Assembly: GCA_019083985.1 (NCBI GenBank)
Contig: JAHRCV010000005.1
Span: forward strand, 1-64,000
Direction: 5' to 3'
DNA: 64,000 bases
DNA from: Rhizobiales bacterium TNE-4
GTDB taxonomy: Bacteria; Pseudomonadota; Alphaproteobacteria; Rhizobiales; Beijerinckiaceae
In this document: piece after piece, positions 1 to 64,000 of the stretch
Layout: the number at the start of each line of letters is the position of its first letter
Numbering within the stretch: the stretch's first letter is position 1
Notes under the pieces: generated by a model
The model's database searches: none
What the model saw: only the letters and a program-made list of their open reading frames with translations
Told to the model about the DNA's origin: nothing
Position numbers and translations under genes: made by a program

Positions 1-92
1 ATCAACAACAACGCGGCAATTGGGATCAGCCAGTAAAAAATAAAGGTAAACGACGTAGGCGCTAACGCAATCAACTGTGACCATAAACTCTT

Positions 93-488
93 TTATGTAT
101 GAACTAAAGCCCTATCCAACCGCCCTGCCCTGATGATGTTGATCAGGGCTTTGATAGCAAGAATTAGGTTCTCTCTGCCCTCAATCAGGATGGCTGCCAC
201 ACCCGGCTGGATCTCCACGGGCTTGTTCAGGCAGTAGATCACGAACAAGAGATTGCCGTCGGGCCTCATGATCCACCACGGGTCAGGCAAGGGTCTGTCC
301 TTCTGGTAATCCTTGGGACTGGGGTCAGGCACCGAGAGATAGAGCCTGGCCAGTCTCAGCTGGTCCTGAAGGTCTCGGATTAAATCTTCCCGCAGCACAG
401 CGATCAGGTTCGGTCGGGCTGTGGGCTCATTAGCCCCCGACTTACGTGTATCGATCTGTCGATGCTTATAGGGCTCTTCATCGCTCAT
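93..488 (-). CDS. Hypothetical protein, 131 aa
   Basis: I do not recognise this family. The reading frame is open further upstream to a GTG at 569, but that extension would run through the rho-independent terminator of the preceding gene (527-555), so the ATG at 486-488 (MSDEEPYKH) is the better start. The N-terminal third is charged and probably disordered. The remainder is a small folded domain with a WWIMRPDG stretch and a hydrophobic C-terminus. Its outline (a WW pair, a short strand-forming segment, then a helix) resembles that of the next gene upstream, so the two may be distant relatives from the same accessory element. No function can be assigned. Confidence 0.55.
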   Translation of the reverse strand: MSDEEPYKHRQIDTRKSGANEPTARPNLIAVLREDLIRDLQDQLRLARLYLSVPDPSPKDYQKDRPLPDPWWIMRPDGNLLFVIYCLNKPVEIQPGVAAILIEGRENLILAIKALINIIRAGRLDRALVHT

Positions 489-526
489 GCGCGATCTCAC
501 ATATTTCAATGAAGCTTGTGATTGGG

Positions 527-555
527 ACAAAAAGAAAGGGCGTCGCACACGCCCT
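527..555 (-). terminator. Rho-independent terminator of the DUF6641-like gene
   Basis: Read on the minus strand there is a GGGCGT/ACGCCC stem (538-543 with 549-554), a 5-nt loop and a TTTCTTTTT tail. It begins about 20 bases after the stop codon of the 576-995 gene and separates it from the next gene, which supports the downstream ATG start at 488. Confidence 0.75.
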
Positions 556-575
556 CTCCGCGGGGTCACTTTTGA

Positions 576-995
576 TCAAGCAGCCTTCTTTTTGGGATAG
601 GCCCGCTGTACATCCATTAAGAGACCATCAAGCTCGCCCTCTTTGGTCATGCGCATGATCTCTTCGATAACAGCAACGAGATTGGCTTCCCCGCCCGTAT
701 CAATGGCAGCTTTGCCCTTTTGCAGTTCCAGCACGCGGCTGCCATAGCGGATGATCAGTAAGCAGTCCCCCATGCCATTTCGCAGCCACCAGCGCTTGAT
801 TTGCTTGTGGCGCTCCACGGGCTGCTTGACCCCGTTCTCGTCCTTCACCCAGCGCTGCTGCACAATTGTGTAGCTAGGGTCCTGCGCCAAATTGCGCTGC
901 TGTTCCAATTGGCTCAGCATTTTTTCCCGGCGCTTCATAACGGGATCGTTACGGAAGTTCTTGGGCAGGGATACAAAGTTTAGTTTAGTGCTCAT
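576..995 (-). CDS. DUF6641-like small protein, 139 aa
   Basis: The protein matches my memory of the DUF6641 family, small proteins of unknown function often found on phages and genomic islands. It has a basic N-terminus (an MKRREKMLSQLEQQ segment), a WVKDENG segment, a KRWWLRNG motif, an IRYGSRVLELQKGK strand pair and a helical C-terminus ending in lysines. A longer start exists at 1025, but the ATG at 993-995 is preceded at 5-nt spacing by a perfect AAGGAGG (minus strand, 1001-1007), which decides the start. A terminator follows at 527-555, so the gene is probably transcribed alone. The family name is from memory; a profile search would settle it. Confidence 0.7.
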   Translation of the reverse strand: MSTKLNFVSLPKNFRNDPVMKRREKMLSQLEQQRNLAQDPSYTIVQQRWVKDENGVKQPVERHKQIKRWWLRNGMGDCLLIIRYGSRVLELQKGKAAIDTGGEANLVAVIEEIMRMTKEGELDGLLMDVQRAYPKKKAA

Positions 996-1721
996 AACAG
1001 CCTCCTTGTACGTTTGAGCTGTCATAAGCGTGCTGTCACTTGCAGCATATTCCTACCGAAAAGACGTCAAAGAACCTGAATATTTTTGCCAGAATTTCGC
1101 CTGCGAACCAGAGCCTAGAGTACTAGATTTAGCACATGCGCTATATTTTTAGTGTGTAGTCGAAGTGACTGCAGAGCAACCGGAAAGACAGAAAATTTTT
1201 CAGGATTTTTTGAGCTATTTTTTCAGAGCTATTTGAGCTGAATTTTTCCCTGATTTCTGACAATTTGGGGCTGGTTTTGATTGGTTCTTGGGTGGTTTTG
1301 AGCTGGTTTTGGGTGCGATCTTGGGCAAAGTATGGGGTTATAACTAGTGGACTTATTTTGAGGCTCTGAGCGTCATTTTAAGGGTCTTTTCGGTTGCCCT
1401 GCCCCGTATAAGACTCACAATAAAGATACAAAGCACAATGTGCTAAAATCAAAAATCGTGGCCTGGAGAAAAGGCCGAAAAGTTGCTTAAAAGCAGCCCG
1501 CTTATTTGTGCTTAAAATAGCTCTGCGGCACTACTAATAGCACCACGCTCACAAACGCTTTTACGCACCCTACAGCTGGTTTTTGCTTTGGCTCGCTACA
1601 CTGCTAGCGGGCATAGGATTATACCCCGCTGTACGGGGCTCGTAGGGCTTGGACGAAAGCCCTCATCCCAAATTGCACACGCGCACTTCCTAAAGGAAAC
1701 GATATACAGCATGGGAGCACG
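996..1721. other. AT-rich intergenic region with palindromes and hairpins
   Basis: No gene is seen in this stretch of about 725 bases. Bases 1190-1325 are T/G-rich on the plus strand with imperfect repeats of GGTTTTG and GAGCT. A perfect palindrome, AGCACA-A-TGTGCT, lies at 1432-1444, and a 10-of-12 match to its arms (AGCACATGCGCT) near 1130. TGTGCTAAAAT (about 1440) recurs as TGTGCTTAAAAT (about 1507). A run of hairpins follows from 1460 to 1700 (separate entry). The region probably holds the promoters of the two diverging gene groups. Confidence 0.5.
1460..1699 (+). promoter_or_regulatory. Chain of five stem-loops upstream of tiny genes
   Basis: Five local hairpins lie in 240 bases: GGCCT/AGGCC (1460-1464 with 1472-1476, loop GGAGAAA); GTTGCTT/AAGCAGC with one G-T pair (1482-1497); CCCCG/CGGGG (1624-1628 with 1634-1638); AGGGCTT/AAGCCCT (1644-1650 with 1657-1663, loop GGACGA); and TTCCT/AGGAA (1687-1698). 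Two loops expose GGA. The last stem holds an AAAGGAAA that could serve as a ribosome-binding site for short reading frames beginning at 1711 or 1722. A structured 5' leader or a small RNA is inferred; orientation is assumed from the downstream genes. Confidence 0.35.
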
Positions 1722-1756
1722 ATGTTAAGCGTCTTGCTCACGAATGGAATTTGAAA

Positions 1757-1924
1757 ATGGCCAAGACAATCAAAGACAGCATCAGTAAAAGCGTGAAGAA
1801 GCCTTCAAAAAGCTCTTCCAAGAAAATCAACAAAGCTGATCCTGCTAATTGGTATGCCAAGGCCAAAGCGACAATTGCTATATCCAAGACAGATGAACCA
1901 TTGCCGCCACCTCGGAGCCGATGA
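1757..1924 (+). CDS. Small lysine/serine-rich protein, 55 aa
   Basis: This short gene encodes MAKTIKDSIS followed by a Lys/Ser-rich stretch (KKPSKSSSKK), an NWYAKAK segment and a PLPPPRSR tail; no family is recognised. The strongest argument that it is real is its arrangement. A 10-codon reading frame (1722-1754, beginning MLSVLL) stops two bases before its ATG, and its own TGA overlaps the ATG of the next small gene as ATGA (1921-1924). Such overlaps usually mean coupled translation. It follows a hairpin-rich leader. The strongly basic composition suggests nucleic-acid or membrane binding, which is speculation. No good Shine-Dalgarno sequence precedes it, consistent with dependence on the upstream mini-frame. 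Confidence 0.4.
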   Translation: MAKTIKDSISKSVKKPSKSSSKKINKADPANWYAKAKATIAISKTDEPLPPPRSR

Positions 1925-2010
1925 GAAACACAGATCTCGATATTTGGATCATTATCACTTTAGTTGCTGCAACTACCTTGGCGATTGCGTCTTCCTATCA
2001 TCTCTTCTGA
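1921..2010 (+). CDS. Predicted 29-aa single-span membrane peptide
   Basis: The ATG overlaps the preceding gene's stop as ATGA. The product is MRNTDLDIW followed by about 18 hydrophobic residues (from IIITLVAATT) and ends SSYHLF, a layout typical of one transmembrane helix with a short acidic N-terminus. Its 3' end overlaps the convergent gene at 1998-2234 by 13 bases. A basic soluble peptide paired with a tiny membrane peptide could be a regulatory or toxin-like module, but nothing in the sequence proves it. Confidence is limited by the length. Confidence 0.35.
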   Translation: MRNTDLDIWIIITLVAATTLAIASSYHLF

Positions 2011-2234
2011 GACTGCTTGATAGCCTTCAAACGATCCCGCATGGCTTGGATCTTCTGCTGCAGGCTTGCCACCATGGCCTTATCGGGCGGCAATGGCTTG
2101 ATCATTTTGGCTTTTGGTTTAACAGGCGCTTTCCCCGCAGCAGGTGCTTTTGGTGGCGTTGGCGCTGAGGGCTTTTTGGGAAAACTATATTGCGTTGTTG
2201 GTTTGGCGTTGGGATCAATCTCAATCAGGCGCAT
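1998..2234 (-). CDS. Hypothetical Pro/Lys-rich protein, 78 aa
   Basis: The N-terminal half is a low-complexity Pro/Ala/Lys segment (for example KKPSAPTPPKAPAAGKAP). The C-terminal third is a predicted amphipathic helix or short coiled coil (KAMVASLQQKIQAMRDRLK). No family is recognised. It converges on, and overlaps by 13 bases, the 29-aa peptide gene on the other strand. No clear ribosome-binding site lies upstream of the ATG at 2234. It could be a small DNA- or partner-binding protein of the accessory element; the call rests mainly on the open frame and the helix-like end. Confidence 0.4.
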   Translation of the reverse strand: MRLIEIDPNAKPTTQYSFPKKPSAPTPPKAPAAGKAPVKPKAKMIKPLPPDKAMVASLQQKIQAMRDRLKAIKQSQKR

Positions 2235-2412
2235 TATCTATTTATTGATTTTTTTCGACCTTTACACATTCGGCCGCAATTGCGCAGCTGAGGGCTTATC
2301 AGTCGGCATAAGCGCGTTGACGTGTATAATAAAGGCGCAAAAAAGCCGCACTCACAATTCTACGCTAGTCATCGTTGGCGTAACGCTTGCGACCCGCGAG
2401 TGACGCACCAGA

Positions 2413-4467
2413 TCAAAAACCAACCGAATATTTAACGACCGTGTTGAAGACAGGATTAGCAGAAAAGGCCTGCTGCCACAGCCCAACTTCCGCCGTTAGC
2501 TTCTGATTTTGTGCGGGTACATAACTGATCCCCACCGCGCCTGTGGCGCGCAGACGATTGGCGTAGCTGTCGGTCGTGAAGGAAAAAGTCTCCAAACCTT
2601 CGATTGCGCTCGATCCGCGATACCGGCCCATGTTTTGACCAATATCATATTCGACGCCGGCACCCACGAAATAGCCGAACTGCGGGTTGAAAGACCCTGA
2701 AAGGCGGACACCTACCGTCGCAGTTGTGAGGCGCTGTGCATAGGTGGAATAGGTGATCGGAAACGCGACGCTTTGCGTCTGCCATTCGGCATAGGATGAA
2801 CGGCTCACATCGGTGTAGCGAAGGCCCACATAGGGCAATGCTACAAGCGACGCACCGACGCGCACGCCATAGCTGATCTCGCCCGCCGCACCGAAACCGC
2901 TGAGCGTACTTTTGCCGCTGCCCGCTTCCGTATCATCAAGCGCGGCGGGGCGCGTTACTGTCAATAGGCTCTGCCCATAGCCGAACGACAAGCGGCCGTT
3001 CCAGCCGACGAGGTCAGGGCGCTCTTCATAGACAGCGAACGCACCGAAAGTTGGCTGCGTGCTCGACTGGCGCATGTTCGAAGGATTGGCATACCAAGGC
3101 GCATAATCGACAAACGCGCCAAGCCGCAAATTGGAATTGATGCGATAAGCTGCAACGAGCCCGCCGGCACCCTGGCTCGTCTCGCCGATCAACGCCGTAT
3201 AGCGGCCGAGAAAAGACACGCTCAAATTCTCGTTACCGAAAACATTGCTGTCGTAATTTAGAATGGCAACCAGCGATGCCTGCTGTTGGCTGATTTGGCC
3301 GCGCACCTGCGCCGCCGATTGCTGCAGCATGGCAAGCGTGTTGTCTGGATCGACGTAGCGCGGCGCACCTTGTGGCGTCCAGAGAACGAGATCCCAGTTA
3401 AGGTCACCATCGGGATCCTCAAGCCGCCAGCGCCGGTTACGATAGCGCCCCTCTAGCGTTCCAGCATAAAGATTTTCTGCAGGCACCCCTTCGATGACTC
3501 GCGCATAGGTTCCATCTTCAGGGTTCTTTTTTATGGCCTGTGCGAACTGAAGCGAAAACCGCATCGTGCCAACGGGTGCAAAGGTCGATGCATCATAGAC
3601 TAAACGGCCATATCGCGTGCGCGACTCGATATAGATCGTGTAGTTCAGCGGCAGCCTGTTCTGCATTATAAGGTGGCCGCCATTCTCCATCGATTCGATC
3701 AGGCCGTTGTTGACCACGCGTCCGATTGTTCCGAAATTATCCAAGAGAACAATATAGCCAGAAGACGTGTTCGAAACACTGTTGATCGTGCCGTTGTTCG
3801 TCAGCCGCTGGATTCGACCCTCGTTGATAATAGCGTGCCCATTGCCGCGAATTTCACTGCTGTTGAGAAAGACCCCGATAGCGCCCTGATTGAAAATAGC
3901 AGGCTGAGACGCAGTGATATCGATCAGGCTCGAGTTCTCAATTCGACCGATGCGCGCGTTTGCACGATTGTCGATATAGGTTTCGCTCGCTTGATAAACG
4001 CCACGATTGAATATATTGCCGATCTCGCCAAAATTGAGAATGCCGCCTCGTGTAATCCTGCCCTCATTATAAATGTACCAAATATTACCGCGTTCGCCAT
4101 TGTCGATGAAAACCGGAATCGATAGATCGCCGCGATTGACAAGCATCTGGACAATTCCACCATTGCCGAGAAACCGGGCGCTTTGCGCGTCGATCTGCGC
4201 ACCTGCAGCAATGTCGAGAGAGCCGATTGTGCCAGCATTACCGACGATGCTTTCCCCTGCGCGGCGGGCACCACTCTCGACAAGAATACGTTCGTAGTCG
4301 CCTTTGAGGTTTTCGACGCAACGGTACGTCCGCCCGTCGCCGATCACGAGAGCGCCCCCCGCCCCATCGCCCGCGCAACTTTGCGCCATCGCGTTCGATA
4401 CCGCTGCCATTAAGGCAACAAATGCGGTCGCGCTTAAGGGAAATTGGCGGAACAAGGCCAGCATCAA
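2413..4467 (-). CDS. Autotransporter with beta-barrel domain, 684 aa
   Basis: A type Va autotransporter: a secreted passenger followed by a 12-strand-type outer-membrane barrel. The signal peptide occupies about residues 1-28, ending AMA-Q. The passenger (about 30-400) carries short repeats built around NxGxI and INEGRI, which alternate with strand-forming residues as in a right-handed beta-helix. The C-terminal 280 residues have alternating-hydrophobicity barrel strands and end in Phe (KYSVGF), the usual outer-membrane insertion signal. AGAAGG, 5-8 bases before the paired ATGs at 4467/4464, supports the start. It lies between small accessory genes and a recombinase, so it may travel with that element. 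Adhesion is a common role in the family; the ligand is unknown. Confidence 0.88.
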   Translation of the reverse strand: MMLALFRQFPLSATAFVALMAAVSNAMAQSCAGDGAGGALVIGDGRTYRCVENLKGDYERILVESGARRAGESIVGNAGTIGSLDIAAGAQIDAQSARFLGNGGIVQMLVNRGDLSIPVFIDNGERGNIWYIYNEGRITRGGILNFGEIGNIFNRGVYQASETYIDNRANARIGRIENSSLIDITASQPAIFNQGAIGVFLNSSEIRGNGHAIINEGRIQRLTNNGTINSVSNTSSGYIVLLDNFGTIGRVVNNGLIESMENGGHLIMQNRLPLNYTIYIESRTRYGRLVYDASTFAPVGTMRFSLQFAQAIKKNPEDGTYARVIEGVPAENLYAGTLEGRYRNRRWRLEDPDGDLNWDLVLWTPQGAPRYVDPDNTLAMLQQSAAQVRGQISQQQASLVAILNYDSNVFGNENLSVSFLGRYTALIGETSQGAGGLVAAYRINSNLRLGAFVDYAPWYANPSNMRQSSTQPTFGAFAVYEERPDLVGWNGRLSFGYGQSLLTVTRPAALDDTEAGSGKSTLSGFGAAGEISYGVRVGASLVALPYVGLRYTDVSRSSYAEWQTQSVAFPITYSTYAQRLTTATVGVRLSGSFNPQFGYFVGAGVEYDIGQNMGRYRGSSAIEGLETFSFTTDSYANRLRATGAVGISYVPAQNQKLTAEVGLWQQAFSANPVFNTVVKYSVGF

Positions 4468-4633
4468 ACAACCTTCTGGAAAGGACTACAGGTCGAAAGA
4501 CGCTACCGGATTTTGTGCCTCGTTCACCATGCGGCGCGCCCCAGTCCGGGCGTTGCAGCTCAGTGCAGGATATCCTTTCCACATAGCGTATCGGATAGGC
4601 CTGATGCGTCTGGATAAGAGGCACGAGATCAAG

Positions 4634-5938
4634 TCACTCGTCTGCGTGATCCGCTTCTGCTGGCGTCGCATCGACAGCCCCTTCTGGCACAGGACCGTTA
4701 GCAGCATCACTTTTCTTCGGTGCCTTCTTCCGCCTGGCCGTCTCATGCTCAATACCCACCAAAACCCGGGTCTGGCCGTAATGGCGCTCGATCATGGTCA
4801 CTGAGGTGCCCATGTTCTGCTTGAGCCAGTAGACGTTGGTGCCGTTCTCAAGCCGCAAGGTCGCATAGGTGTGCCTCAGGCTGTAGATGCTGCGCTTGTT
4901 GCCGTTTGTGTCGCGTTCGAGCCCTGCTGCCTTGATGAGGGATGAGAAGCTGGTCCAGTCGGCTATGGGTAGGCCGTCGGAGTGGCAGAACACATAGTCA
5001 TCGGGATCGGTCTTGTAGGGCCGTTTGCGCTGGCGGTTGAAGTATCGCTCCGTGCCAGGTTGGCAGACCACCAGCCTCTCACCGGTCTTGCCTTTGACCC
5101 TGAGAGTGACCCAATCCCCATGCTCATTGGTGTAGCTGTTGACGTCCCGCCATTTAAGGGTACGGGCTTCACCCTTCCGCATGCCTGAGTTCGCCATGAT
5201 CAGGACGTAGTCCCGCAGGAGCTCACGTTCCCTTTGGATCTTGGGGTTATTGGACTTCTTGGACCAAGCCCGCATGAACTCGTAGAGGGTCTTGTACTCT
5301 TCTGAGGTGAAAGCTGGTCGCTTGTTGATCTTGATCTTGTCGTGCTTGAGGTTGGCGAGGATCAGAGGGGAGATAAGACCCATCTCAACGGCATGGGTAA
5401 ACACCCCTCTGAGCACGCTCCATTCTTGTTTGAGCGTGGCTGTGGTGGGCGAGATCCGTTTTTTCCTCTCACCCTTGCCTGGTCCTGTGAGCCAATAGTC
5501 CTGCCGCCACTTCCGGTATTCCATCAGCTCCTTCTTCTGAATGAGCGTGATCTCCTTCCGACCGAAGAACGGCAGCAAATATCGCTTGAGCGTTCCTTGG
5601 ACGACTAAAAACCTTCCCTCACTGGTCCGCCCTTCCCGGAACCGGGTCTCGGCATCCCGCAGAAAGCTCGATGCCACCTCAGTGAAGTTCTTATTCTTTA
5701 GTGGCAGGTTCTGCGCTGTCCTCTGGGTCAGCTCCCCGAGGATTTGCCAGGCCGCCTGCTCGGCCTTCTCAAGTTCTTTCTGGCCTGTCGAGCGCCTGAT
5801 ATAGCCCCGATGGCCCTTCATCTTGATGCGGCATTGCCAAAGCGCGTCTCTGACATCATCACGCCGATACAGCGTGATCTGCCCATCTGCGATCGATACT
5901 TGATCCTTCGCGTGCGCCATATCGATCATGATAGGCAT
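4634..5938 (-). CDS. Tyrosine recombinase/integrase, 434 aa
   Basis: Site-specific recombinase of the phage-integrase family, expected to insert or excise the mobile element. An N-terminal arm and SAM-like core-binding domain (about 85-200) precede the catalytic domain (about 210-400). Catalytic residues visible are Arg254 (SGMRKGEAR), Arg355 and His356 in the YSLRHTYAT box, and the nucleophile Tyr387 (MIERHYGQ). The usual first His of the HxxR box is Tyr here, and the LGH box reads MGT, a variant I recall in other alphaproteobacterial integrases. No tRNA or duplicated att site is visible next to it. The neighbouring accessory genes at 0.1-4.5 kb are the likely cargo. The 448-aa/RecT/HNH phage module lies 33 kb away. 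Confidence 0.92.
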   Translation of the reverse strand: MPIMIDMAHAKDQVSIADGQITLYRRDDVRDALWQCRIKMKGHRGYIRRSTGQKELEKAEQAAWQILGELTQRTAQNLPLKNKNFTEVASSFLRDAETRFREGRTSEGRFLVVQGTLKRYLLPFFGRKEITLIQKKELMEYRKWRQDYWLTGPGKGERKKRISPTTATLKQEWSVLRGVFTHAVEMGLISPLILANLKHDKIKINKRPAFTSEEYKTLYEFMRAWSKKSNNPKIQRERELLRDYVLIMANSGMRKGEARTLKWRDVNSYTNEHGDWVTLRVKGKTGERLVVCQPGTERYFNRQRKRPYKTDPDDYVFCHSDGLPIADWTSFSSLIKAAGLERDTNGNKRSIYSLRHTYATLRLENGTNVYWLKQNMGTSVTMIERHYGQTRVLVGIEHETARRKKAPKKSDAANGPVPEGAVDATPAEADHADE

Positions 5939-6133
5939 CGCTCAGCCTCGCCGTAAAATTGGACCTTAGTTGGTTCCCGCCTTTGACCCAAAAATTGATG
6001 TCGCATTGCAAAATCACTCGCTCAACGTTTCGCTTGCGCAAAAACGCTGCTGTCAAAGCGCACAATGGACAAGAAACAAAAAGGGCAGCCACTGAGGACC
6101 GCCCATACTCTTAATTGGTTAGGGTAAACGTTT

Positions 6134-7264
6134 TTACTTTTCGGAGCGTTTTAAAATGTTTGCCACGTCGGAAGCAAAATACTTTGCTTGCAAGAACGTC
6201 ATATGACCTGTCGTATCCGCACTCGCTGGTAGCAGTTTGTAGCGGAAATTCTTCATCTTCTTTAGTACCATTTTTGGATATGGCAGCGTAGGCGGATTGA
6301 TGAAGTCATCCGCGGAGTCCCACCAAAGGACTGGGACTTTGATACGGTCAATAACCGACCATGCGTCATAGCCTGTCGATGCACTAAATTGATAGATCGT
6401 ATCGTTTGCATCTACGAACTTCATCGTAGCAGCAATACGCTCTTTCAACATCGATTCAACAGCGGCTTGAGTTGGATACTTGGTTGCGAGATTGGGCGCA
6501 CCATTCACCGCAATTTCGCTCAGGAGTGCAACGCTCCGCATACCAGCCGCTGGTTGGCTTTGATAATTCCCACCCTGCCATTCAGGATCAGAAGTGATCG
6601 CATCGATCATGCCCTTGCGCCATGTCCAATTAAGACCGGCAACGGGGAATGGCGAGCAAGACATATTCATCAAAGCACGCATGGCGTCCGGATAGGTGAC
6701 GCCCCATACATAGGTGTGCATGCATCCCATGGATGTTCCTAAAATAAGACGCAGCTTTTTGATTTTCAGCGTATCAACGACGATACGGTGCTGTAGAGCC
6801 ACCATGTCAGCATAATTATACTTCGGGAATGATGCCTTCATTCCATCCGATGGCTTGGAAGATTTTCCATGCCCGACTGAATCTGGCAGGATGATGAAGT
6901 ACTTGGTGATGTCGAGCGGTTTACCTGCCGCAAAGAGCGGATCGGCAAAACTTGGCAATAAAAAGTCACTGCCCTGCCCTCCGGTACCATGCAGGAGAAG
7001 GACCGCATTCTCGATCTCGCCCTTTGCATTCAAACGGGGTTTGCCAAGCGTTTGATAATGGAGTTTCAGATTGGGAACCGACTTACCGTCGTTAAACTTG
7101 AAGTCTTTAACTTCTAAAAAGTGAGACGATGGCGAGAATTTGACCTGGTCTGCAAAGGCGCTCGTGCTCAAGAGCGTTGCGAGTAGGACAAACCCGACCC
7201 GTCTTAAGTTTACGGACATGTGTCGGACATAAAGCGCACATGCGCGAGAGATAACATTCACCAT
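6134..7264 (-). CDS. Secreted alpha/beta hydrolase, homoserine-acetyltransferase-like
   Basis: An alpha/beta-fold enzyme of the homoserine O-acetyltransferase-like group. It shows the oxyanion segment LLLHGTGGQGSDF, the nucleophile elbow GTSMGCMH (Ser), an acidic residue in DSADDF and a histidine in TTGHMTF. A signal peptide (RVGFVLLATLLSTSAFA-D) precedes the domain, so it works in the periplasm or outside, which argues for esterase or lipase-type chemistry rather than methionine synthesis. Start: ATG at 7262-7264 has GAGG at proper spacing. An ATG at 7219 lacks a ribosome-binding site but gives a shorter, more typical signal peptide, and the frame is also open upstream to 7303. Substrate unknown. 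Confidence 0.8.
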   Translation of the reverse strand: MVNVISRACALYVRHMSVNLRRVGFVLLATLLSTSAFADQVKFSPSSHFLEVKDFKFNDGKSVPNLKLHYQTLGKPRLNAKGEIENAVLLLHGTGGQGSDFLLPSFADPLFAAGKPLDITKYFIILPDSVGHGKSSKPSDGMKASFPKYNYADMVALQHRIVVDTLKIKKLRLILGTSMGCMHTYVWGVTYPDAMRALMNMSCSPFPVAGLNWTWRKGMIDAITSDPEWQGGNYQSQPAAGMRSVALLSEIAVNGAPNLATKYPTQAAVESMLKERIAATMKFVDANDTIYQFSASTGYDAWSVIDRIKVPVLWWDSADDFINPPTLPYPKMVLKKMKNFRYKLLPASADTTGHMTFLQAKYFASDVANILKRSEK

Positions 7265-7324
7265 AACTAACCTCGCTAAAAGGAAGCTACATTCCAAAAG
7301 CACAGTGGTTTCGGTAGGGCTTGT

Positions 7325-7903
7325 TCAGTCCGCATCAGCCACCGCTTCTGCACGCTTACGAATACGTTCAGCTCGAACCTCTGGATCGCGGCCAATCTTA
7401 TCCATCAAAAGCGTGAGATCAATGAATTCATCGCATTGGCGACGAAGCTCATCAGCAATCATCGGGGGCTTTGTAGCAAGTGTTGATACAACTGACACAC
7501 GCACACCCTTGCGCTGCATGGCTTGAACCACACGTGTAAAATCACCATCGCCTGAGAAGATCACAGCATGATCGATGTGCGGCGCTGTTTCTAAAGCGTC
7601 CACCGCCAGCTCAATATCCATATTGCCCTTAATCTTGCGACGGCCACTGTCGTCAACGTAGCTCTTGGCATTCTTGGTCACGACTGTGAAGCCGTTGTAA
7701 TCCAGCCAATCCAGCAGAGGACGGATTGAGTTATATTCATCGTCTTCTACCACTGCGGTGTAATAGAACACACGCAGCAAGCGACCCCAGCTCTTCATCT
7801 CAGCCAGCATCTTGCGATAGTCGATGTCGAATTCGAGGCTTCTTGCAGCAGCGTAAAGATTGGCACCATCAATGAATACAGCAACGCGTTCTTGATCACT
7901 CAT
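7325..7903 (-). CDS. NYN-domain (LabA/DUF88-like) protein, 192 aa
   Basis: A PIN-like fold protein of the NYN family, whose members are typically metal-dependent ribonucleases or RNA-binding proteins. The acidic residues expected of the active site are present: FIDGANLY near the N-terminus, KGNMDIELAVDAL in the middle and FSGDGDFTRVV after it. Length and order fit LabA/YaiI-like members found throughout Alphaproteobacteria. A basic, helical C-terminal tail (RAERIRKRAEAVADAD) extends beyond the core. It stands alone between a hydrolase and an autotransporter, so the context does not name its RNA target. Confidence 0.85.
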   Translation of the reverse strand: MSDQERVAVFIDGANLYAAARSLEFDIDYRKMLAEMKSWGRLLRVFYYTAVVEDDEYNSIRPLLDWLDYNGFTVVTKNAKSYVDDSGRRKIKGNMDIELAVDALETAPHIDHAVIFSGDGDFTRVVQAMQRKGVRVSVVSTLATKPPMIADELRRQCDEFIDLTLLMDKIGRDPEVRAERIRKRAEAVADAD

Positions 7904-8018
7904 AATGAAACTCCACTGATTGAGTAATGCACTTCATTTACTGGGCTTAGATACAGGCATTCGGCTTTCGTGGTGACGCAGAAAGGGGCGGTCATGCTTC
8001 ACACATGCATCACAGTCG

Positions 8019-10247
8019 TTACCACGTGTATCCAAGGCTGAGTTGCCCCCGCCATCCTATGGCCTTCTCGCCCAGTAAGGCGTCACCTACGAGATTAGCT
8101 GAGAATCCGCTTTTGCTCAGGAGCTCAATTCCTACCCCAAGATCTACTGCATTGGCCGGAATTGGAATGCCAGATGCTATGAACGTCTGAGAGATGCCTG
8201 CCATTTGTGCCGTAATGCTGCGTGATGGCGTAAAATCATGCACATACGCAGCCCTACCGCGCAGAGCGAGATCCCATCCATGGTCCAAGGCATAACTTGT
8301 CTTAACTTGAATGCCCAGACTTCCAGGAACGGATGAGACGGCCTGCCCCTTCACGTAGAGGCTCCCGAGGGGCACGCCGCTTTCGCTCATCCCGTTTTGA
8401 TTGATCCAAGCGCCTTGGATCGCCGCATAGGGTGTCAGCTCAACATCGGCCCAACGGAACCGGTAACCAACCTCAAGACGACCATTGGGACCCTGCCCGT
8501 TAAAGCTTCCCGTTTGAAGGCCGCCGATCAGGCTTAATGTCCGCTTGGTTGAGCTTTGCCCTGCTGACCAACCCGCTGCGGCCAACAGATAAATGGTATC
8601 AAAGTCCTTTTGGCCATAGAGAGCGACGTGGCCAAAACTGACCTGACCGGTGGTCTGAAGGCCAGAGACAGAGACGTTCGATGAGGTCCCACCAACAGCC
8701 AACCCAGCCTTCAGAGACGGATCAAATTGCTTTTCAATACCGCCAGCACCACCCCAGACTTGCGTCATCGTGCCAGCGTACCCGCCCTGCGATGACAGCT
8801 GGAGATTGCCGCCTAACATCGTGGCCCAAACACGAAGTGTCGGAATTGGAGTTGAAGAGCGTGGACCACCAAAGACCATCTGATCGCGAACTGTGCCCAA
8901 GAACAGATTAGCCCCGCCCGTGGCAGCACCACGGATATCAGCAATGCCTTCGCCTGAGAGTGAAGTGTAGGCACTCCGCGCTTCAGTATCAGAGAACCCA
9001 TAGAGCGTGCCCAATAGTGTTGGCGCTTGCCCTTGAGATTCCGCCGCATCGAGGGAGCGCGCTACAGAAAATTGGTTTGGTGTGGCTGCAAAAGACGAGA
9101 AGGTGTTACTGTTTCGGGCAAGCGTGAGATTAACGTCATTAGATGTATAGCTTAGCGAAGCATCTAAGAACGCGAAGCTGTCAGACACAGTACCGAAATG
9201 GCCAATGAGGCCACTGTCAGCTGTTAAAATAGTGTATGTCTTAGCACTCCCAAATACACCACCCTGATAAGGTTTTATATTCACGATTGCGCCATCAATA
9301 ATGGCTGCACCGCCAACGTGGTGAAAGTCCGAATCCCCACGACCATTAACTTCGGCTTCGTAGATTGCTCCGGAAAGAAACGTTGAGCTACCTGTTGCCT
9401 TAATTGTGCCAATTGAATTTCCAGGTGAAAGAACCGCACCCGATGAAAGTAACAAGTTGTTAATGATGCCGTTTCCACGGATATGGCCTAAAGTCGTCAC
9501 TGAAGCATTTGATGACGAGAAAATACCATTCAACACAAGAGTAGCACCAGAATTCACTATAACTTGCTGACAAGAAAATGAATTGTTAATCCAAACTGTG
9601 CCCGATTGAACCAATAGACGGGAAATATTTTGAGTGCCATTGAGGAACACAAGCTGCCCCGTTCCTGTTTTGACGAGTGTTGCTGCCGCTTGATTTCCAG
9701 TTATTTGATCTAATGCCAAGGTTTTATTCCAGCCTGCGTCGACAGTTAGCGACGGAGAGGCTGAAAAAAACGAAATGCTGTCCAGTTTGAATGAAGATTG
9801 ACTTACAACGAGAGTACCACTTGAGACAAAAACGGGGCCGTTAATCAACTCGGTTGGAAGTGTGGACCCTGAGAGATAAAATGAAACGTGGGGAAGTCCG
9901 TTGCTGCTTTGCGGGAGGCTGAGTGTACTCCCGCCGTTCAGATAGAACGTACCCTGGGTGAACGCAGCTGTCTGAACCGTCAATGATGCATCAAAGAGCG
10001 AAATTGACGGCGCTGTATTAACCTCCGAAATTAGTCCGGCAGTCACGTTTGCTCCCGGCAAAAGAGTGAGTGTTCCTCCGGGTAAAAACAAGATCGCTCC
10101 ATAGATAAAGTTATTGGTTTTTTGGACCTCAACGTTTCCCTGAACGATCAATTGACTAGAAAAAAAGCTCGGCTCCTGAGCAGCTACACTTCGTAGACCG
10201 AGCAAACCACATACTATAACAAGCGATAGAAAAATCCGAGAACGCAA
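8019..10247 (-). CDS. Autotransporter with beta-barrel domain, 742 aa
   Basis: Second autotransporter of the window. The signal peptide (IFLSLVIVCGLLGLRSVAAQ) is followed by a beta-helical passenger with the PGNSIGTIKATGSSTF linker typical of the autotransporter junction (about residues 270-290), then a C-terminal barrel ending LSLGYTW. The last residue is Trp rather than Phe, also accepted for barrel insertion. The start codon is TTG (10245-10247), supported by GAGG seven bases upstream. Sequence similarity to the other autotransporters lies mainly in the barrel (ASGIPIPANAVDLGVGIELL region). It is probably transcribed alone: the rpsD terminator lies upstream and a 115-base gap follows. Surface display is known for the family; the passenger's role is not. 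Confidence 0.88.
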   Translation of the reverse strand: MRSRIFLSLVIVCGLLGLRSVAAQEPSFFSSQLIVQGNVEVQKTNNFIYGAILFLPGGTLTLLPGANVTAGLISEVNTAPSISLFDASLTVQTAAFTQGTFYLNGGSTLSLPQSSNGLPHVSFYLSGSTLPTELINGPVFVSSGTLVVSQSSFKLDSISFFSASPSLTVDAGWNKTLALDQITGNQAAATLVKTGTGQLVFLNGTQNISRLLVQSGTVWINNSFSCQQVIVNSGATLVLNGIFSSSNASVTTLGHIRGNGIINNLLLSSGAVLSPGNSIGTIKATGSSTFLSGAIYEAEVNGRGDSDFHHVGGAAIIDGAIVNIKPYQGGVFGSAKTYTILTADSGLIGHFGTVSDSFAFLDASLSYTSNDVNLTLARNSNTFSSFAATPNQFSVARSLDAAESQGQAPTLLGTLYGFSDTEARSAYTSLSGEGIADIRGAATGGANLFLGTVRDQMVFGGPRSSTPIPTLRVWATMLGGNLQLSSQGGYAGTMTQVWGGAGGIEKQFDPSLKAGLAVGGTSSNVSVSGLQTTGQVSFGHVALYGQKDFDTIYLLAAAGWSAGQSSTKRTLSLIGGLQTGSFNGQGPNGRLEVGYRFRWADVELTPYAAIQGAWINQNGMSESGVPLGSLYVKGQAVSSVPGSLGIQVKTSYALDHGWDLALRGRAAYVHDFTPSRSITAQMAGISQTFIASGIPIPANAVDLGVGIELLSKSGFSANLVGDALLGEKAIGWRGQLSLGYTW

Positions 10248-10654
10248 TGGGACACCTCAGCACATTTTTCAAACCATCGAGAATAATTACTACGAACAAG
10301 CCTAAAAGGTAAAATTCTCATTTTCATTCGTAATTGAGAAAATTCGGTACCTGCCTCTAGAATTCTGCCACATCGGCAGAACGTAGTTAGCCTGCTCGAC
10401 GCCGATTGGCAGCCACCGCCCGACCCGAAATCACCCGAAATCGTACCGACGGTTTTCCAGCGGTTGTGTGCAGCCTGTGTAATCTTCATGTGCACACCAA
10501 GCCGTTCCTCAAAACTGAACCAGCCGATTTTGAAACAGTTCATGCTTTGTTCTGTGTAACATCTGTGTAACAAAAAAGGCGTCAACATATGGTATGTTGA
10601 CGCCTAAATTGTTGAAAAAACTACTATATCTTGTGTTTTTTCAGCTGTTTTAGT
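10248..10654. other. Intergenic region between rpsD and the autotransporter
   Basis: No convincing gene is seen. It contains the rpsD terminator (10571-10605), a direct repeat of TCTGTGTAAC just beside it (about 10550-10570), and presumably the promoter of the autotransporter gene on the minus strand. A 124-codon frame on the minus strand (10214-10588) begins inside the terminator's U-tract flank and overlaps the autotransporter start, so it is not accepted. Confidence 0.5.
10571..10605 (-). terminator. Strong rho-independent terminator of rpsD
   Basis: A perfect 12-bp stem (GGCGTCAACATA, 10578-10589, with its complement at 10593-10604) closes a 3-base loop. It is followed on the minus strand by six T residues at 10577-10572, about 50 bases after the rpsD stop. 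Confidence 0.9.
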
Positions 10655-11272
10655 TTAGCGCGAATAGAATTCGACGACCAGCGACGGTTCCATCTGCACT
10701 GCATACGGCACATCGGCGAGCGTCGGAATGCGGACGAATTTGGCCGTCTGCTTGTTATGGTCGGCTTCGATGTAATCCGGCACGTCACGTTCAGCGAGCG
10801 CATTGGCTTCGAGAACGATCGCGAGCTGCTTGGAGGCCTGCTTCACTTCGACCACATCGCCCGGCTTCACCTGGTACGATGCGATGTTGACGCGTTTGCC
10901 GTTCACACGGATATGGCCGTGGTTGATGAACTGGCGGGCGGCGAAGACGGTCGCAACGAATTTGGCGCGGTAGACGACAGCGTCGAGACGGCGCTCGAGC
11001 AAGCCGATCAGGTTTTCACCCGAGTCGCCCTTCAAGCGCAGCGCTTCTTCGTAATAGCCGCGGAACTGCTTTTCGGAGATGTTGCCGTAATAGCCTTTGA
11101 GCTTCTGCTTGGCGCGCAGCTGCGTGCCGAAGTCAGACATTTTGCCCTTACGACGCTGGCCATGCTGGCCGGGGCCGTATTCGCGGCGATTGACGGGGGA
11201 TTTCGGACGGCCCCAGATGTTTTCGCCCATACGGCGATCGATCTTGTACTTGGCCTGGACGCGCTTTGACAT
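10655..11272 (-). CDS. rpsD: 30S ribosomal protein S4
   Basis: Primary 16S rRNA-binding protein that nucleates assembly of the small-subunit body, about 205 aa as usual. The N-terminal domain contains [20 protein letters not shown] and YGPGQHGQ. The S4 RNA-binding domain runs from about residue 95 ([28 protein letters not shown]) and the protein ends VVEFYSR. The frame is open upstream to 11380, but the ATG at 11270-11272 ([10 protein letters not shown]) has AGAGGAA before it and is the conserved start. It is a single-gene unit with its own terminator. S4 autoregulates its own mRNA in several bacteria; no such site can be proven here. Confidence 0.97.
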
Positions 11273-11383
11273 CGCTGTTCCTCTAAGTGTCAAAAGGGTT
11301 GAGGAACGCGCCCTCCTCTTCCGGGTGACCCCGGCGACAGACCAGCCACGCGAATGGCAGGTCACGGGTGCGTTAAACACAAG

Positions 11384-11403
11384 GGCGGAGCTCGCGCTCC
11401 GCC
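11384..11403 (-). terminator. GC-rich hairpin, possible terminator
   Basis: Eight-base perfect stem GGCGGAGC/GCTCCGCC with a 4-base loop, about 50 bases after the stop of the binding-protein gene on the minus strand. The following tract is only CTTGTGTTT, so termination is probable but weak. It also lies in the rpsD upstream region and could be part of its leader. Confidence 0.4.
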
Positions 11404-11454
11404 TCTGTGGGGCGGTTTCTAGGGGTTAGCCCCTGCCCTGTCAACCGAAACGGG

Positions 11455-12414
11455 CTATTTGCCCGGCTCTGCAAGAAGCTTGCGGTATTTTTCGACCTCT
11501 TGGGTAACGAGGCCAGTCACAAAGGCCGTCTCCTGCTCGTCAGGCGTGGCCACCACGGCGGAAAGGTCACCGATCCGCTTGCGGTATTCCGGGTTCTCCG
11601 AGGCCCTGCGTAGCGCCGCGGTCAGCTTACTCAGGACGGGGGCCGGCGTGTCCTTCGGCACGAAGATGGCGTTCCACCCCTCGCCTTGGAACGCAGGCAG
11701 CCCCGCCTCCGTCGCTGTCGGCACATTGGGCAGGGTCGACAGGCGTTTATCAGTTGCCACCACCAGGCCGCGGACAGTGCCCGCCTGGATCGCTGAGGAG
11801 AGCGAGGTGGCTGTATCGCAAACACCGTCGATATGTCCCGCCATCAGATCGTTCAGCGCCGGTCCGGCGCCGCGATAGCCCATCAGGGTAACATCGATCT
11901 TGGCGGCCGAGAGAAACTGCTTGCAGATGATGTAGTTTGACGAGCCCACCCCCGCATGCCCCAAGGTGAGCTTGCCGGGATTGGCCTTCGCATAGGCGAT
12001 GAGCGCTTGCGTGTCAGCGACGGCCAGATCTTTCTTGATCGCAATCGCCGGGACGGTCTTGGCAATCAGCCCCACCGGCGTGAAGGATGCGGGCGTATAT
12101 TGCAGATCGGGATAGATCGTATAGGCCGCCGCATTGGTCCCGACATTGCCGATCGCAATCGTATAGCCGTCGGGTTTTGCTTTGGCCGCGCGGGTGAGCC
12201 CTGTGGCACCGCCCGCCCCGGCAACATTCTCGTTCACAATCCTTTGGCCGATCACAGTGCCGAGCTGTTCGGCAATCAGCCGCGCAATCACGTCCGATGT
12301 ACCGCCCGCAGCGAAGGGCACAATCATTGTCACCGGACGATCAGGATAAGCCTCTTGTGCTGCAGCCGGCAGGCCCAGCGAAACAAGAACGGCAGCGGCC
12401 CATAAACGACGCAT
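11455..12414 (-). CDS. Bug/TctC-type periplasmic solute-binding protein
   Basis: Tripartite tricarboxylate transporter receptor family (Bug proteins), periplasmic proteins that capture carboxylates and other small acids. A signal peptide (LWAAAVLVSLGLPAAAQ) is followed by the family signature YPDRPVTMIVPFAAGGTSD, a VNENVAGAGGATGL loop, GYRGAGPALNDLMAGHID, and the TLPNVPTATEAGLP segment. About 319 aa. ATG at 12412-12414 is preceded by GGAGGGAAGG; a GTG-type extension to 12435 is not needed. No membrane components of such a transporter are adjacent, so it is an orphan receptor, which is common for this family. Ligand unknown. Confidence 0.92.
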   Translation of the reverse strand: MRRLWAAAVLVSLGLPAAAQEAYPDRPVTMIVPFAAGGTSDVIARLIAEQLGTVIGQRIVNENVAGAGGATGLTRAAKAKPDGYTIAIGNVGTNAAAYTIYPDLQYTPASFTPVGLIAKTVPAIAIKKDLAVADTQALIAYAKANPGKLTLGHAGVGSSNYIICKQFLSAAKIDVTLMGYRGAGPALNDLMAGHIDGVCDTATSLSSAIQAGTVRGLVVATDKRLSTLPNVPTATEAGLPAFQGEGWNAIFVPKDTPAPVLSKLTAALRRASENPEYRKRIGDLSAVVATPDEQETAFVTGLVTQEVEKYRKLLAEPGK

Positions 12415-12474
12415 CCTTCCCTCCCCTGAGATCATGCTCGCTGGCGACGATCTAAGGCGCGGGTGCAGGAAGCG

Positions 12475-13287
12475 TCAATGCAAAGGCAGAGGATCGATCG
12501 TAATCGCGTCGAGGCCGAATGTTTTGAGCGCCGCACCCAATCCGTCCTGCGCCATCTGCCCGCCGGTAAATACGGCAAGCGCATGGGGCGCAGGGTCGGT
12601 GGCGATGGCTTGCGGCATCAGGCTCGCCATCCGCCGTGCGATCGCAGGCGCCGGATCAATCCAACGAACGGGCCACGGCGCAAGCTTTTCGAGGCGATCA
12701 CGCACAAGCGGATAATGCGTGCAGGAAAGTGTGACGACATCGGTGCGCCGCCCACCCTTCTCGACGAAGCATGGCGCAATCTCCGCGAGCAGATCGGCAT
12801 CGCTGACGGCATCGCCACGCAACGCCGCTTCGGCAAGCGCGGCAAGCCGTGGCGCGCCGACAAGGGTGACATCGCAACCGGCTGCAAATTCGCGAATGAG
12901 GGCCGCCGTATATTCCCGCTTCACCGTGCCCGGCGTGCCAAGCACAGAGATCAGGCGGGATTGCGAGGCTTCAGCCGCTGGTTTCACGGCCGGCACCGTC
13001 CCGACGAATGGCACAGCAAACCGCGCCCGCAGCGCAGGCAATGCAATGGTCGAAGCCGTATTGCAAGCCACCACCACGAGATCGGGCGCATGGCGGCTGA
13101 TGAGCCGTTCCATCACGGTCAAAATCCGCGTGACAAGCGAGGCTTCATCAAAACGGCCATAAGGAAAAGCAGCATCATCGGCTGCATAAACAAAGCGCGC
13201 ATCAGGCCGCGCCTTCACCGCTTCGCGGAAGACGGTCAGGCCACCAAGGCCGGAATCGAAAACGAGAACAGTCGGGTGCTGTTTCAT
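12475..13287 (-). CDS. murI: Glutamate racemase
   Basis: Interconverts L- and D-glutamate to supply D-Glu for peptidoglycan. The cofactor-free racemase motifs are all present: VFDSGLGGLTVFREA at the N-terminus with its Asp/Ser, the first catalytic cysteine in VVACNTAST, and the second in TLSCTHYPLVRDRL. About 270 aa, normal length. I place the start at ATG 13285-13287 (MKQHPTVLVFDSG), where family members usually begin; a frame extension to 13341 adds 18 residues without a ribosome-binding site. It lies downstream of the trmJ-like gene with a 116-base gap and may be co-transcribed with it. Confidence 0.95.
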   Translation of the reverse strand: MKQHPTVLVFDSGLGGLTVFREAVKARPDARFVYAADDAAFPYGRFDEASLVTRILTVMERLISRHAPDLVVVACNTASTIALPALRARFAVPFVGTVPAVKPAAEASQSRLISVLGTPGTVKREYTAALIREFAAGCDVTLVGAPRLAALAEAALRGDAVSDADLLAEIAPCFVEKGGRRTDVVTLSCTHYPLVRDRLEKLAPWPVRWIDPAPAIARRMASLMPQAIATDPAPHALAVFTGGQMAQDGLGAALKTFGLDAITIDPLPLH

Positions 13288-13403
13288 GGGCGGTACCGTG
13301 CCCGCCTGATACAGGGTTCCGGCCAAAAGATCGACACGCATAGCGTGTAGATTATGCCGGCCAAGAAGTTACCGAGGCGTGAATCGAGCGGAGGACGGTG
13401 GCC

Positions 13404-14237
13404 TCACTCTTCGTCCAACACGCCTTTCCAGCCCTTCGGCGGTTGTTTTGGGCCGCGCCGCTTCTTCGTCTGCGGTTCGCGTGGGCCTTCGACCAAGCGG
13501 ACCACCATGCCCCTGAGGGTACGGACATCCTGCTCGCTCATGCCAATCCGGTGGAAGATATTGCGCAAATTACGGCTCATCACCGGGCGCTTATGTTCGG
13601 GGCGGAAAAACCCACGCTCCTCCAGCACATCTTCCAAATATTCGAAGAAGGAGAGCACCGTTTCTCGGTCTGCCGGTGGCCATGTCTCTTTCCGTGTGAA
13701 GGGAAGCGGCATCGCCGCCGCCTGCGCATAGGAATAGCCTGTGAGAAGAACCGCCTGCGCCAAATTGAGCGAGGCATGGCGCGGATTGACAGGGAACGTC
13801 AGGATTTCATCCGCCGCCGCAATGTCATCATTCTCAAGCCCGGTGCGCTCGCGCCCAAAAAGAACACCGATCTTCTCGCCTTGCGCAAAGCGCGCCGCCA
13901 TGGCGGTGCCGGCCTCTTGCGGACCGACAACATTTTTGCCCTGCCCGCGTTCCCGCGCCGTCGTTGCATAAACGAATTGCAGATCGGCAATCGCCGATTT
14001 GAGATCAGGGAAAACCTGAGCGGCTTCCACGACAAAGGCCGCATTCGCCGCAGCCGCAATCGTCTTCTGATGTTTCCAATTGCCACGCGGCCGAACAAGC
14101 CGCATTTCGCTCAGGCCGAAATTCGCCATGGCGCGCGCTGCCATGCCGATATTTTCCCCAAGTTGGGGCTCGACCAAAATAATGACCGGCCCACCTTCGC
14201 GGGCCGGTCGTGACGTGTCGGTTCCTGCACCCGGCAT
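13404..14237 (-). CDS. trmJ: TrmJ/SpoU-family RNA 2'-O-methyltransferase
   Basis: SAM-dependent SPOUT methyltransferase with a deep trefoil knot, predicted to 2'-O-methylate tRNA at position 32. SPOUT motif 1 is in VEPQLGENIGMAARAMANFG, motif 2 in GVLFGRERTGLENDDI and motif 3 in NPRHASLNLAQAVLLTGY. The C-terminal helical part (DVLEERGFFRPEHKRPVMSRNLRNIFHR) matches TrmJ rather than TrmH or TrmL. The C-terminus is lysine-rich. Its ATG overlaps the stop of the upstream ABC binding-protein gene (TAATG at 14235-14239), suggesting coupled translation with an unrelated transporter. The exact tRNA specificity is inferred from family resemblance. Confidence 0.88.
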   Translation of the reverse strand: MPGAGTDTSRPAREGGPVIILVEPQLGENIGMAARAMANFGLSEMRLVRPRGNWKHQKTIAAAANAAFVVEAAQVFPDLKSAIADLQFVYATTARERGQGKNVVGPQEAGTAMAARFAQGEKIGVLFGRERTGLENDDIAAADEILTFPVNPRHASLNLAQAVLLTGYSYAQAAAMPLPFTRKETWPPADRETVLSFFEYLEDVLEERGFFRPEHKRPVMSRNLRNIFHRIGMSEQDVRTLRGMVVRLVEGPREPQTKKRRGPKQPPKGWKGVLDEE

Positions 14238-15256
14238 TATTTGATCGTTTCAGCGGCTTTCTTCGCAAAACGGTCGTCGAATGTCTTCGACAGATCGACT
14301 TTGCTGTTCTTCATTTCTTCATCGAACTGCACGAGCATGTCGTTCGTACTCTTCATGCCAGCGGCTGATACGATGCCATTCTGCGAATAGGTTGGCTTCG
14401 AGTTTTTCACCGCAAGAATGTAAAGATCCTTGTCACCAAGCAGATATTCGGGCGGGACAACGGCGGTAATCTCATCTGGCGTCGCCTTGTTGATCCATAC
14501 CAGTGCTTTATAAAGCGCGTTCGTCAGAGCCTGTACGGTGTTTGGATTCTTCAACATGAAATCGCGTTTCATGTAGAGCACCGCAGCGGGGTTCGAACCA
14601 CCGAAGAGATCGATCGTGCCTTTTTCCGTCCGCGTATCGATCACGATTTTGATGTCGCCGCCACGCTCCAGCATCGACAAAACGGGCTCGAGATGGGAGA
14701 TCGCATCGATCTCACCCTTCTTCACGGCAGCAACCGCTGACGCTGCCGAACCGACGCCGATATACGAGACGTCAGATGATGACAGACCCGATTTAGCGAG
14801 CACGAAATTCATCAGCATATTGGTGGAAGAGCCAGGCGCAGTCACGCCAATCTTCATGCCTTTGAAATCGGCGGGCGTCTTGTAATTCGCGGCCTTGTCG
14901 GCCTTCACGCCAACGGCAATGCCTGGGAAACGGCCAAGCTCGACGACCGCGACAATGTCTTGTCCCTTAGCCTGCATGCGGATCGTATGCTCGTAAGCAC
15001 CCGTGACCACATCAACCGAACCACCGATCAAAGCCTGCAGAGACTTGGCGCCACCCGCGAAATCAGAGATTTCGACATTGAGCCCTTGTTCGGTGAAGAA
15101 GCCCTTCTTCTCGGCTACCGTCAGCGGCAGGTAATAGAGGAGCGCCTTACCGCCAACACCGAGCTTCACATCTTTCTTTTCCGGCGCCTGCGCCAGCGCG
15201 GTGCCCCCCAGCGCCAAGGCTGCAGCGGCCGCAATGAAACTGCGTCTGATCATCAT
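14237..15256 (-). CDS. ABC transporter substrate-binding protein (NMT1/SsuA-like)
   Basis: Periplasmic binding protein of the NMT1/SsuA/THI5-like group that delivers sulfonates, pyrimidine precursors or aromatic acids to an ABC permease. Signal peptide RRSFIAAAAALALGGTALAQ; mature domain begins VKLGVGGKALLYYLPLTVA, with EKKGFFTEQGLNVEI and the hinge region GMKIGVTAPGSSTNML. It is the first gene product type expected for an importer of the layout seen here (permease and ATPase immediately upstream on the minus strand). Stop overlaps the start of trmJ. Ligand cannot be read from the sequence. Confidence 0.9.
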   Translation of the reverse strand: MMIRRSFIAAAAALALGGTALAQAPEKKDVKLGVGGKALLYYLPLTVAEKKGFFTEQGLNVEISDFAGGAKSLQALIGGSVDVVTGAYEHTIRMQAKGQDIVAVVELGRFPGIAVGVKADKAANYKTPADFKGMKIGVTAPGSSTNMLMNFVLAKSGLSSSDVSYIGVGSAASAVAAVKKGEIDAISHLEPVLSMLERGGDIKIVIDTRTEKGTIDLFGGSNPAAVLYMKRDFMLKNPNTVQALTNALYKALVWINKATPDEITAVVPPEYLLGDKDLYILAVKNSKPTYSQNGIVSAAGMKSTNDMLVQFDEEMKNSKVDLSKTFDDRFAKKAAETIK

Positions 15257-15269
15257 GTTTCGTCCCCCC

Positions 15270-16058
15270 TTAGTTTTTCTGCGTCGCCTCTGGCCGCCAG
15301 ACCAGGAGCGCCTTTTCGATCTGCGTTACCACAGCATCCACAATCAGCACAAAAGCAGCAAGGATCGACATGCCGGCGAAGACGCCAGTCACGTCGAAAA
15401 CGCCTTCGGCTTCATGAATGAGATAGCCCAACCCGGCCGCTGCACCGAGATACTCGCCCACAACGGCTCCCACCAGTGCAAACCCCACCGATGTATGGAG
15501 CGATGAGAACATCCAGCTCAGCGCCGACGGCCAATAGACATGGCGAAATAATTGCCGCTCATTCAGCCCCAACATCCGTGCATTGGCGAGCACGACCGGG
15601 CTCACCTCTTTGACACCTTGATAGACGTTAAAGAACACGATGAAGAAGACGAGCGTGACGCCAAGCGCCACTTTCGACCAGATGCCAAGCCCGAGCCACA
15701 ACATGAAGATGGGTGCCAACACCACGCGCGGTAACGCATTCGCCATCTTGATGTAAGGATCGAACACGGCCGCCACGAGTGGCTTTCGTGCAAACCAAAA
15801 GCCGAACACCACGCCACCAACCGAACCGATGACGAAAGCGAGCATCGTTTCGGTCAGCGTGATGCCAATATGTTTCCAGATCGTCGTGCCGGAAAACATT
15901 TTCACAATCCGCCAGAACACATCTTGCGGCGTGGAGAAAAAGAATTTCGGCAGAAAGTAAGTCCCGAAGATCGGCACCGACGAACCGATATACCAAATGC
16001 CGATCAGCACGACCGCGACCAGAATTTGCAAGCTCAGGAGCGTGGGACGCGCAATCAT
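15270..16058 (-). CDS. ABC transporter permease (SsuC/TauC-like)
   Basis: Inner-membrane subunit with about six transmembrane helices and the EAA-type cytoplasmic loop (NARMLGLNERQLFRHVYWPSA region) that docks the ATPase. 262 aa, normal for BPD_transp_1 family permeases. Its start overlaps the end of the ATPase gene by four bases (16055-16058), and the binding-protein gene follows after 13 bases, so the three form one operon in the order ATPase, permease, binding protein. Substrate class as for the binding protein. Confidence 0.92.
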   Translation of the reverse strand: MIARPTLLSLQILVAVVLIGIWYIGSSVPIFGTYFLPKFFFSTPQDVFWRIVKMFSGTTIWKHIGITLTETMLAFVIGSVGGVVFGFWFARKPLVAAVFDPYIKMANALPRVVLAPIFMLWLGLGIWSKVALGVTLVFFIVFFNVYQGVKEVSPVVLANARMLGLNERQLFRHVYWPSALSWMFSSLHTSVGFALVGAVVGEYLGAAAGLGYLIHEAEGVFDVTGVFAGMSILAAFVLIVDAVVTQIEKALLVWRPEATQKN

Positions 16059-16840
16059 GCGGCATCCCCATAGGCCTTGATCACTTCAGCCCGCAATTGC
16101 GCCCAGATACTTTGCTGGATTTCATGAAAGCGCGGATCAAGCCGGATATCGAGCGCATTGCGCGGCCGCGGCAGATCGATCCGGTGATCGCCAATAATCC
16201 GCGCCTTTGGGCCCGATGACATAATGATGACGCGGTCGGACAGCGCGATGGCTTCTTCGAGATCATGCGTGACAAAAATCAACGCCTTGCGATCAGCCGC
16301 CCACAAATCGAGGAGAAGATTGCCCATGATCTGCCGCGTCTGCGCGTCGAGCGGACCGAAGGGTTCATCCATCAACAAGATCTTCGGATCGCGGATCAGC
16401 ATCTGTGCCATGGCCACACGCTTCTTCTGCCCGCCCGAAAGCTGATGCGGATAGCGGTCGCCGAAATTTTTGAGGCCCACGCGGGTGAGCCAAACATGCG
16501 CACGATCAAGCGCGTCCTTGCGCGGCACCCCGGCCGCCTCAAGCCCGATGGCGACATTGTCCGCCGCGTTCTTCCACGGCATCAGGGCGTCCTGCTGGAA
16601 GAGGTAGCCCGCCTGCCGGTTGAGCCCCTGCAAAGGCGCCCCAAAGATTCGGACCTCTCCTGCCGCCGGCGCAATCAGACCCGCCGCTGCATTCAGGAGG
16701 GTCGATTTCCCGCAGCCCGTCGGCCCGACAAGGGACACGAATTCGCCCTCTCCAACCGCAAGGTCGGCCGCTGTCACGGCCTCGTACCCGTTCGGATAGG
16801 CGATGGTGACGCGATCGAGCGAGACCGCTCCCGCTGCCAT
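16055..16840 (-). CDS. ABC transporter ATP-binding protein (SsuB/TauB-like)
   Basis: Cytoplasmic ATPase that powers the importer. Walker A GPTGCGKST, Q-loop region LFQQDALMPW, signature LSGGQKKRVAMAQ, Walker B ILLMDEPFGPLD and H-loop FVTHDLEEAI are all intact. 261 aa. First gene of the operon with the permease and binding protein. The upstream 140 bases are followed by the REP cluster, so the promoter must lie close to 16841-16980. Confidence 0.95.
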   Translation of the reverse strand: MAAGAVSLDRVTIAYPNGYEAVTAADLAVGEGEFVSLVGPTGCGKSTLLNAAAGLIAPAAGEVRIFGAPLQGLNRQAGYLFQQDALMPWKNAADNVAIGLEAAGVPRKDALDRAHVWLTRVGLKNFGDRYPHQLSGGQKKRVAMAQMLIRDPKILLMDEPFGPLDAQTRQIMGNLLLDLWAADRKALIFVTHDLEEAIALSDRVIIMSSGPKARIIGDHRIDLPRPRNALDIRLDPRFHEIQQSIWAQLRAEVIKAYGDAA

Positions 16841-17050
16841 AGGCTCCCCCCTTGTTCTTGGGGCCGGAGACTAGGGAAGAGTGGCCCTAGGGGCAAGACG
16901 GGCCGGGACAGCTACAGGACCCACGCAGGCCCGCAACTGAGCGCACACATCGCGCCACGCCGCCAACGCTGGAGCACCAAAAACTCATGCGTCATTGCGA
17001 GAAGAGCGAAGCCCGACGCGGCAATCCATCGATCGGCTTGCTGCACACCC

Positions 17051-17321
17051 CTCATCCTGAGGAGCGCTGCGAAGCAGCGCGTCTCGAAGGAGCTTTTTGC
17101 CTTAGGACCTCGCACCCGCTCGGGCGCGCGGTCGCGCTTCCAAGCCTGCAGAGCAAATCTATTCCCTCATCCCGAGGAGCGCTGCGAAGCAGCGCGTCTC
17201 GAAGGAGCTTTTTGTCTTAGGACCTCGCACCCGCTCGGGCGCGCGGTGGCGCTTCCAAGCCTGCAGAGCAAATCTATTCCCTCATCCTGAGGAGCGCTGC
17301 GAAGCAGCGCGTCTCGAAGGA
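17051..17321. repeat. 115-bp tandem repeat, 2.35 copies
   Basis: Copies start at 17051, 17166 and 17281 with exactly 115-base period; the third is truncated after 41 bases. Differences between copies are few (for example CCTGA versus CCCGA). Each unit starts with a hairpin GCGCTGC-GAA-GCAGCGC (first copy 17064-17080) and continues through a CTCGGGCGCGCGGT segment to GCAAATCTATTC. Confidence 0.92.
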
Positions 17322-17343
17322 CGAGGGAGACCAGAGCGCACAA

Positions 17344-17399
17344 GAAAGCCCTCGCAGTTCGAGACGCCGCTCACGCGGCTCCTCACTATGAGGGCTTTC
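17344..17399. repeat. Inverted REP unit inside a 10-bp perfect inverted repeat
   Basis: GAAAGCCCTC at 17344-17353 pairs perfectly with GAGGGCTTTC at 17390-17399. Between them lies an inverted copy of the palindrome core (GTTCGAGACGCCGC...GGCTCCTCAC). The whole would fold as one long hairpin, as REPIN or small MITE-like elements do. Confidence 0.7.
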
Positions 17400-17490
17400 G
17401 TGCTTCAGGCCGCTCTTAGATCGCCACGGCGCGTGCCGCGCCTCGCGATGACAAGATTTATTTCATACCATCGAACAAGCGATAGTCCTG

Positions 17491-17652
17491 TCATCGCATC
17501 TCCTCATCAATCATCTTCAGTAAGGCCGGGTAGTCGTCCTCCACGCTCTCCTGCTCCCGAAAAATGCAGTAGACCGGCCCATCCTCAAGAAACTCGACTT
17601 CGTAGCGCGCACCAAAGGTCGCAAACGAAACCATGATCGCATCGTGACGCGA
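17491..17652 (-). pseudogene. Truncated immunity-like gene (copy F)
   Basis: In the minus frame ending at the TGA at 17491-17493, the sequence reads DAIMVSFATFGARYEVEFLE, then a short acidic part ending MIDEEMR. This is the C-terminal two thirds of the same 75-80-aa family found five times upstream. The N-terminal MNGL segment is missing and an in-frame stop lies just before the conserved part, so the gene is broken at its 5' end. No toxin partner remains. Confidence 0.65.
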
Positions 17653-17817
17653 TCACGTAAGGAAAAAGTGAATTCGCTTTGACTTCAAGAAATTCTATAA
17701 TTCCAGAATTTGAAAAATACGTCGATACCTCAATACTTCCTATAATCCGAGCAGCTGAGTAATTTCTTACACGTTTTGTCTTTTTCGACTGTGGTCCCGA
17801 AAGAATTGACCTCAAAG

Positions 17818-18060
17818 TCACTTGCTGCCTTCATCAATGCGATTCAAAAGTGGCTTGAGATCAAGCTCGACAGCCTCGCTTCCTAAAAAACATGAATACT
17901 CCTCATGGTCTTCAAAGAAGTAAACTTCGTAGCGTTCGCCCACCAAGGCAAACGAAACAGTGATCGCCTCATCACGGAAATGATGCAAACTGAAGGGCAC
18001 ATTCCGAGCCTTGAGAAAGGCTAAAAATTCAATGAGCTTTGTTAATCCGTTCATATTCAT
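17818..18060 (-). CDS. Immunity-like protein, copy E (80 aa)
   Basis: Member of a small acidic family present five times in this array: MNGLT start, hydrophobic helix (LIEFLAFLKAR), a central DEAITVSFALVGERYEVYFFEDHEE segment of probable beta strands, and an acidic C-terminus. Its ATG overlaps the stop of the upstream toxin-like remnant E (ATGA, 18057-18060). Pairing every time behind a toxin-like gene, small size and acidic character point to an immunity role; this is inferred, not shown. An internal ATG at 18054 would match the other copies' MNGL start. Confidence 0.7.
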   Translation of the reverse strand: MNMNGLTKLIEFLAFLKARNVPFSLHHFRDEAITVSFALVGERYEVYFFEDHEEYSCFLGSEAVELDLKPLLNRIDEGSK

Positions 18061-18300
18061 CGCCCTTTCCGAAACCGCTCCTCACGAAGTAGCTTCGTGC
18101 ATTTGTTTACTTTTGCAGAGCCTGGCATTCTCTCAATATCGCCAAGCGTCAATCCCAAAAAATCACTTGGAAACTCTCGCAAAATAGACCCTTTGCAATT
18201 CTCCGAAATAAACTGCTGCGCCGTCATTTTCGTTCGGCTTCTGAAAACCCCACCTGCCCGATAGGCATGCGCTTCATGCGCCCCCGCGATGAAGATAGGT
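18057..18300 (-). pseudogene. Toxin-like gene remnant, copy E (frameshifted)
   Basis: The conserved C-terminal domain can be read (MTAQQFISENCKGSI, FPSDFLGLTLGDIE, KCTKLLREERFRKGR). Compared with copies A and B, one C is missing near 18230, where other copies read TTTTCCG and this one TTTTCG. This shifts the GQVGFSEAER segment out of frame. Upstream the sequence loses similarity after the MPI position. It could still be translated from the ATG of MTAQQF, giving a domain-only product. Confidence 0.65.
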
Positions 18301-18378
18301 CAGCACCGGAACAAACGTTCTTCGGCCCCCCCCTCAATAGGACCATCGGGGTTCTTGGCCCAAGCCAGAGATAGGTTT

Positions 18379-18609
18379 TTATTCCTCTTTTACAATTGCA
18401 ATCACCGGCGCAAGATCGCGGGACACTGATTCATCGCCGTCGAAAGTCGAAATCTCGACGTGATCTTCAAAAAAATAAATCTCATAACGTGAACCCGGGA
18501 CCGCAAAAGCCACCATTATAGCATCCGGGCGATAATGATGGAGGCTGAACGGATGCCCACAGGACGTCAGGAGTTTCAGAAATCCAATGAGATGCGTTAA
18601 ACCATTCAT
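18379..18609 (-). CDS. Immunity-like protein, copy D (76 aa)
   Basis: Same family as copies A-E: MNGLTHLIGFLKLL start, RPDAIMVAFAVPGSRYEIYF core, EDH acidic turn and acidic tail. Its ATG overlaps the TGA of toxin remnant D (ATGA at 18606-18609). It remains intact although its partner is broken, as expected if losing protection is costly. Confidence 0.7.
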   Translation of the reverse strand: MNGLTHLIGFLKLLTSCGHPFSLHHYRPDAIMVAFAVPGSRYEIYFFEDHVEISTFDGDESVSRDLAPVIAIVKEE

Positions 18610-18890
18610 CGTCTTCCTCCTTTGCGAAATCGTCCCTCATCAAGAAGTTTGAGGCAACGATCCGTTTTTGCCGAGCGCGGTGATGCCAAGAGTTCATCAA
18701 TTGTCCAATCGAAATACTCGCCCGGAAATACGCGTCGTATTCGCCCGGCACAATTCTGCGAAATGAACTGCTGCGCGGTCATCTTCCGTTCTGCTTCCGA
18801 AAACCCAACCTGCCCAATTGGCAGGGACGCATCGGCAGCCGTTCCAGCAGAGGGCGTTCACCCGAGCAGAGGACGATTGGTGGCTTATTT
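18606..18890 (-). pseudogene. Toxin-like gene remnant, copy D (nonsense mutations)
   Basis: The C-terminal domain is open and well conserved (GQVGFSEAERKMTAQQF, then NCAGRIRRVFPGEYFDW, TDRCLKLLDEGRFRKGGR). Upstream, in the linker, the TGG Trp codon of copies A and B (LLAWTP) is TGA at 18858-18860, and a TAA lies at 18885-18887. The N-terminal trafficking or adaptor half is absent. Only a domain of about 84 codons could be expressed. Confidence 0.65.
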
Positions 18891-18946
18891 CTAAAACCAA
18901 TCCGATTAGTCTATAAGCTGACTTTTACTCCGAGCTACCTAACTTT

Positions 18947-19171
18947 TTATTTTAATCGCTCATATAGAGCATCGAAATCATCTTCAGATGTTTCATCTCC
19001 GGTAAAGACTGCCCATTCAGCGCGATCCTCAAAAAATTCGACTTCATACCGCTCACCTGGAACTGAAACGACAACCATGATCGAGCCTGGTCGAGTATTT
19101 TTCAGATAGAAGGAGCGTCCGCGATTACGCAAAAATGCAACAAAATCTGACCATCGAGTTAAGCCATTCAT
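18947..19171 (-). CDS. Immunity-like protein, copy C (74 aa)
   Basis: MNGLTRWSDFVAFLRNRG start, then RPGSIMVVVSVPGERYEVEF, EDRAEWAVFTGDE and a short acidic tail. It is the most divergent of the five copies, as is its partner toxin C. It begins five bases after the toxin stop, with AAAGGGAGA as ribosome-binding site in the toxin's last codons. Co-divergence of the two members of a pair supports specific recognition. Confidence 0.72.
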   Translation of the reverse strand: MNGLTRWSDFVAFLRNRGRSFYLKNTRPGSIMVVVSVPGERYEVEFFEDRAEWAVFTGDETSEDDFDALYERLK

Positions 19172-19176
19172 CTCAT

Positions 19177-19608
19177 TTATCTCCCTTTCCGATACTCACC
19201 ACTGCCCAATAGCTTTGTGCATGTATTCTTTTTTATAGAGCCTGGTAGTTGGATGATTTCCCCAATTGTTAAATCCAGATATTCGCTCGGAAAAACTCTC
19301 AAAATCCTGGCCTCACATTTCTCCGAAATAAACTGCTGCGCCGTCATCGCCCTTTCTTCTTTGGTGAACCCGGTCTTTTCGACAAGCAGCGCATCGCTGC
19401 CCGCATCCCCGCCACCAGCGGCTTCGCCTCCCTCATCGGTCCATTGCCCGCCATCAGGATTGCCAGCCGGAACACGCAACTGGTCCGGCCTGTATTTCAC
19501 ACCGTCCCGCTTCGCCTCAACGAAGCGGACGAAATTCCGGAACGGTTCAAGCGCCTGTTCAGCGTCAGGCGGCAAGGGATCCTTCAGCCGATAGGCTGGC
19601 CCCTTCAC
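19177..19608 (-). CDS. Toxin-like protein, copy C (143 aa, N-terminally shortened)
   Basis: Starts at a GTG (19606-19608) with KGPAYRLKDPLPPDAEQALE, corresponding to about residue 45 of copy A. The adaptor half (EPFRNFVRFVEAKRDG, RPDQLRVPAGNPDGGQWTDE) is nearly identical to A and B. The linker differs (AAGGGDAGSDALLVEK), and the C-terminal domain has diverged (MTAQQFISEKCEARILRVF, YLDLTIGEIIQLPGSI, NTCTKLLGSGEYRKGR). The frame is open a little farther upstream (LTYLYARRRIG) but has no ATG. Toxin activity is inferred from architecture and pairing only. Confidence 0.65.
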   Translation of the reverse strand: MKGPAYRLKDPLPPDAEQALEPFRNFVRFVEAKRDGVKYRPDQLRVPAGNPDGGQWTDEGGEAAGGGDAGSDALLVEKTGFTKEERAMTAQQFISEKCEARILRVFPSEYLDLTIGEIIQLPGSIKKNTCTKLLGSGEYRKGR

Positions 19609-19723
19609 GGCAACGCCAATCCGGCGGCGCGCATAAAGATAGGTCAGGCAGGTCCGTTTACGCCGAAAAGCAATAATACGCCGTCAAATTACAACAACCC
19701 GACGAACAATCGATGAGTTGATT

Positions 19724-19960
19724 CTATTTCTTATCCTCCTCAATCCGCGCGATTACCGGCTGCAGATCAAGAGTAACGCTTTCGTCTCCCCGGAAAACAC
19801 AAACTTCGAGATGATCTTCCATAAACTCAATTTCATATCGTTCACCTACCAACGCAAACGATACCATAATTGCGTCATCTCTTGATTGCTCGAGATAAAA
19901 AGGTACACGTTTTTTTGTAAGATAGGTAAGAAACCCATTGAGCTGAGTCAGTCCATTCAT
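19724..19960 (-). CDS. Immunity-like protein, copy B (78 aa)
   Basis: MNGLTQLNGFLTYLTKKR start, RDDAIMVSFALVGERYEIEF core, MEDHLEVCVFRGDE and an acidic, lysine-terminated tail. It follows toxin-like gene B. If the T8 tract in that gene is corrected to T7, the toxin would end at 19964, only three bases before this ATG, like the other tightly packed pairs. Confidence 0.72.
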   Translation of the reverse strand: MNGLTQLNGFLTYLTKKRVPFYLEQSRDDAIMVSFALVGERYEIEFMEDHLEVCVFRGDESVTLDLQPVIARIEEDKK

Positions 19961-19963
19961 CTT

Positions 19964-20522
19964 TTATTTCCTATATTTACGACGCCGCAGAAGTTTGAGG
20001 CAGGTACTTGTTTTTTTTATCGTGCTGCATATCTTCAATCTCTCCGACGCTGAGATCGAGAAACTCACCTGGGAATACGCGTAGCACGCTAGCATCACAA
20101 TTTTTCGCTATAAACTCCTGAGCCGTCATTTTCCGTTCGGCTTCTGAAAACCCCACCTGCCCGATGGGCATGGGCGCGTCAGACGCCGTGCCAGCAGAGG
20201 GCGTCCAAGCGAGCAGCGGACGATTGGCGGGCTTGTCACCGCCCCCGCCGCCCTCATCGGTCCATTGCCCACCATCAGGATTGCCAGCTGGAACACGCAA
20301 CTGGTCCGGCCTGTATTTCACACCGTCCCGCTTCGCCTCAACGAAGCGGACGAAATTCCGGAACGGTTCAAGCGCCTGTTCAGCGTCAGGCGGCAAGGGA
20401 TCCTTCAGCCGATAGGCTGGCCCCTTCACGGCAACGCCAATCCTGCGGCGCGCGTAGAGATAGGTCAGGATCGCACGGTCATGCACTGCCTTCCGCAGAA
20501 ATGGCGGACTGGTGTGAATCAA
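19964..20522 (-). CDS. Toxin-like protein, copy B, with homopolymer frameshift
   Basis: In the sequenced state the frame runs 20522-19977 (181 aa) and ends KKNKYLPQTSAAS, unlike all other copies. A run of eight T (20011-20018; A8 in the mRNA) sits just before that end. Removing one base gives KKTSTCLKLLRRRKYRK and a stop at 19964, the family's normal C-terminus. Residues 1-110 hold an N-terminus (MIHTSPPFLRKAVHDRAILTYL), the adaptor and RVPAGNPDGGQWTDEG, nearly identical in DNA to copy A. The C-terminal domain is MTAQEFIAKNCDASVLRVFP onward. Slippage, a true mutation or a sequencing error are all possible. Confidence 0.65.
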
Positions 20523-20549
20523 TCCTGTAGAGACGATCAGGAAAACCCG

Positions 20550-20786
20550 TCATCCTCTTTCATTTTCGATGTGCGATACAACAGGTTGTAAGTCGAAATC
20601 GATACTCTCATCTCCAGTGAATACAGACACCTCTTGTCGGTCCTCAAAGAATTCGACTTCATACCTAGTACCTACAAGCGCAAAGGAGACCATGATCGCG
20701 TCGTCTCGCGATTGAACTAGACTGAATCTCATCCGCTTTGCAGCGAGAAAATTAAGAAACTCGTTTAATCTTGTGAGTCCATTCAT
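20550..20786 (-). CDS. Immunity-like protein, copy A (78 aa)
   Basis: The open frame extends to 20924 through the toxin gene, but the family start MNGLTRLNEFLNFL corresponds to ATG 20784-20786, two bases after the toxin A stop. Core RDDAIMVSFALVGTRYEVEF, EDRQEVSVFTGDE and acidic end. Closest in sequence to copy B. Putative partner of the only full-length toxin gene in the array. Confidence 0.75.
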   Translation of the reverse strand: MNGLTRLNEFLNFLAAKRMRFSLVQSRDDAIMVSFALVGTRYEVEFFEDRQEVSVFTGDESIDFDLQPVVSHIENERG

Positions 20787-20788
20787 GA

Positions 20789-21382
20789 TCATTTCCTGTA
20801 TTCTGGTCGCCGTAAAAGCTTGAGGCATCTGCCCGCTTTCTGGCTGTGTGGCATCGTTTCTATCTCGCGAATAGTCAGTCCAAGAAATTCGCTCGGGAAA
20901 ACGCGATGGATACCGGCAACACAATTCGCCGAAATAAACTGCTGGGCCGTCATTTTCCGTTCGGCTTCTGAAAACCCCACCTGCCCGATGGGCATGGGCG
21001 CGTCAGACGCCGTGCCAGCAGAGGGCGTCCAAGCGAGCAGCGGACGATTGGCGGGCTTGTCACCGCCCCCGCCGCCCTCATCGGTCCATTGCCCACCATC
21101 AGGATTGCCAGCTGGAACACGCAACTGGTCCGGCCTGTATTTCACACCGTCCCGCTTCGCCTCAACGAAGCGGACGAAATTCCGGAACGGTTCAAGCGCC
21201 TGTTCAGCGTCAGGCGGCAAGGGATCCTTCAGCCGATAGGCTGGCCCCTTCACGGCAACGCCAATCCTGCGGCGCGCGTAAAGATAGGTGAGGATGGCCC
21301 GGTCGTGCACGCCCGTGCGCGGAAAATGCTGGGCAGCGAACTGAAGCCCATCTTTGAAAAGCTCTTCTTCCAACGGCCGCAT
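20789..21382 (-). CDS. Toxin-like protein, copy A, full length (197 aa)
   Basis: The parental, complete member of the array. Layout: N-terminus MRPLEEELFKDGLQFAAQHF; a segment shared with copy B (VHDRAILTYLYARRRIGVAV); adaptor about 44-90; the RVPAGNPDGGQWTDEG motif near 100; a Gly/Pro linker; and a C-terminal domain of about 65 residues (MTAQQFISANC, HRVFPSEFLGLTIREIE, CLKLLRRPEYRK). ATG 21380-21382 is preceded by AAAGGTGA. There is no signal peptide or membrane segment. I recall RVPAGxPxGGQW linkers in front of variable domains in alphaproteobacterial phage-related and polymorphic-toxin proteins, but cannot verify it here. A nuclease-like basic C-terminus is plausible; the activity is unknown. 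Confidence 0.68.
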   Translation of the reverse strand: MRPLEEELFKDGLQFAAQHFPRTGVHDRAILTYLYARRRIGVAVKGPAYRLKDPLPPDAEQALEPFRNFVRFVEAKRDGVKYRPDQLRVPAGNPDGGQWTDEGGGGGDKPANRPLLAWTPSAGTASDAPMPIGQVGFSEAERKMTAQQFISANCVAGIHRVFPSEFLGLTIREIETMPHSQKAGRCLKLLRRPEYRK

Positions 21383-21463
21383 CAGCCATCACCTTTCGCA
21401 ATCGTCCAGTTGAAACGCATCGTCACGCAATAGGATTTTATATATAGGTTTTTTTTCCAAATG

Positions 21464-21745
21464 TCAAGACGGCTCCCAACGCGTCAGAAGCGTGAGCCAA
21501 TCCGCAATGCGCCGGGCGCGGGCCACATTCCCTTCAAGCCCCATGGCATCGCGCTCGAACCGCAAGAGCGCGCCTTCCAAAAGGCTTGCATCGGCCCCGC
21601 GGACGAGCATGCCCATAAGGGCTGCGGCATAGAGGCTATATTCATCCGGCGGGCCACAATCGGCGATGCCGATCGGATCCCATTCATGAAGTAGGACCCG
21701 CTCGATCGCGGCCCGCGTTTCTATCCCCTCGAGACGTGAACCCAT
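21464..21745 (-). CDS. Hypothetical protein, 93 aa
   Basis: Small soluble protein with the pattern AIERVLLHEWDPIGI, PDEYSLYAAALMGML, and ERDAMGLEG, which I recall from a widespread uncharacterised bacterial family with the same WDPIG and DEY motifs. The ATG at 21743-21745 (MGSRLEGIE) is preferred over an upstream frame extension to 21793. It lies just upstream of the toxin array on the same strand and could be mistaken for another immunity gene, but it shares no motif with them. It diverges from icd. Confidence 0.55.
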   Translation of the reverse strand: MGSRLEGIETRAAIERVLLHEWDPIGIADCGPPDEYSLYAAALMGMLVRGADASLLEGALLRFERDAMGLEGNVARARRIADWLTLLTRWEPS

Positions 21746-21900
21746 GAAACACCCGGCCTCCCTAGGGCCCAAGGGCCGCTGATTTCCCCCCAAAGGCGCG
21801 GTGGCGGAGGGCGCAAGGCCATGCTAAACGGCGCGGCGATAGAGGCACCCTGTCGGATGGGACGGGTGTCGGGGGTTCTCAAGAGAAGGCTTGAAAAGAC

Positions 21901-23112
21901 ATGGCGAAGATCAAGGTGGCAAACCCGGTCGTCGAACTCGACGGCGATGAGATGACCCGGATCATCTGGCACTATATCCGCGACAAGCTGATCCACCCCT
22001 ATCTCGATATTGACCTGCAATATTTCGATCTCGGGGTCGAGCACCGCGATGCCACCAATGACCAGGTGACGATCGACGCCGCCAACGCAATCAAGAAGGT
22101 TGGCGTGGGCGTGAAATGCGCCACCATCACGCCGGATGAAGCCCGCGTGAAGGAGTTCAACCTCAAGGAAATGTGGAAGTCGCCGAACGGCACCATCCGC
22201 AACATCCTGGGCGGCGTGATCTTCCGCGAGCCGATCATCTGCAAGAACGTGCCGCGTCTCGTGCCGCATTGGACGCAGCCGATCGTCGTCGGCCGCCACG
22301 CCTTTGGTGACCAATACCGCGCGACCGATTTCAAGATCCCCGGCAAGGGCCGTCTGACGATCAAGTTCGAAGGCGAAGACGGCACCGTGATCGAGAAAGA
22401 AGTGTTCAAATTCCCTGAGGCTGGCGTCGCCATGGCGATGTACAACCTCGACGATTCGATCCGTGATTTTGCGCGTGCCTCGTTCAACTATGGGCTCGAG
22501 CGCAAATATCCGGTCTATCTCTCGACGAAGAACACGATCCTCAAGGCCTATGATGGCCGCTTCAAGGACATCTTCCAGGAGATCTTCGACAACGAGTTCA
22601 AGGGCAAGTTCGCCGCTGCCGGCATCGTCTATGAGCACCGCCTCATCGACGACATGGTCGCCTCGGCTCTGAAATGGTCGGGTGGCTATGTCTGGGCCTG
22701 CAAAAACTATGATGGCGACGTGCAGTCCGACATCGTGGCGCAGGGCTTCGGCTCGCTCGGCCTGATGACCTCGGTCCTGATGACGCCGGATGGCAAGACG
22801 GTGGAAGCGGAAGCCGCGCACGGCACGGTGACGCGTCATTACCGCGAGCATCAGAAGGGCAAGGAAACCTCGACGAACTCGATCGCGTCGATCTTCGCCT
22901 GGACGCGTGGCCTGCAGCATCGCGCCAAGCTCGACAGCAATGCTGACCTCGCGAAATTCGCCACCACACTCGAAAAGGTCTGCATCGACACCGTCGAAGC
23001 GGGCTTCATGACCAAGGATCTCGCACTCCTCGTCGGCGACAATCAGAAATGGCTGTCGACCACGGGCTTCCTCGATAAGATTGACGAGAACCTGAAAAAG
23101 GCGATGGCCTAA
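21901..23112 (+). CDS. icd: NADP-dependent isocitrate dehydrogenase
   Basis: TCA-cycle enzyme that oxidises isocitrate to 2-oxoglutarate and CO2 with NADP+. 403 aa, the eukaryote-like homodimeric type common in Alphaproteobacteria: [14 protein letters not shown] at the N-terminus, the substrate-binding SPNGTIRN loop, [16 protein letters not shown], the DDMVA segment and [20 protein letters not shown] near the cofactor site. ATG 21901 is preceded by GAAGGC. It forms a single-gene unit ending in a strong terminator at 23135-23164. Confidence 0.97.
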
Positions 23113-23134
23113 TCGCCATCGTTTGAAATAACGG

Positions 23135-23164
23135 AAAGCCCGGCCTCGCGCCGGGCTTTTTTTT
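23135..23164 (+). terminator. Rho-independent terminator of icd
   Basis: AGCCCGGC/GCCGGGCT stem (23137-23144 with 23150-23157), 5-base loop, then eight T. The convergent channel gene ends 12 bases further on; in its direction the hairpin has only a TTT tail, so it acts mainly for icd. Confidence 0.9.
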
Positions 23165-23176
23165 ATAAGCGCGCCT

Positions 23177-24384
23177 TCACACGACGATATCGTCGGGTGG
23201 CCCGGCCATGCGCTTTTCGTGCACGCGCCGCACATGCTCTCCCAGTTCGGGATGGGCTAAAAACAGATGCTGCACATCATCAAAATCGAGCACGAGCAGA
23301 TCGGTTCTCACCATCGCGCGCGCCGTCGAGGCGTGCGGCTGATCCTGCTCATTGAAGGTCGTCGCACCGAAAAACTCGCCATCGCTGATCAGGTCATGCC
23401 GGTGGCCATGATCGAGCGAAACCTGCCCTGACGTGATGAAATAGATTTTACGGTCGCGGTCACCACGCCTGACCACCACCTCATCCGGTTGCACCACTTG
23501 GGCACGCAAATAGCGCATAATGTTCGAAACATCGTCCGGTGATAGTGACGCAAACAGGGGCACGCGCACCACCATGCCCCATGTCACCACAAAATCGCGA
23601 CGATGAATGACTTGCGCAAATGAGGTGGCAATGATGCCAACCGGCAATGCAAGCATCACAAGCCCCATCAACGCGGTCAGGCTCGCCACAACTTTCCCCA
23701 GCGGGGTGATGGGCACGCTGTCGCCATAGCCAACCGTCGTTAGCGTAACGATGGACCACCACATCGCATCGGGAATCGTCCCGAAGCGGTCAGGCTGGGC
23801 CTCATGCTCGACCATGTGCATGATGGATGCCGTACCAATCACCAGCGCCAACAAAATCAAACCGCAGGCCAGAAGCGCCCGCCGTTCGATATAGATCGCT
23901 TCTGAGAGAGACCGCATGCCCGGCGAATAGCGGGCGAGTTTCAACAGGCGCAGCAGACGGAACATGACGAAGACGCGGAAATCCGCTGCGACGAAATAGG
24001 CCAAATAAAACGGGATGACCGTCAGAAGATCAATGATCGCAGCCGGCGTCGTCACATAGCGCAGACGCGCTTTCCATGCTGGCAGCCGCTTCCATGGCGG
24101 ATGATCGGGTGCTGCCCAAAGCCGCATCGCATATTCAAGCGTGAACATGATGACGGCGACAATCTCGAACCCGTCGAGCCAGCGGCCAAACGAGGCTTGA
24201 ATCGAAGGCACCGTCTCCAGAATGACGGAGAGCACGCTCAGCAACACAAGAATAACGAGTGCATTGCGCGACCACGCCGCAAGGGGATCGCCTGGACGCG
24301 CTAATTCGAGAATTTCGTAAACGCGCTCGCGCGCATGCGCGCGCAAGCTCTTTTTATGCCGGTGCGGATGCGCGCCGGGGTTCA

Positions 24385-24385
<1 letters not shown>
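23177..24385 (-). CDS. Cyclic-nucleotide-gated type K+ channel (MloK1-like), 402 aa
   Basis: Six-helix voltage-gated-like potassium channel with a C-terminal cyclic-nucleotide-binding domain, like MloK1 of Mesorhizobium. An S4-like helix with spaced arginines (FRVFVMFRLLRLLKLARY) precedes the pore, whose selectivity filter TVGYGD is intact (TLTTVGYGDSVPI). From about residue 280 the CNBD follows: PLFASLSPDDVSNIM, then RRGDRDRKIYFITSGQVSL and a GEFFGATT phosphate-binding-cassette region. That cassette lacks the usual E-x(n)-R-x-A-T/S arginine in obvious form, so cAMP binding is uncertain. Its ATG overlaps the alaS stop (TGATG), so it is translated from the alaS mRNA. Confidence 0.88.
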
Positions 24386-27039
<2,654 letters not shown>

Positions 27040-27238
27040 GAAGGCCATTCTCGCTCTGGGCCGGAGCCCAAAGCCCCGGTTTCGGGGCCGGTTTTAGTGG
27101 TCCGGGCCTGTCCGAGCAAGGATCAGGATCAACTTCAATGTGCAGGATGGCTCCGTGGCGTGATCCTGTGGGTCATCGCCCCGGCGCATTGACACGTGCG
27201 CATGCGCGTATCCAGCGATAAGCCTGCTCTAAACGGAC

Positions 27239-27264
27239 GAAAGGGGCGCCCTGATGGGCACCCC
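27239..27264 (-). terminator. Probable recA terminator
   Basis: Minus-strand GGGGTGCCC-ATCA-GGGCGCCCC hairpin followed by TTTCG, about 80 bases after the recA stop. A second GC-rich hairpin (GGCGGGTGC type) lies at about 27290-27312. The T-tract is short, so termination may be partial. The rest of the 27040-27341 gap holds no gene. Confidence 0.45.
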
Positions 27265-27341
27265 TCTCGGCGCTGGGAACTGGGACGGCGGGTGCGGCGG
27301 CACCCGCCGTTGCGGGGTGGACTAGACCCCACGAAACAGGA

Positions 27342-28427
<1,086 letters not shown>

Positions 28428-28512
28428 GGGTTTCACTCCTTATGGCAGGGGCTGAAATGAGTCTCAACGACCATCTGCAACAACTATGATCACGGTTTGT
28501 TCTCGTTTTCAA

Positions 28513-28527
28513 GTTCTATTTTTGTTC
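28513..28527 (-). promoter_or_regulatory. LexA (SOS) box upstream of recA
   Basis: On the plus strand GTTC-TATTTTT-GTTC, an exact GTTC-N7-GTTC direct repeat, known as the alphaproteobacterial LexA operator. It lies 86-100 bases before the recA start codon. A third GTTC sits at 28499-28502 with a 10-base spacer. DNA-damage induction of recA is inferred. Confidence 0.85.
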
Positions 28528-28593
28528 TGGTGAATTTTTTCTAAAATGCGCGGCATATCCGCGCTAAGTTGTTGTAATGATTGATAGAGCTAC

Positions 28594-31074
28594 TCAGCTC
28601 GCGAGATGGTCCTTCACCGTCTCGATCAGCTGTTTCAACGAGAACGGCTTGGGCAAGAACCCAAAGGCCTCGCCCTCTGGCAGATTCTTGCGGAATGCCT
28701 CCTCGGCATAGCCCGAGACGAAGATCACTTTGGCCGTGATTCCTTGTTTGCGCAGTTCCTTGAGCATGGTCGGCCCGTCCATCTCCGGCATCACCACGTC
28801 GGAGACGATGAGATCGACATGGCCGATCTCCTCCATCACCAAAAGCGCCTCGGCGCCGGAACGGGCCTCATGCACGGTATAGCCACGCTGGCTCAGGGCC
28901 CGGGCTCCGAACGCGCGGACCGCGTCCTCATCCTCAACCAAGAGAATGACGCCCTGCCCGGTGAGGTCGGCCGCCGGTTTGGCCTCAGCCGCGCTTGGCG
29001 CGGTTTCGATGGGTTTTGCCTCTTCCTCGCCGCGCGGCAGGAAGATGCGGAAATTCGTCCCCTCACCCGGCGCACTGCGGCATGTGATGAACCCGCCCGA
29101 TTGCCGGACAAAGCCATAGACCATGGAAAGGCCAAGCCCTGTCCCCTTCCCCACTTCCTTGGTGGTGAAGAACGGCTGGAAGATCTTTTCAACGATATCG
29201 GGCGCCATGCCGATGCCGGTGTCTTCCACTTCCAGCATCGTATAGTCGCCGCGCGGCAGATCGGCACCGCCCAATTCGGCGCAATCGGCAGCGACCACAT
29301 TGCGCATCCGGATCGTCAACTTGCCGCCGTCAGGCATGGCGTCGCGTGCATTCACCGCCAGATTGACGATCGCCTGTTCAAGCTGCGTCAAATCCGCTTT
29401 CACGCTCCACAAATCGCGGCCATGACGAATGTCGAGTTCGATGCGCTCCCCGAGCAGCCGTTTGAGCAGCATGGTGATGTCGGACAGCACCTCGCCATAG
29501 AACAGGTTCTGCGGCCGCAAGGTCTGCCGCCGCGAGAAGGCGAGCAATTGCCGCACAAGTCCGGCCGCCCGCAGCGCATTCTGCTTGATCTGCATGATGT
29601 CCTGGAAGGACGGATCGGTCGGCAGATGGTTCACCAGCAGAAGATCGGTGTAGCCGATGATGCCTTGCAGCACATTGTTGAAATCATGCGCCACGCCGCC
29701 AGCGAGTTCGCCCACCGCCTGCATTTTCTGCGCTTGGGCAAATTGCACTTCGAGTGCGCGCTGCTCGGTCGTCTCCAGCGCATAAGCGAGAACGGCTTCG
29801 TCATCTTCGCTGGCTTCCGGCACCGCAGCGAGATAGAGCCGCGCTGAGCGATTGGGCTCGCGTTGCAGCCACACTTCCGCGCTCGCGGTGTCCCCGCGCC
29901 GCTCCAGCGTATCGCGCAACAACGCGGCCAAACCTTCACGATCGCGTTCCGTGACGCGGCTTGTCAGCGTCTCGCCCTCGCCCACCCGGCCAAACAGCCG
30001 CATGAAAGCCGCGTTGGCGCGCACAATGCGGCCATCGCGCGCAATCGCCGCAATCGGCAGCGGCATCGTATTGAAAAAGCGCGCAAAGCGGATTTCCGCG
30101 ACACGCTGGCCTTCTTCCACATCCTGTCCCAGCGAACGGTTGAGCAAGAGCGTGCGCGAGGGTTGGGCTTTGCCTTGGGCATCGAAATCAACGCTATGGA
30201 ACAGCCGCACGGGAATCCGTTCACCACCACGGCGTAACAGATCGAGATCGAGCATCTCCATGCGTCGCGATCCGGGCGCCCCTGTCAGCCCCGTCAGCAA
30301 TTCAGCATCGCTCGCCGAAAAAATTTCGCGCGCCACCAATCCATCGCGGCCAAATTGGGTGAGGTCGTAACCCAACCATTCAGCCAGCGTCGCATTCGCA
30401 TAAGGGATGCGTCCCTCGCCATCGATCGCAAGAAAACCGGCGGGTGCGTGGTCAAGAAAAGCGACACTCGCTTGCAATTCCTGAAACAGCGCATCCTGCT
30501 TTTGACGGTCGGCATCAATGTCGGTCAGTGTCCAGAGGGTCACCCGGCCGCCACCCTGCTGGGTGCTGCGCACACGCACCCGGTACCATCCGGGCTTGGC
30601 AATCGCATCACCAGCTTCAAGCAGGAGATCATCCGCGCCCCCCGCCCCATCACGCGCGCTTTTTGTGAGACGATAAAGCGCGGCGGATGATTTCTCAGAC
30701 GCTCCGAATAGATCCTCGACACGCCGCACGGCACCGCGCAAGGGTGCGCGCACCAAAGCGAGGTAAGAAGGATTGGCATAGACGACACGCCCCTGCCGGT
30801 CGACAGCGAGCACGGCATCATCGCTCATGTCGAACGGCGCGAAATCGGACCGCTCGACCGGAATCGTGAAACTGGCAAGTCCTGCGGCAAAGATGAACAG
30901 CGCCACCACGCCCGCCATGGCGAAAAGGCCGAGGAGAGCGAAAGCGAGCGGCCGCGTCCAATCCGATGGCAAAAGCGCGAGCGCGGCGCCAAAGCCTGTA
31001 AGCACTAGCGCAAGCAGCACGAGCGGCACAAGGGTGCGGCGGCGCGGCGGCGATACGGTCGCCTGATCAGTCAT
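28594..31074 (-). CDS. cckA: Hybrid histidine kinase CckA
   Basis: Bifunctional kinase/phosphatase of the CckA-ChpT-CtrA phosphorelay that controls the alphaproteobacterial cell cycle and motility. Two N-terminal transmembrane helices (about 15-36 and 42-66), PAS domains (about 80-190, 200-310, 330-440), HisKA with the phospho-accepting His463 ([12 protein letters not shown]), HATPase_c ([33 protein letters not shown]), and a receiver domain (about 705-825) with [11 protein letters not shown] and [11 protein letters not shown]. 826 aa. The start at ATG 31074 is fixed by AAGGAG at 31081-31086; the frame upstream to 31245 is the end of flhB. It follows flhB by 25 bases and may be read from the flagellar operon. 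Confidence 0.95.
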
Positions 31075-31099
31075 GCTGCCCTCCTTATCCTTGCCTTCA

Positions 31100-32182
31100 T
31101 CACTGTCTCTGGGCCGGCACGGCACGGCGTTTGAGCCGCAGCACGAATCCGATGATTTCCGCCACCGCCCTGTAATGCTCGACCGGAATGGGCTGATCAA
31201 GGTCGACGCTGGCATAAAGCGCACGCGCCAGTGGCGGATTTTCAATCACCGGCACGCGATTGTCTTCGGCCAGTGCCCTGATTCGCAATGCGAGATGGTC
31301 GAGCCCCTTGGCGATGCAAACCGGCGCATCCATGCCGTTCTCATAGCGCAAGGCCACGGCGAAGTGCGTCGGGTTGGCGATCACGACAGTCGCCTGCGGC
31401 ACGGCGGCCATCATCCGTTTGCGGACGCGTTGGGTGCCGATCCGCCGCATACGCGCTTTGATCTCGGGATGACCTTCGTCGCTTTTGCGCTCCTGCTTGG
31501 CATCCTCGCGCGTCATGCGCAGGCGCTGCTTCCACTCATACCATTCGTGCAGATAATCGAGCACAGCAAATGCGGCGTAGAGAATGAGCGCCGCCAACAG
31601 CACACGCAGCAGCAGATCCTGAATGAGGCTGGGCAAAAGAGGAGCGGCCATACCGGTCGTTCCCGCGAGGAAATCACGCAACGGCCAGAGCGCGAAAAAC
31701 AATGCCGCGCCGAGCGCAAACACGCGTACAAAACCTTTCGCCGCATGCAAGCGTGCCCTTCGCCCAAAAATACGCTCAAACCCTTGCGCCGGTGAGAGGC
31801 GCGACCATTGCGGCATCAAAGGCTCGGTGCTGAAAATCGGTTGATGTTGCACCACCCCCGATACGAGCCCGGCGAGGAAGACGAGCCCAAGCGGCAATGC
31901 GGCTAGCAAAGCAACGGACATAAGAAATTGCGTGCTGATGGTGAGAATATCTGGGCCCTCACGGCCCACTGTTCCCATCTGGCCCATAAATGCACGGCCG
32001 AGCGCTGCGAAAGAAGCGCTGCCAGGGCCGGCGATGGTGAGGAACAACGCAAAACCGCCCAACACGAAAACCGAATTCACGTCCGCGCTGCGCGGGACAT
32101 CACCCTTCTCAACCGCTTCCCGGAGCCGTCGTTCGCTGGGATCTTCGGTTTTGTCTTCTTCGGCCGTGTCTTCACTCGCCAT
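31100..32182 (-). CDS. flhB: Flagellar export apparatus protein FlhB
   Basis: Substrate-specificity switch of the flagellar type III secretion gate. Four transmembrane helices in the N-terminal part; cytoplasmic domain with the autocleavage motif NPTH (VVIANPTHFAVALRY), followed by APVCIAKGLDHLALRIRALA and the VPVIENPPLARALY segment typical of FlhB. 360 aa; the N-terminus is highly charged (EDTAEEDKTEDPSERRLREA). Last flagellar gene of the operon before cckA. Confidence 0.97.
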   Translation of the reverse strand: MASEDTAEEDKTEDPSERRLREAVEKGDVPRSADVNSVFVLGGFALFLTIAGPGSASFAALGRAFMGQMGTVGREGPDILTISTQFLMSVALLAALPLGLVFLAGLVSGVVQHQPIFSTEPLMPQWSRLSPAQGFERIFGRRARLHAAKGFVRVFALGAALFFALWPLRDFLAGTTGMAAPLLPSLIQDLLLRVLLAALILYAAFAVLDYLHEWYEWKQRLRMTREDAKQERKSDEGHPEIKARMRRIGTQRVRKRMMAAVPQATVVIANPTHFAVALRYENGMDAPVCIAKGLDHLALRIRALAEDNRVPVIENPPLARALYASVDLDQPIPVEHYRAVAEIIGFVLRLKRRAVPAQRQ

Positions 32183-32199
32183 GTCGGAATCCTGTCATC

Positions 32200-32952
32200 T
32201 CAGAATCCCGCAAGGCGCAGGAATTGCCGCAATCCATCACTGTGTAATGTCATCATCGTTGCAGCCAACGCCGCCAACAAAGCCATGCCAGCCAAAATGA
32301 CGAGCGGGATGCCAATGAAATAGATTTGCAATTGCGGCATCGCGCGCGACAGAACACCCAAAGCGCCATTCACAATGAGGCTGAGAAGAACGAAAGGCGC
32401 TGCAAGCCCGAGCGCCACCGCCCCCATTTTCGCAAAGGCCAGCAGCACCCATTGTGCAAGCCCCTCGCTCATTGACCAGCCGAGCGGCGGAAACACCGTG
32501 TAAGATTCAATCATTGCCGCGATCAACACATGATGCATATCAAGCGCCATCAGCGTGGCAATCCCCATGAGAACGAGCCCTTGCACGAGCACAGAGGATT
32601 GTCCGCCCTGCATCGGATCAAAGGTCTCGGCAAAGGTAAGCCCGAGTGATTGCACGATGAGATGACCGGCAAATTCGAGCCCGGTCGCAACAATCCTGAG
32701 CGCCATACCGAAAATGACACCGATGGCCATTTCGCTGAAGAAAATCCGTACCAGACCAGACGCAGAGCCGCGCGGAATTTCACCGAGGGGCACGATTGGC
32801 ACCAGCAGCAATGTCAAAAACAGCGCCAGCAATAATCGACCCTGCCGCAGCACGATCCGCTCCCCAAGTGCAGGCACCAGCATGATCATCGTGCCGATGC
32901 GTGCGAAGACAAGCGCCGCGTCTGTCAGGGGCGGAAGAGCAAAACTCCACAT
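32200..32952 (-). CDS. fliR: Flagellar export apparatus protein FliR
   Basis: Inner-membrane component of the export gate, five to six hydrophobic helices, 250 aa. Diagnostic segments are FARIGTMIMLVPALGERIV at the N-terminus, MALDMHHVLIAAMIESY, and MPQLQIYFIGIPLVILAG. Its ATG overlaps the fliQ stop (TGATG at 32950-32954), and flhB follows after 17 bases. Confidence 0.97.
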   Translation of the reverse strand: MWSFALPPLTDAALVFARIGTMIMLVPALGERIVLRQGRLLLALFLTLLLVPIVPLGEIPRGSASGLVRIFFSEMAIGVIFGMALRIVATGLEFAGHLIVQSLGLTFAETFDPMQGGQSSVLVQGLVLMGIATLMALDMHHVLIAAMIESYTVFPPLGWSMSEGLAQWVLLAFAKMGAVALGLAAPFVLLSLIVNGALGVLSRAMPQLQIYFIGIPLVILAGMALLAALAATMMTLHSDGLRQFLRLAGF

Positions 32953-33212
32953 CAGCCGCCTGCAACGATGCGCGCCGCGATGCGCTCCATGAAAGCAAAG
33001 AGGGCCGCAGCCATGAATGGCATGGCGATCAGCACTGTTGCGCCCACCGAAATGATCTTCGGGATTGCCACCAATGTTTGCTCTTGCACTTGCGTCATCG
33101 TCTGCAAAATTGAAATGACAACACCGACGATCAAAGCCACCGCCATCGCCGGTCCGCCAACGATCAGAAATACCGTGAACGCATCGCGTCCCGCATCCGC
33201 AATTCCGTTCAT
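32952..33212 (-). CDS. fliQ: Flagellar export apparatus protein FliQ
   Basis: Two-helix gate component, 86 aa. Contains GGPAMAVALIVGVVISILQT and MTQVQEQTLVAIPKI, the family hallmark. One-base overlaps with fliE upstream and fliR downstream suggest coupled translation of stoichiometric subunits. Confidence 0.96.
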   Translation of the reverse strand: MNGIADAGRDAFTVFLIVGGPAMAVALIVGVVISILQTMTQVQEQTLVAIPKIISVGATVLIAMPFMAAALFAFMERIAARIVAGG

Positions 33213-33514
33213 CAGATCGTCATCCGCATGACTTCTTCATAGGCCTGCACGACCTTGTCACGCAGTGCAACGACGGTTTCGAGCGCCGCTTCCGCCTCTT
33301 GGATCACTTGCACCACTTCGACGAGATCGGCTTTGCCATGCGCCATGGCGGCAGCCTTCTGATCGAAGGCGGTAATGTCCCGCGTCGCCTGCCCCATCAC
33401 ATTGGCGAGTTGCTCGCCAAACCCGCCAGAACCTGTCGCGTTTGTGGACGGGAGCGCCTGTGTTGGTAGAGCCTGTGTTGCGCCATAGGCGCGTGCAGCC
33501 GCAAGAGCTGTCAT
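33212..33514 (-). CDS. fliE: Flagellar hook-basal body protein FliE
   Basis: Joins the MS ring to the rod, 100 aa. Recognised by GGFGEQLANVMGQATRDI, a KADLVEVVQVIQEAEAALETVVALRDKVVQAYEEVMRM C-terminal helix pattern (conserved KVVxAYxExMxM). Overlaps fliQ by one base and follows flgC after 11 bases. Confidence 0.95.
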   Translation of the reverse strand: MTALAAARAYGATQALPTQALPSTNATGSGGFGEQLANVMGQATRDITAFDQKAAAMAHGKADLVEVVQVIQEAEAALETVVALRDKVVQAYEEVMRMTI

Positions 33515-33525
33515 GGTTCACCCTC

Positions 33526-33936
33526 CTATTCGCGCAAGAGACCAATCGTGCGCGCGAGAAGCGCACGTGCCGACGTGATAACATAAAGCGAGGCCTCATA
33601 AGCGCGCTGCGCTTCACGCACATCGACCTGTTCAACCAACGTGTCGACATTCGGATATTTGACATAGCCATTGGCATCAGCCGCCGGATGGCCGGGCTCA
33701 TGCCGTGTCGAGAATTGCCCGCGGTCGCGCATGACACGCCCAACCCGGACAAGCGAAGCGCCCGTCTCCTGATCCTGCCGCGATTCCATCACCACAAATT
33801 TGCGCCGATAGGGTTCGCCATTCGGCGTTTGCGCGGTCGAACTGGCATTGGCGATGTTCTCGGCCGCGATGCGCATCCGCGCATCATTCAATTTGAGCGA
33901 GGAGAGCGCTGTTTGAATGGAGCGATTAAGTTCCAT
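33526..33936 (-). CDS. flgC: Flagellar basal-body rod protein FlgC
   Basis: Proximal rod protein, 136 aa. N-terminal rod signature RMRIAAENIANASSTAQT, middle GEPYRRKFVVME, and C-terminal YVKYPNVDTLVEQVDVREAQRAYEAS split across the usual positions, ending LLARTIGLLRE. The frame remains open to 34242 but that extension runs through flgB; the ATG at 33934-33936 overlaps the flgB stop (TAATG). Confidence 0.96.
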   Translation of the reverse strand: MELNRSIQTALSSLKLNDARMRIAAENIANASSTAQTPNGEPYRRKFVVMESRQDQETGASLVRVGRVMRDRGQFSTRHEPGHPAADANGYVKYPNVDTLVEQVDVREAQRAYEASLYVITSARALLARTIGLLRE

Positions 33937-34292
33937 TAGCGTTTTCCAAGCGCTGTCTTGATGAGACGAAACGAGCGCGCATAAAGCGTGGCGGCGACCT
34001 GATAATCCATCGTGGTTTCCGCAAGAGAGGCAGCTTCCTGCTCGAGAGAAACCGGCCCACCACGCGACACCGTGTTCAATCCCACCGGACTGGACGCGGC
34101 CTTTAGCCCGCCGCCCGCCGTTGGCGTCAGCTGGAGGCGCGATGTGGCGGTTCCGAAGGGCGCCAGATCGCGCGGAACGAAGCCCGGCTTGGCCGCATGG
34201 GCTATATTGTCGGCAATCACGGCGTGGCGGGACGACAGCCAAGCCATGCGAGAGCGAATTAAACCAATTGTGGGGAGATCGTTTAGGCCCAT
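33936..34292 (-). CDS. flgB: Flagellar basal-body rod protein FlgB
   Basis: First gene of the operon; proximal rod protein of about 118 aa. Shows the rod motif RHAVIADNIAHAAKPGFVPR and a C-terminal helix (TTMDYQVAATLYARSFRLIKTAL). ATG 34290-34292 (MGLNDLP) has GAGGAA upstream; a 12-codon extension is less likely. A CtrA-like site lies about 72-86 bases upstream and a FliO-like gene diverges. Confidence 0.93.
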   Translation of the reverse strand: MGLNDLPTIGLIRSRMAWLSSRHAVIADNIAHAAKPGFVPRDLAPFGTATSRLQLTPTAGGGLKAASSPVGLNTVSRGGPVSLEQEAASLAETTMDYQVAATLYARSFRLIKTALGKR

Positions 34293-34363
34293 GGGGCGTT
34301 CCTCAACCGGGGGTGGCGAACGCAGCACTGGCTTGCAACAGGCAAAAACTTCCCACTTTATGG

Positions 34364-34378
34364 TTAAGGGAAGGTAAA
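34364..34378 (-). promoter_or_regulatory. Possible CtrA-binding site upstream of flgB
   Basis: Minus strand TTTA-CCTTCCC-TTAACC, a one-mismatch fit to the CtrA consensus TTAA-N7-TTAAC. It is in the divergent flgB/fliO intergenic region. CtrA control of early flagellar operons is established in Caulobacter and relatives; here it is inferred from position, and cckA itself is in this window. Confidence 0.4.
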
Positions 34379-34464
34379 CGGGTGTGGAGATGCCGATTCC
34401 TGCCTTGCCCTTGCCCTCTTGTCTGGGACATTTGAGCTAAGCCCGCTTTTCAAGGAGCTTTTTG

Positions 34465-35736
34465 GTGACTGGCCTGTCCGCTTTGAACCTGCCGCAACCT
34501 CTCGTCTGGATCTTGGCTTTTGCCATCATCTTCGGGCTTCTGGCTGCTTTCGCGCATCTCCTGAAGCGCATTGCCGGGGGGCGTGCCACTGAGCTTGAAG
34601 GCGGGCGCAACCGTATCCCGCGGTTGGGGCTTGTCGACAGTTTCGACCTCGACCGGCACCGCAAACTTCTCATCGTGCGCCGGGACAATGTCGAGCATCT
34701 GATCCTTGTCGGGCCGACGGACGTGGTCGTTGAATCCAATATCGTTCGCGCGGCTGGGGCTGCACCGATGCGTGAGGACCGCCAAACGCTGCCGATGAGC
34801 ATGGTTCAACCGGCCCCTGTGACGAGCCCGGCAGGGCCCCAAGCCCAGCCCGCAGCGCCCGCGCCGCAGCAACGCGAATTGCCTATTCCACCGGTTCCCG
34901 CCGTGCCGCAAAGCACGCCCGCGAGCCCGACACCACCGCCGGCCGCGGCTCCTGTCATGCCGACAGCGCCGTTCCCGATCCCCCAGCCGGTGCGGACCAG
35001 CGAGCCATCGCGCAAGAGCACGATGCCGCCGCCCCCGCCCTTTGGTGCGCCGAAACGGGCGCCAAGCCAGACCGGCGCCCCTCAACGGATCGAACCGACA
35101 CTGACACCGATCCCCGGCGGCGCAGCGACGCCCGAAAAGCCCGCCCCTGTTGAGAAGGCTGAGGCCAAATCCGAGCCCGATACCCCGTCCGAGGCGCCTG
35201 CCAAGCCCGCGCCCGACCTGCCCGTGACGCCCGCTCCCGTGGCGGAGACAGTCGTCGCGCCGGCTGCCGCTAAGCCTGCAGAGCCGATGGCGGCGTTTGT
35301 GCCCGTCCCGCCCGCGCCTGCCAAAATGGAAGCGACCCCGGCCATCCCGCCTGTCGCGGTCACGCCGCCGCCCCTGCCACCCAAGGCGGCCGAACCTGCC
35401 CTGGAACCGGCGAAGGCTGATCCGGCCTTGGATGATCTGTCGTCGAAACTCCAGGACGTGTTGAAGGCCAATCTGCGGCCACAACCCGCCCCGATGCCCG
35501 CAGCCCAACCAGCTCAGACAGCAACGGCTTCTCGGCCTCCTTTGCCGCCCCTCCCCCCATTGCCGCCACAGCCGACGGAGAAGCTGGACGCGCCGCAAAC
35601 AGCACCAAAACCGGCTGTTGTGGAGATCGTCCGCACGCCTGAACCGGCCCCGGAAGCAGCGCCCCCTGCACCACCGGTCGACGCCTTCGAGGAAGAGCTC
35701 CGCCGCATCCTCGGCCGCGCCCCACAAAAAGGCTGA
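34465..35736 (+). CDS. FliO-like membrane protein with proline-rich tail, 423 aa
   Basis: The first 110 residues fit FliO/MopB, the small export-apparatus assembly protein: one transmembrane helix (PLVWILAFAIIFGLLAAFAHLL) and the basic segment GLVDSFDLDRHRKLLIVRRDNVEHLILVGP split by short turns. The remaining 300 residues are Pro/Ala-rich low complexity (for example PPVPAVPQSTPASPTPPPAA), ending with an amphipathic EEELRRILGRAPQ. Typical FliO is 100-150 aa. GTG 34465 with AAGGAG seven bases upstream is preferred over TTG 34462. It diverges from flgB and probably shares its control region. Confidence 0.75.
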   Translation: MTGLSALNLPQPLVWILAFAIIFGLLAAFAHLLKRIAGGRATELEGGRNRIPRLGLVDSFDLDRHRKLLIVRRDNVEHLILVGPTDVVVESNIVRAAGAAPMREDRQTLPMSMVQPAPVTSPAGPQAQPAAPAPQQRELPIPPVPAVPQSTPASPTPPPAAAPVMPTAPFPIPQPVRTSEPSRKSTMPPPPPFGAPKRAPSQTGAPQRIEPTLTPIPGGAATPEKPAPVEKAEAKSEPDTPSEAPAKPAPDLPVTPAPVAETVVAPAAAKPAEPMAAFVPVPPAPAKMEATPAIPPVAVTPPPLPPKAAEPALEPAKADPALDDLSSKLQDVLKANLRPQPAPMPAAQPAQTATASRPPLPPLPPLPPQPTEKLDAPQTAPKPAVVEIVRTPEPAPEAAPPAPPVDAFEEELRRILGRAPQKG

Positions 35737-35891
35737 CACAGGCCGGTAATTGTCATTGGCTTCAATGAGTTTGTGCTTCGCAACCCATTGAGGGGCATAC
35801 CTGAACGTTTTCCCCAAACTCATCTTTTTTGGCGCGGGCAGAATAGACAGGTCGCGCTAAAAAGGAGCGAAACACAATTTCGAGCCTTCTC

Positions 35892-36530
35892 ATGCTGTCT
35901 GCTCAACCATCCCTGCCGCTTTGGCTCGAGATCGCCGCCATGGCGACAACGGGTGCCTATGGCGCTGCCGTCGCCCGGAGCCGCAACGTGCCGGTTTCAG
36001 GCACGCTCTTTGCCGGCATCATGATGGGGCTCGGCGGCGGCATGGCGCGCGATGTGCTGCTCGGCGAACAGGCTGTCGCCATTTCCAACATCTATCTTCT
36101 GCCGAGCATTCTAGCGGCAGCACTCGTCGGTGCACTGGCCTTCTATCGTGTCGTGCAAATCGCACTGCCCAATCTCGTCATCCACGGGATCGCCTTCGGC
36201 TTGCTGATATCGATTGGTTGCCAGAAAGCCTTATCAGTCGGCACGCCCGCGCTCTCGGCCATCTTTTGTGGCGTGGTGACAGCCTCCGTTGGCGGCATGG
36301 CAATCGATGCTTTGACAAAGCATCGCTCCGCCGCCTTCAGCCAAGCGCATTGGACGCTCACCTCACTCATCATCGGCAGCACTCTCTATTGGGCCCTGTC
36401 GATCATGACGAATTTCTACCTTGCGATCGCCATCACCGTTCTTGTGACGACAGTGCTGTTTGTCACCAGCGTGATGCGGAATTGGCCATCGCCGAAATGG
36501 CCGGGCGAAAGCTCGGATATGAATGCCTGA
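35892..36530 (+). CDS. TRIC-type cation channel family protein, 212 aa
   Basis: Seven predicted transmembrane helices in two related halves, each with a glycine-rich motif: GIMMGLGGGMARDVLLGE in the first and GVVTASVGGMAID in the second. This is the UPF0126/YicG family, now known as prokaryotic trimeric intracellular cation channels. The acidic/Arg pair RD after the first glycine run is conserved. The nitrilase gene starts 11 bases after the stop, so the two are probably one transcript. Ion selectivity for K+ is known for relatives; the physiological role here is unknown. Confidence 0.85.
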   Translation: MLSAQPSLPLWLEIAAMATTGAYGAAVARSRNVPVSGTLFAGIMMGLGGGMARDVLLGEQAVAISNIYLLPSILAAALVGALAFYRVVQIALPNLVIHGIAFGLLISIGCQKALSVGTPALSAIFCGVVTASVGGMAIDALTKHRSAAFSQAHWTLTSLIIGSTLYWALSIMTNFYLAIAITVLVTTVLFVTSVMRNWPSPKWPGESSDMNA

Positions 36531-36541
36531 ATGGGATCACA

Positions 36542-38386
36542 ATGATGAGTATGACGACACCTTTCAAAGTCGCCGCGGTTGAATTCAACCCGACCTTCAT
36601 GGAATTCGAGCAGAATATTGCTGGCGCTGCCGCGATGGCCGAGGAAGCCGCAAAAAACGGTGCGCGCCTCATCGTGCTGCCCGAAGCCGCCGTCTCGGGC
36701 TATATCTATCGCGATCTTGCGCAGTTCCTGCCCTTTATGGATACGGTGCCGGGCAAGACCACTGATGCCATGGCTGCCATCACCAGCAAGTATAATTGCT
36801 ACATCGCCATCGGCATTGCTGAAATCGATCGTGACACCGGGCTCACCTACAACACCGGCGCGCTGATTGGGCCGAAAGGCTTCATCGGCAAATACCGCAA
36901 GAACGGCCTCAACCCTTCCGATGTTTTGTGGTTCGTGCCCGGCAATACAGGCTATCCGGTTTTTGAAACCGAACTCGGCCGGATCACCATGATCATCTGC
37001 TATGATGATACATATTGGGAACCGGCCCGTGTCGCAGCGGTGAAGGGCTGCGATATCATTGCTTATATTTGCAGCTCGGACCGCGTGCTGCCGCAATTGG
37101 GCGCGGAAGCGGCAGGCAAACATTCGACCATTGCCGCCGTTCAACACCAATGCGCATGGAATGGTCTCGCCATGGTTGCCGCTGATCGCAACAATGCGGA
37201 AACCAATCCCACCACCGGCATCACAGTGACGTATGGTGGCGCGGCCTCGATCTGGCAGGCCGATGGCGAACGGATCGCGCACGCAGCGAGCACGAATTAT
37301 ACGGCGACCATGGCCGATCAAGGCGTGATCATCTATGGCATGTTGGATCCTGCGAAGTTCAACAATGCGCAGAAGGCGACACTCGAGCGCCGTCGTCCGG
37401 AACTTTATAGCGATATTGCGTTCTATCGCGCCCCCACTGACAGCGCGGCGTCGAAGACCGCGCATACGGTGCGCGCTGCAGCGTTTCAATACCGCATCGA
37501 TACCAATGCCTTCGATGACAATCTGCGCCGTTGCGCCGCAATGGTAGAGAAGGCACAACAGGCGAAGCAAACATTCGATCTGATTGTGCTGCCGGCCTTC
37601 TCCTTCTGCGGACCAGTCACTAAGGAGAATGCAGCGAACCTTGCCGAGAATGCGCTGGGCCGCAGCGTGCAGGCCGCGAGCGATTTCGCTGTCCGCCTGA
37701 AATCGCATCTTGTTGCGAGCTTCATCGAACGCGCAACGGACGGCCTCTATCACACCGCCATCCTGATCAGCCCTGATGGCAAGATCGTCGGCCAATACCG
37801 CCAGACGCATCTTGATCCCGCTCTCGACGGCGTTTTGAAAGCTGGGGCCGACCTGCCCGTGTTCGACACCGCGATCGGGCGCGTCGGCCTGATGTTGAAC
37901 GATGATTTCCGCTTCCCCGAAGCGTCGGCCGTTCTCGCGCTGCGCCGCGCCGATATCATTGCAGCCCCCGTTTCATGGTCGGGCGAATATGGCGGGCGCT
38001 TGCAGGATGCAGCCGGCCTCTTTGATCATCCCTACGCGTCCAACACGATGATCTTCTGGTATGCGGCGGCGAAAACGGCACAAGCCTACACCGTGGTCGC
38101 CAATGCCGTTTCGAACGGCGTGATGGGATCAAGTGGCATCTTCACCATCAACCCGATCGATTCCCTCGAAGGGCCAGTCATTGGCTCAGTCGACAATGAA
38201 GAGATCGTCAGCGCCTCCTTCACCACGCTCGGCGAAGGCTCATGGATGAACCAGACGAAGCTCATCGGTGGCCGTCGGGCCGACCTTGCGGCCCCCCTCA
38301 CCTTCCCACTGTCCTCAAAAGCGCTGGCGGCGTGGCGCGGCGAAGCGGGGTTCGTGATTGATGCCTGGGCCGCCTACCGGCAATAG
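36542..38386 (+). CDS. Tandem two-domain nitrilase-superfamily protein, 614 aa
   Basis: Two complete C-N hydrolase domains in one chain. Domain 1 (about 5-290) has the catalytic triad Glu48 (LPEAAVSGY), Lys120 (KYRKNGL) and Cys153 (ICYDDTYWE), so it should hydrolyse an amide or nitrile. Domain 2 (about 308-610) keeps the fold motifs, but the equivalent positions are Ala352 (LPAFSFCG), Gln421 (QYRQTHL) and Asn453 (LNDDFRFPE), so it should be inactive. The upstream frame is open to 35921 over the TRIC gene; the ATG at 36542-36544 just after the TRIC stop is the start (36545 and 36551 are alternatives). A strong terminator follows. Substrate unknown. Confidence 0.85.
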   Translation: MMSMTTPFKVAAVEFNPTFMEFEQNIAGAAAMAEEAAKNGARLIVLPEAAVSGYIYRDLAQFLPFMDTVPGKTTDAMAAITSKYNCYIAIGIAEIDRDTGLTYNTGALIGPKGFIGKYRKNGLNPSDVLWFVPGNTGYPVFETELGRITMIICYDDTYWEPARVAAVKGCDIIAYICSSDRVLPQLGAEAAGKHSTIAAVQHQCAWNGLAMVAADRNNAETNPTTGITVTYGGAASIWQADGERIAHAASTNYTATMADQGVIIYGMLDPAKFNNAQKATLERRRPELYSDIAFYRAPTDSAASKTAHTVRAAAFQYRIDTNAFDDNLRRCAAMVEKAQQAKQTFDLIVLPAFSFCGPVTKENAANLAENALGRSVQAASDFAVRLKSHLVASFIERATDGLYHTAILISPDGKIVGQYRQTHLDPALDGVLKAGADLPVFDTAIGRVGLMLNDDFRFPEASAVLALRRADIIAAPVSWSGEYGGRLQDAAGLFDHPYASNTMIFWYAAAKTAQAYTVVANAVSNGVMGSSGIFTINPIDSLEGPVIGSVDNEEIVSASFTTLGEGSWMNQTKLIGGRRADLAAPLTFPLSSKALAAWRGEAGFVIDAWAAYRQ

Positions 38387-38404
38387 GGCACAAGCGTCGC
38401 AAAC

Positions 38405-38434
38405 AAAAAGCGGGCCGAGCGGCCCGCTTTTTTC
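38405..38434. terminator. Bidirectional terminator between nitrilase and dksA
   Basis: AAAAAGCGGGCC-GAGC-GGCCCGCTTTTTT is almost perfectly symmetrical, with A-runs and T-runs on both flanks, so it can serve both convergent genes. Confidence 0.92.
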
Positions 38435-38454
38435 ATGTTCGGATGATGGCAGGA

Positions 38455-38871
38455 TCAATCGTCCCGATAGACCTTCTCGTTCCGCTCATGACGCTCCTGC
38501 GCTTCGAGCGAGAGCGTCGCGATGGGCCGGGCTTCGAGGCGACGCAGCGAGATCGGCTCGCCGGTTTCCTCGCAATAGCCATAGGTGCCGTCTTCGATCC
38601 GCGAGAGTGCGGCGTCGATCTTCGAAATCAGCTTGCGCTGCCGATCCCGCGCGCGCAATTCAATGGCGCGATCGGTTTCCGATGAGGCGCGATCGGCGAG
38701 ATCAGGATGGTTCTCGCTCTCATTCTGCAGGGCCGCGAGCGTCTCGCGCGCTTCCCGCAAAATGTCCTCTTTCCAGTTCAGCAGCTTGCGCCGGAAATAT
38801 TCCTTCTGACGCTCGTTCATGAACGGTTCTTGATCGCTGGGCCGATACTCTGCATCAAGGACTGTCGCCAT
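38455..38871 (-). CDS. dksA: RNA polymerase-binding transcription factor DksA
   Basis: Secondary-channel regulator acting with ppGpp. Coiled-coil arms surround DLADRASSETDRAIELRARDR, which includes the tip-region Asp and Ala residues (DxxDxA type). The zinc-finger region YCEETGEPISLRRLEARPIATLS retains one cysteine instead of four. I recall this one-Cys form as normal for alphaproteobacterial DksA. 138 aa. A second in-frame ATG (MNERQKEYF, residue 18) exists but the longer form is the usual one. Confidence 0.93.
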   Translation of the reverse strand: MATVLDAEYRPSDQEPFMNERQKEYFRRKLLNWKEDILREARETLAALQNESENHPDLADRASSETDRAIELRARDRQRKLISKIDAALSRIEDGTYGYCEETGEPISLRRLEARPIATLSLEAQERHERNEKVYRDD

Positions 38872-39358
38872 AGGCTTTTAAAACCTTTTTGTTGCCGAAC
38901 TCGTGTGGCGCGCCCTTATAACGAGGGGTGAGCATGGGGGCAACGTCCAAAAGAGACCACCGAACGCCGCTCTCCCCAGCGATTTCTTATCGCCGACGTA
39001 ATGTTCGCCGACCACATTCAAGAGGCCAAAATCCTACAGCTTGGGCATTGGGTTGTTTCTCAAAAAATTGGTTGTTGGGTTCGTTCTGCAAGAATGTATG
39101 AACCGCATTGACTGACGAAAGGGCGACCACTCACTCGCGTTGAGCGTCAACTCAAACTTACAGGGCGCCTAAAGGTGCCGTGGACCGCTAAGGGCGGAAT
39201 ACTACATAAAAGCCAACGATTTCAGATTTTTAGACCAAGTTTAGCTTTGTTCTGCCAAAATCACTCACAACCACACGAAACCTAACATAGCTTCCGCTAA
39301 TGCTAACTAGCGTACTGTGACCGATACTGTTCGAGAAAAACATTTCCCATCGTAATCG
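38872..39358. other. Intergenic region between dksA and the phage-like module
   Basis: About 490 bases without a supported gene. It contains a 36-codon frame (39001-39111) without ribosome-binding site and an unremarkable AT-richer stretch at 39200-39358. It marks the transition from core to accessory DNA; no tRNA, att-like repeat or integrase is seen here. Confidence 0.45.
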
Positions 39359-39592
39359 TTACTCTTTTAGCCTCACACCTGGCTTTTCATCGGGCGTTCC
39401 AATGAACTCGACACCGGCCTCTTCGAAGGTGCGTTTTAGATCGGCCAATGTCCGAGGATGTGCCGCAGGCACACCATCTTGCCGCTCAAACCGCTGAATG
39501 GTCGCCAAACTCACTCCTGAAGCTTCAGCAAGCTCACGAGCGGACCAAGATAACAAACCGCGAGCAGCACGGATTTGTGCAGAAGAAAGCAT
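39359..39592 (-). CDS. XRE-family helix-turn-helix regulator, 77 aa
   Basis: Cro/CI-type DNA-binding protein consisting of little more than the HTH: IRAARGLLSWSARELAEASG then VSLATIQRFERQDG with the recognition helix, followed by a C-terminal strand (GVEFIGTPDEKPGVRL). It is divergent from the 448-aa gene, and a strong inverted repeat covers both promoters (39601-39642), so it probably represses itself and the recombination module, like a phage immunity repressor. Confidence 0.85.
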   Translation of the reverse strand: MLSSAQIRAARGLLSWSARELAEASGVSLATIQRFERQDGVPAAHPRTLADLKRTFEEAGVEFIGTPDEKPGVRLKE

Positions 39593-39593
39593 A

Positions 39594-39642
39594 TTGACAT
39601 TTGCCTTAATTGCACTAAATTACCTCATATAAGGCAATTAAG
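39594..39642 (+). promoter_or_regulatory. Promoter with overlapping inverted-repeat operator
   Basis: TTGACA at 39594-39599 and TAAATT 16 bases later form a plausible sigma-70 promoter toward the 448-aa gene. TTGCCTTAATTGC (39601-39613) and TAAGGCAATTAAG (39630-39642) are inverted relatives: both TTGCCTTA/TAAGGCAA and CTTAATTGC/GCAATTAAG pair across a spacer of about 20 bases. The left arm lies 9 bases before the XRE start codon. Confidence 0.65.
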
Positions 39643-39655
39643 CGGATTTACACTA

Positions 39656-41002
39656 ATGAAGCTCACCTACTGGCACTCCGCCCTTCAAGGCAAATCTTTT
39701 CCTATCCACGAAAATGATCCTCAGGAGGGATGGTACCGGACGCGACCGAGGAAGGGGTACCGGAGTTTGCCGGTTCGGATCTGGCGGGATGAGGGGTCGG
39801 GAGCGCTTTTGGCTCTGAGGGATGGCAAGCGGGTCGATCCTTATGAGGTCTGGACGTGGGTGTGTCTGAACCCTGTGTCGGTGGAGGCCTATGAGGCGGT
39901 CTTGGTGCAAGGGGCGCAGTGGCCTGACGAGATTGGGTTAGTTGGGCAGGGTTTGGGTGACGGCGGTTCACGCCAGTCTCATGCAGAGCACAGGAAGCTT
40001 CGGTCCGATGGCGCAAGGCCTGTCAAACTGACAGCGAAGGTCACTGAACCGACTGCCACATCAGACATGCGGACTGCCAATGTGTCATCAGCGCGATCCG
40101 TGCGGAGCCACTCTTCGAACGCTACTCATGCGGCTGTCAATTTGTCATACGCTGCCGCAGTGGTGAACAGTCATTCTGACAGCAAGGTTCAATCAACCGT
40201 CAATATGACAGCCGGTCATCTTACTAAGAACCGTCAATCTGACAGTTGGGCGCAGAGCGCTGACAACGTGACAACCAATGCACGATCAGTTGACAGGCAG
40301 GTTCTCGCATTGAGCAATCACTCCGAGACAATCCCTTTGTCGGATCATGGACGGTTGGGACATAACAGCCAAACACATGTCACGGATTGCAATGAGCTTG
40401 AGAGCGAGGACATTGCCGTCACACTCAAGCAGGACTTGTCGGCGCTGAAGTCCGATGTCTTGGCCTGGCTTTCTGAAGTGGGCGAAATTGTTGATCAAGT
40501 CACAGCCGATCGCTGCGCCAATTATGCGGAAGCCTTCTCTGATCTCGAGAAGAAGGCCGAAGGGTTCAGAACAGCTGAGAAGAAGCCCATCTTGGAACGA
40601 GGCCGGGCCATTGATCAGCGATGGAAGCCGATTGTGTCTCAAGCCGATGAAGCCAAGCGCCTCTGCAAGAAAGCCCTTGAGCCCTTCCTCATTTCTGAGA
40701 CCGAGCGTTTGGAAAAGGAGTTGATAGAACAGCTTCAGGCGGAGAATGGCGATCTCTCGGTTCTGAGCTCACTCTCGATACCCGCTAAAGCCGGTACCTT
40801 TGGTCGGACGATCTCGCTGAGGCGGGTGCGTAAGATTGTGGTGTCTGATCGCACGGCTCTTATCACCCACTACCATCGCGATCCGCGCTTCTTGAATGAT
40901 GAGGCTGTCCAGAAGCTTTTGGCCAAATTGGCAGAGCATGATCTGCAAGCAGGTCTATCTGTGCCCGGTGCGGACAGTGTCGAGGAGAAGGTCGCGGCCT
41001 AA
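39656..41002 (+). CDS. Unknown phage-like protein, 448 aa, with embedded dyad array
   Basis: Not a family I can name. N-terminal domain about 1-100: MKLTYWHSALQGKSFPIHEN, GWYRTRPRKGYRSLPVRIWR, then VWTWVCLNPVSVEAYE. Residues about 120-210 are a polar Ser/Thr/Asn linker, the part encoded by the seven-dyad array. The C-terminal 170 residues are mostly helical and charged, with a probable coiled coil (EKKAEGFRTAEKKPILERGR, DEAKRLCKKALEPFLISETE), and end with a basic strand region. Start at ATG 39656 lies within the controlled promoter's transcript; the frame upstream to 39575 overlaps the operator. Position directly before a RecT gene suggests a partner in phage-type recombination or replication. 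Confidence 0.7.
   Translation: MKLTYWHSALQGKSFPIHENDPQEGWYRTRPRKGYRSLPVRIWRDEGSGALLALRDGKRVDPYEVWTWVCLNPVSVEAYEAVLVQGAQWPDEIGLVGQGLGDGGSRQSHAEHRKLRSDGARPVKLTAKVTEPTATSDMRTANVSSARSVRSHSSNATHAAVNLSYAAAVVNSHSDSKVQSTVNMTAGHLTKNRQSDSWAQSADNVTTNARSVDRQVLALSNHSETIPLSDHGRLGHNSQTHVTDCNELESEDIAVTLKQDLSALKSDVLAWLSEVGEIVDQVTADRCANYAEAFSDLEKKAEGFRTAEKKPILERGRAIDQRWKPIVSQADEAKRLCKKALEPFLISETERLEKELIEQLQAENGDLSVLSSLSIPAKAGTFGRTISLRRVRKIVVSDRTALITHYHRDPRFLNDEAVQKLLAKLAEHDLQAGLSVPGADSVEEKVAA
40021..40273 (+). repeat. Seven 13-bp dyads (iteron-like array) inside a gene
   Basis: Sites start at 40021, 40075, 40135, 40169, 40198, 40232 and 40261, each 13 bases. In order they read TGTCA-AAC-TGACA, TGCCA-ATG-TGTCA, TGTCA-ATT-TGTCA, AGTCA-TTC-TGACA, CGTCA-ATA-TGACA, CGTCA-ATC-TGACA and TGACA-ACG-TGACA. 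Spacings are 54, 60, 34, 29, 34 and 29 bases; the last pairs sum to 63, about six helical turns. Five sites fall in one codon phase and two in another. A further TGACA half-site is at 40291-40295. A protein-binding array, such as a replication origin or partition-type site, is inferred. Confidence 0.65.
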
Positions 41003-41313
41003 AGATCCAATCGGCGCGCTGGTTTGGCGGTTCCTCGAAGCCCTTTGGTACGGCCCTTCCGTTCAGCGCTGAGGTTTTGAGGATCTGATTAGACCCTCAA
41101 AGCGCCTTCGGACGGCACGAGCGTTCTCTGAGAGCGTTCTCTACGTTCATAGCCTTCCCTGGATTGGTCCTTTGATGACCAAAACAGGTCAGCATTCAAA
41201 ATAATCACACGGTCAATACCGACCAGTTTGGCGCGCCAAAAGGCTTTGGCGTTAACGGCAGAGCTTTTTCTGGTCAGACAACACGAGAGCAAGTGAGAGG
41301 CAGAGAAACAATC
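41003..41313. other. Intergenic region with 14-bp perfect palindrome
   Basis: No gene in about 310 bases. TTTGGCGCGCCAAA at 41227-41240 is a perfect palindrome, placed 74 bases before the recT-like start, and looks like a dimeric regulator's site. The region presumably contains a second promoter for recT and the HNH gene. Confidence 0.5.
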
Positions 41314-43035
41314 ATGGCTTTGAGCAAAAAGAACACCCACACACATCCATCGACGTCCTGGGAGTATGACAATGATGTACGGGCAGGATCAGGCCCGTTT
41401 GGATTGCCTGATGGTCGTAGAGCCTCAAACACATCAGCTTCTCACCATGGTTTTGATGAGGAGGTATCTGCGTTCCAGAGACCTGCACGTCCCCGCCGGC
41501 GTGATCTGATGGCGGGATCACGCCCACGGCCCATCGTTCCTAAATCCCTCTCAGAAGCCTATCGGATCGCCCAAGCTGTTTGTGCCGCCAAGATGGCGCC
41601 TAAAGGGCTTGATACGCCTGAGGCCTGCATGATCGCGATCATGCATGGATTGGAAGTGGGTCTCTCTCCCCTCTCAGCTCTTCAGCGCATTGCCGTCATC
41701 AATGGACGGCCCACCATCTGGGGTGATGGAGCACTCGCTCTCGTCAAAGCCTCGGGCCTGTGTGAAGCCATTGAGGAATGGATTGAGGGGGATGATCCTC
41801 AATCATGGATCGCGATCTGTAATCTCATCCGCAAACATGACCCGGTCCCGGTCGAACGCCGCTTCTCAACAGAGGACGCCAAGCGCGCCAAGCTCTGGGG
41901 CAAATCAGGCCCCTGGTCAGACTACCCCAAGCGCATACTGCAAATGCGGGCCCGTGCCTTCGCCCTCAGAGACGCCTTCCCCGATGTTCTTGGAGGTCTC
42001 TATCTCACCGAAGAGTTTGTGGCGGAGCCTGAGGCAGAAGCCCAATCGGTAATGCGTTTCGAAACTGAAGAGCCATTGGAAGCAGGCGCCAGTCTTAGGC
42101 CTCAGACACACCCAGAACCTGAGACAAGGGCAAAGTCTGAAGTGAGGTCGGAGACCGAAGCACATCCTCAGCCACGGTTTAAACCTGAGATGCAGGGTGA
42201 AGCTGGATCAGGATTTGAGTTTTGGAACGGCGCGAGGTCGGTAGCGAGCTTGAGACCTGATAAAGCAGCGGAACCGCAAGCAAATGCGCTGCCGACCAAC
42301 AGCGACAATACCGATGTTGGTCATGCAACCGCTCCAGATACTGCGTCCGAAAGGTTTGAACGCGCGCAATCGAATGACGCCTCAATCAACGCCAGTGGCG
42401 ATTGGAAGACCGAAGAAGGCGACGGGCAGGCCAACGCCGCGTCAGTGTTGGTACCCACAATCTCTTCACCACTTCCGCCACTCGCTAATCTCCGACGGTC
42501 GCGATCCATGCCGCGCCACATCAGAGCCCTGCGGTTCCGCAATCAATGGTCGGTCAAACAACCCCGAGGGCCGCGTAAAGAGCTGAGCCAAACCAACGCT
42601 GTCTCATCGGATCAGGGACAATCATCATCTCCTCAAAGGCAATCACCGTCATCGTCGTTCGAAGGGCCGTCGTCATTCTATGCCAAAGCGCCTTCATCGC
42701 CAGAACAGGCATACTCAAGTGATCGAGTGGCATCACGACGGACGAGCTCTTTGGAGATCCAAAGGCAGTCCGTTCCAGAGCCAAGCTTAACTCTCTCAAT
42801 GACAACACAAGGCCAAGGCTTCATCCCGCCTGATGACATTACCGCTCACCTCGATCTCTATGACGCAGCCCTGTGCTGCGCCACGGATCCAGAAACCCTC
42901 GCTGAGATTGCCGAAGAGTTCACTGAGCGTCTTTCACAGCTTCCACGATCAAGCAGGAATGCCGCTGAACTGATCTTCGAAAAGCATCAAACGCGGATTG
43001 GCGATACTCCAACCCATGGAGACCGTCATGACTAA
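41314..43035 (+). CDS. RecT-family annealing protein with long C-terminal tail, 573 aa
   Basis: Residues about 75-240 match phage RecT-type single-strand annealing proteins: SLSEAYRIAQAVCAAKMAPK, EACMIAIMHGLEVGLSPLSA, LQRIAVINGRPTIWGDGALA, FSTEDAKRAKLWGKSGPW and ILQMRARAFALRDAFPDVLG. The following 330 residues are low-complexity and polar (repeated ETE/PE/Q-rich and Ser/Arg-rich stretches), ending in a small conserved-looking helix pair (DDITAHLDLYDAALCCATDPETLAEIAEEF). RecT proteins are usually 250-350 aa, so the tail is exceptional. ATG 41314 (MALSKKN) is preferred over GTG 41293. The HNH gene overlaps its end by 8 bases. Confidence 0.78.
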   Translation: MALSKKNTHTHPSTSWEYDNDVRAGSGPFGLPDGRRASNTSASHHGFDEEVSAFQRPARPRRRDLMAGSRPRPIVPKSLSEAYRIAQAVCAAKMAPKGLDTPEACMIAIMHGLEVGLSPLSALQRIAVINGRPTIWGDGALALVKASGLCEAIEEWIEGDDPQSWIAICNLIRKHDPVPVERRFSTEDAKRAKLWGKSGPWSDYPKRILQMRARAFALRDAFPDVLGGLYLTEEFVAEPEAEAQSVMRFETEEPLEAGASLRPQTHPEPETRAKSEVRSETEAHPQPRFKPEMQGEAGSGFEFWNGARSVASLRPDKAAEPQANALPTNSDNTDVGHATAPDTASERFERAQSNDASINASGDWKTEEGDGQANAASVLVPTISSPLPPLANLRRSRSMPRHIRALRFRNQWSVKQPRGPRKELSQTNAVSSDQGQSSSPQRQSPSSSFEGPSSFYAKAPSSPEQAYSSDRVASRRTSSLEIQRQSVPEPSLTLSMTTQGQGFIPPDDITAHLDLYDAALCCATDPETLAEIAEEFTERLSQLPRSSRNAAELIFEKHQTRIGDTPTHGDRHD

Positions 43036-43369
43036 GCGCAGGACATTTTCTTCAAAAGAGCGCCTTGCATACTTCCTGCAAGCCAAGGGTCATTGCGCGC
43101 AATGCTCGCTCAAAATCACCCCAGGAAAGCGATGGGATCTCGACCATGTCATCCCGCTATCCCTTGGCGGCTCCAATGACATCACCAATCTCCAGGTCCT
43201 CTGCCAAGCCTGCCATACACAAAAGACAAAATCTGATGTCTCATCAAATGCCAAAGCACGGCGTATTCAGTTGAGACACCTTGGAGCCACGCGAAGTAAG
43301 CGGCCGCTGCCTTGTGGACGGAAGTCGCCTTTTAAAAGGACCATTGAAGGAATGGTCGTTAGGCGTTGA
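43028..43369 (+). CDS. HNH endonuclease, 113 aa
   Basis: Compact HNH nuclease: CAQCSLKI zinc-type knuckle, WDLDHVIPLSLGGSND with the catalytic DH pair, NLQVLCQACHTQKT with the second knuckle and terminal His/Asn elements. ATG 43028-43030 is preceded by GGAG at 6-base spacing and overlaps the end of the recT-like gene; frame extension to 42998 is not needed. Small HNH proteins beside annealing proteins are typical of phage recombination modules. Confidence 0.88.
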   Translation: MTKRRTFSSKERLAYFLQAKGHCAQCSLKITPGKRWDLDHVIPLSLGGSNDITNLQVLCQACHTQKTKSDVSSNAKARRIQLRHLGATRSKRPLPCGRKSPFKRTIEGMVVRR

Positions 43370-44198
43370 TGCATGATGGATAATAATTCGGAAGAATTTC
43401 TTATAAGACAAAATTCTGCTGCTTTTTCTTTATGCCCCGATATTGCCCTAAAAGTTGATACGATATTGAATTATAAAACTTGCTAGCGCAAATGACCCGA
43501 AAGCATAATCACCTCAGCTCTAAGCATTGCGGGCCAGCTAGAGGCAAGTTATTAAGCCTGCAACGCATTAGGTAGCATTGGGGTTGGGTCAAAGGAAGGC
43601 CCATACATTTAATGAGCGTACCAAGCATCACGTAGTGAGCGATGTGATGGGAATAAATGAATTTATAGTGTCAAATTTAGTGGAAGACGCTTTAATGAAG
43701 CAGTCTCAAATCATGCCTTTATAGGACTGAAAACTCAGCCAGCCCCTAATGGCGGGGCCCTTCTTTTTCATATTCAATACCTTACCAAACCTAAGTATAT
43801 GATGTGGCTACACACTCTACGGCGAAAGCGAGGTTTTCTTGACGTTACTCTGACGCAGATCAGTATATTGGCGGCGTAACACGCCTAGATTCAAAACTTT
43901 CATCGAATACTCAGATACATACCTACCGTGGAATGAAGACATATTCCCAGCGCTTGAAACTTAATATTTCAACCTAAAATCATGTAGAAGCGCAGCGAAC
44001 AAAGTACCGAAAAGCATCCAAAAGCCCATTCAGATAACGCGAAATAATCATTATTTACTAAAGCTGAGCAACAACTGCGAGAATTTTTCAGTCAATTAGA
44101 AAGACAAAATATTCGCTTAAGCGAACGCCATTCATCCATGGCTATCAACGAACACGCATAGACGTACAACAACGTGAAAGTATAATTCCGCTTTGAGC
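43370..44198. other. Long gene-free region between phage module and giant autotransporter
   Basis: About 830 AT-rich bases without a supported coding region. Features seen are CATCAC/GTGATG inverted arms (43626-43631, 43644-43649) and a terminator-like hairpin at 43742-43769 on the plus strand. That hairpin is 370 bases after the HNH stop, so it may end a separate short transcript. No obvious terminator follows the giant gene's stop on the minus strand. Confidence 0.5.
43742..43769 (+). terminator. Rho-independent terminator without an adjacent gene
   Basis: GCCCC-(7-base loop)-GGGGC stem (43742-43746 with 43754-43758) followed by CCTTCTTTTTC. It may close the phage-module mRNA or a small RNA upstream. 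Confidence 0.5.
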
Positions 44199-47100
44199 TT
44201 ACCAGCCCATCTGGAGACCTGCGGTCCCAGCGAGCGATGTACCACGCGGACCAAAAATGCCGTCAAAACTTCCGAAGAGCCGTAAAAGCTCGGTAATTTT
44301 CAATTGCGCGCCCGAGCGCACAACCAACGCATCACGTTGTTGGGAGGCGCCAAGCACAGTGAATGAATAGCCTGGCGCAGCGACAAAGCCGACGTTTATT
44401 GCACGGGAAGGCGTGAAATCATGCATCCAAGCGAGGCGCACGTAAGGCACCATGACGGAGCCGTCTTTCATCGCGAATTCCGTCTCGAATTGCGCGCCTA
44501 AGAATACGGGAAGCGACGACGCCGAGACAAGATCGAAGTTCAGCGCCGCTGCACCAGGCGCGCCCAAACCTGTTGTGCTGCGCTCACTCTCACGCAATTG
44601 CCAATAGGTCGAGGGCTGGAATGCTGCAAAGGGAACGACGGACATCCATCCAACTCTAATCCGATAACCCATTTCGACATGCGCACCTAAAAGCGCTCCA
44701 TTGAAGCGACCCTTGGCAAATTCCGTGTCGGCCATTACGCCAGAAATCACACGTTGTGTATCCGATTTCTGGATGCCCCCAAACAATGTGCCGGTAGCAT
44801 AGAAATCATCACGCTGCTTCATCGCATAAATTCCAGCAAAGCCGGAATTGACAGTGCCGGTCGTCGCGCGTTGCGGAACGGAGAAGCGGTTCGACGATCC
44901 GCTGACTGCAACACCAAACAAGAGTTCACGATTTTCTTGGATGTCGAGGCCCGCCGAGAGGCCATAACCGCGTTGCGAGAATGTAGCAGATCCAACAGAA
45001 TTATTGCCACCCTGCGTGCCGTAACCCGATGCAGGCGTGGCCCACAACCGCCAGGTACGATCGCCATAGAATGTCGAACGTGTCAGGTCATCGCCGCCCC
45101 CATCGCGGACGAATTTATCCGTGATGCCATTCACATCGATGCCGCTATTCTGGCGCCACAGATTGGCCTGATCGAGTATGGAGACGGCGAACAATCCACC
45201 GGCGGTCAGCGCCACAGTTTGCGTAGAGGCAACACCTTCACCCGAGAGCGTCGATAGCGCACTGCCATAGGCAGCCAAAGTCGGCTGGGCATAAAGTCCA
45301 CTCGATACGGGCGCAAATGCATTTGTTGATCCCGCCGATTGAAGCGAGTTGACCATGGTGGCGACTTGCGTCTGATTCCAGTTCAGACCAGCTGGCACCC
45401 AATTCACGGTTGTTGCGAGATAGAGATTGTAACCATCCGGATCAATCACGGAATAAGATGCGACAGCGGAGGGTGCATAGGCTAGGGCCGGGCGCGTGTT
45501 GGGATCGAGGCCCTGCCCCGTTGCAACAATCAAATTAGTCCACGAACCACTTTTGGCATAATTGGCTTGAATGACACCAATTTGTAGGGTGCCTCCCACA
45601 CTCCCCGTGCCTGAAACGGTGACAGAGTCCGTGGCGCGGAGTTTTTGATCGAGTGTAATATCCATCGTGCCAGCGCCACTCTGCACGAACGATCCTTCAA
45701 GGCGGGCAGCCATCAGGCTGACAGCGCCACCAGGTGCAAAGAGCCCTTGATTGTTCAACAGCCCCGCGCCGCCGAGATCGGTCATAGGACCAGCATAATA
45801 GCTAGCACCAACTTCGTTGTTGAAGGTGCTTGTTCCCGTACCGAGCAAGACATTCCCAATGATCATGCCATTGTTGGTAATGGTTTCGTTGCCAGTCGTA
45901 CCAGTGATGGCTGTTCCTGCGAGACCATCAGTCGAGGAGATCGTCCCATTATTGATGAGCGCATTGGTAGATCCTGCGCGGAAGGCGACGGCGCCCACAT
46001 TGAGTCCACCGATGAGAACAGAGGATGCGCCTGTCGTGATGGTGATCGATCCATTGCTGGTCGCCCCTTCCGACTGCGCGAGAATGGCCGAAGCATTGTT
46101 ACCAAACGCAGCCACTGTGCCATTGACCAAGATCGAAACATTGCCCGCAATGCCGGTTCCATTTGCGACAACCGGCGTTGCCAAGCCATTCACGCTCGCC
46201 AAACCGCCGCCGCCACCAATCGATTGTGCAACGATGGCATGCGCGTTTGCTCCGGTCGTTATCACCGAACCATCAACACGCACCGAGACCGCGCCGCCAT
46301 CGCCAGTGCCACCGAGTGTCGTGCCAAGCGAGCCGCTGGTGGTATTGGCGGCCAACACCGCGCCGCCGCCACCGCCAATCGATTGTGCGAGAATGCCGAA
46401 AGCTGAAATGCCGCTGGTTTGGATGGTGCCCGTTTTCGTCACACTAACAGTGCCGCCATCCCCGACATCGCTGGATCCTGTCCCGAATTGCGCGGCGCCC
46501 GATCCAATGGCTAAACCGCCACCGCCGCCAATACTCTGCGCAACCAGCCCGATTGCCGAGAAACCTGACGTCGTGACATTAGCTGCGCTTATCACGGAAA
46601 CAGCGCCGCCCGCGCCACCCGCAGATCCGCCGAGCGTGACGTCTCCTGCTTGGCCGCCCACGAACCCACCACCGCCACCGATCGATTGTGCGAACATGCC
46701 AAACGAGCCAGCGCCTGTCGTTGCAACACTTCCCGCTGATGTAATGCCAACGGCTCCGCCCGTCGACAAAAGTGCCGATGTAGCACCAAGCGTCACTTGA
46801 CCGCTCGAACTGAACGCGACCCCGCCGCCACCGCCCACGCTTTGAGCAAACACGCCGGACGCATTTGAACCCGTCGTGTTAATTGCGCCGAACGTCCGAA
46901 GGGTGACATCGCCACCTGTCGCTGTACCCAGAAGAGTGCCGCCTGCTTCAACATTGAGCGAGAGGCCGGGGACGAAACCACCGCCGCCACCCAATGATTG
47001 GGCGAACAAGCCGAATGCGTAATCGCCTTGCGTATGCAACGCGCCTACATTTTCGCTGTTGACCGTCCCACCATCGCTGATGGCCCAATTACTTGCGCCA

Positions 47101-50100
47101 AAGAATGTATTGCCGCCTGTGGTGCCTGCAACGCCACCGCCGCCACCAACCGATTGGCTGAACATCGCACTCGCGCCAAATCCACTCGTTGAGAGCGTTG
47201 CCGTGTTCACTGCTGTTACGGAGTTGCCAATGCTCGTGCCAACGCCCGATCCGCCCAAAGTGATGTCGGCTGGCGGATCGGCTGCGAAACCACCGCCGCC
47301 GCCGACCGATTGTGCAAACAGTGCAAATGAATCCGCACCCAAGGTTAGCACCGGCGCAGTATTGCCCACGACAATGTCACCCCCCGATGCATCGCCGGAA
47401 CTTGCACCGCCGAAAATAATTGACGACAGCGCTGTTCCTGCAGAACCGCCGCCGCCACCGACAGATTGCGCAAAAATGCCGCTGGACGTTGCGCCCTCCG
47501 TCAAAAGCGCATCAGAGTTGGTTACAACCACGGAGCCGCCGCGATTTTCGCCAAACCAATTACCACCGAATGACAGACTACCGCCGACATTGCCCACGCG
47601 ACCGCCACCGCCACCGATGCTTTGAATAAAGATAGCAGTTGATCCGACGCCAGAAGTCATAATCGGTGCAGCGTTGGCATAGCGAAGATTACCGCCGCTA
47701 AGCGCCGATGGCGTTGATGTCGGGCTGGGACCGGTCGTCATAGCGCCCATCGTCACATCGCCGGAAACATTGCCAACATGGCCGCCGCCGCCGCCCACAC
47801 TTTGGTGCATGATTGCGCCGGAATTCGCACCATAAGTGCGGATGGAACCGCGATTGATGATGTCTGTCGTTCCACCTGAACCTGACGGCGCTGTGGCGAG
47901 AAATGTGCCGCCAAGAACCACATTGCCGAAGCCGCTGCCTGCAATGCCGCCGCCGCCACCGATCGATTGCATCACATAAGCGGGCGAATCCGCGCCATAC
48001 GTAACGATCGTTCCATCATTGACGATAAGGACATTGCCTGAACTGCCGCCAGCGCCACCCGATGCACCAAACGATGCATCGCCCGAACCGCTCCCGCCGC
48101 GTCCGCCGCCGCCACCAACCGATTGCGCGAAGATGCCAATCGAGTTGCGCCCAACCGTTTCAATACGCCCGGTATTGACGATGTTCACATCAACGGCATT
48201 GCCACCTGTGCCACCGGTGCCGCCGAGCGCCATGGCGCCCACCACATCGCCGCCAGAACCACCACCGCCGCCGACTGATTGCGCAAAGATACCGTCAGAC
48301 AAAGCACCCGATGAATAAATGACGCCGAAGTTTCGGACAGTGACAGCATCGGCATTGCCACCTGATCCACCTTGTCCGCCGAGCGCTAAACTTGCGGAGG
48401 AAACGCCGCCAAAACCACCGCCGCCGCCGACCGATTGTGCGTATATCCCAACCGACGAGAGACCTGATGTGACAATCACACCCGCATTGCGCACGGTGAC
48501 AGCAAGACCATTGCCGCCGCTCCCGCCAGAACCGCCGAGGCTGGCTGCAATTGTTCCGCTCGCAATCTCATCCGCGGCCACGATAGCACCTGCACCGCCG
48601 CCACCGCCCACCGACTGCGCAAAAATTCCAATCGCGTTACGGCCAACAGTCGCGATTATACCTGCATTCGTCACATCGACGATAGCACCATTACCGCCTG
48701 TTCCGCCTGCGCCTCCTAATGTGAATTGTCCACTTTGCGACGAGGTTCCTAAACTGCCTGTCGCAATGCCGGCAAAGCCGCCACCGCCGCCGACGGCCTG
48801 CGCGAGAATGCCGATAGCATTATGACCTCTGGTGGACATAACGCCGGCATTGGTGACAGTGACCTTATCGGCGTTGCCGCCGGCGGCAGCCTGTGTGCCC
48901 AAATTGATTGTAAGGTTCGAACCCGCATTCACGCTGCTTTCAGCAACGGTTGCGCCAGAATAGCCGCCGCCACCTCCAACCGATTGAGCGACAATCCCCG
49001 TAGCGCCATGACCGATCGTGACCATCCTGCCGGTATTGTTGACATCGACTGTGCTCGCCGATCCGCCTGCACCACCTGAGGCGCCGAGTGCTGCACTGAT
49101 CGTCGCTGTTCCCGTTGCCGTTGATTGCGAAACAACTGCACCTGAAACACCGCCGCCGCCGCCCACCGATTGCGCCAAGATCCCGACGGCGTCCGTGCCG
49201 ATCTGTGTCATGTCGCCGGTATTCGTTACGCTGACTACACCGCCTGCACCACCGCTACCACCGGAGCCACCCAAGCCCGCCGTAATCGTGTAGGTCGCTG
49301 CGCCACTCGTCAGTGCAGAGGATGATCCGCCTTCACCGCCGCCGCCACCGACCGATTGCGCAAAAATCCCACGCGCACTGTCACCCGCCGTCGAAATCGT
49401 TCCGCGGTTGACAACGGCCACATCGCCGCCAGCACCGCCCGATGTGCCCGCACCACCGAGCGTGAACACGGCGGATGCATTTCCACTTGCGCCGACCGAG
49501 CCTTGGCTCACCCCGCCCGATCCGCCGCCGCCGCCGACCGATTGCGCAAAAATCCCCATCGCACGCGATCCAGTAGCCGAGAGATTTCCGCCTAAGCCAA
49601 CATTGACGCTGACAGCAGCGCCGTCGCCTGCAACGCCACCCGTACCACCGAGAGATAGGCTGAAGACCTGTTGTGCAGACGCGACATGCGTATTCGACGC
49701 GCCACCATTGCCACCACCACCACCGATGGATTGCGCAAGAATCGCCGTGGCACCTGCGCCGATACTGGTGACATCTCCCGTCACACGCACTTGGACCTGA
49801 CCCGCATTCTGGCCCGTACCGCCAGAACCACCCAATCCCATCGCAAATTGATAGTCTGCGCCTGTTGCTGTGCCACTTGTTGTAGCGCCGCCATTGCCGC
49901 CACCACCGCCAACCGATTGTGCAAAAATCCCGGTCGAGAGTGCGCCACGCGTGGTCATCGCACCGGCAAAATCTACCTCAACCTCACCGCCGGTCCCACC
50001 AGCGCCCGCCGAACCGCCAAGCGAGAACGCGCCGGCATAGGCACCAGTACCAGCGCTACTTGTCGTCGCGCCGCCATTGCCACCACCGCCGCCGATCGAT

Positions 50101-53100
50101 TGGGCCAGAATGCCCATCGATTGGGCGCCATTCGTCGTGATGGTGCCAATACTTGTTACGCCGACGCGTTCGCCATCGCCGCCAGCTGCGCCTGCACCAC
50201 CCAACGCCGCTGCAAATGCGACCCCGTTTTGTCCGGACGCACCAGCTGATCCTGATGCGGCATTGGCTGTCGGTGTACCAGAGCCCGTCCCGGTTGCCTC
50301 CGTCGCCGTGCTCGCCCCACCATTGCCGCCGCCGCCGCCAATCGATTGCGCCATGATCGCGGTCGAGTGAGCGCCAATTGTAGCAATCGTGCCCCCGGTA
50401 TAAACTTCAACAACGTCGCCACTCCCGCCGCTTAAACCCGAACCACCGAGCGTAAAGGCAAATGACGCAGATTGCGCTTGGCTCGAACTTGAGAGGGACG
50501 ACCCGCCATTGCCGCCACCGCCACCGATCGATTGTGCCAGAATTCCGTAGGAATGTGCGCCCCGTGCATCGATCGTGGAGTTGCGTGCGGCAAGTGAGTA
50601 ATTCGCTGTAACGGTTACCGACGCACCGTCGCCGCCCGCGGCACCAAAGCCACCAAGCGAAAATGCCGTGGAGATTTTCGATGCGTCGCTATTGACCGAT
50701 GATGCGCCACCATTGCCGCCACCACCGCCAACTGATTGCGCAAAAATGCCGGCCGATGAAGCGGACGGATCAGACGATACTTGCAAATTGCCAGCAGCAT
50801 CGACTTTACGGCCAACATAGATTGAGCCTGTTTGGGTGACAGTGACGACATTACCAGACGTGCCTGCACCGCCTTCGCCACCCAACGACAAACCGATCGA
50901 TGCCCCACTATCGCCAGCGGCCTGCGTCCCCGATGATGTACCGCCCGCTTGCCCCGCACCGGCGCTACTGCCGCTGCTAACATTGGTGCCACTTGTGAAA
51001 GTGCCAGCGTATGCACTCGACTGCGAATTCGTCGATGTTGATGCTGCCACTGTCGCCGATGAAACCGAAGCGCCACCATTGCCGCCGCCACCGCCCACCG
51101 ATTGCGCAAAGATACCGGAGGATTGCGCACCATCGGTCACGATGGTGCCCGTGTTGGTCACAGTCACCGTTCCTGTTTGGCCTGCGCTTGCTCCTGAACC
51201 GCCAAGGCCGAACGCAAGAGCGATAGTTCCACCGCTTGTTGCGTTGCTCGCAGATGAGCCGCCATTGCCACCGCCGCCCGAAACCGATTGCGCGAAAATG
51301 CCCGCCGACTGCGCCCCATCTGTGATGATCGCTGCGCCCGTGCCCGTGACTGTCACCGCTTCGGCTGATCCGCCCGTGCCGCCGCTGCCGCCAAGACTGA
51401 AGGAGCCGCCAAACTTCGATGCATCACCATTGCTCTGGCTTGCACCCCCATTGCCGCCGCCGCCACCAATCGATTGTGCAAAAATGCCCGCTGCCTGGTC
51501 GCCGCGTGTCCGAATGGAAGCGCTGCTTGTGATTTGGACCGTTCCGGCATCGCCGCCTTGACCACCCGCACCGCCGATGGAGAACCCAGCAGCAAGGCCG
51601 CTATCAGTCGCCCCTGACGATGATGTTGCGGAAGATGATGTTCCCGCACTCGTCGAATTAGTGCCTGTCGCTTGTCCAGCACCGGTTTGCGCCGTCATGC
51701 CTCCGGAGGACGAAGACGCCGTCGATGCTGTCGAAGCACTCGTCGATGCGCCACCATTGCCGCCACCACCGCCAACCGATTGCGCGAAAATTCCTGCCGA
51801 TTGCGCGCCATTTGTACTGATTAATCCGCCGGTATTCACAATGACGTTTTCACCATTGCCGCCGCCTGCCCCAAAACCACCCAAACCAAACGCCAATGAG
51901 AGTGAACCTGTGCTCGTGGCGCTGCTATTGGAGGAACCACCATTGCCGCCGCCGCCGCCAACCGATTGCGCGAAAATGCCGGGCGAGTTTCCGCCGATCG
52001 TACCGATCGTTGCCAGCGATGGGTGAGCCCCAACATTGGCGTTGACTGTAACTGTACCAGCGTGCGCACCACTCCCGCCAAAACCACCGAGTGAGAAAGC
52101 GCCCGATATCTTTGAAGAATCACTGTTCAGCGTTGACGCACCACCATTGCCGCCGCCGCCGCCAATCGACTGCGCGAAAATGGCAGCAGAATTGTCGGCA
52201 CCAGACGTCATCGTCGTCACGGTGCTACCACTGATGGTGTAACCCGCCAGGACGCTTCCATCTTGCGTCACGGAAACATTACCGGACGTGCCACCCGATG
52301 CAGCCATGCCGCCCATGCTAAAGCCAACAGCAATGCCGCTATCGGCCCCCGCTTGACTGGCGCCCGTCGATTGACCGCCGCTCGTTGTCGTTCCAGCCGC
52401 CGCACTATTGGATGAGGACGATGCAGTTGTTCCATCGACAGCGCCGGTTTGTGCGCCGCTGCGTGTCGAGCCCGTTGGCGCCGTTGCTGTCGACGCCGTC
52501 GAGGAAGCCCCGCCATTGCCCCCGCCGCCACCGACAGATTGCGCAAAGACACCATAGGCCTGCTGACCACCGGTCACGATCAGTCCGGTGCTCCCAACCG
52601 TCACTCCGCCTGCAATACCGCCGGTGCCGCCGAAACCGCCCATACCAAAACTAAGAGCGACTGGGCCACCTGATTGCGAATTGCTTGATGCCGTGCCGCC
52701 ATTGCCGCCACCGCCGCCAACCGACTGTGCAACGATGCCAGACGATTGATTGCCTTGCGTGGTGATTTGCGCATTGCTGGTGACGGTCACGAGAGCCGAT
52801 CCGCCGCCCGTTCCGCTCATGCCGCCAAGACTGAACGATCCACCAAACTTGGCACCATCGCCTTTCGATTGGCTCGATCCGCCAGTACCACCACCGCCGC
52901 CAATCGATTGCGCAACAATGCCCGACGATAGATCGCCGAGCGTTGAAATTTTTGCCGCTAAGGTTTGACCGACTTCGACGGTGACCGCAGCGCCCGTTCC
53001 ACCATCGGCACCGAAACCGCCAATGCTCAGCCCTGCTGCAATACCGCCAGACGATGACGCTGTACCAGAGGGCTTCGCTGTTGTGCCATCGCTTCCCGCC

Positions 53101-56100
53101 GATGATGCGCTGCTGGTCGAAGCTGTACCAGAGGTGCTGCCTGATCCCGATTTTGCGACTACACCGCCCGCTGATGATGACGCTGCCGATTGGGTGGCTG
53201 AACTTGATGATGCGCCCCCATTGCCACCGCCGCCGCCAATCGACTGTGCCAAGATACCTGCTGATTGCGCACCATTGGTTGCAATCCCACCACCGGCATA
53301 GACATCTACAGTGTTGCCATTGCCGCCACCTGCACCAAAACCGCCAAGACCAAAACCAAGCGAAAATGAGCCAGTGCCACTGCTGTTGCTGTTGGCATGG
53401 CCGCCATTGCCGCCACCACCGCCAATCGATTGCGCAACAATCCCGGCCGCTTGCGCACCTTGCGTTGTTATAGCTGTCGTCGTCGGCGAAGCATTTTCAT
53501 TCGCAGACACAACAACGGTTTGACCAACGCCACCGCCGCCGCCAAACCCACCGATGCTCAGTGAGGCCGACATTTTGCCCGACGCCACATTAGAGTCGGA
53601 ATTACCACCATTACCGCCGCCGCCGCCAAGCGATTGTGCAAAAATGCCGTAAGAAAGATCACCCAACGCTGCGATGGAGCCTGTCTGCGTCACTTGGACC
53701 GTGCTGCCATTTCCCGCGGCAGAGCCGCTGCCGCCCAACGTCAGAGCAAATGAATTTTGAGCTGAACTAGAAAAAATCTGCGGCGCGAAACTCCGCGCTT
53801 GACCACCATTGCCACCACCGCCGCCTACCGATTGAGCTAGAATGCCAGCAGAATTCACCTGCGCGGTTGAAATAGAACCGACATTTTGCACGGTGACAGT
53901 CGATGCTGACATGCCACCGCCGCCTGATCCGCCCAGCGTGATGCTACCGGACGATGTCTCGCTCGTGCCCAGTGTGCCCGACAATGCAAAGCCGCCATTG
54001 CCGCCATTGCCGCCAATCGATTGCGCAAGTATGCCGCCTGCATTCAGCCCCGCAGTCGCAATCGATCCGCTGGAGTTAACCGTCACCGCCCCTGTGGAGC
54101 CGCCGCCGCCACCACTCCCGCCGAGAGTGAGTGTGCCAGCCAGTTTGGAACTGGCCGCGCCAGCAGCGCTAAAACCACCATTACCGCCAGAACCGCCAAG
54201 CGATTGCGCAATAATGCCGGTTGAGCTGTCTCCCGATGTGGTGATCGAGCCATTGTTGAGAACACCAACAGGGCCTGCGCTGCCACCTGCGCCGCCTGTG
54301 CCGCCAATCGCGATTGTCGCAGCACCATCTTGCGCCGCGCTTCCGCCGACTGTGAAACCGCCATTGCCACCCGTGCCGCCGATGGCTTGCGCGAGAATAC
54401 CAACCGATTGTGTGCCTTGCGTCACAATTCCTGTCGAAGCGCCCAACGTACCAAATTGTGTACAAGCACTGGCGGATGCAACGCCATTCGCCACGCACAC
54501 ACCCAAGGCCGTACCGCCCGCACCACCGCCGCCACCGATGGTGACATTCGCTGCACCAGAATTGGCGAATGCGGCACCGACACTCATTCCGCCCTGTCCG
54601 CCCGAGCCACCAAGCGATTGCGCAATGATACCCGCCGATTGACGACCTTGCGTGGTCAGAACACCTTCGCTGGCAACCGTAACAAAACCACCGGTCTGGC
54701 CATTCCCTGCGCCACCCGCGACCGAAACATTGACGCCAGCATTGCCGCTCAGTGCGCCGCCGATGGCGTAGCCACCATTCCCGCCATTGCCTGAAATCGA
54801 CTGCGCCAAGACCGCAGCACCATTGTCGCCGCTTGTCGTGATGGCGCCATTGTTCAGAACGCCAACGGTTCCTGCCGTTCCACCATCTCCGCCGGCACCT
54901 GCAATTCCGACACTGGCAGCACCCGTGCTCGCAACAGATGCAGCAATCGTCATACCGCCATTGCCGCCACCGCCACCAAGCGATTGCGCGATGATGCCGG
55001 CCCCCGTGGTACTCAATTGCGCATTGCTGCGCGATGTGAGCGCAGTGCAATTGATGTCGGTCGTACCGCCATTGGCGACACAGACTTGACCCGCCGTTCC
55101 ACCATCGCCCGCAACGCCGCCAACAGTGACGGTTCCACCGGCCGTGTCGGACAGAGACCCGCCGATCGTGAAGCCGCCATTGCCGCCTGCGCCGCCCATC
55201 GATTGCGCGATGATACCGCTTGAACCTGAGCCGGTTGTTGTGATGTTGCCTGACGATTGAACGGCCACAAGACCCGATGTTGCGCCGCTGCCGCCGCCGC
55301 CGCCCACTTGGATCGCCGCCGATGCTGTAGAGCTGGCACCTAGACCCGCTGAGAACCCACCATTACCGCCATCGCCTGCAATCGATTGCGCGACAATGCC
55401 ACTCGATTGCGCGCCACTCGTTGTGAGATTGCTGGCGTTGGACAACGAGACGCCGAACGCTTGCCCGCCCGCCATGCCACCAGCACCGACGCCAATCGAT
55501 GCCGCCGCAGTGCCACCGATGGCGGCGGTTGCTGCAAATCCGCCATTGCCGCCATGCCCACCAATCGCTTGCGCCACAAGCGCACTGGATTGATCGCCAG
55601 CGGTGATGACACTGCCTGTGTTGTTGATGAGGCCTGTATAGCCCAAACCGAAAAGGCCTGTCACGAATGTTGCTGATCGTCCCGCCGTGCCGCCCGTTCC
55701 GCCTCGACCGCCAACGCCAATGCCGACTGCGCCCGTCAATCCAATAGTGCCGATGATGGCGAAACCGCCACTCCCACCCGAGCCGCCAATCGATTGCGCA
55801 AGAACACCATTTGCATTCGCGCCGTTGGTGGAAATCACAGCACTGTTGGTGACGGTTGCAGTTCCCGATGTACCACCCGATCCCGCCACGCCGCCTATTG
55901 CGAACCCAGCCGACACGTCACTCCCGCCGCCGGTGATCGCAAATGCGCCATTACCACCCGAGCCACCGATCGATTGTGCTGAAACGCCTTGAGCCGCATC
56001 ACCTATCGTGGTGATGGAACCGGCGGATGTGACGCTCGCCGTTCTCGACGAGCCACCATTCCCGCCTAATCCGCCCAGATTGCCTGACAAAGAAACAGCA

Positions 56101-59030
56101 GAGGAAATCGCGCCGCCCGCAGCCAAGGCGCCATTGCCGCCGTGTCCACCAAGCGATTGGGCGAGAAGTCCGGTTGAGCCGGCGCCGAATGTGGAGACCG
56201 CTCCCGTCGATACAATCGTGGCGTTCGACCCGCTGCCACCGGCACCGCCATTGCCGCCCATGTTTAGAGTGAAGCTGCCGCCACCGGACAAAGCACCACC
56301 CACACCGAAGCCACCATTGCCGCCAGAACCGCCAATCGATTGGGCAAGAATGCCGAACGAATTATAAGATTCGCCTGCACTCGTCAGCGAGGCAAGGTTC
56401 GAGCCAGCTTGGATCAAACCCGTACTGTTGACGGAAGCAGAATTGGCGTTACCGCCTGTTCCGCCCGCACCGCCAATAGCAGCCGACGCACCTGCTGTTA
56501 GTGCAAGTGTGCCACTCGCTGCGGTGCCGCCATTGCCGCCTGATCCACCAATCGATTGCGCGATAATGCCGCTGGAGCCAATGCCCAAGGCGCGCACAGC
56601 AGCCATATTATTGACTGTCACGACACCGGGCGTGTTGGCACCCGTTCCACCACTTCCTGCACCAACACCAACTGCACTTCCTGCACCTAGATCGCCGCCA
56701 ATTGCGTTGCCGCCATTGCCGCCGCCACCCGCGACGGATTGCGCGACTATGCCATGCGCCATCGTACCAGACGTCGTTATGCTTCCGTTGCTATTAACGG
56801 TGACATTACCCGCACCTTGATTGCTGCCGCCTGACCCGGCCAAGCCAACTGTCACAGGAATTATTGCAGCACTCAGCGTGACTGTGTTGCCGCCATTACC
56901 GCCTGTGCCGCCAATCGATTGCGCAAGAATGCCGTGGGAGCGATCGCCGCTTGTGATGATGTTGGCACTTGTTTCAACGCCGACCACATTGCCGGCGCCA
57001 GAAGCGCCGCCATTGCCCGCCATAGCAACACTCACCGCAGCACCGACCGAAGCCGTGATTGCAACCGTATTACCGCCATTGCCGCCACCGCCGCCAATCG
57101 ACTGAGCGACAACGCCACTGGAATCATTACCGCTCGTCAAAATAGGAACGAGCGAACTCACATAAACAGGTGCGGATACACCACCGCCACCAGCCGTTCC
57201 GCCTGTAGTGAACGATACCGTGTCGCCCAATGACACTGTGACAGAATTGGCGTTGCCACCATTGCCACCGCCACCACCAATCGATTGCGCAATGATGCCC
57301 GGCGAGAAATGACCGACCGTTCTTATTAAGCCGCTAGAAGAAGGATTTATGATTTCAGGCGGTGAAGAACATGCGCCTGAACTGCTTGCTAAAGACGAAC
57401 TGCCACAATTAATGCCGACAGTAGATGCGTTGCCGCCCAAACCACCCGTTCCACCCATGGTGACACTGACAGCTGTGATACCCGCGAGCGCGGCATTACC
57501 TGCATTACCACCGCCGCCGCCAATCGACTGCGCTACAATCCCAGGTGAGGCATATTGGTATGTCGTGATAACGCCCACATCATTGACATAGACGGCTCCG
57601 GCTGCACCGCCTGCACCAGCGCTGCCACTTTTCGATGCGCCGAAGAATAATCCAGCCGCTTGCGATCCGCCGCCATTTCCCCCGCCACCACCAATGGATT
57701 GCGCAAGAATTCCAGGAGAGCTCGTTCCGTTCGCAACATTGGCGGTTGTAATCAACGCATAATTAGCAACCTGTACAGTGCCGCCAGTTCCACCAGAACC
57801 GCCCACACCGCCAATCGATACTGCAAGCGATGAAGCGGTTCCGCCGGTGCCGCCGCCGCCGCCAATCGACTGAGCGACAATGCCAGGCGCCAATGTTCCT
57901 GATGAAGAAACAGTACCGGCAATGTTATTGACTTGGACAAGGCCGCCATTGCCGCCATCTCCGCCAGCGCCGCCGATGGCAACAAGCCCTGCTGCAGATC
58001 CCGCATTACCGCCTGCGCCGCCAACCGATTGCGCCATGACGGCCGCATTGCCATCGCCGCTTGCTGAAATTTGCCCGACTATTGTGACAGGACTGATAGA
58101 TCCATTATTGACATAGACATTCCCGGCATCGCCACCGAGCCCGCCACCGCCGCTATACGCGACGACGGCTGATGAATTACCACCGCCGCCAGCAAACATG
58201 CCGACGCTTTGGGCGAAGACGCCGACCCCGTTGGCAGCCGTGATCGAGCCGTAATTATTGACCGTGACGGTGCCACCGCCGCCACCCGCTCCGCCTGTGC
58301 CACTGCGCGACTTGACCACGCTGCTATTGTTGGTCCCCGCATCGCCGCCTTGTCCGCCAGCGCTTTGTGCCCAGATGCCGTAAGCATTAGCCAGTGTTGT
58401 AACAATTGTGCCGTTATTACTAACCGTGACATTGCCACCATTGCCGCCCTGCCCCCCATCGCCCGAATAGGCTGGCGCAGACGTCCCGCCAGATTGGTAA
58501 TGCCCTCCCTCGCCGCCCGCACCACCATAGCTATAAGCAATAATGCCACTCGCAAAAGGCGATACCGCATTGCTGTTGATCGAACCGTTCAAAGTGACAT
58601 TGACGGCACCGCCCGTGCCGCCATTACCCCCATGACCCGCATGTTGTGGGCTTGAGCCAACGGCAGCACCATACGCATTGCCGCCTTCACCGCCATTGCC
58701 GGCCTGCGAGCCAACAATCACACCAGCTTGATCAGTGGGAGCCGAACTCCCGGTGATGATGATCGCACTGCCACCCGAATAATTTGTCCCCGCGCCGCCA
58801 CTGCCGCCATTATGCGCGGAATGAAGATCCGTATCTTCATGGGACGGCTGAGATGGTGTACTAGGTTTGGATTGCACATCCGCTTGCAAACAATAATTAC
58901 TGAATGCAGGTGGTGGCTCCGATGTCTGCCCTGTCGGGATGGGGCACGATTGCGCCATGGCCGAGGCCGACCAGAACGCAGCCAGCGCTCCAATCAAGCG
59001 CGGCACTATCATGCGGGGGAGCTGATACAC
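44199..59030 (-). CDS. Giant glycine-rich autotransporter, 4,943 aa
   Basis: Signal peptide (LIGALAAFWSASAMA-Q), a passenger of about 4,550 residues, and a C-terminal autotransporter barrel of about 280 residues (from about DDLTRSTFYGDRTWRLWATP) ending LAGTAGLQMGW. The passenger has about 65 copies of a unit centred on GI(F/L/V)AQS(I/V)GGGGGNGG. Each is followed by short strands such as VTVxNxGxIxTxG, with spacing of 40-110 residues: a long beta-helix or solenoid. Ser/Thr/Ala-rich inserts (for example around SSSSAGGVVAKSGSGSTSG) interrupt the middle third. The start is GTG 59030 or ATG 59012; neither has a good ribosome-binding site, so it may be coupled to the IalB gene 19 bases upstream. 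The expected role is a very long surface adhesin. Confidence 0.92.
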   Translation of the reverse strand: MYQLPRMIVPRLIGALAAFWSASAMAQSCPIPTGQTSEPPPAFSNYCLQADVQSKPSTPSQPSHEDTDLHSAHNGGSGGAGTNYSGGSAIIITGSSAPTDQAGVIVGSQAGNGGEGGNAYGAAVGSSPQHAGHGGNGGTGGAVNVTLNGSINSNAVSPFASGIIAYSYGGAGGEGGHYQSGGTSAPAYSGDGGQGGNGGNVTVSNNGTIVTTLANAYGIWAQSAGGQGGDAGTNNSSVVKSRSGTGGAGGGGGTVTVNNYGSITAANGVGVFAQSVGMFAGGGGNSSAVVAYSGGGGLGGDAGNVYVNNGSISPVTIVGQISASGDGNAAVMAQSVGGAGGNAGSAAGLVAIGGAGGDGGNGGLVQVNNIAGTVSSSGTLAPGIVAQSIGGGGGTGGTASSLAVSIGGVGGSGGTGGTVQVANYALITTANVANGTSSPGILAQSIGGGGGNGGGSQAAGLFFGASKSGSAGAGGAAGAVYVNDVGVITTYQYASPGIVAQSIGGGGGNAGNAALAGITAVSVTMGGTGGLGGNASTVGINCGSSSLASSSGACSSPPEIINPSSSGLIRTVGHFSPGIIAQSIGGGGGNGGNANSVTVSLGDTVSFTTGGTAGGGGVSAPVYVSSLVPILTSGNDSSGVVAQSIGGGGGNGGNTVAITASVGAAVSVAMAGNGGASGAGNVVGVETSANIITSGDRSHGILAQSIGGTGGNGGNTVTLSAAIIPVTVGLAGSGGSNQGAGNVTVNSNGSITTSGTMAHGIVAQSVAGGGGNGGNAIGGDLGAGSAVGVGAGSGGTGANTPGVVTVNNMAAVRALGIGSSGIIAQSIGGSGGNGGTAASGTLALTAGASAAIGGAGGTGGNANSASVNSTGLIQAGSNLASLTSAGESYNSFGILAQSIGGSGGNGGFGVGGALSGGGSFTLNMGGNGGAGGSGSNATIVSTGAVSTFGAGSTGLLAQSLGGHGGNGALAAGGAISSAVSLSGNLGGLGGNGGSSRTASVTSAGSITTIGDAAQGVSAQSIGGSGGNGAFAITGGGSDVSAGFAIGGVAGSGGTSGTATVTNSAVISTNGANANGVLAQSIGGSGGSGGFAIIGTIGLTGAVGIGVGGRGGTGGTAGRSATFVTGLFGLGYTGLINNTGSVITAGDQSSALVAQAIGGHGGNGGFAATAAIGGTAAASIGVGAGGMAGGQAFGVSLSNASNLTTSGAQSSGIVAQSIAGDGGNGGFSAGLGASSTASAAIQVGGGGGSGATSGLVAVQSSGNITTTGSGSSGIIAQSMGGAGGNGGFTIGGSLSDTAGGTVTVGGVAGDGGTAGQVCVANGGTTDINCTALTSRSNAQLSTTGAGIIAQSLGGGGGNGGMTIAASVASTGAASVGIAGAGGDGGTAGTVGVLNNGAITTSGDNGAAVLAQSISGNGGNGGYAIGGALSGNAGVNVSVAGGAGNGQTGGFVTVASEGVLTTQGRQSAGIIAQSLGGSGGQGGMSVGAAFANSGAANVTIGGGGGAGGTALGVCVANGVASASACTQFGTLGASTGIVTQGTQSVGILAQAIGGTGGNGGFTVGGSAAQDGAATIAIGGTGGAGGSAGPVGVLNNGSITTSGDSSTGIIAQSLGGSGGNGGFSAAGAASSKLAGTLTLGGSGGGGGSTGAVTVNSSGSIATAGLNAGGILAQSIGGNGGNGGFALSGTLGTSETSSGSITLGGSGGGGMSASTVTVQNVGSISTAQVNSAGILAQSVGGGGGNGGQARSFAPQIFSSSAQNSFALTLGGSGSAAGNGSTVQVTQTGSIAALGDLSYGIFAQSLGGGGGNGGNSDSNVASGKMSASLSIGGFGGGGGVGQTVVVSANENASPTTTAITTQGAQAAGIVAQSIGGGGGNGGHANSNSSGTGSFSLGFGLGGFGAGGGNGNTVDVYAGGGIATNGAQSAGILAQSIGGGGGNGGASSSSATQSAASSSAGGVVAKSGSGSTSGTASTSSASSAGSDGTTAKPSGTASSSGGIAAGLSIGGFGADGGTGAAVTVEVGQTLAAKISTLGDLSSGIVAQSIGGGGGTGGSSQSKGDGAKFGGSFSLGGMSGTGGGSALVTVTSNAQITTQGNQSSGIVAQSVGGGGGNGGTASSNSQSGGPVALSFGMGGFGGTGGIAGGVTVGSTGLIVTGGQQAYGVFAQSVGGGGGNGGASSTASTATAPTGSTRSGAQTGAVDGTTASSSSNSAAAGTTTSGGQSTGASQAGADSGIAVGFSMGGMAASGGTSGNVSVTQDGSVLAGYTISGSTVTTMTSGADNSAAIFAQSIGGGGGNGGASTLNSDSSKISGAFSLGGFGGSGAHAGTVTVNANVGAHPSLATIGTIGGNSPGIFAQSVGGGGGNGGSSNSSATSTGSLSLAFGLGGFGAGGGNGENVIVNTGGLISTNGAQSAGIFAQSVGGGGGNGGASTSASTASTASSSSGGMTAQTGAGQATGTNSTSAGTSSSATSSSGATDSGLAAGFSIGGAGGQGGDAGTVQITSSASIRTRGDQAAGIFAQSIGGGGGNGGASQSNGDASKFGGSFSLGGSGGTGGSAEAVTVTGTGAAIITDGAQSAGIFAQSVSGGGGNGGSSASNATSGGTIALAFGLGGSGASAGQTGTVTVTNTGTIVTDGAQSSGIFAQSVGGGGGNGGASVSSATVAASTSTNSQSSAYAGTFTSGTNVSSGSSAGAGQAGGTSSGTQAAGDSGASIGLSLGGEGGAGTSGNVVTVTQTGSIYVGRKVDAAGNLQVSSDPSASSAGIFAQSVGGGGGNGGASSVNSDASKISTAFSLGGFGAAGGDGASVTVTANYSLAARNSTIDARGAHSYGILAQSIGGGGGNGGSSLSSSSQAQSASFAFTLGGSGLSGGSGDVVEVYTGGTIATIGAHSTAIMAQSIGGGGGNGGASTATEATGTGSGTPTANAASGSAGASGQNGVAFAAALGGAGAAGGDGERVGVTSIGTITTNGAQSMGILAQSIGGGGGNGGATTSSAGTGAYAGAFSLGGSAGAGGTGGEVEVDFAGAMTTRGALSTGIFAQSVGGGGGNGGATTSGTATGADYQFAMGLGGSGGTGQNAGQVQVRVTGDVTSIGAGATAILAQSIGGGGGNGGASNTHVASAQQVFSLSLGGTGGVAGDGAAVSVNVGLGGNLSATGSRAMGIFAQSVGGGGGSGGVSQGSVGASGNASAVFTLGGAGTSGGAGGDVAVVNRGTISTAGDSARGIFAQSVGGGGGEGGSSSALTSGAATYTITAGLGGSGGSGGAGGVVSVTNTGDMTQIGTDAVGILAQSVGGGGGVSGAVVSQSTATGTATISAALGASGGAGGSASTVDVNNTGRMVTIGHGATGIVAQSVGGGGGYSGATVAESSVNAGSNLTINLGTQAAAGGNADKVTVTNAGVMSTRGHNAIGILAQAVGGGGGFAGIATGSLGTSSQSGQFTLGGAGGTGGNGAIVDVTNAGIIATVGRNAIGIFAQSVGGGGGAGAIVAADEIASGTIAASLGGSGGSGGNGLAVTVRNAGVIVTSGLSSVGIYAQSVGGGGGFGGVSSASLALGGQGGSGGNADAVTVRNFGVIYSSGALSDGIFAQSVGGGGGSGGDVVGAMALGGTGGTGGNAVDVNIVNTGRIETVGRNSIGIFAQSVGGGGGRGGSGSGDASFGASGGAGGSSGNVLIVNDGTIVTYGADSPAYVMQSIGGGGGIAGSGFGNVVLGGTFLATAPSGSGGTTDIINRGSIRTYGANSGAIMHQSVGGGGGHVGNVSGDVTMGAMTTGPSPTSTPSALSGGNLRYANAAPIMTSGVGSTAIFIQSIGGGGGRVGNVGGSLSFGGNWFGENRGGSVVVTNSDALLTEGATSSGIFAQSVGGGGGSAGTALSSIIFGGASSGDASGGDIVVGNTAPVLTLGADSFALFAQSVGGGGGFAADPPADITLGGSGVGTSIGNSVTAVNTATLSTSGFGASAMFSQSVGGGGGVAGTTGGNTFFGASNWAISDGGTVNSENVGALHTQGDYAFGLFAQSLGGGGGFVPGLSLNVEAGGTLLGTATGGDVTLRTFGAINTTGSNASGVFAQSVGGGGGVAFSSSGQVTLGATSALLSTGGAVGITSAGSVATTGAGSFGMFAQSIGGGGGFVGGQAGDVTLGGSAGGAGGAVSVISAANVTTSGFSAIGLVAQSIGGGGGLAIGSGAAQFGTGSSDVGDGGTVSVTKTGTIQTSGISAFGILAQSIGGGGGAVLAANTTSGSLGTTLGGTGDGGAVSVRVDGSVITTGANAHAIVAQSIGGGGGLASVNGLATPVVANGTGIAGNVSILVNGTVAAFGNNASAILAQSEGATSNGSITITTGASSVLIGGLNVGAVAFRAGSTNALINNGTISSTDGLAGTAITGTTGNETITNNGMIIGNVLLGTGTSTFNNEVGASYYAGPMTDLGGAGLLNNQGLFAPGGAVSLMAARLEGSFVQSGAGTMDITLDQKLRATDSVTVSGTGSVGGTLQIGVIQANYAKSGSWTNLIVATGQGLDPNTRPALAYAPSAVASYSVIDPDGYNLYLATTVNWVPAGLNWNQTQVATMVNSLQSAGSTNAFAPVSSGLYAQPTLAAYGSALSTLSGEGVASTQTVALTAGGLFAVSILDQANLWRQNSGIDVNGITDKFVRDGGGDDLTRSTFYGDRTWRLWATPASGYGTQGGNNSVGSATFSQRGYGLSAGLDIQENRELLFGVAVSGSSNRFSVPQRATTGTVNSGFAGIYAMKQRDDFYATGTLFGGIQKSDTQRVISGVMADTEFAKGRFNGALLGAHVEMGYRIRVGWMSVVPFAAFQPSTYWQLRESERSTTGLGAPGAAALNFDLVSASSLPVFLGAQFETEFAMKDGSVMVPYVRLAWMHDFTPSRAINVGFVAAPGYSFTVLGASQQRDALVVRSGAQLKITELLRLFGSFDGIFGPRGTSLAGTAGLQMGW

Positions 59031-59048
59031 CGCGCTAAACTTCGCGCG

Positions 59049-59678
59049 CTACTGAATTTTCTGATATTGCATTCCGAACTCCGCAAGCGGGTGCACAATC
59101 GTCACAGGCTCACGATTCATCGTTTGCATTGCAAGATTGAGGCGCTGGCCTTTTTTCAAACTATCAAGAAGATCAGGCGCAACCGGCAGTCCTACATAGC
59201 ATGCGCGTTGATCGCACGATTGAATGGCAAGCACCTGCGCCTTGCCTTCATCAATTTGAAGCGTCAATCCAGCAGGCAGATAAAGTCCCAACGGCAATTG
59301 AATCATCATCACCGGTTGACGCGTATCGCCCGGCACCCGAACACTGATAAATGAAATTTGTTGCCTCGTTGCCTGCACAACCACTTGCTGATCAAGCGTA
59401 CATTCCAAAGGCGCCTGACGCGAAATGCTCGCGCACCGCGCACTCCATGCCGGTTGTGCATTTGCCGACGCTGCCGCTTGCGAAGTGTTCGGTTGAGGAG
59501 TGCTTGCCGGAGGAGCGCTTGGCTGAGAAGCATTTGCCGGCGGCGCCTGACGTGGTTGTGTTACCGCAGGGTTTGGTGCCGCCGGTTTGTTCTGGGCAAA
59601 AACCGTGAAGGCTATACCAACAAGACTTACTGAAAGAGCGCCGACCGCAGCCCGCTTAGTGAAGACAGAACGCAACAT
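59049..59678 (-). CDS. Invasion-associated locus B (IalB) family protein, 209 aa
   Basis: Secreted or periplasmic protein with an N-terminal signal/anchor (AAVGALSVSLVGIAFTVFAQ) and a Pro/Ala/Gln-rich linker (about 30-75). The IalB domain follows: RCASISRQAPLECTL, RVPGDTRQPVMMIQLPLGLY, CDQRACYVGLPVAPDLL and a final hydrophobic strand. Four cysteines probably form two disulfides. The giant autotransporter gene follows 18 bases later on the same strand, so the two are very likely one operon. IalB is linked to host-cell entry in Bartonella; in free-living relatives the role is unknown. Here it may assist folding or export of the adhesin. Confidence 0.85.
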   Translation of the reverse strand: MLRSVFTKRAAVGALSVSLVGIAFTVFAQNKPAAPNPAVTQPRQAPPANASQPSAPPASTPQPNTSQAAASANAQPAWSARCASISRQAPLECTLDQQVVVQATRQQISFISVRVPGDTRQPVMMIQLPLGLYLPAGLTLQIDEGKAQVLAIQSCDQRACYVGLPVAPDLLDSLKKGQRLNLAMQTMNREPVTIVHPLAEFGMQYQKIQ

Positions 59679-59723
59679 GGGCCCACTCGAATCAGCTGAA
59701 GATTCTTGAGGTTATGAACAATC

Positions 59724-59736
59724 TGTTAATTTAACA
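59724..59736. promoter_or_regulatory. Palindrome in the divergent IalB/binding-protein promoter region
   Basis: TGTTAA-T-TTAACA, a perfect 6+1+6 palindrome about 45 bases upstream of the IalB start and 109 bases before the divergent gene. The position fits an operator; the regulator is unknown. Confidence 0.4.
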
Positions 59737-59844
59737 AGGGCATCAGGCGAATTATGATGATAGACACCTCACGGTAGATGGCATTCCGGCTAGCAACAGA
59801 GATAATGCTTTACCGTAAAAGCTAGATACACAGTCGGACCATCT

Positions 59845-60594
59845 ATGACACAGCCTTTTACTGTTCCACCTGTTTCATCAGCGCTGCGTGTGGCGCTGGC
59901 GCCACGCGGCCATCTACGGGCTGGCATCAACCTCTCGAACATGCTGCTTGTCTCCGCACAATCACCCGACGGTTCTTACGACGGCGTATCCCCTGATATG
60001 GCACGCGCTATTGCGTCTGCGCTTGATGTCCCTTGCGTCCTCGTGCCGTTCCCAAGCCCCGGCGCTGTAGCCGATGCGCTCGCCGACGATGCGTGGGATA
60101 TCGCGCTGATCGGCGCAGAACCGCAGCGCGCAATAATGATTGCGTTCACGCAAGCCTATGCGGAGATCGAAGCCTGCTATGCGGTTCGCAACGATAGCGC
60201 CATCACGACCAATCAAGACGTTGACAAGCCCGGCATCCGGATCGCGACTATGGTGCGTGCCGCTTTCACGCTTTGGCTCGAACGCAACATCACGCATGCC
60301 GCCTTGCATTTATGCGATAGCCTCGACAAAGCACGCGATGCATTCGCCAACGGAGATGCTGACGTTCTGGCAAGTCTGAAATCCAAAATCATCGACTATG
60401 ACTTGCCCGGGACTCGTATCATCGAACCCGGTTTCATGACCGTACAGCAGGCGATTGGATGCGCCCGCACACAGGATCCCACTGTGGCGCACTGGTTGAA
60501 TGCATGCGTACGCAGCGCCTGTGCGGGCGGATTTGTCGCACGGCAGATTGCAGCCCGCGGCGTCAAAGGCTTGAAGGCCGCCGCACCAGACTGA
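59845..60594 (+). CDS. Solute-binding-like protein without signal peptide, 249 aa
   Basis: Family-3 extracellular solute-binding fold: RVALAPRGHLRAGINLSN, GVSPDMARAIASALDVP, WDIALIGAEPQRAIMIAFTQ and AYAEIEACYAVR are the usual segments. No signal peptide or lipobox precedes the first strand, so the protein is predicted cytoplasmic unless the start is misplaced. No membrane or ATPase subunits are nearby. It heads a co-directional group with an SDR dehydrogenase and a cupin, so it may be a cytoplasmic ligand sensor or an enzyme such as a cyclohexadienyl-dehydratase-like protein. Function unassigned. Confidence 0.75.
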   Translation: MTQPFTVPPVSSALRVALAPRGHLRAGINLSNMLLVSAQSPDGSYDGVSPDMARAIASALDVPCVLVPFPSPGAVADALADDAWDIALIGAEPQRAIMIAFTQAYAEIEACYAVRNDSAITTNQDVDKPGIRIATMVRAAFTLWLERNITHAALHLCDSLDKARDAFANGDADVLASLKSKIIDYDLPGTRIIEPGFMTVQQAIGCARTQDPTVAHWLNACVRSACAGGFVARQIAARGVKGLKAAAPD

Positions 60595-60681
60595 GGCGCG
60601 ATATTGCCCAAGCCCAGAGCCTAGTTTACCTCTCATACAAAAGAAAAACCGCCCAGCGGGCATAGGGGGAGGTCAAGGCGA

Positions 60682-61392
60682 ATGGTGGAACGCGTCGTTT
60701 TGGTCACGGGTGGCACCCGTGGCATTGGTGAAGGCATTGCGCGGGCTTTCGCTGAAGCGGGACATCACGTCATCGCGTGTGGTTTGACGCAGCAGGAGTG
60801 CGACGCGTTTACACCGCATGACAACATCCGCACAGCCGTACTCGACGTCACGCAGCAGGCCTCCATTGATGCCGTGATGAAGCCACTCACAAGGCTTGAT
60901 GCGCTCGTCAATTGCGCAGGTGTCATCTTGCGCGGCGGGGCCGAATTCACGATTGAAGGCTTTCAACGGACGCTCGATATCAACCTGACAGGCACGATGC
61001 GCATGTGCATCGCCGCCAAGCCTCTGCTGGCGCAAACACAAGGCGCCATCATCAACACCGCTTCGATGCTGACCTTTCAAGGTTCACCCTTCGTCCCGGG
61101 CTATGCCGCATCAAAAGGGGGCATCGGGCAACTCACCAAAAGCCTCGCCGCCGCATGGGCCGCAGAGGGCATTCGCGTGAATGCTTTGGCGCCCGGTTGG
61201 ATCGAGACGGAATTGACCCGACCGCTCGTCGAAGATGCGGCGCGGTCCGCGCCCATTCTCGCGCGTACGCCGATGGGGCGTTGGGGCAAGCCTGACGATA
61301 TTGGCGGCGTTGCCGTTTTTCTTGCATCCGACGCCGCGCGCTTTGTGACGGGCGCCATCATTCCTGTCGATGGCGGCTATCTGGCAGTTTAA
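60682..61392 (+). CDS. Short-chain dehydrogenase/reductase, 236 aa
   Basis: Classical SDR: cofactor motif TGGTRGIGEGIA, NCAGV, catalytic Ser in NTASMLTFQG and YxxxK in PGYAASKGGIGQ, then the VNALAPGWIETEL segment. A purine-rich GGGGGAGG lies 10-16 bases before ATG 60682. It is followed after 15 bases by a cupin dioxygenase-like gene, so the pair probably acts on one substrate, perhaps an aromatic ketone or alcohol. The absence of an Arg after the first strand's Gly motif leaves NAD/NADP preference open. Confidence 0.92.
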   Translation: MVERVVLVTGGTRGIGEGIARAFAEAGHHVIACGLTQQECDAFTPHDNIRTAVLDVTQQASIDAVMKPLTRLDALVNCAGVILRGGAEFTIEGFQRTLDINLTGTMRMCIAAKPLLAQTQGAIINTASMLTFQGSPFVPGYAASKGGIGQLTKSLAAAWAAEGIRVNALAPGWIETELTRPLVEDAARSAPILARTPMGRWGKPDDIGGVAVFLASDAARFVTGAIIPVDGGYLAV

Positions 61393-61407
61393 GAGGGAGA
61401 CTTTGTG

Positions 61408-61938
61408 ATGACCGAACCCGTCCCCACCCATTCCGATAAGTGGATTCCTTACCGCCATCCAATGCCGAAGGAATCGCCGCCGGAATTGATCGTGCCCAAT
61501 GTCATCCCGCAAGACGAGCGCATTTGGGTGCCAGTCGATGACAATGTCTGGTTTCGTCCGCTCTGCATGAGCGCGTCACGCGGCTATTGGATGAACCTGC
61601 TACGCGTCCGCCGTGCCGGCGTTCTGTCGCGCCATCGTCATCCGCAGCCCGTGCATGGTTATGTCATTAAGGGCGAGTGGCGCTATCTGGAGCATGATTG
61701 GGTCGCGCAGGAAGGCTCTTACGTTTACGAAGCACCCGGCGAAACCCACACGCTTGTCGTCGACCCGCATGTGGATGAAATGATCACGATGTTTCAGGTC
61801 AATGGCGCGATGATCTATTGCGATCCCGATGGCAATTGCACGGGCTTCGATGATGTCTTCACGCGTATCGACAAGTGCCGCAAACATTACATCGCCAGTG
61901 GATTGGGCGAGAGCTATATCGACCAATTCATTCGATGA
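61408..61938 (+). CDS. Cupin, 2,4'-dihydroxyacetophenone dioxygenase-like, 176 aa
   Basis: Single-domain cupin with the pattern WVPVDDNVWFRPL, AGVLSRHRHPQPVHGYVIKG (metal-binding His pair HRH plus a later His), WRYLEHDW and APGETHTLVV. These are the motifs I recall for 2,4'-dihydroxyacetophenone dioxygenase, an iron enzyme that splits an aromatic ketone side chain. ATG 61408 (or GTG 61405) follows AGAGGGAGA. Its 3' end overlaps the convergent transporter gene by 11 bases. Substrate in this organism is inferred only. Confidence 0.8.
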   Translation: MTEPVPTHSDKWIPYRHPMPKESPPELIVPNVIPQDERIWVPVDDNVWFRPLCMSASRGYWMNLLRVRRAGVLSRHRHPQPVHGYVIKGEWRYLEHDWVAQEGSYVYEAPGETHTLVVDPHVDEMITMFQVNGAMIYCDPDGNCTGFDDVFTRIDKCRKHYIASGLGESYIDQFIR

Positions 61939-62812
61939 TCTTGCGGCGATAGAGCACGATGTAAAGACCGCTGCCGACGACCATCGCAATCCCGACAAAG
62001 GCGATGGCGTCTGGTACGGTCTTGAATAAAAGAGCGCTGAACAAGATCACCCAGAGAAGCTGGACGTAAGACAGCGGGGCTAAGCGCGACGCTGGCAAAT
62101 AATGATAAGCCGCGACGATCAAGAGCTGACCGATCGATCCCGCGAAGGCAACCCCCATCAACGGCCAGACCATGCGGGCCGTCGGCCATGAAAAATCAAA
62201 GCCGAGTGCAACGGTCGCACCCAGAAGCCCATAGAGCGCTGTGTAACACGCTGTCACGCGCCGGGATTCCGTCGCACTCATGAATTTGGTTGCGAGCAAA
62301 GCCGCAGCCCATGTCGCCGCTGTCAGAATGGGAAAGAGCGCAGCCCAACCGAAGCCGCCTTCTCCGGGCCGCACGATGAAGAGCACGCCCGCAAAACCTG
62401 TCATCGCCGCCACCCAATGCGAGCGCGATACCGCTTCTCCCAGAAGCAGCGACGAGAAAACCACGACGATGAGCGGCGCGACGAAGGCAATCGCCGACGC
62501 GTTGGCAACCGGCACCCAAATAAGACCGATGGCAAACAAGAAGCTGGCGAGAAACACGCAGATCGCGCGCAACGCCTGAAGCCATGGCGCGCTTGTGCTC
62601 CGCAATGAAACGGGTCGCCCCATGAACAAGAGTGGCACCGTAATCAGCGTGAATGCTGCGTAGCGGGCAAAAATCACCAGCCGCGGCGAAATTTCGCTCA
62701 CCACATAGCGGGTTAGCGTGTCTGAAATAGCGAGCGAAAATGTAGCGAGGAGAATAAGCCCAACGCCGAACACGCGATTGCGGCGCTCGCCTTTTAGAAT
62801 CGGAAAACCCAC
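61928..62812 (-). CDS. DMT-superfamily (EamA) transporter, 294 aa
   Basis: Ten hydrophobic helices in two EamA repeats (about 15-145 and 155-288). Characteristic segments are SLAISDTLTRYVV, SAIAFVAPLIVVVFSSLLLGE, GFAGVLFIVRPGEG and LSYVQLLWVILFSALLF. Probable metabolite exporter; substrate unknown. Convergent with the cupin gene. Confidence 0.92.
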   Translation of the reverse strand: MGFPILKGERRNRVFGVGLILLATFSLAISDTLTRYVVSEISPRLVIFARYAAFTLITVPLLFMGRPVSLRSTSAPWLQALRAICVFLASFLFAIGLIWVPVANASAIAFVAPLIVVVFSSLLLGEAVSRSHWVAAMTGFAGVLFIVRPGEGGFGWAALFPILTAATWAAALLATKFMSATESRRVTACYTALYGLLGATVALGFDFSWPTARMVWPLMGVAFAGSIGQLLIVAAYHYLPASRLAPLSYVQLLWVILFSALLFKTVPDAIAFVGIAMVVGSGLYIVLYRRKIIE

Positions 62813-62908
62813 TGTCGCCCCGCTCGTCTCAACGCACCGAGTTTACCCTGCGCAAGGCGTTCGGGAACTGCCTCATCCGCGCGCCGGGGGCAGAGCTGTC
62901 ATGCATTC

Positions 62909-63895
62909 TCACGCGTCGCTGTCTTTCGCGGGCGCGCTCTTAAAGAGATTGCTGGCAAGATCAGACAGGTTCGGCGGCGGCAAGGCGACAAAAGGTAAGG
63001 GTCGGCAGACTTCAATGGCAGCAAGCCCAACGCGCGCTGTCATCAGCCCGTTGATCACACCTTCACCAAGCCGCGCTGACAATTTCGCCGCGAGCCCCTG
63101 CCCTACCATTTGCTGCACGAGCGTGTCGCCAATCGCGATCCCACCCGTTACAGCAAGATGCGCAATGACCGCGCGCGCGACGCGCCAAAAGCCAATCAAA
63201 CCGAGCCCGGCCCCGTAGAGTTCGGCGATGCGGCGAATGAGGCGCAGTGATTGCCCGATAACAAAAGCAACATCGATCAAAGCGCGCGGTGAAACCGCCG
63301 TCACGACGGAGACGCGTTTGGCCGCTTGGATCACGAGCATGCGCGCTTCAGCATCAAGCGTCGTCATCAAATCACGCTCGACCACGGTGAGAAGGTCGCG
63401 TCCATCGATGACCGCCCCGCGTGTCGCCTCCACAGCCCGCCGCCCGCGCGCCGTATCAGGCCGCTTGGCATAGAGTGAAACAAGCGCATCGCGCACACTC
63501 CGCGCTTCGGCGGCATTGTCGGTATCAAGCACATCAAGCGCGCGCGCTTTCAGCTTGGCAAGACTGCCGAGCCGCCAGAGTGCGCCGAGCTCGCGACCGA
63601 CAAAACCCAATGCTCCAATGGCTGCCAGAATGGCGAGCGCCAACGCAACCCAGCCCAAGACCGGTTCGCGCGCGAAAAGGTCTACGATGAAACGTTCGAC
63701 CGAAATGCCTAATGCGAGAAAAGCGAGCCCCGAGATGGCGCCCAAAAACAGCGTGCCGAAGCGGCGTGGCTTGACGGGCGGCGGGACGATCACAGGGAGC
63801 GCAGCATCATCGGCCAGCGCCACCGGCTCCGGCAGTGTGCTGATTGTCACGCGCGGATCGTCTGGCGCAAAGGCCCGTGGCTTGATGGCGCTCAT
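62909..63895 (-). CDS. YcjF/TIGR01620-family membrane protein, 328 aa
   Basis: UPF0283/DUF697 family. Disordered N-terminus, two adjacent transmembrane helices (LFLGAISGLAFLALGISV, WVALALAILAAIGALGF), a helical middle part (ARALDVLDTDNAAEARSVRD), and the C-terminal DUF697 region with SPRALIDVAFVIGQSLRLIR and HLAVTGGIAIGDTLVQQMVG. Its ATG overlaps the stop of the YcjX-like gene (ATGA at 63892-63895), matching the ycjX-ycjF pair of Proteobacteria. Function unknown; in E. coli the pair is phage-shock linked. Confidence 0.88.
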   Translation of the reverse strand: MSAIKPRAFAPDDPRVTISTLPEPVALADDAALPVIVPPPVKPRRFGTLFLGAISGLAFLALGISVERFIVDLFAREPVLGWVALALAILAAIGALGFVGRELGALWRLGSLAKLKARALDVLDTDNAAEARSVRDALVSLYAKRPDTARGRRAVEATRGAVIDGRDLLTVVERDLMTTLDAEARMLVIQAAKRVSVVTAVSPRALIDVAFVIGQSLRLIRRIAELYGAGLGLIGFWRVARAVIAHLAVTGGIAIGDTLVQQMVGQGLAAKLSARLGEGVINGLMTARVGLAAIEVCRPLPFVALPPPNLSDLASNLFKSAPAKDSDA

Positions 63896-64000
63896 GGGAG
63901 CTGATCTCCGATGAGGAATTCGAGCGCGCGATCAAGGCGGATATGCGGCAGCGGAAAGCCGCGGTCCTGTGCTTCGATCAGCGGCGGCCGAAAACGGACG
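63892..64000 (-). CDS. YcjX-family protein, C-terminal fragment (gene runs off the window)
   Basis: Only the last 35 codons are inside the window. They read RFRPPLIEAQ, then FPLPHIRLDRALEFLIGDQL, the conserved C-terminus of YcjX (DUF463) P-loop proteins. The stop overlaps the YcjF start. The remainder lies beyond base 64000. Confidence 0.8.
   Translation of the reverse strand, partial: VRFRPPLIEAQDRGFPLPHIRLDRALEFLIGDQLP

Follow-up and report, generated by a model that had tools for sequence, protein, structure and literature searches.

What are regularly spaced inverted repeats doing inside the coding sequence of a chromosomal gene, and which protein would read them? This question is raised by gene X, which encodes a protein of 448 aa on the plus strand (39656–41002) of the window, the whole stretch of 64,000 nucleotides that was analysed. 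Within 253 bases of its coding sequence (40021–40273), gene X carries seven copies of a 13-bp dyad with the consensus TGTCA-N3-TGACA. The sites reported by the initial annotation are real, and their positions were confirmed together with the spacing of 34, 29, 34 and 29 bases between the last five.

Gene X, its cassette and the dyad array

Gene X is part of a cassette with the order XRE (opposite strand), X, RecT-like gene, HNH. The XRE-type HTH gene (77 aa, 39359–39592, minus strand; Pfam HTH_3 1.9e-06) is divergent from X. Downstream of X, which is named here as the RecT-neighbour protein, and separated from it by a long intergenic stretch (41003–41313), follow the gene of a RecT-like ssDNA-annealing protein (573 aa, 41314–43035, plus strand) and an HNH endonuclease gene (113 aa, 43028–43369, plus strand). 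The RecT-like protein is matched by phrog_561 at 1e-30 and by Pfam RecT only at 0.024, and the HNH gene by Pfam HNH at 5.2e-13 in a scanned stretch that started one codon before the gene. Judged by eye, flagellar genes, recA and other chromosomal genes lie upstream of the cassette, and no phage structural genes were seen near it. Directly downstream, a minus-strand open frame of 4943 aa (44199–59030) is found; glycine-serine repeats are very abundant in it, and judged by eye it is autotransporter-like. Neither an integrase nor an initiator gene was recognised in the cassette. X and RecT are unmatched by the PADLOC defence models, and XRE and HNH match generic models only. Within the open-access literature on iterons, in-gene origins, origin decoys and RecT/HNH/XRE cassettes, no paper on the array or the cassette was found.

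An AlphaFold2 model of X, calculated from a 9-sequence alignment (mean pLDDT 66.3), displays a folded alpha/beta N-terminal domain (residues 1–93), a linker (residues 94–245) with pLDDT values below 50, and a C-terminal part (residues 246–448) that is first helical and then alpha/beta. The array is predicted to lie wholly within this disordered linker. Residues 246–363 are matched by phrog_10477 (1.2e-11), whose family name 'exonuclease' should be applied to the C-terminal part of X with caution; all nine X proteins scanned match this family only, except that one also matches an unnamed family. A Foldseek search with the X structure retrieved nothing from PDB or BFVD within an E-value limit of 0.001. 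VIA-align, which barely covered the N-terminal domain, returned for residues 239–364 helical bundles only (best Z 10.7), of a type that its own note calls common. As modelled, the fold of X appears to point to no reader of the array.

The seven dyads, given as features without strand, are TGTCAAACTGACA (dyad 1, 40021–40033), TGCCAATGTGTCA (dyad 2, 40075–40087), TGTCAATTTGTCA (dyad 3, 40135–40147), AGTCATTCTGACA (dyad 4, 40169–40181), CGTCAATATGACA (dyad 5, 40198–40210), CGTCAATCTGACA (dyad 6, 40232–40244) and TGACAACGTGACA (dyad 7, 40261–40273). Dyad 1 matches the consensus exactly, five sites deviate by one mismatch, and dyad 2, the weakest of the seven, by two. A C is positioned directly 5' of the first base in every dyad, and the dyad centres are A/T-rich. 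From start to start, the gaps measure 54, 60, 34, 29, 34 and 29 bases. Dyads 4 and 6 are read in another codon phase than the remaining five, as the initial annotation had described, and the cause is simple: the dyads are limited to two phases because the third frame would put a TGA stop in frame. The use of two phases is in itself no sign of conservation; it shows that the reading frame is tolerated.

The last five dyads fall into units of 63 bp, a multiple of 3, the third of which contains one dyad only. Units 1 and 2 are identical at 21 of 26 positions inside the dyads and at 13 of 37 outside; the corresponding values are 15/26 and 13/37 for units 1 and 3, and 14/26 and 11/37 for units 2 and 3. 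Since the last five sites are arranged in such units, the sites of the array are not fully independent and a partial spread by duplication is possible, so that part of the array may have arisen in this way.

Excess over chance and copies of the cassette

In the window, 22 strand-wise matches to YGTCANNNTGACA with at most one mismatch were counted, compared with a mean of 6.44 and a maximum of 14 after shuffling. The whole genome (3,172,159 bp) holds 95 sites of TGTCANNNTGACA at the same tolerance, six of them in the 253 bp of the array. When the linker of X was recoded synonymously with the protein held fixed and codons redrawn from local usage (2000 trials), the mean was 0.38 sites and the maximum three, and none of the trials reached six. 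Codon shuffling of the linker (2000 trials) gave at most two. The long polar linker of RecT, which served as a control, is without an array, its best arm yielding one site.

Four X genes are present in the genome, termed copies A (C5:39656, in the window), B (C5:146530), C (C2:630498) and D (C7:15665). Copies A, B and C possess a long linker with an array, whereas copy D has a short linker and no array. Together, the three array-bearing genes account for 15 of the 95 genomic sites (six, five and four in A, B and C, respectively), and in the other cassette neighbourhoods only single sites and no further clusters were detected. In an unbiased scan that covered every one of the 1024 5-bp arms at a spacing of 3 bp, TGTCA ranks first in each of the three copies, with the same six, five and four sites against a maximum of three in 300 recodings per copy. 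Across these three related copies, with the sites chosen in copy A, four of 70 arm columns are variable, against 33 of 207 columns beyond the dyads (one-sided Fisher P 0.019); among the columns of the 3-bp centres it is four of 21. Steady arms around variable centres are the pattern that a dimer-binding site would show, here judged on three related copies. In conclusion, the array is real, and the constraint at the DNA level proposed by the initial annotation is supported by the recodings of the same protein, with their maximum of three sites.

A relative of the XRE gene adjoins all four X copies, and the genome likewise contains four RecT genes. For three of the four copies the contig breaks off after X, before recT is reached, and three contigs start with a RecT gene; the contig ends concerned belong to C2, C3, C4, C5 and C7. 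Because the contigs break at this point, the X–recT joins of three cassettes are deduced. The breaks suggest that the first part of recT is near-identical in these copies. None of the four cassettes in this genome was seen to have an integrase or structural genes in its vicinity. Pairs of an antitoxin-like and a VapC-like gene (named by eye) are situated near the cassette of copy B (L020:7863-8497) and near that of a congeneric genome, G001 (L055:9037-9668).

The comparison within the genus comprises two genomes, G001 and G002. In one G002 orthologue (L011) the linker protein has drifted almost past alignment, dyad 1 is kept as TGTCACACTGACA, and the best arm is now TGCCA-N3-TGGCA, with three sites against a null maximum of two (300 recodings). 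The expectation that the dyads would persist while the linker protein drifts is borne out in part in this orthologue, which retains dyad 1 and contains a further symmetric family whose arms have changed in concert. It fails elsewhere: four other X genes of the genus are without an array, namely copy D and three genes of the sister genomes (G001 L015, G001 L010 and G002 L018), and a dyad with at most one mismatch is found in none of ten relatives from other genera. In the latter, wherever the end marker GHN could be located, linkers are as short as 6–30 residues. The linker of G001 L010 contains a perfect 12-bp coding repeat (LNDN; L010:1960-2060), which marks the X linker as a region generally prone to repeat growth.

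Among 397 Beijerinckiaceae genomes, the three-dyad pattern was encountered in one, the TNE-4 genome itself, at three places that are all X genes. The arrangement XRE-X-RecT-HNH is seen, whole or mostly, at other Beijerinckiaceae loci (by eye). Relatives of X also occur in phages, close to genes for ssDNA annealing in two cases: in Rhizobium phage RHph_TM3_3_3 RecT is located two genes on, and in Synechococcus phage Ssp-JY39 Bet is the next gene. With X alone as query IMG/VR returned no relative, with an alignment it returned four; three records from phages and one from plasmids were obtained, all of them distant.

The same dyad in viral genes

Iterons within a coding sequence are a known feature of initiator genes. 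In IMG/VR, 23 contigs contain a run of three exact TGTCA-N3-TGACA dyads, in 19 of them within an open reading frame of at least 100 aa, and 17 of these 19 frames match phrog_428, 'replication initiation protein'. Triples of the looser form GTCA-N3-TGAC occur in at least 120 contigs, compared with 19 for the scrambled palindrome CAGT-N3-ACTG used as a control. Among the matches listed for the looser form, 89 of 120 lie in a frame of at least 150 aa, of which 71 match phrog_428. After nine of the 89 loci had been left out as coding repeats or doubtful frames, all 284 in-frame dyads among the matches listed were in the two stop-free frames, as in X. The analogy to the lambda O origin drawn by the initial annotation is hence supported, the same dyad being the in-gene repeat of O-like phage initiator genes. 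Judged by its letters, the motif of the X array is that of lambda-O-like in-gene iterons. As a practical shortcut, a run of three TGTCA-N3-TGACA dyads confined to the two stop-free frames points to a phage initiator gene and hence to a likely origin.

The spacing, however, differs. Among the matches listed, the 204 in-frame viral gaps peak at 21–24 and 44–46 bases, 29 never occurs and 34 occurs once, in contrast to the 34/29 alternation in X. The only viral contigs found with the 29/34 spacing number four, none of them with the array in an initiator gene: two of these arrays are situated upstream of Arc-like genes and two upstream of a weakly DUF5681-like gene that precedes a terminase gene. 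In phages, Arc-like genes (L129, L190, L104, L191 and L142) carry arrays of GTCAC-N-GTGAC dyads in their promoters, which are likely of the operator type.

The linkers of viral initiators, for example QNDTMHDVKMT, resemble the VNMT and RQSD segments of X. The encoded linkers are alike because the dyad dictates the codons, and the likeness may be convergent. Beyond the dyads, the comparison of the X linker with initiator linkers gave nothing convincing (best blastn E 0.43; the best blastp value, 0.016 without composition correction, was reached with a frame of one viral contig). Triples with the TGCCA arm, the one favoured in the G002 orthologue, are present in 38 viral contigs, in 17 of them within a frame, and at most eight of these 17 match any one initiator family. 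Both arms, TGTCA and TGCCA, occur in phage initiator genes.

Candidate readers of the array

Lambdoid iterons are inverted repeats bound by dimers of O (PMC7466680). The reading that we tentatively favour, though at somewhat less than an even chance, is that the array is of the phage iteron type, as a relic, a decoy or a hijacked origin, and that an O-like initiator reads it in trans. The 13-bp dyads would be sites for a dimeric protein, placed in the disordered linker, where X tolerates them. A winged-helix initiator of the O-like kind would bind the array, supplied either by a phage ancestral to the XRE-X-RecT-HNH cassette or by a phage that infects the cell, and the array would then be what remains of a phage origin, a decoy diverting the initiator, or a site at which phage replication fires next to the RecT gene. 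The analysis shows the array and its excess over recoded sequence, its location in a linker, its occurrence in three of four copies and, with altered arms, in a sister species, and a motif identical to that of the initiator-gene arrays; that a protein binds the dyads, what kind of reader it is and whether the array has an effect are inferences.

Compared with lambda-type in-gene origins, X likewise contains several imperfect inverted repeats inside a gene, in a linker between folded domains, and with the O-like initiator genes it shares the dyad and the restriction to two stop-free frames. Unlike them, X is no initiator and is without a helicase-loader partner. X itself has no initiator match in Pfam or PHROGs, and as a candidate initiator it was rejected since it matches no winged-helix initiator family. 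The suggestion that X binds its own gene is accordingly not supported, X matching no initiator family and most of its relatives being without sites. Pfam and PHROGs disclose no initiator elsewhere in the cassette either. In the draft genome, which is 98.8% complete, PF13730 and phrog_391 have no match, and phrog_428 and phrog_270 give short matches only, of which those examined are GntR/UTRA or Crp-like winged-helix proteins.

An AT-rich element beside the iterons is a feature of lambda-O-type origins. In contrast, windows of 40 bp reach at most 62.5% AT in X and at most 60% within the array, and the GC content at the array is 0.50 (150-bp window). For the AT-rich arm of the lambda origin, PMC4488673 names r99 and ti12. 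Spacing and base composition, as read from the letters, would speak against a complete origin; the array falls outside the lambda-O-type origins, even if the individual sites are like theirs in type. The favoured reading is weakened further by the patchy distribution of the array, which is lacking in copy D, in three other X genes of the genus and in all ten relatives from outside, and by the viral arrays with the G002-type TGCCA arm, of which only 17 of 38 are in a frame and eight of these 17 match an initiator family.

Two known systems come close to the proposed trans-acting initiator. Extra copies of the lambda origin arrest lambda, and mutated copies that still bind O act alike, so that binding capacity sufficed and a complete origin was not needed (PMC4488673). 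The X array resembles these ectopic decoys in that initiator-binding-type sites reside in the cell away from the phage, but it exists in a few chromosomal copies, whereas those decoys were artificial and carried on plasmids at about 20–40 copies (PMC4488673). Similar to the phage satellite PLE (PMC7145576), the cassette is a chromosomal element that bears iterons and may be connected with the replication of phages; unlike PLE, which encodes a RepA initiator of its own and an integrase, it has neither in recognisable form. In the present case, an initiator-type array is found in a gene that is no initiator, within a chromosomal cassette that is present in several copies and free of structural phage genes, and in a genome in which no reader was found. 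If an initiator does read the array in trans, it would amount to an origin-like decoy, or a hijack site, that occurs in nature; for lambda, this has so far been shown with artificial plasmids (PMC4488673).

Possible, yet on the doubtful side, is an array for another dimeric protein, such as a ribbon-helix-helix or wHTH regulator or a nucleoid protein, which would serve as operator or structuring element and might control transcription through X into recT, for instance as a roadblock. This explanation accommodates the spacing: GTCA-N3-TGAC arrays are found in the promoters of phage Arc-like genes (PF03869 in all five such genes scanned), with gaps of 24–36 bases that include 29/33 and 29/34-like patterns, and it is at these promoters, not in initiator genes, that the 29/34 spacing of X recurs. 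The long intergenic stretch that follows X would also suit control of recT. However, the Arc family (PF03869) was not found in the genome, Arc-type sites have CNG centres in place of the A/T-rich ones of X, and the Arc-like operators occupy promoters beside the Arc gene, while the dyads of X lie deep within a gene and away from its promoter. Moreover, the XRE gene of the cassette has different palindromes at its own promoter.

Unlikely is the view that the array has no function, the dyad being the passenger of a hypervariable disordered linker grown by duplication of short units. The arrangement of the last five sites in units that are a multiple of 3, the plain 12-bp coding repeat in the same linker of the sister gene (G001, L010) and the several X genes without an array would all be in line with it. 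It leaves unexplained why the match between units 1 and 2 is closer within the dyads (21 of 26 positions) than beyond them (13 of 37), why the arms are less variable than the sequence around them (P 0.019), and why the arms of G002 changed in concert. In addition, the dyads of one unit are 34 bp apart and in different frames, which in-frame slippage does not yield.

Within the reading of an O-like initiator acting in trans, a bolder and quite improbable version would have the coding sequence of X act as the sensor or decoy of the cassette for initiators of infecting phages. The O-like initiator of an infecting phage would load onto the iterons in X and would either be drawn off the phage origin or start replication beside recT, and the resident cassette would be copied, recombined or spread at the cost of the phage. 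On this view, the symmetric shift from TGTCA to TGCCA arms in the sister species would mirror a change in the phages that it encountered.

Very improbable is a pac or cos-like site for DNA packaging, recognised by the small subunit of a terminase, for example a DUF5681 protein. Two viral contigs (L154 and L218) carry dyads at 28/34 spacing just upstream of the DUF5681-like gene, a terminase gene follows in L154, the contig whose terminase was scanned, and a DUF5681 gene is located upstream of X in copies C (L021:11492-12160) and D (L022:14071-14538); but the viral matches stay under the Pfam cut-off (20.3 vs 27.5 bits), copy D has the DUF5681 gene and yet no array, no such gene was seen beside copy A in the window, and structural genes were not seen near the cassette.

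Hardly credible, finally, is the XRE repressor of the cassette as the reader, which the initial annotation had named as a candidate and which is the sole DNA-binding regulator of the cassette, since the XRE/X intergenic regions contain other palindromes and no TGTCA dyad, the XRE proteins of copies A and C share 53% identity whereas the arrays of these two copies hardly differ, and the XRE protein of copy D is 71% identical to that of A although D has no array. Among these other palindromes is a perfect one of 26 bp, ATTAATGTTACATATGTAACATTAAT, in the intergenic region of copy C (L021:12447-12472), which is likely the operator of XRE.
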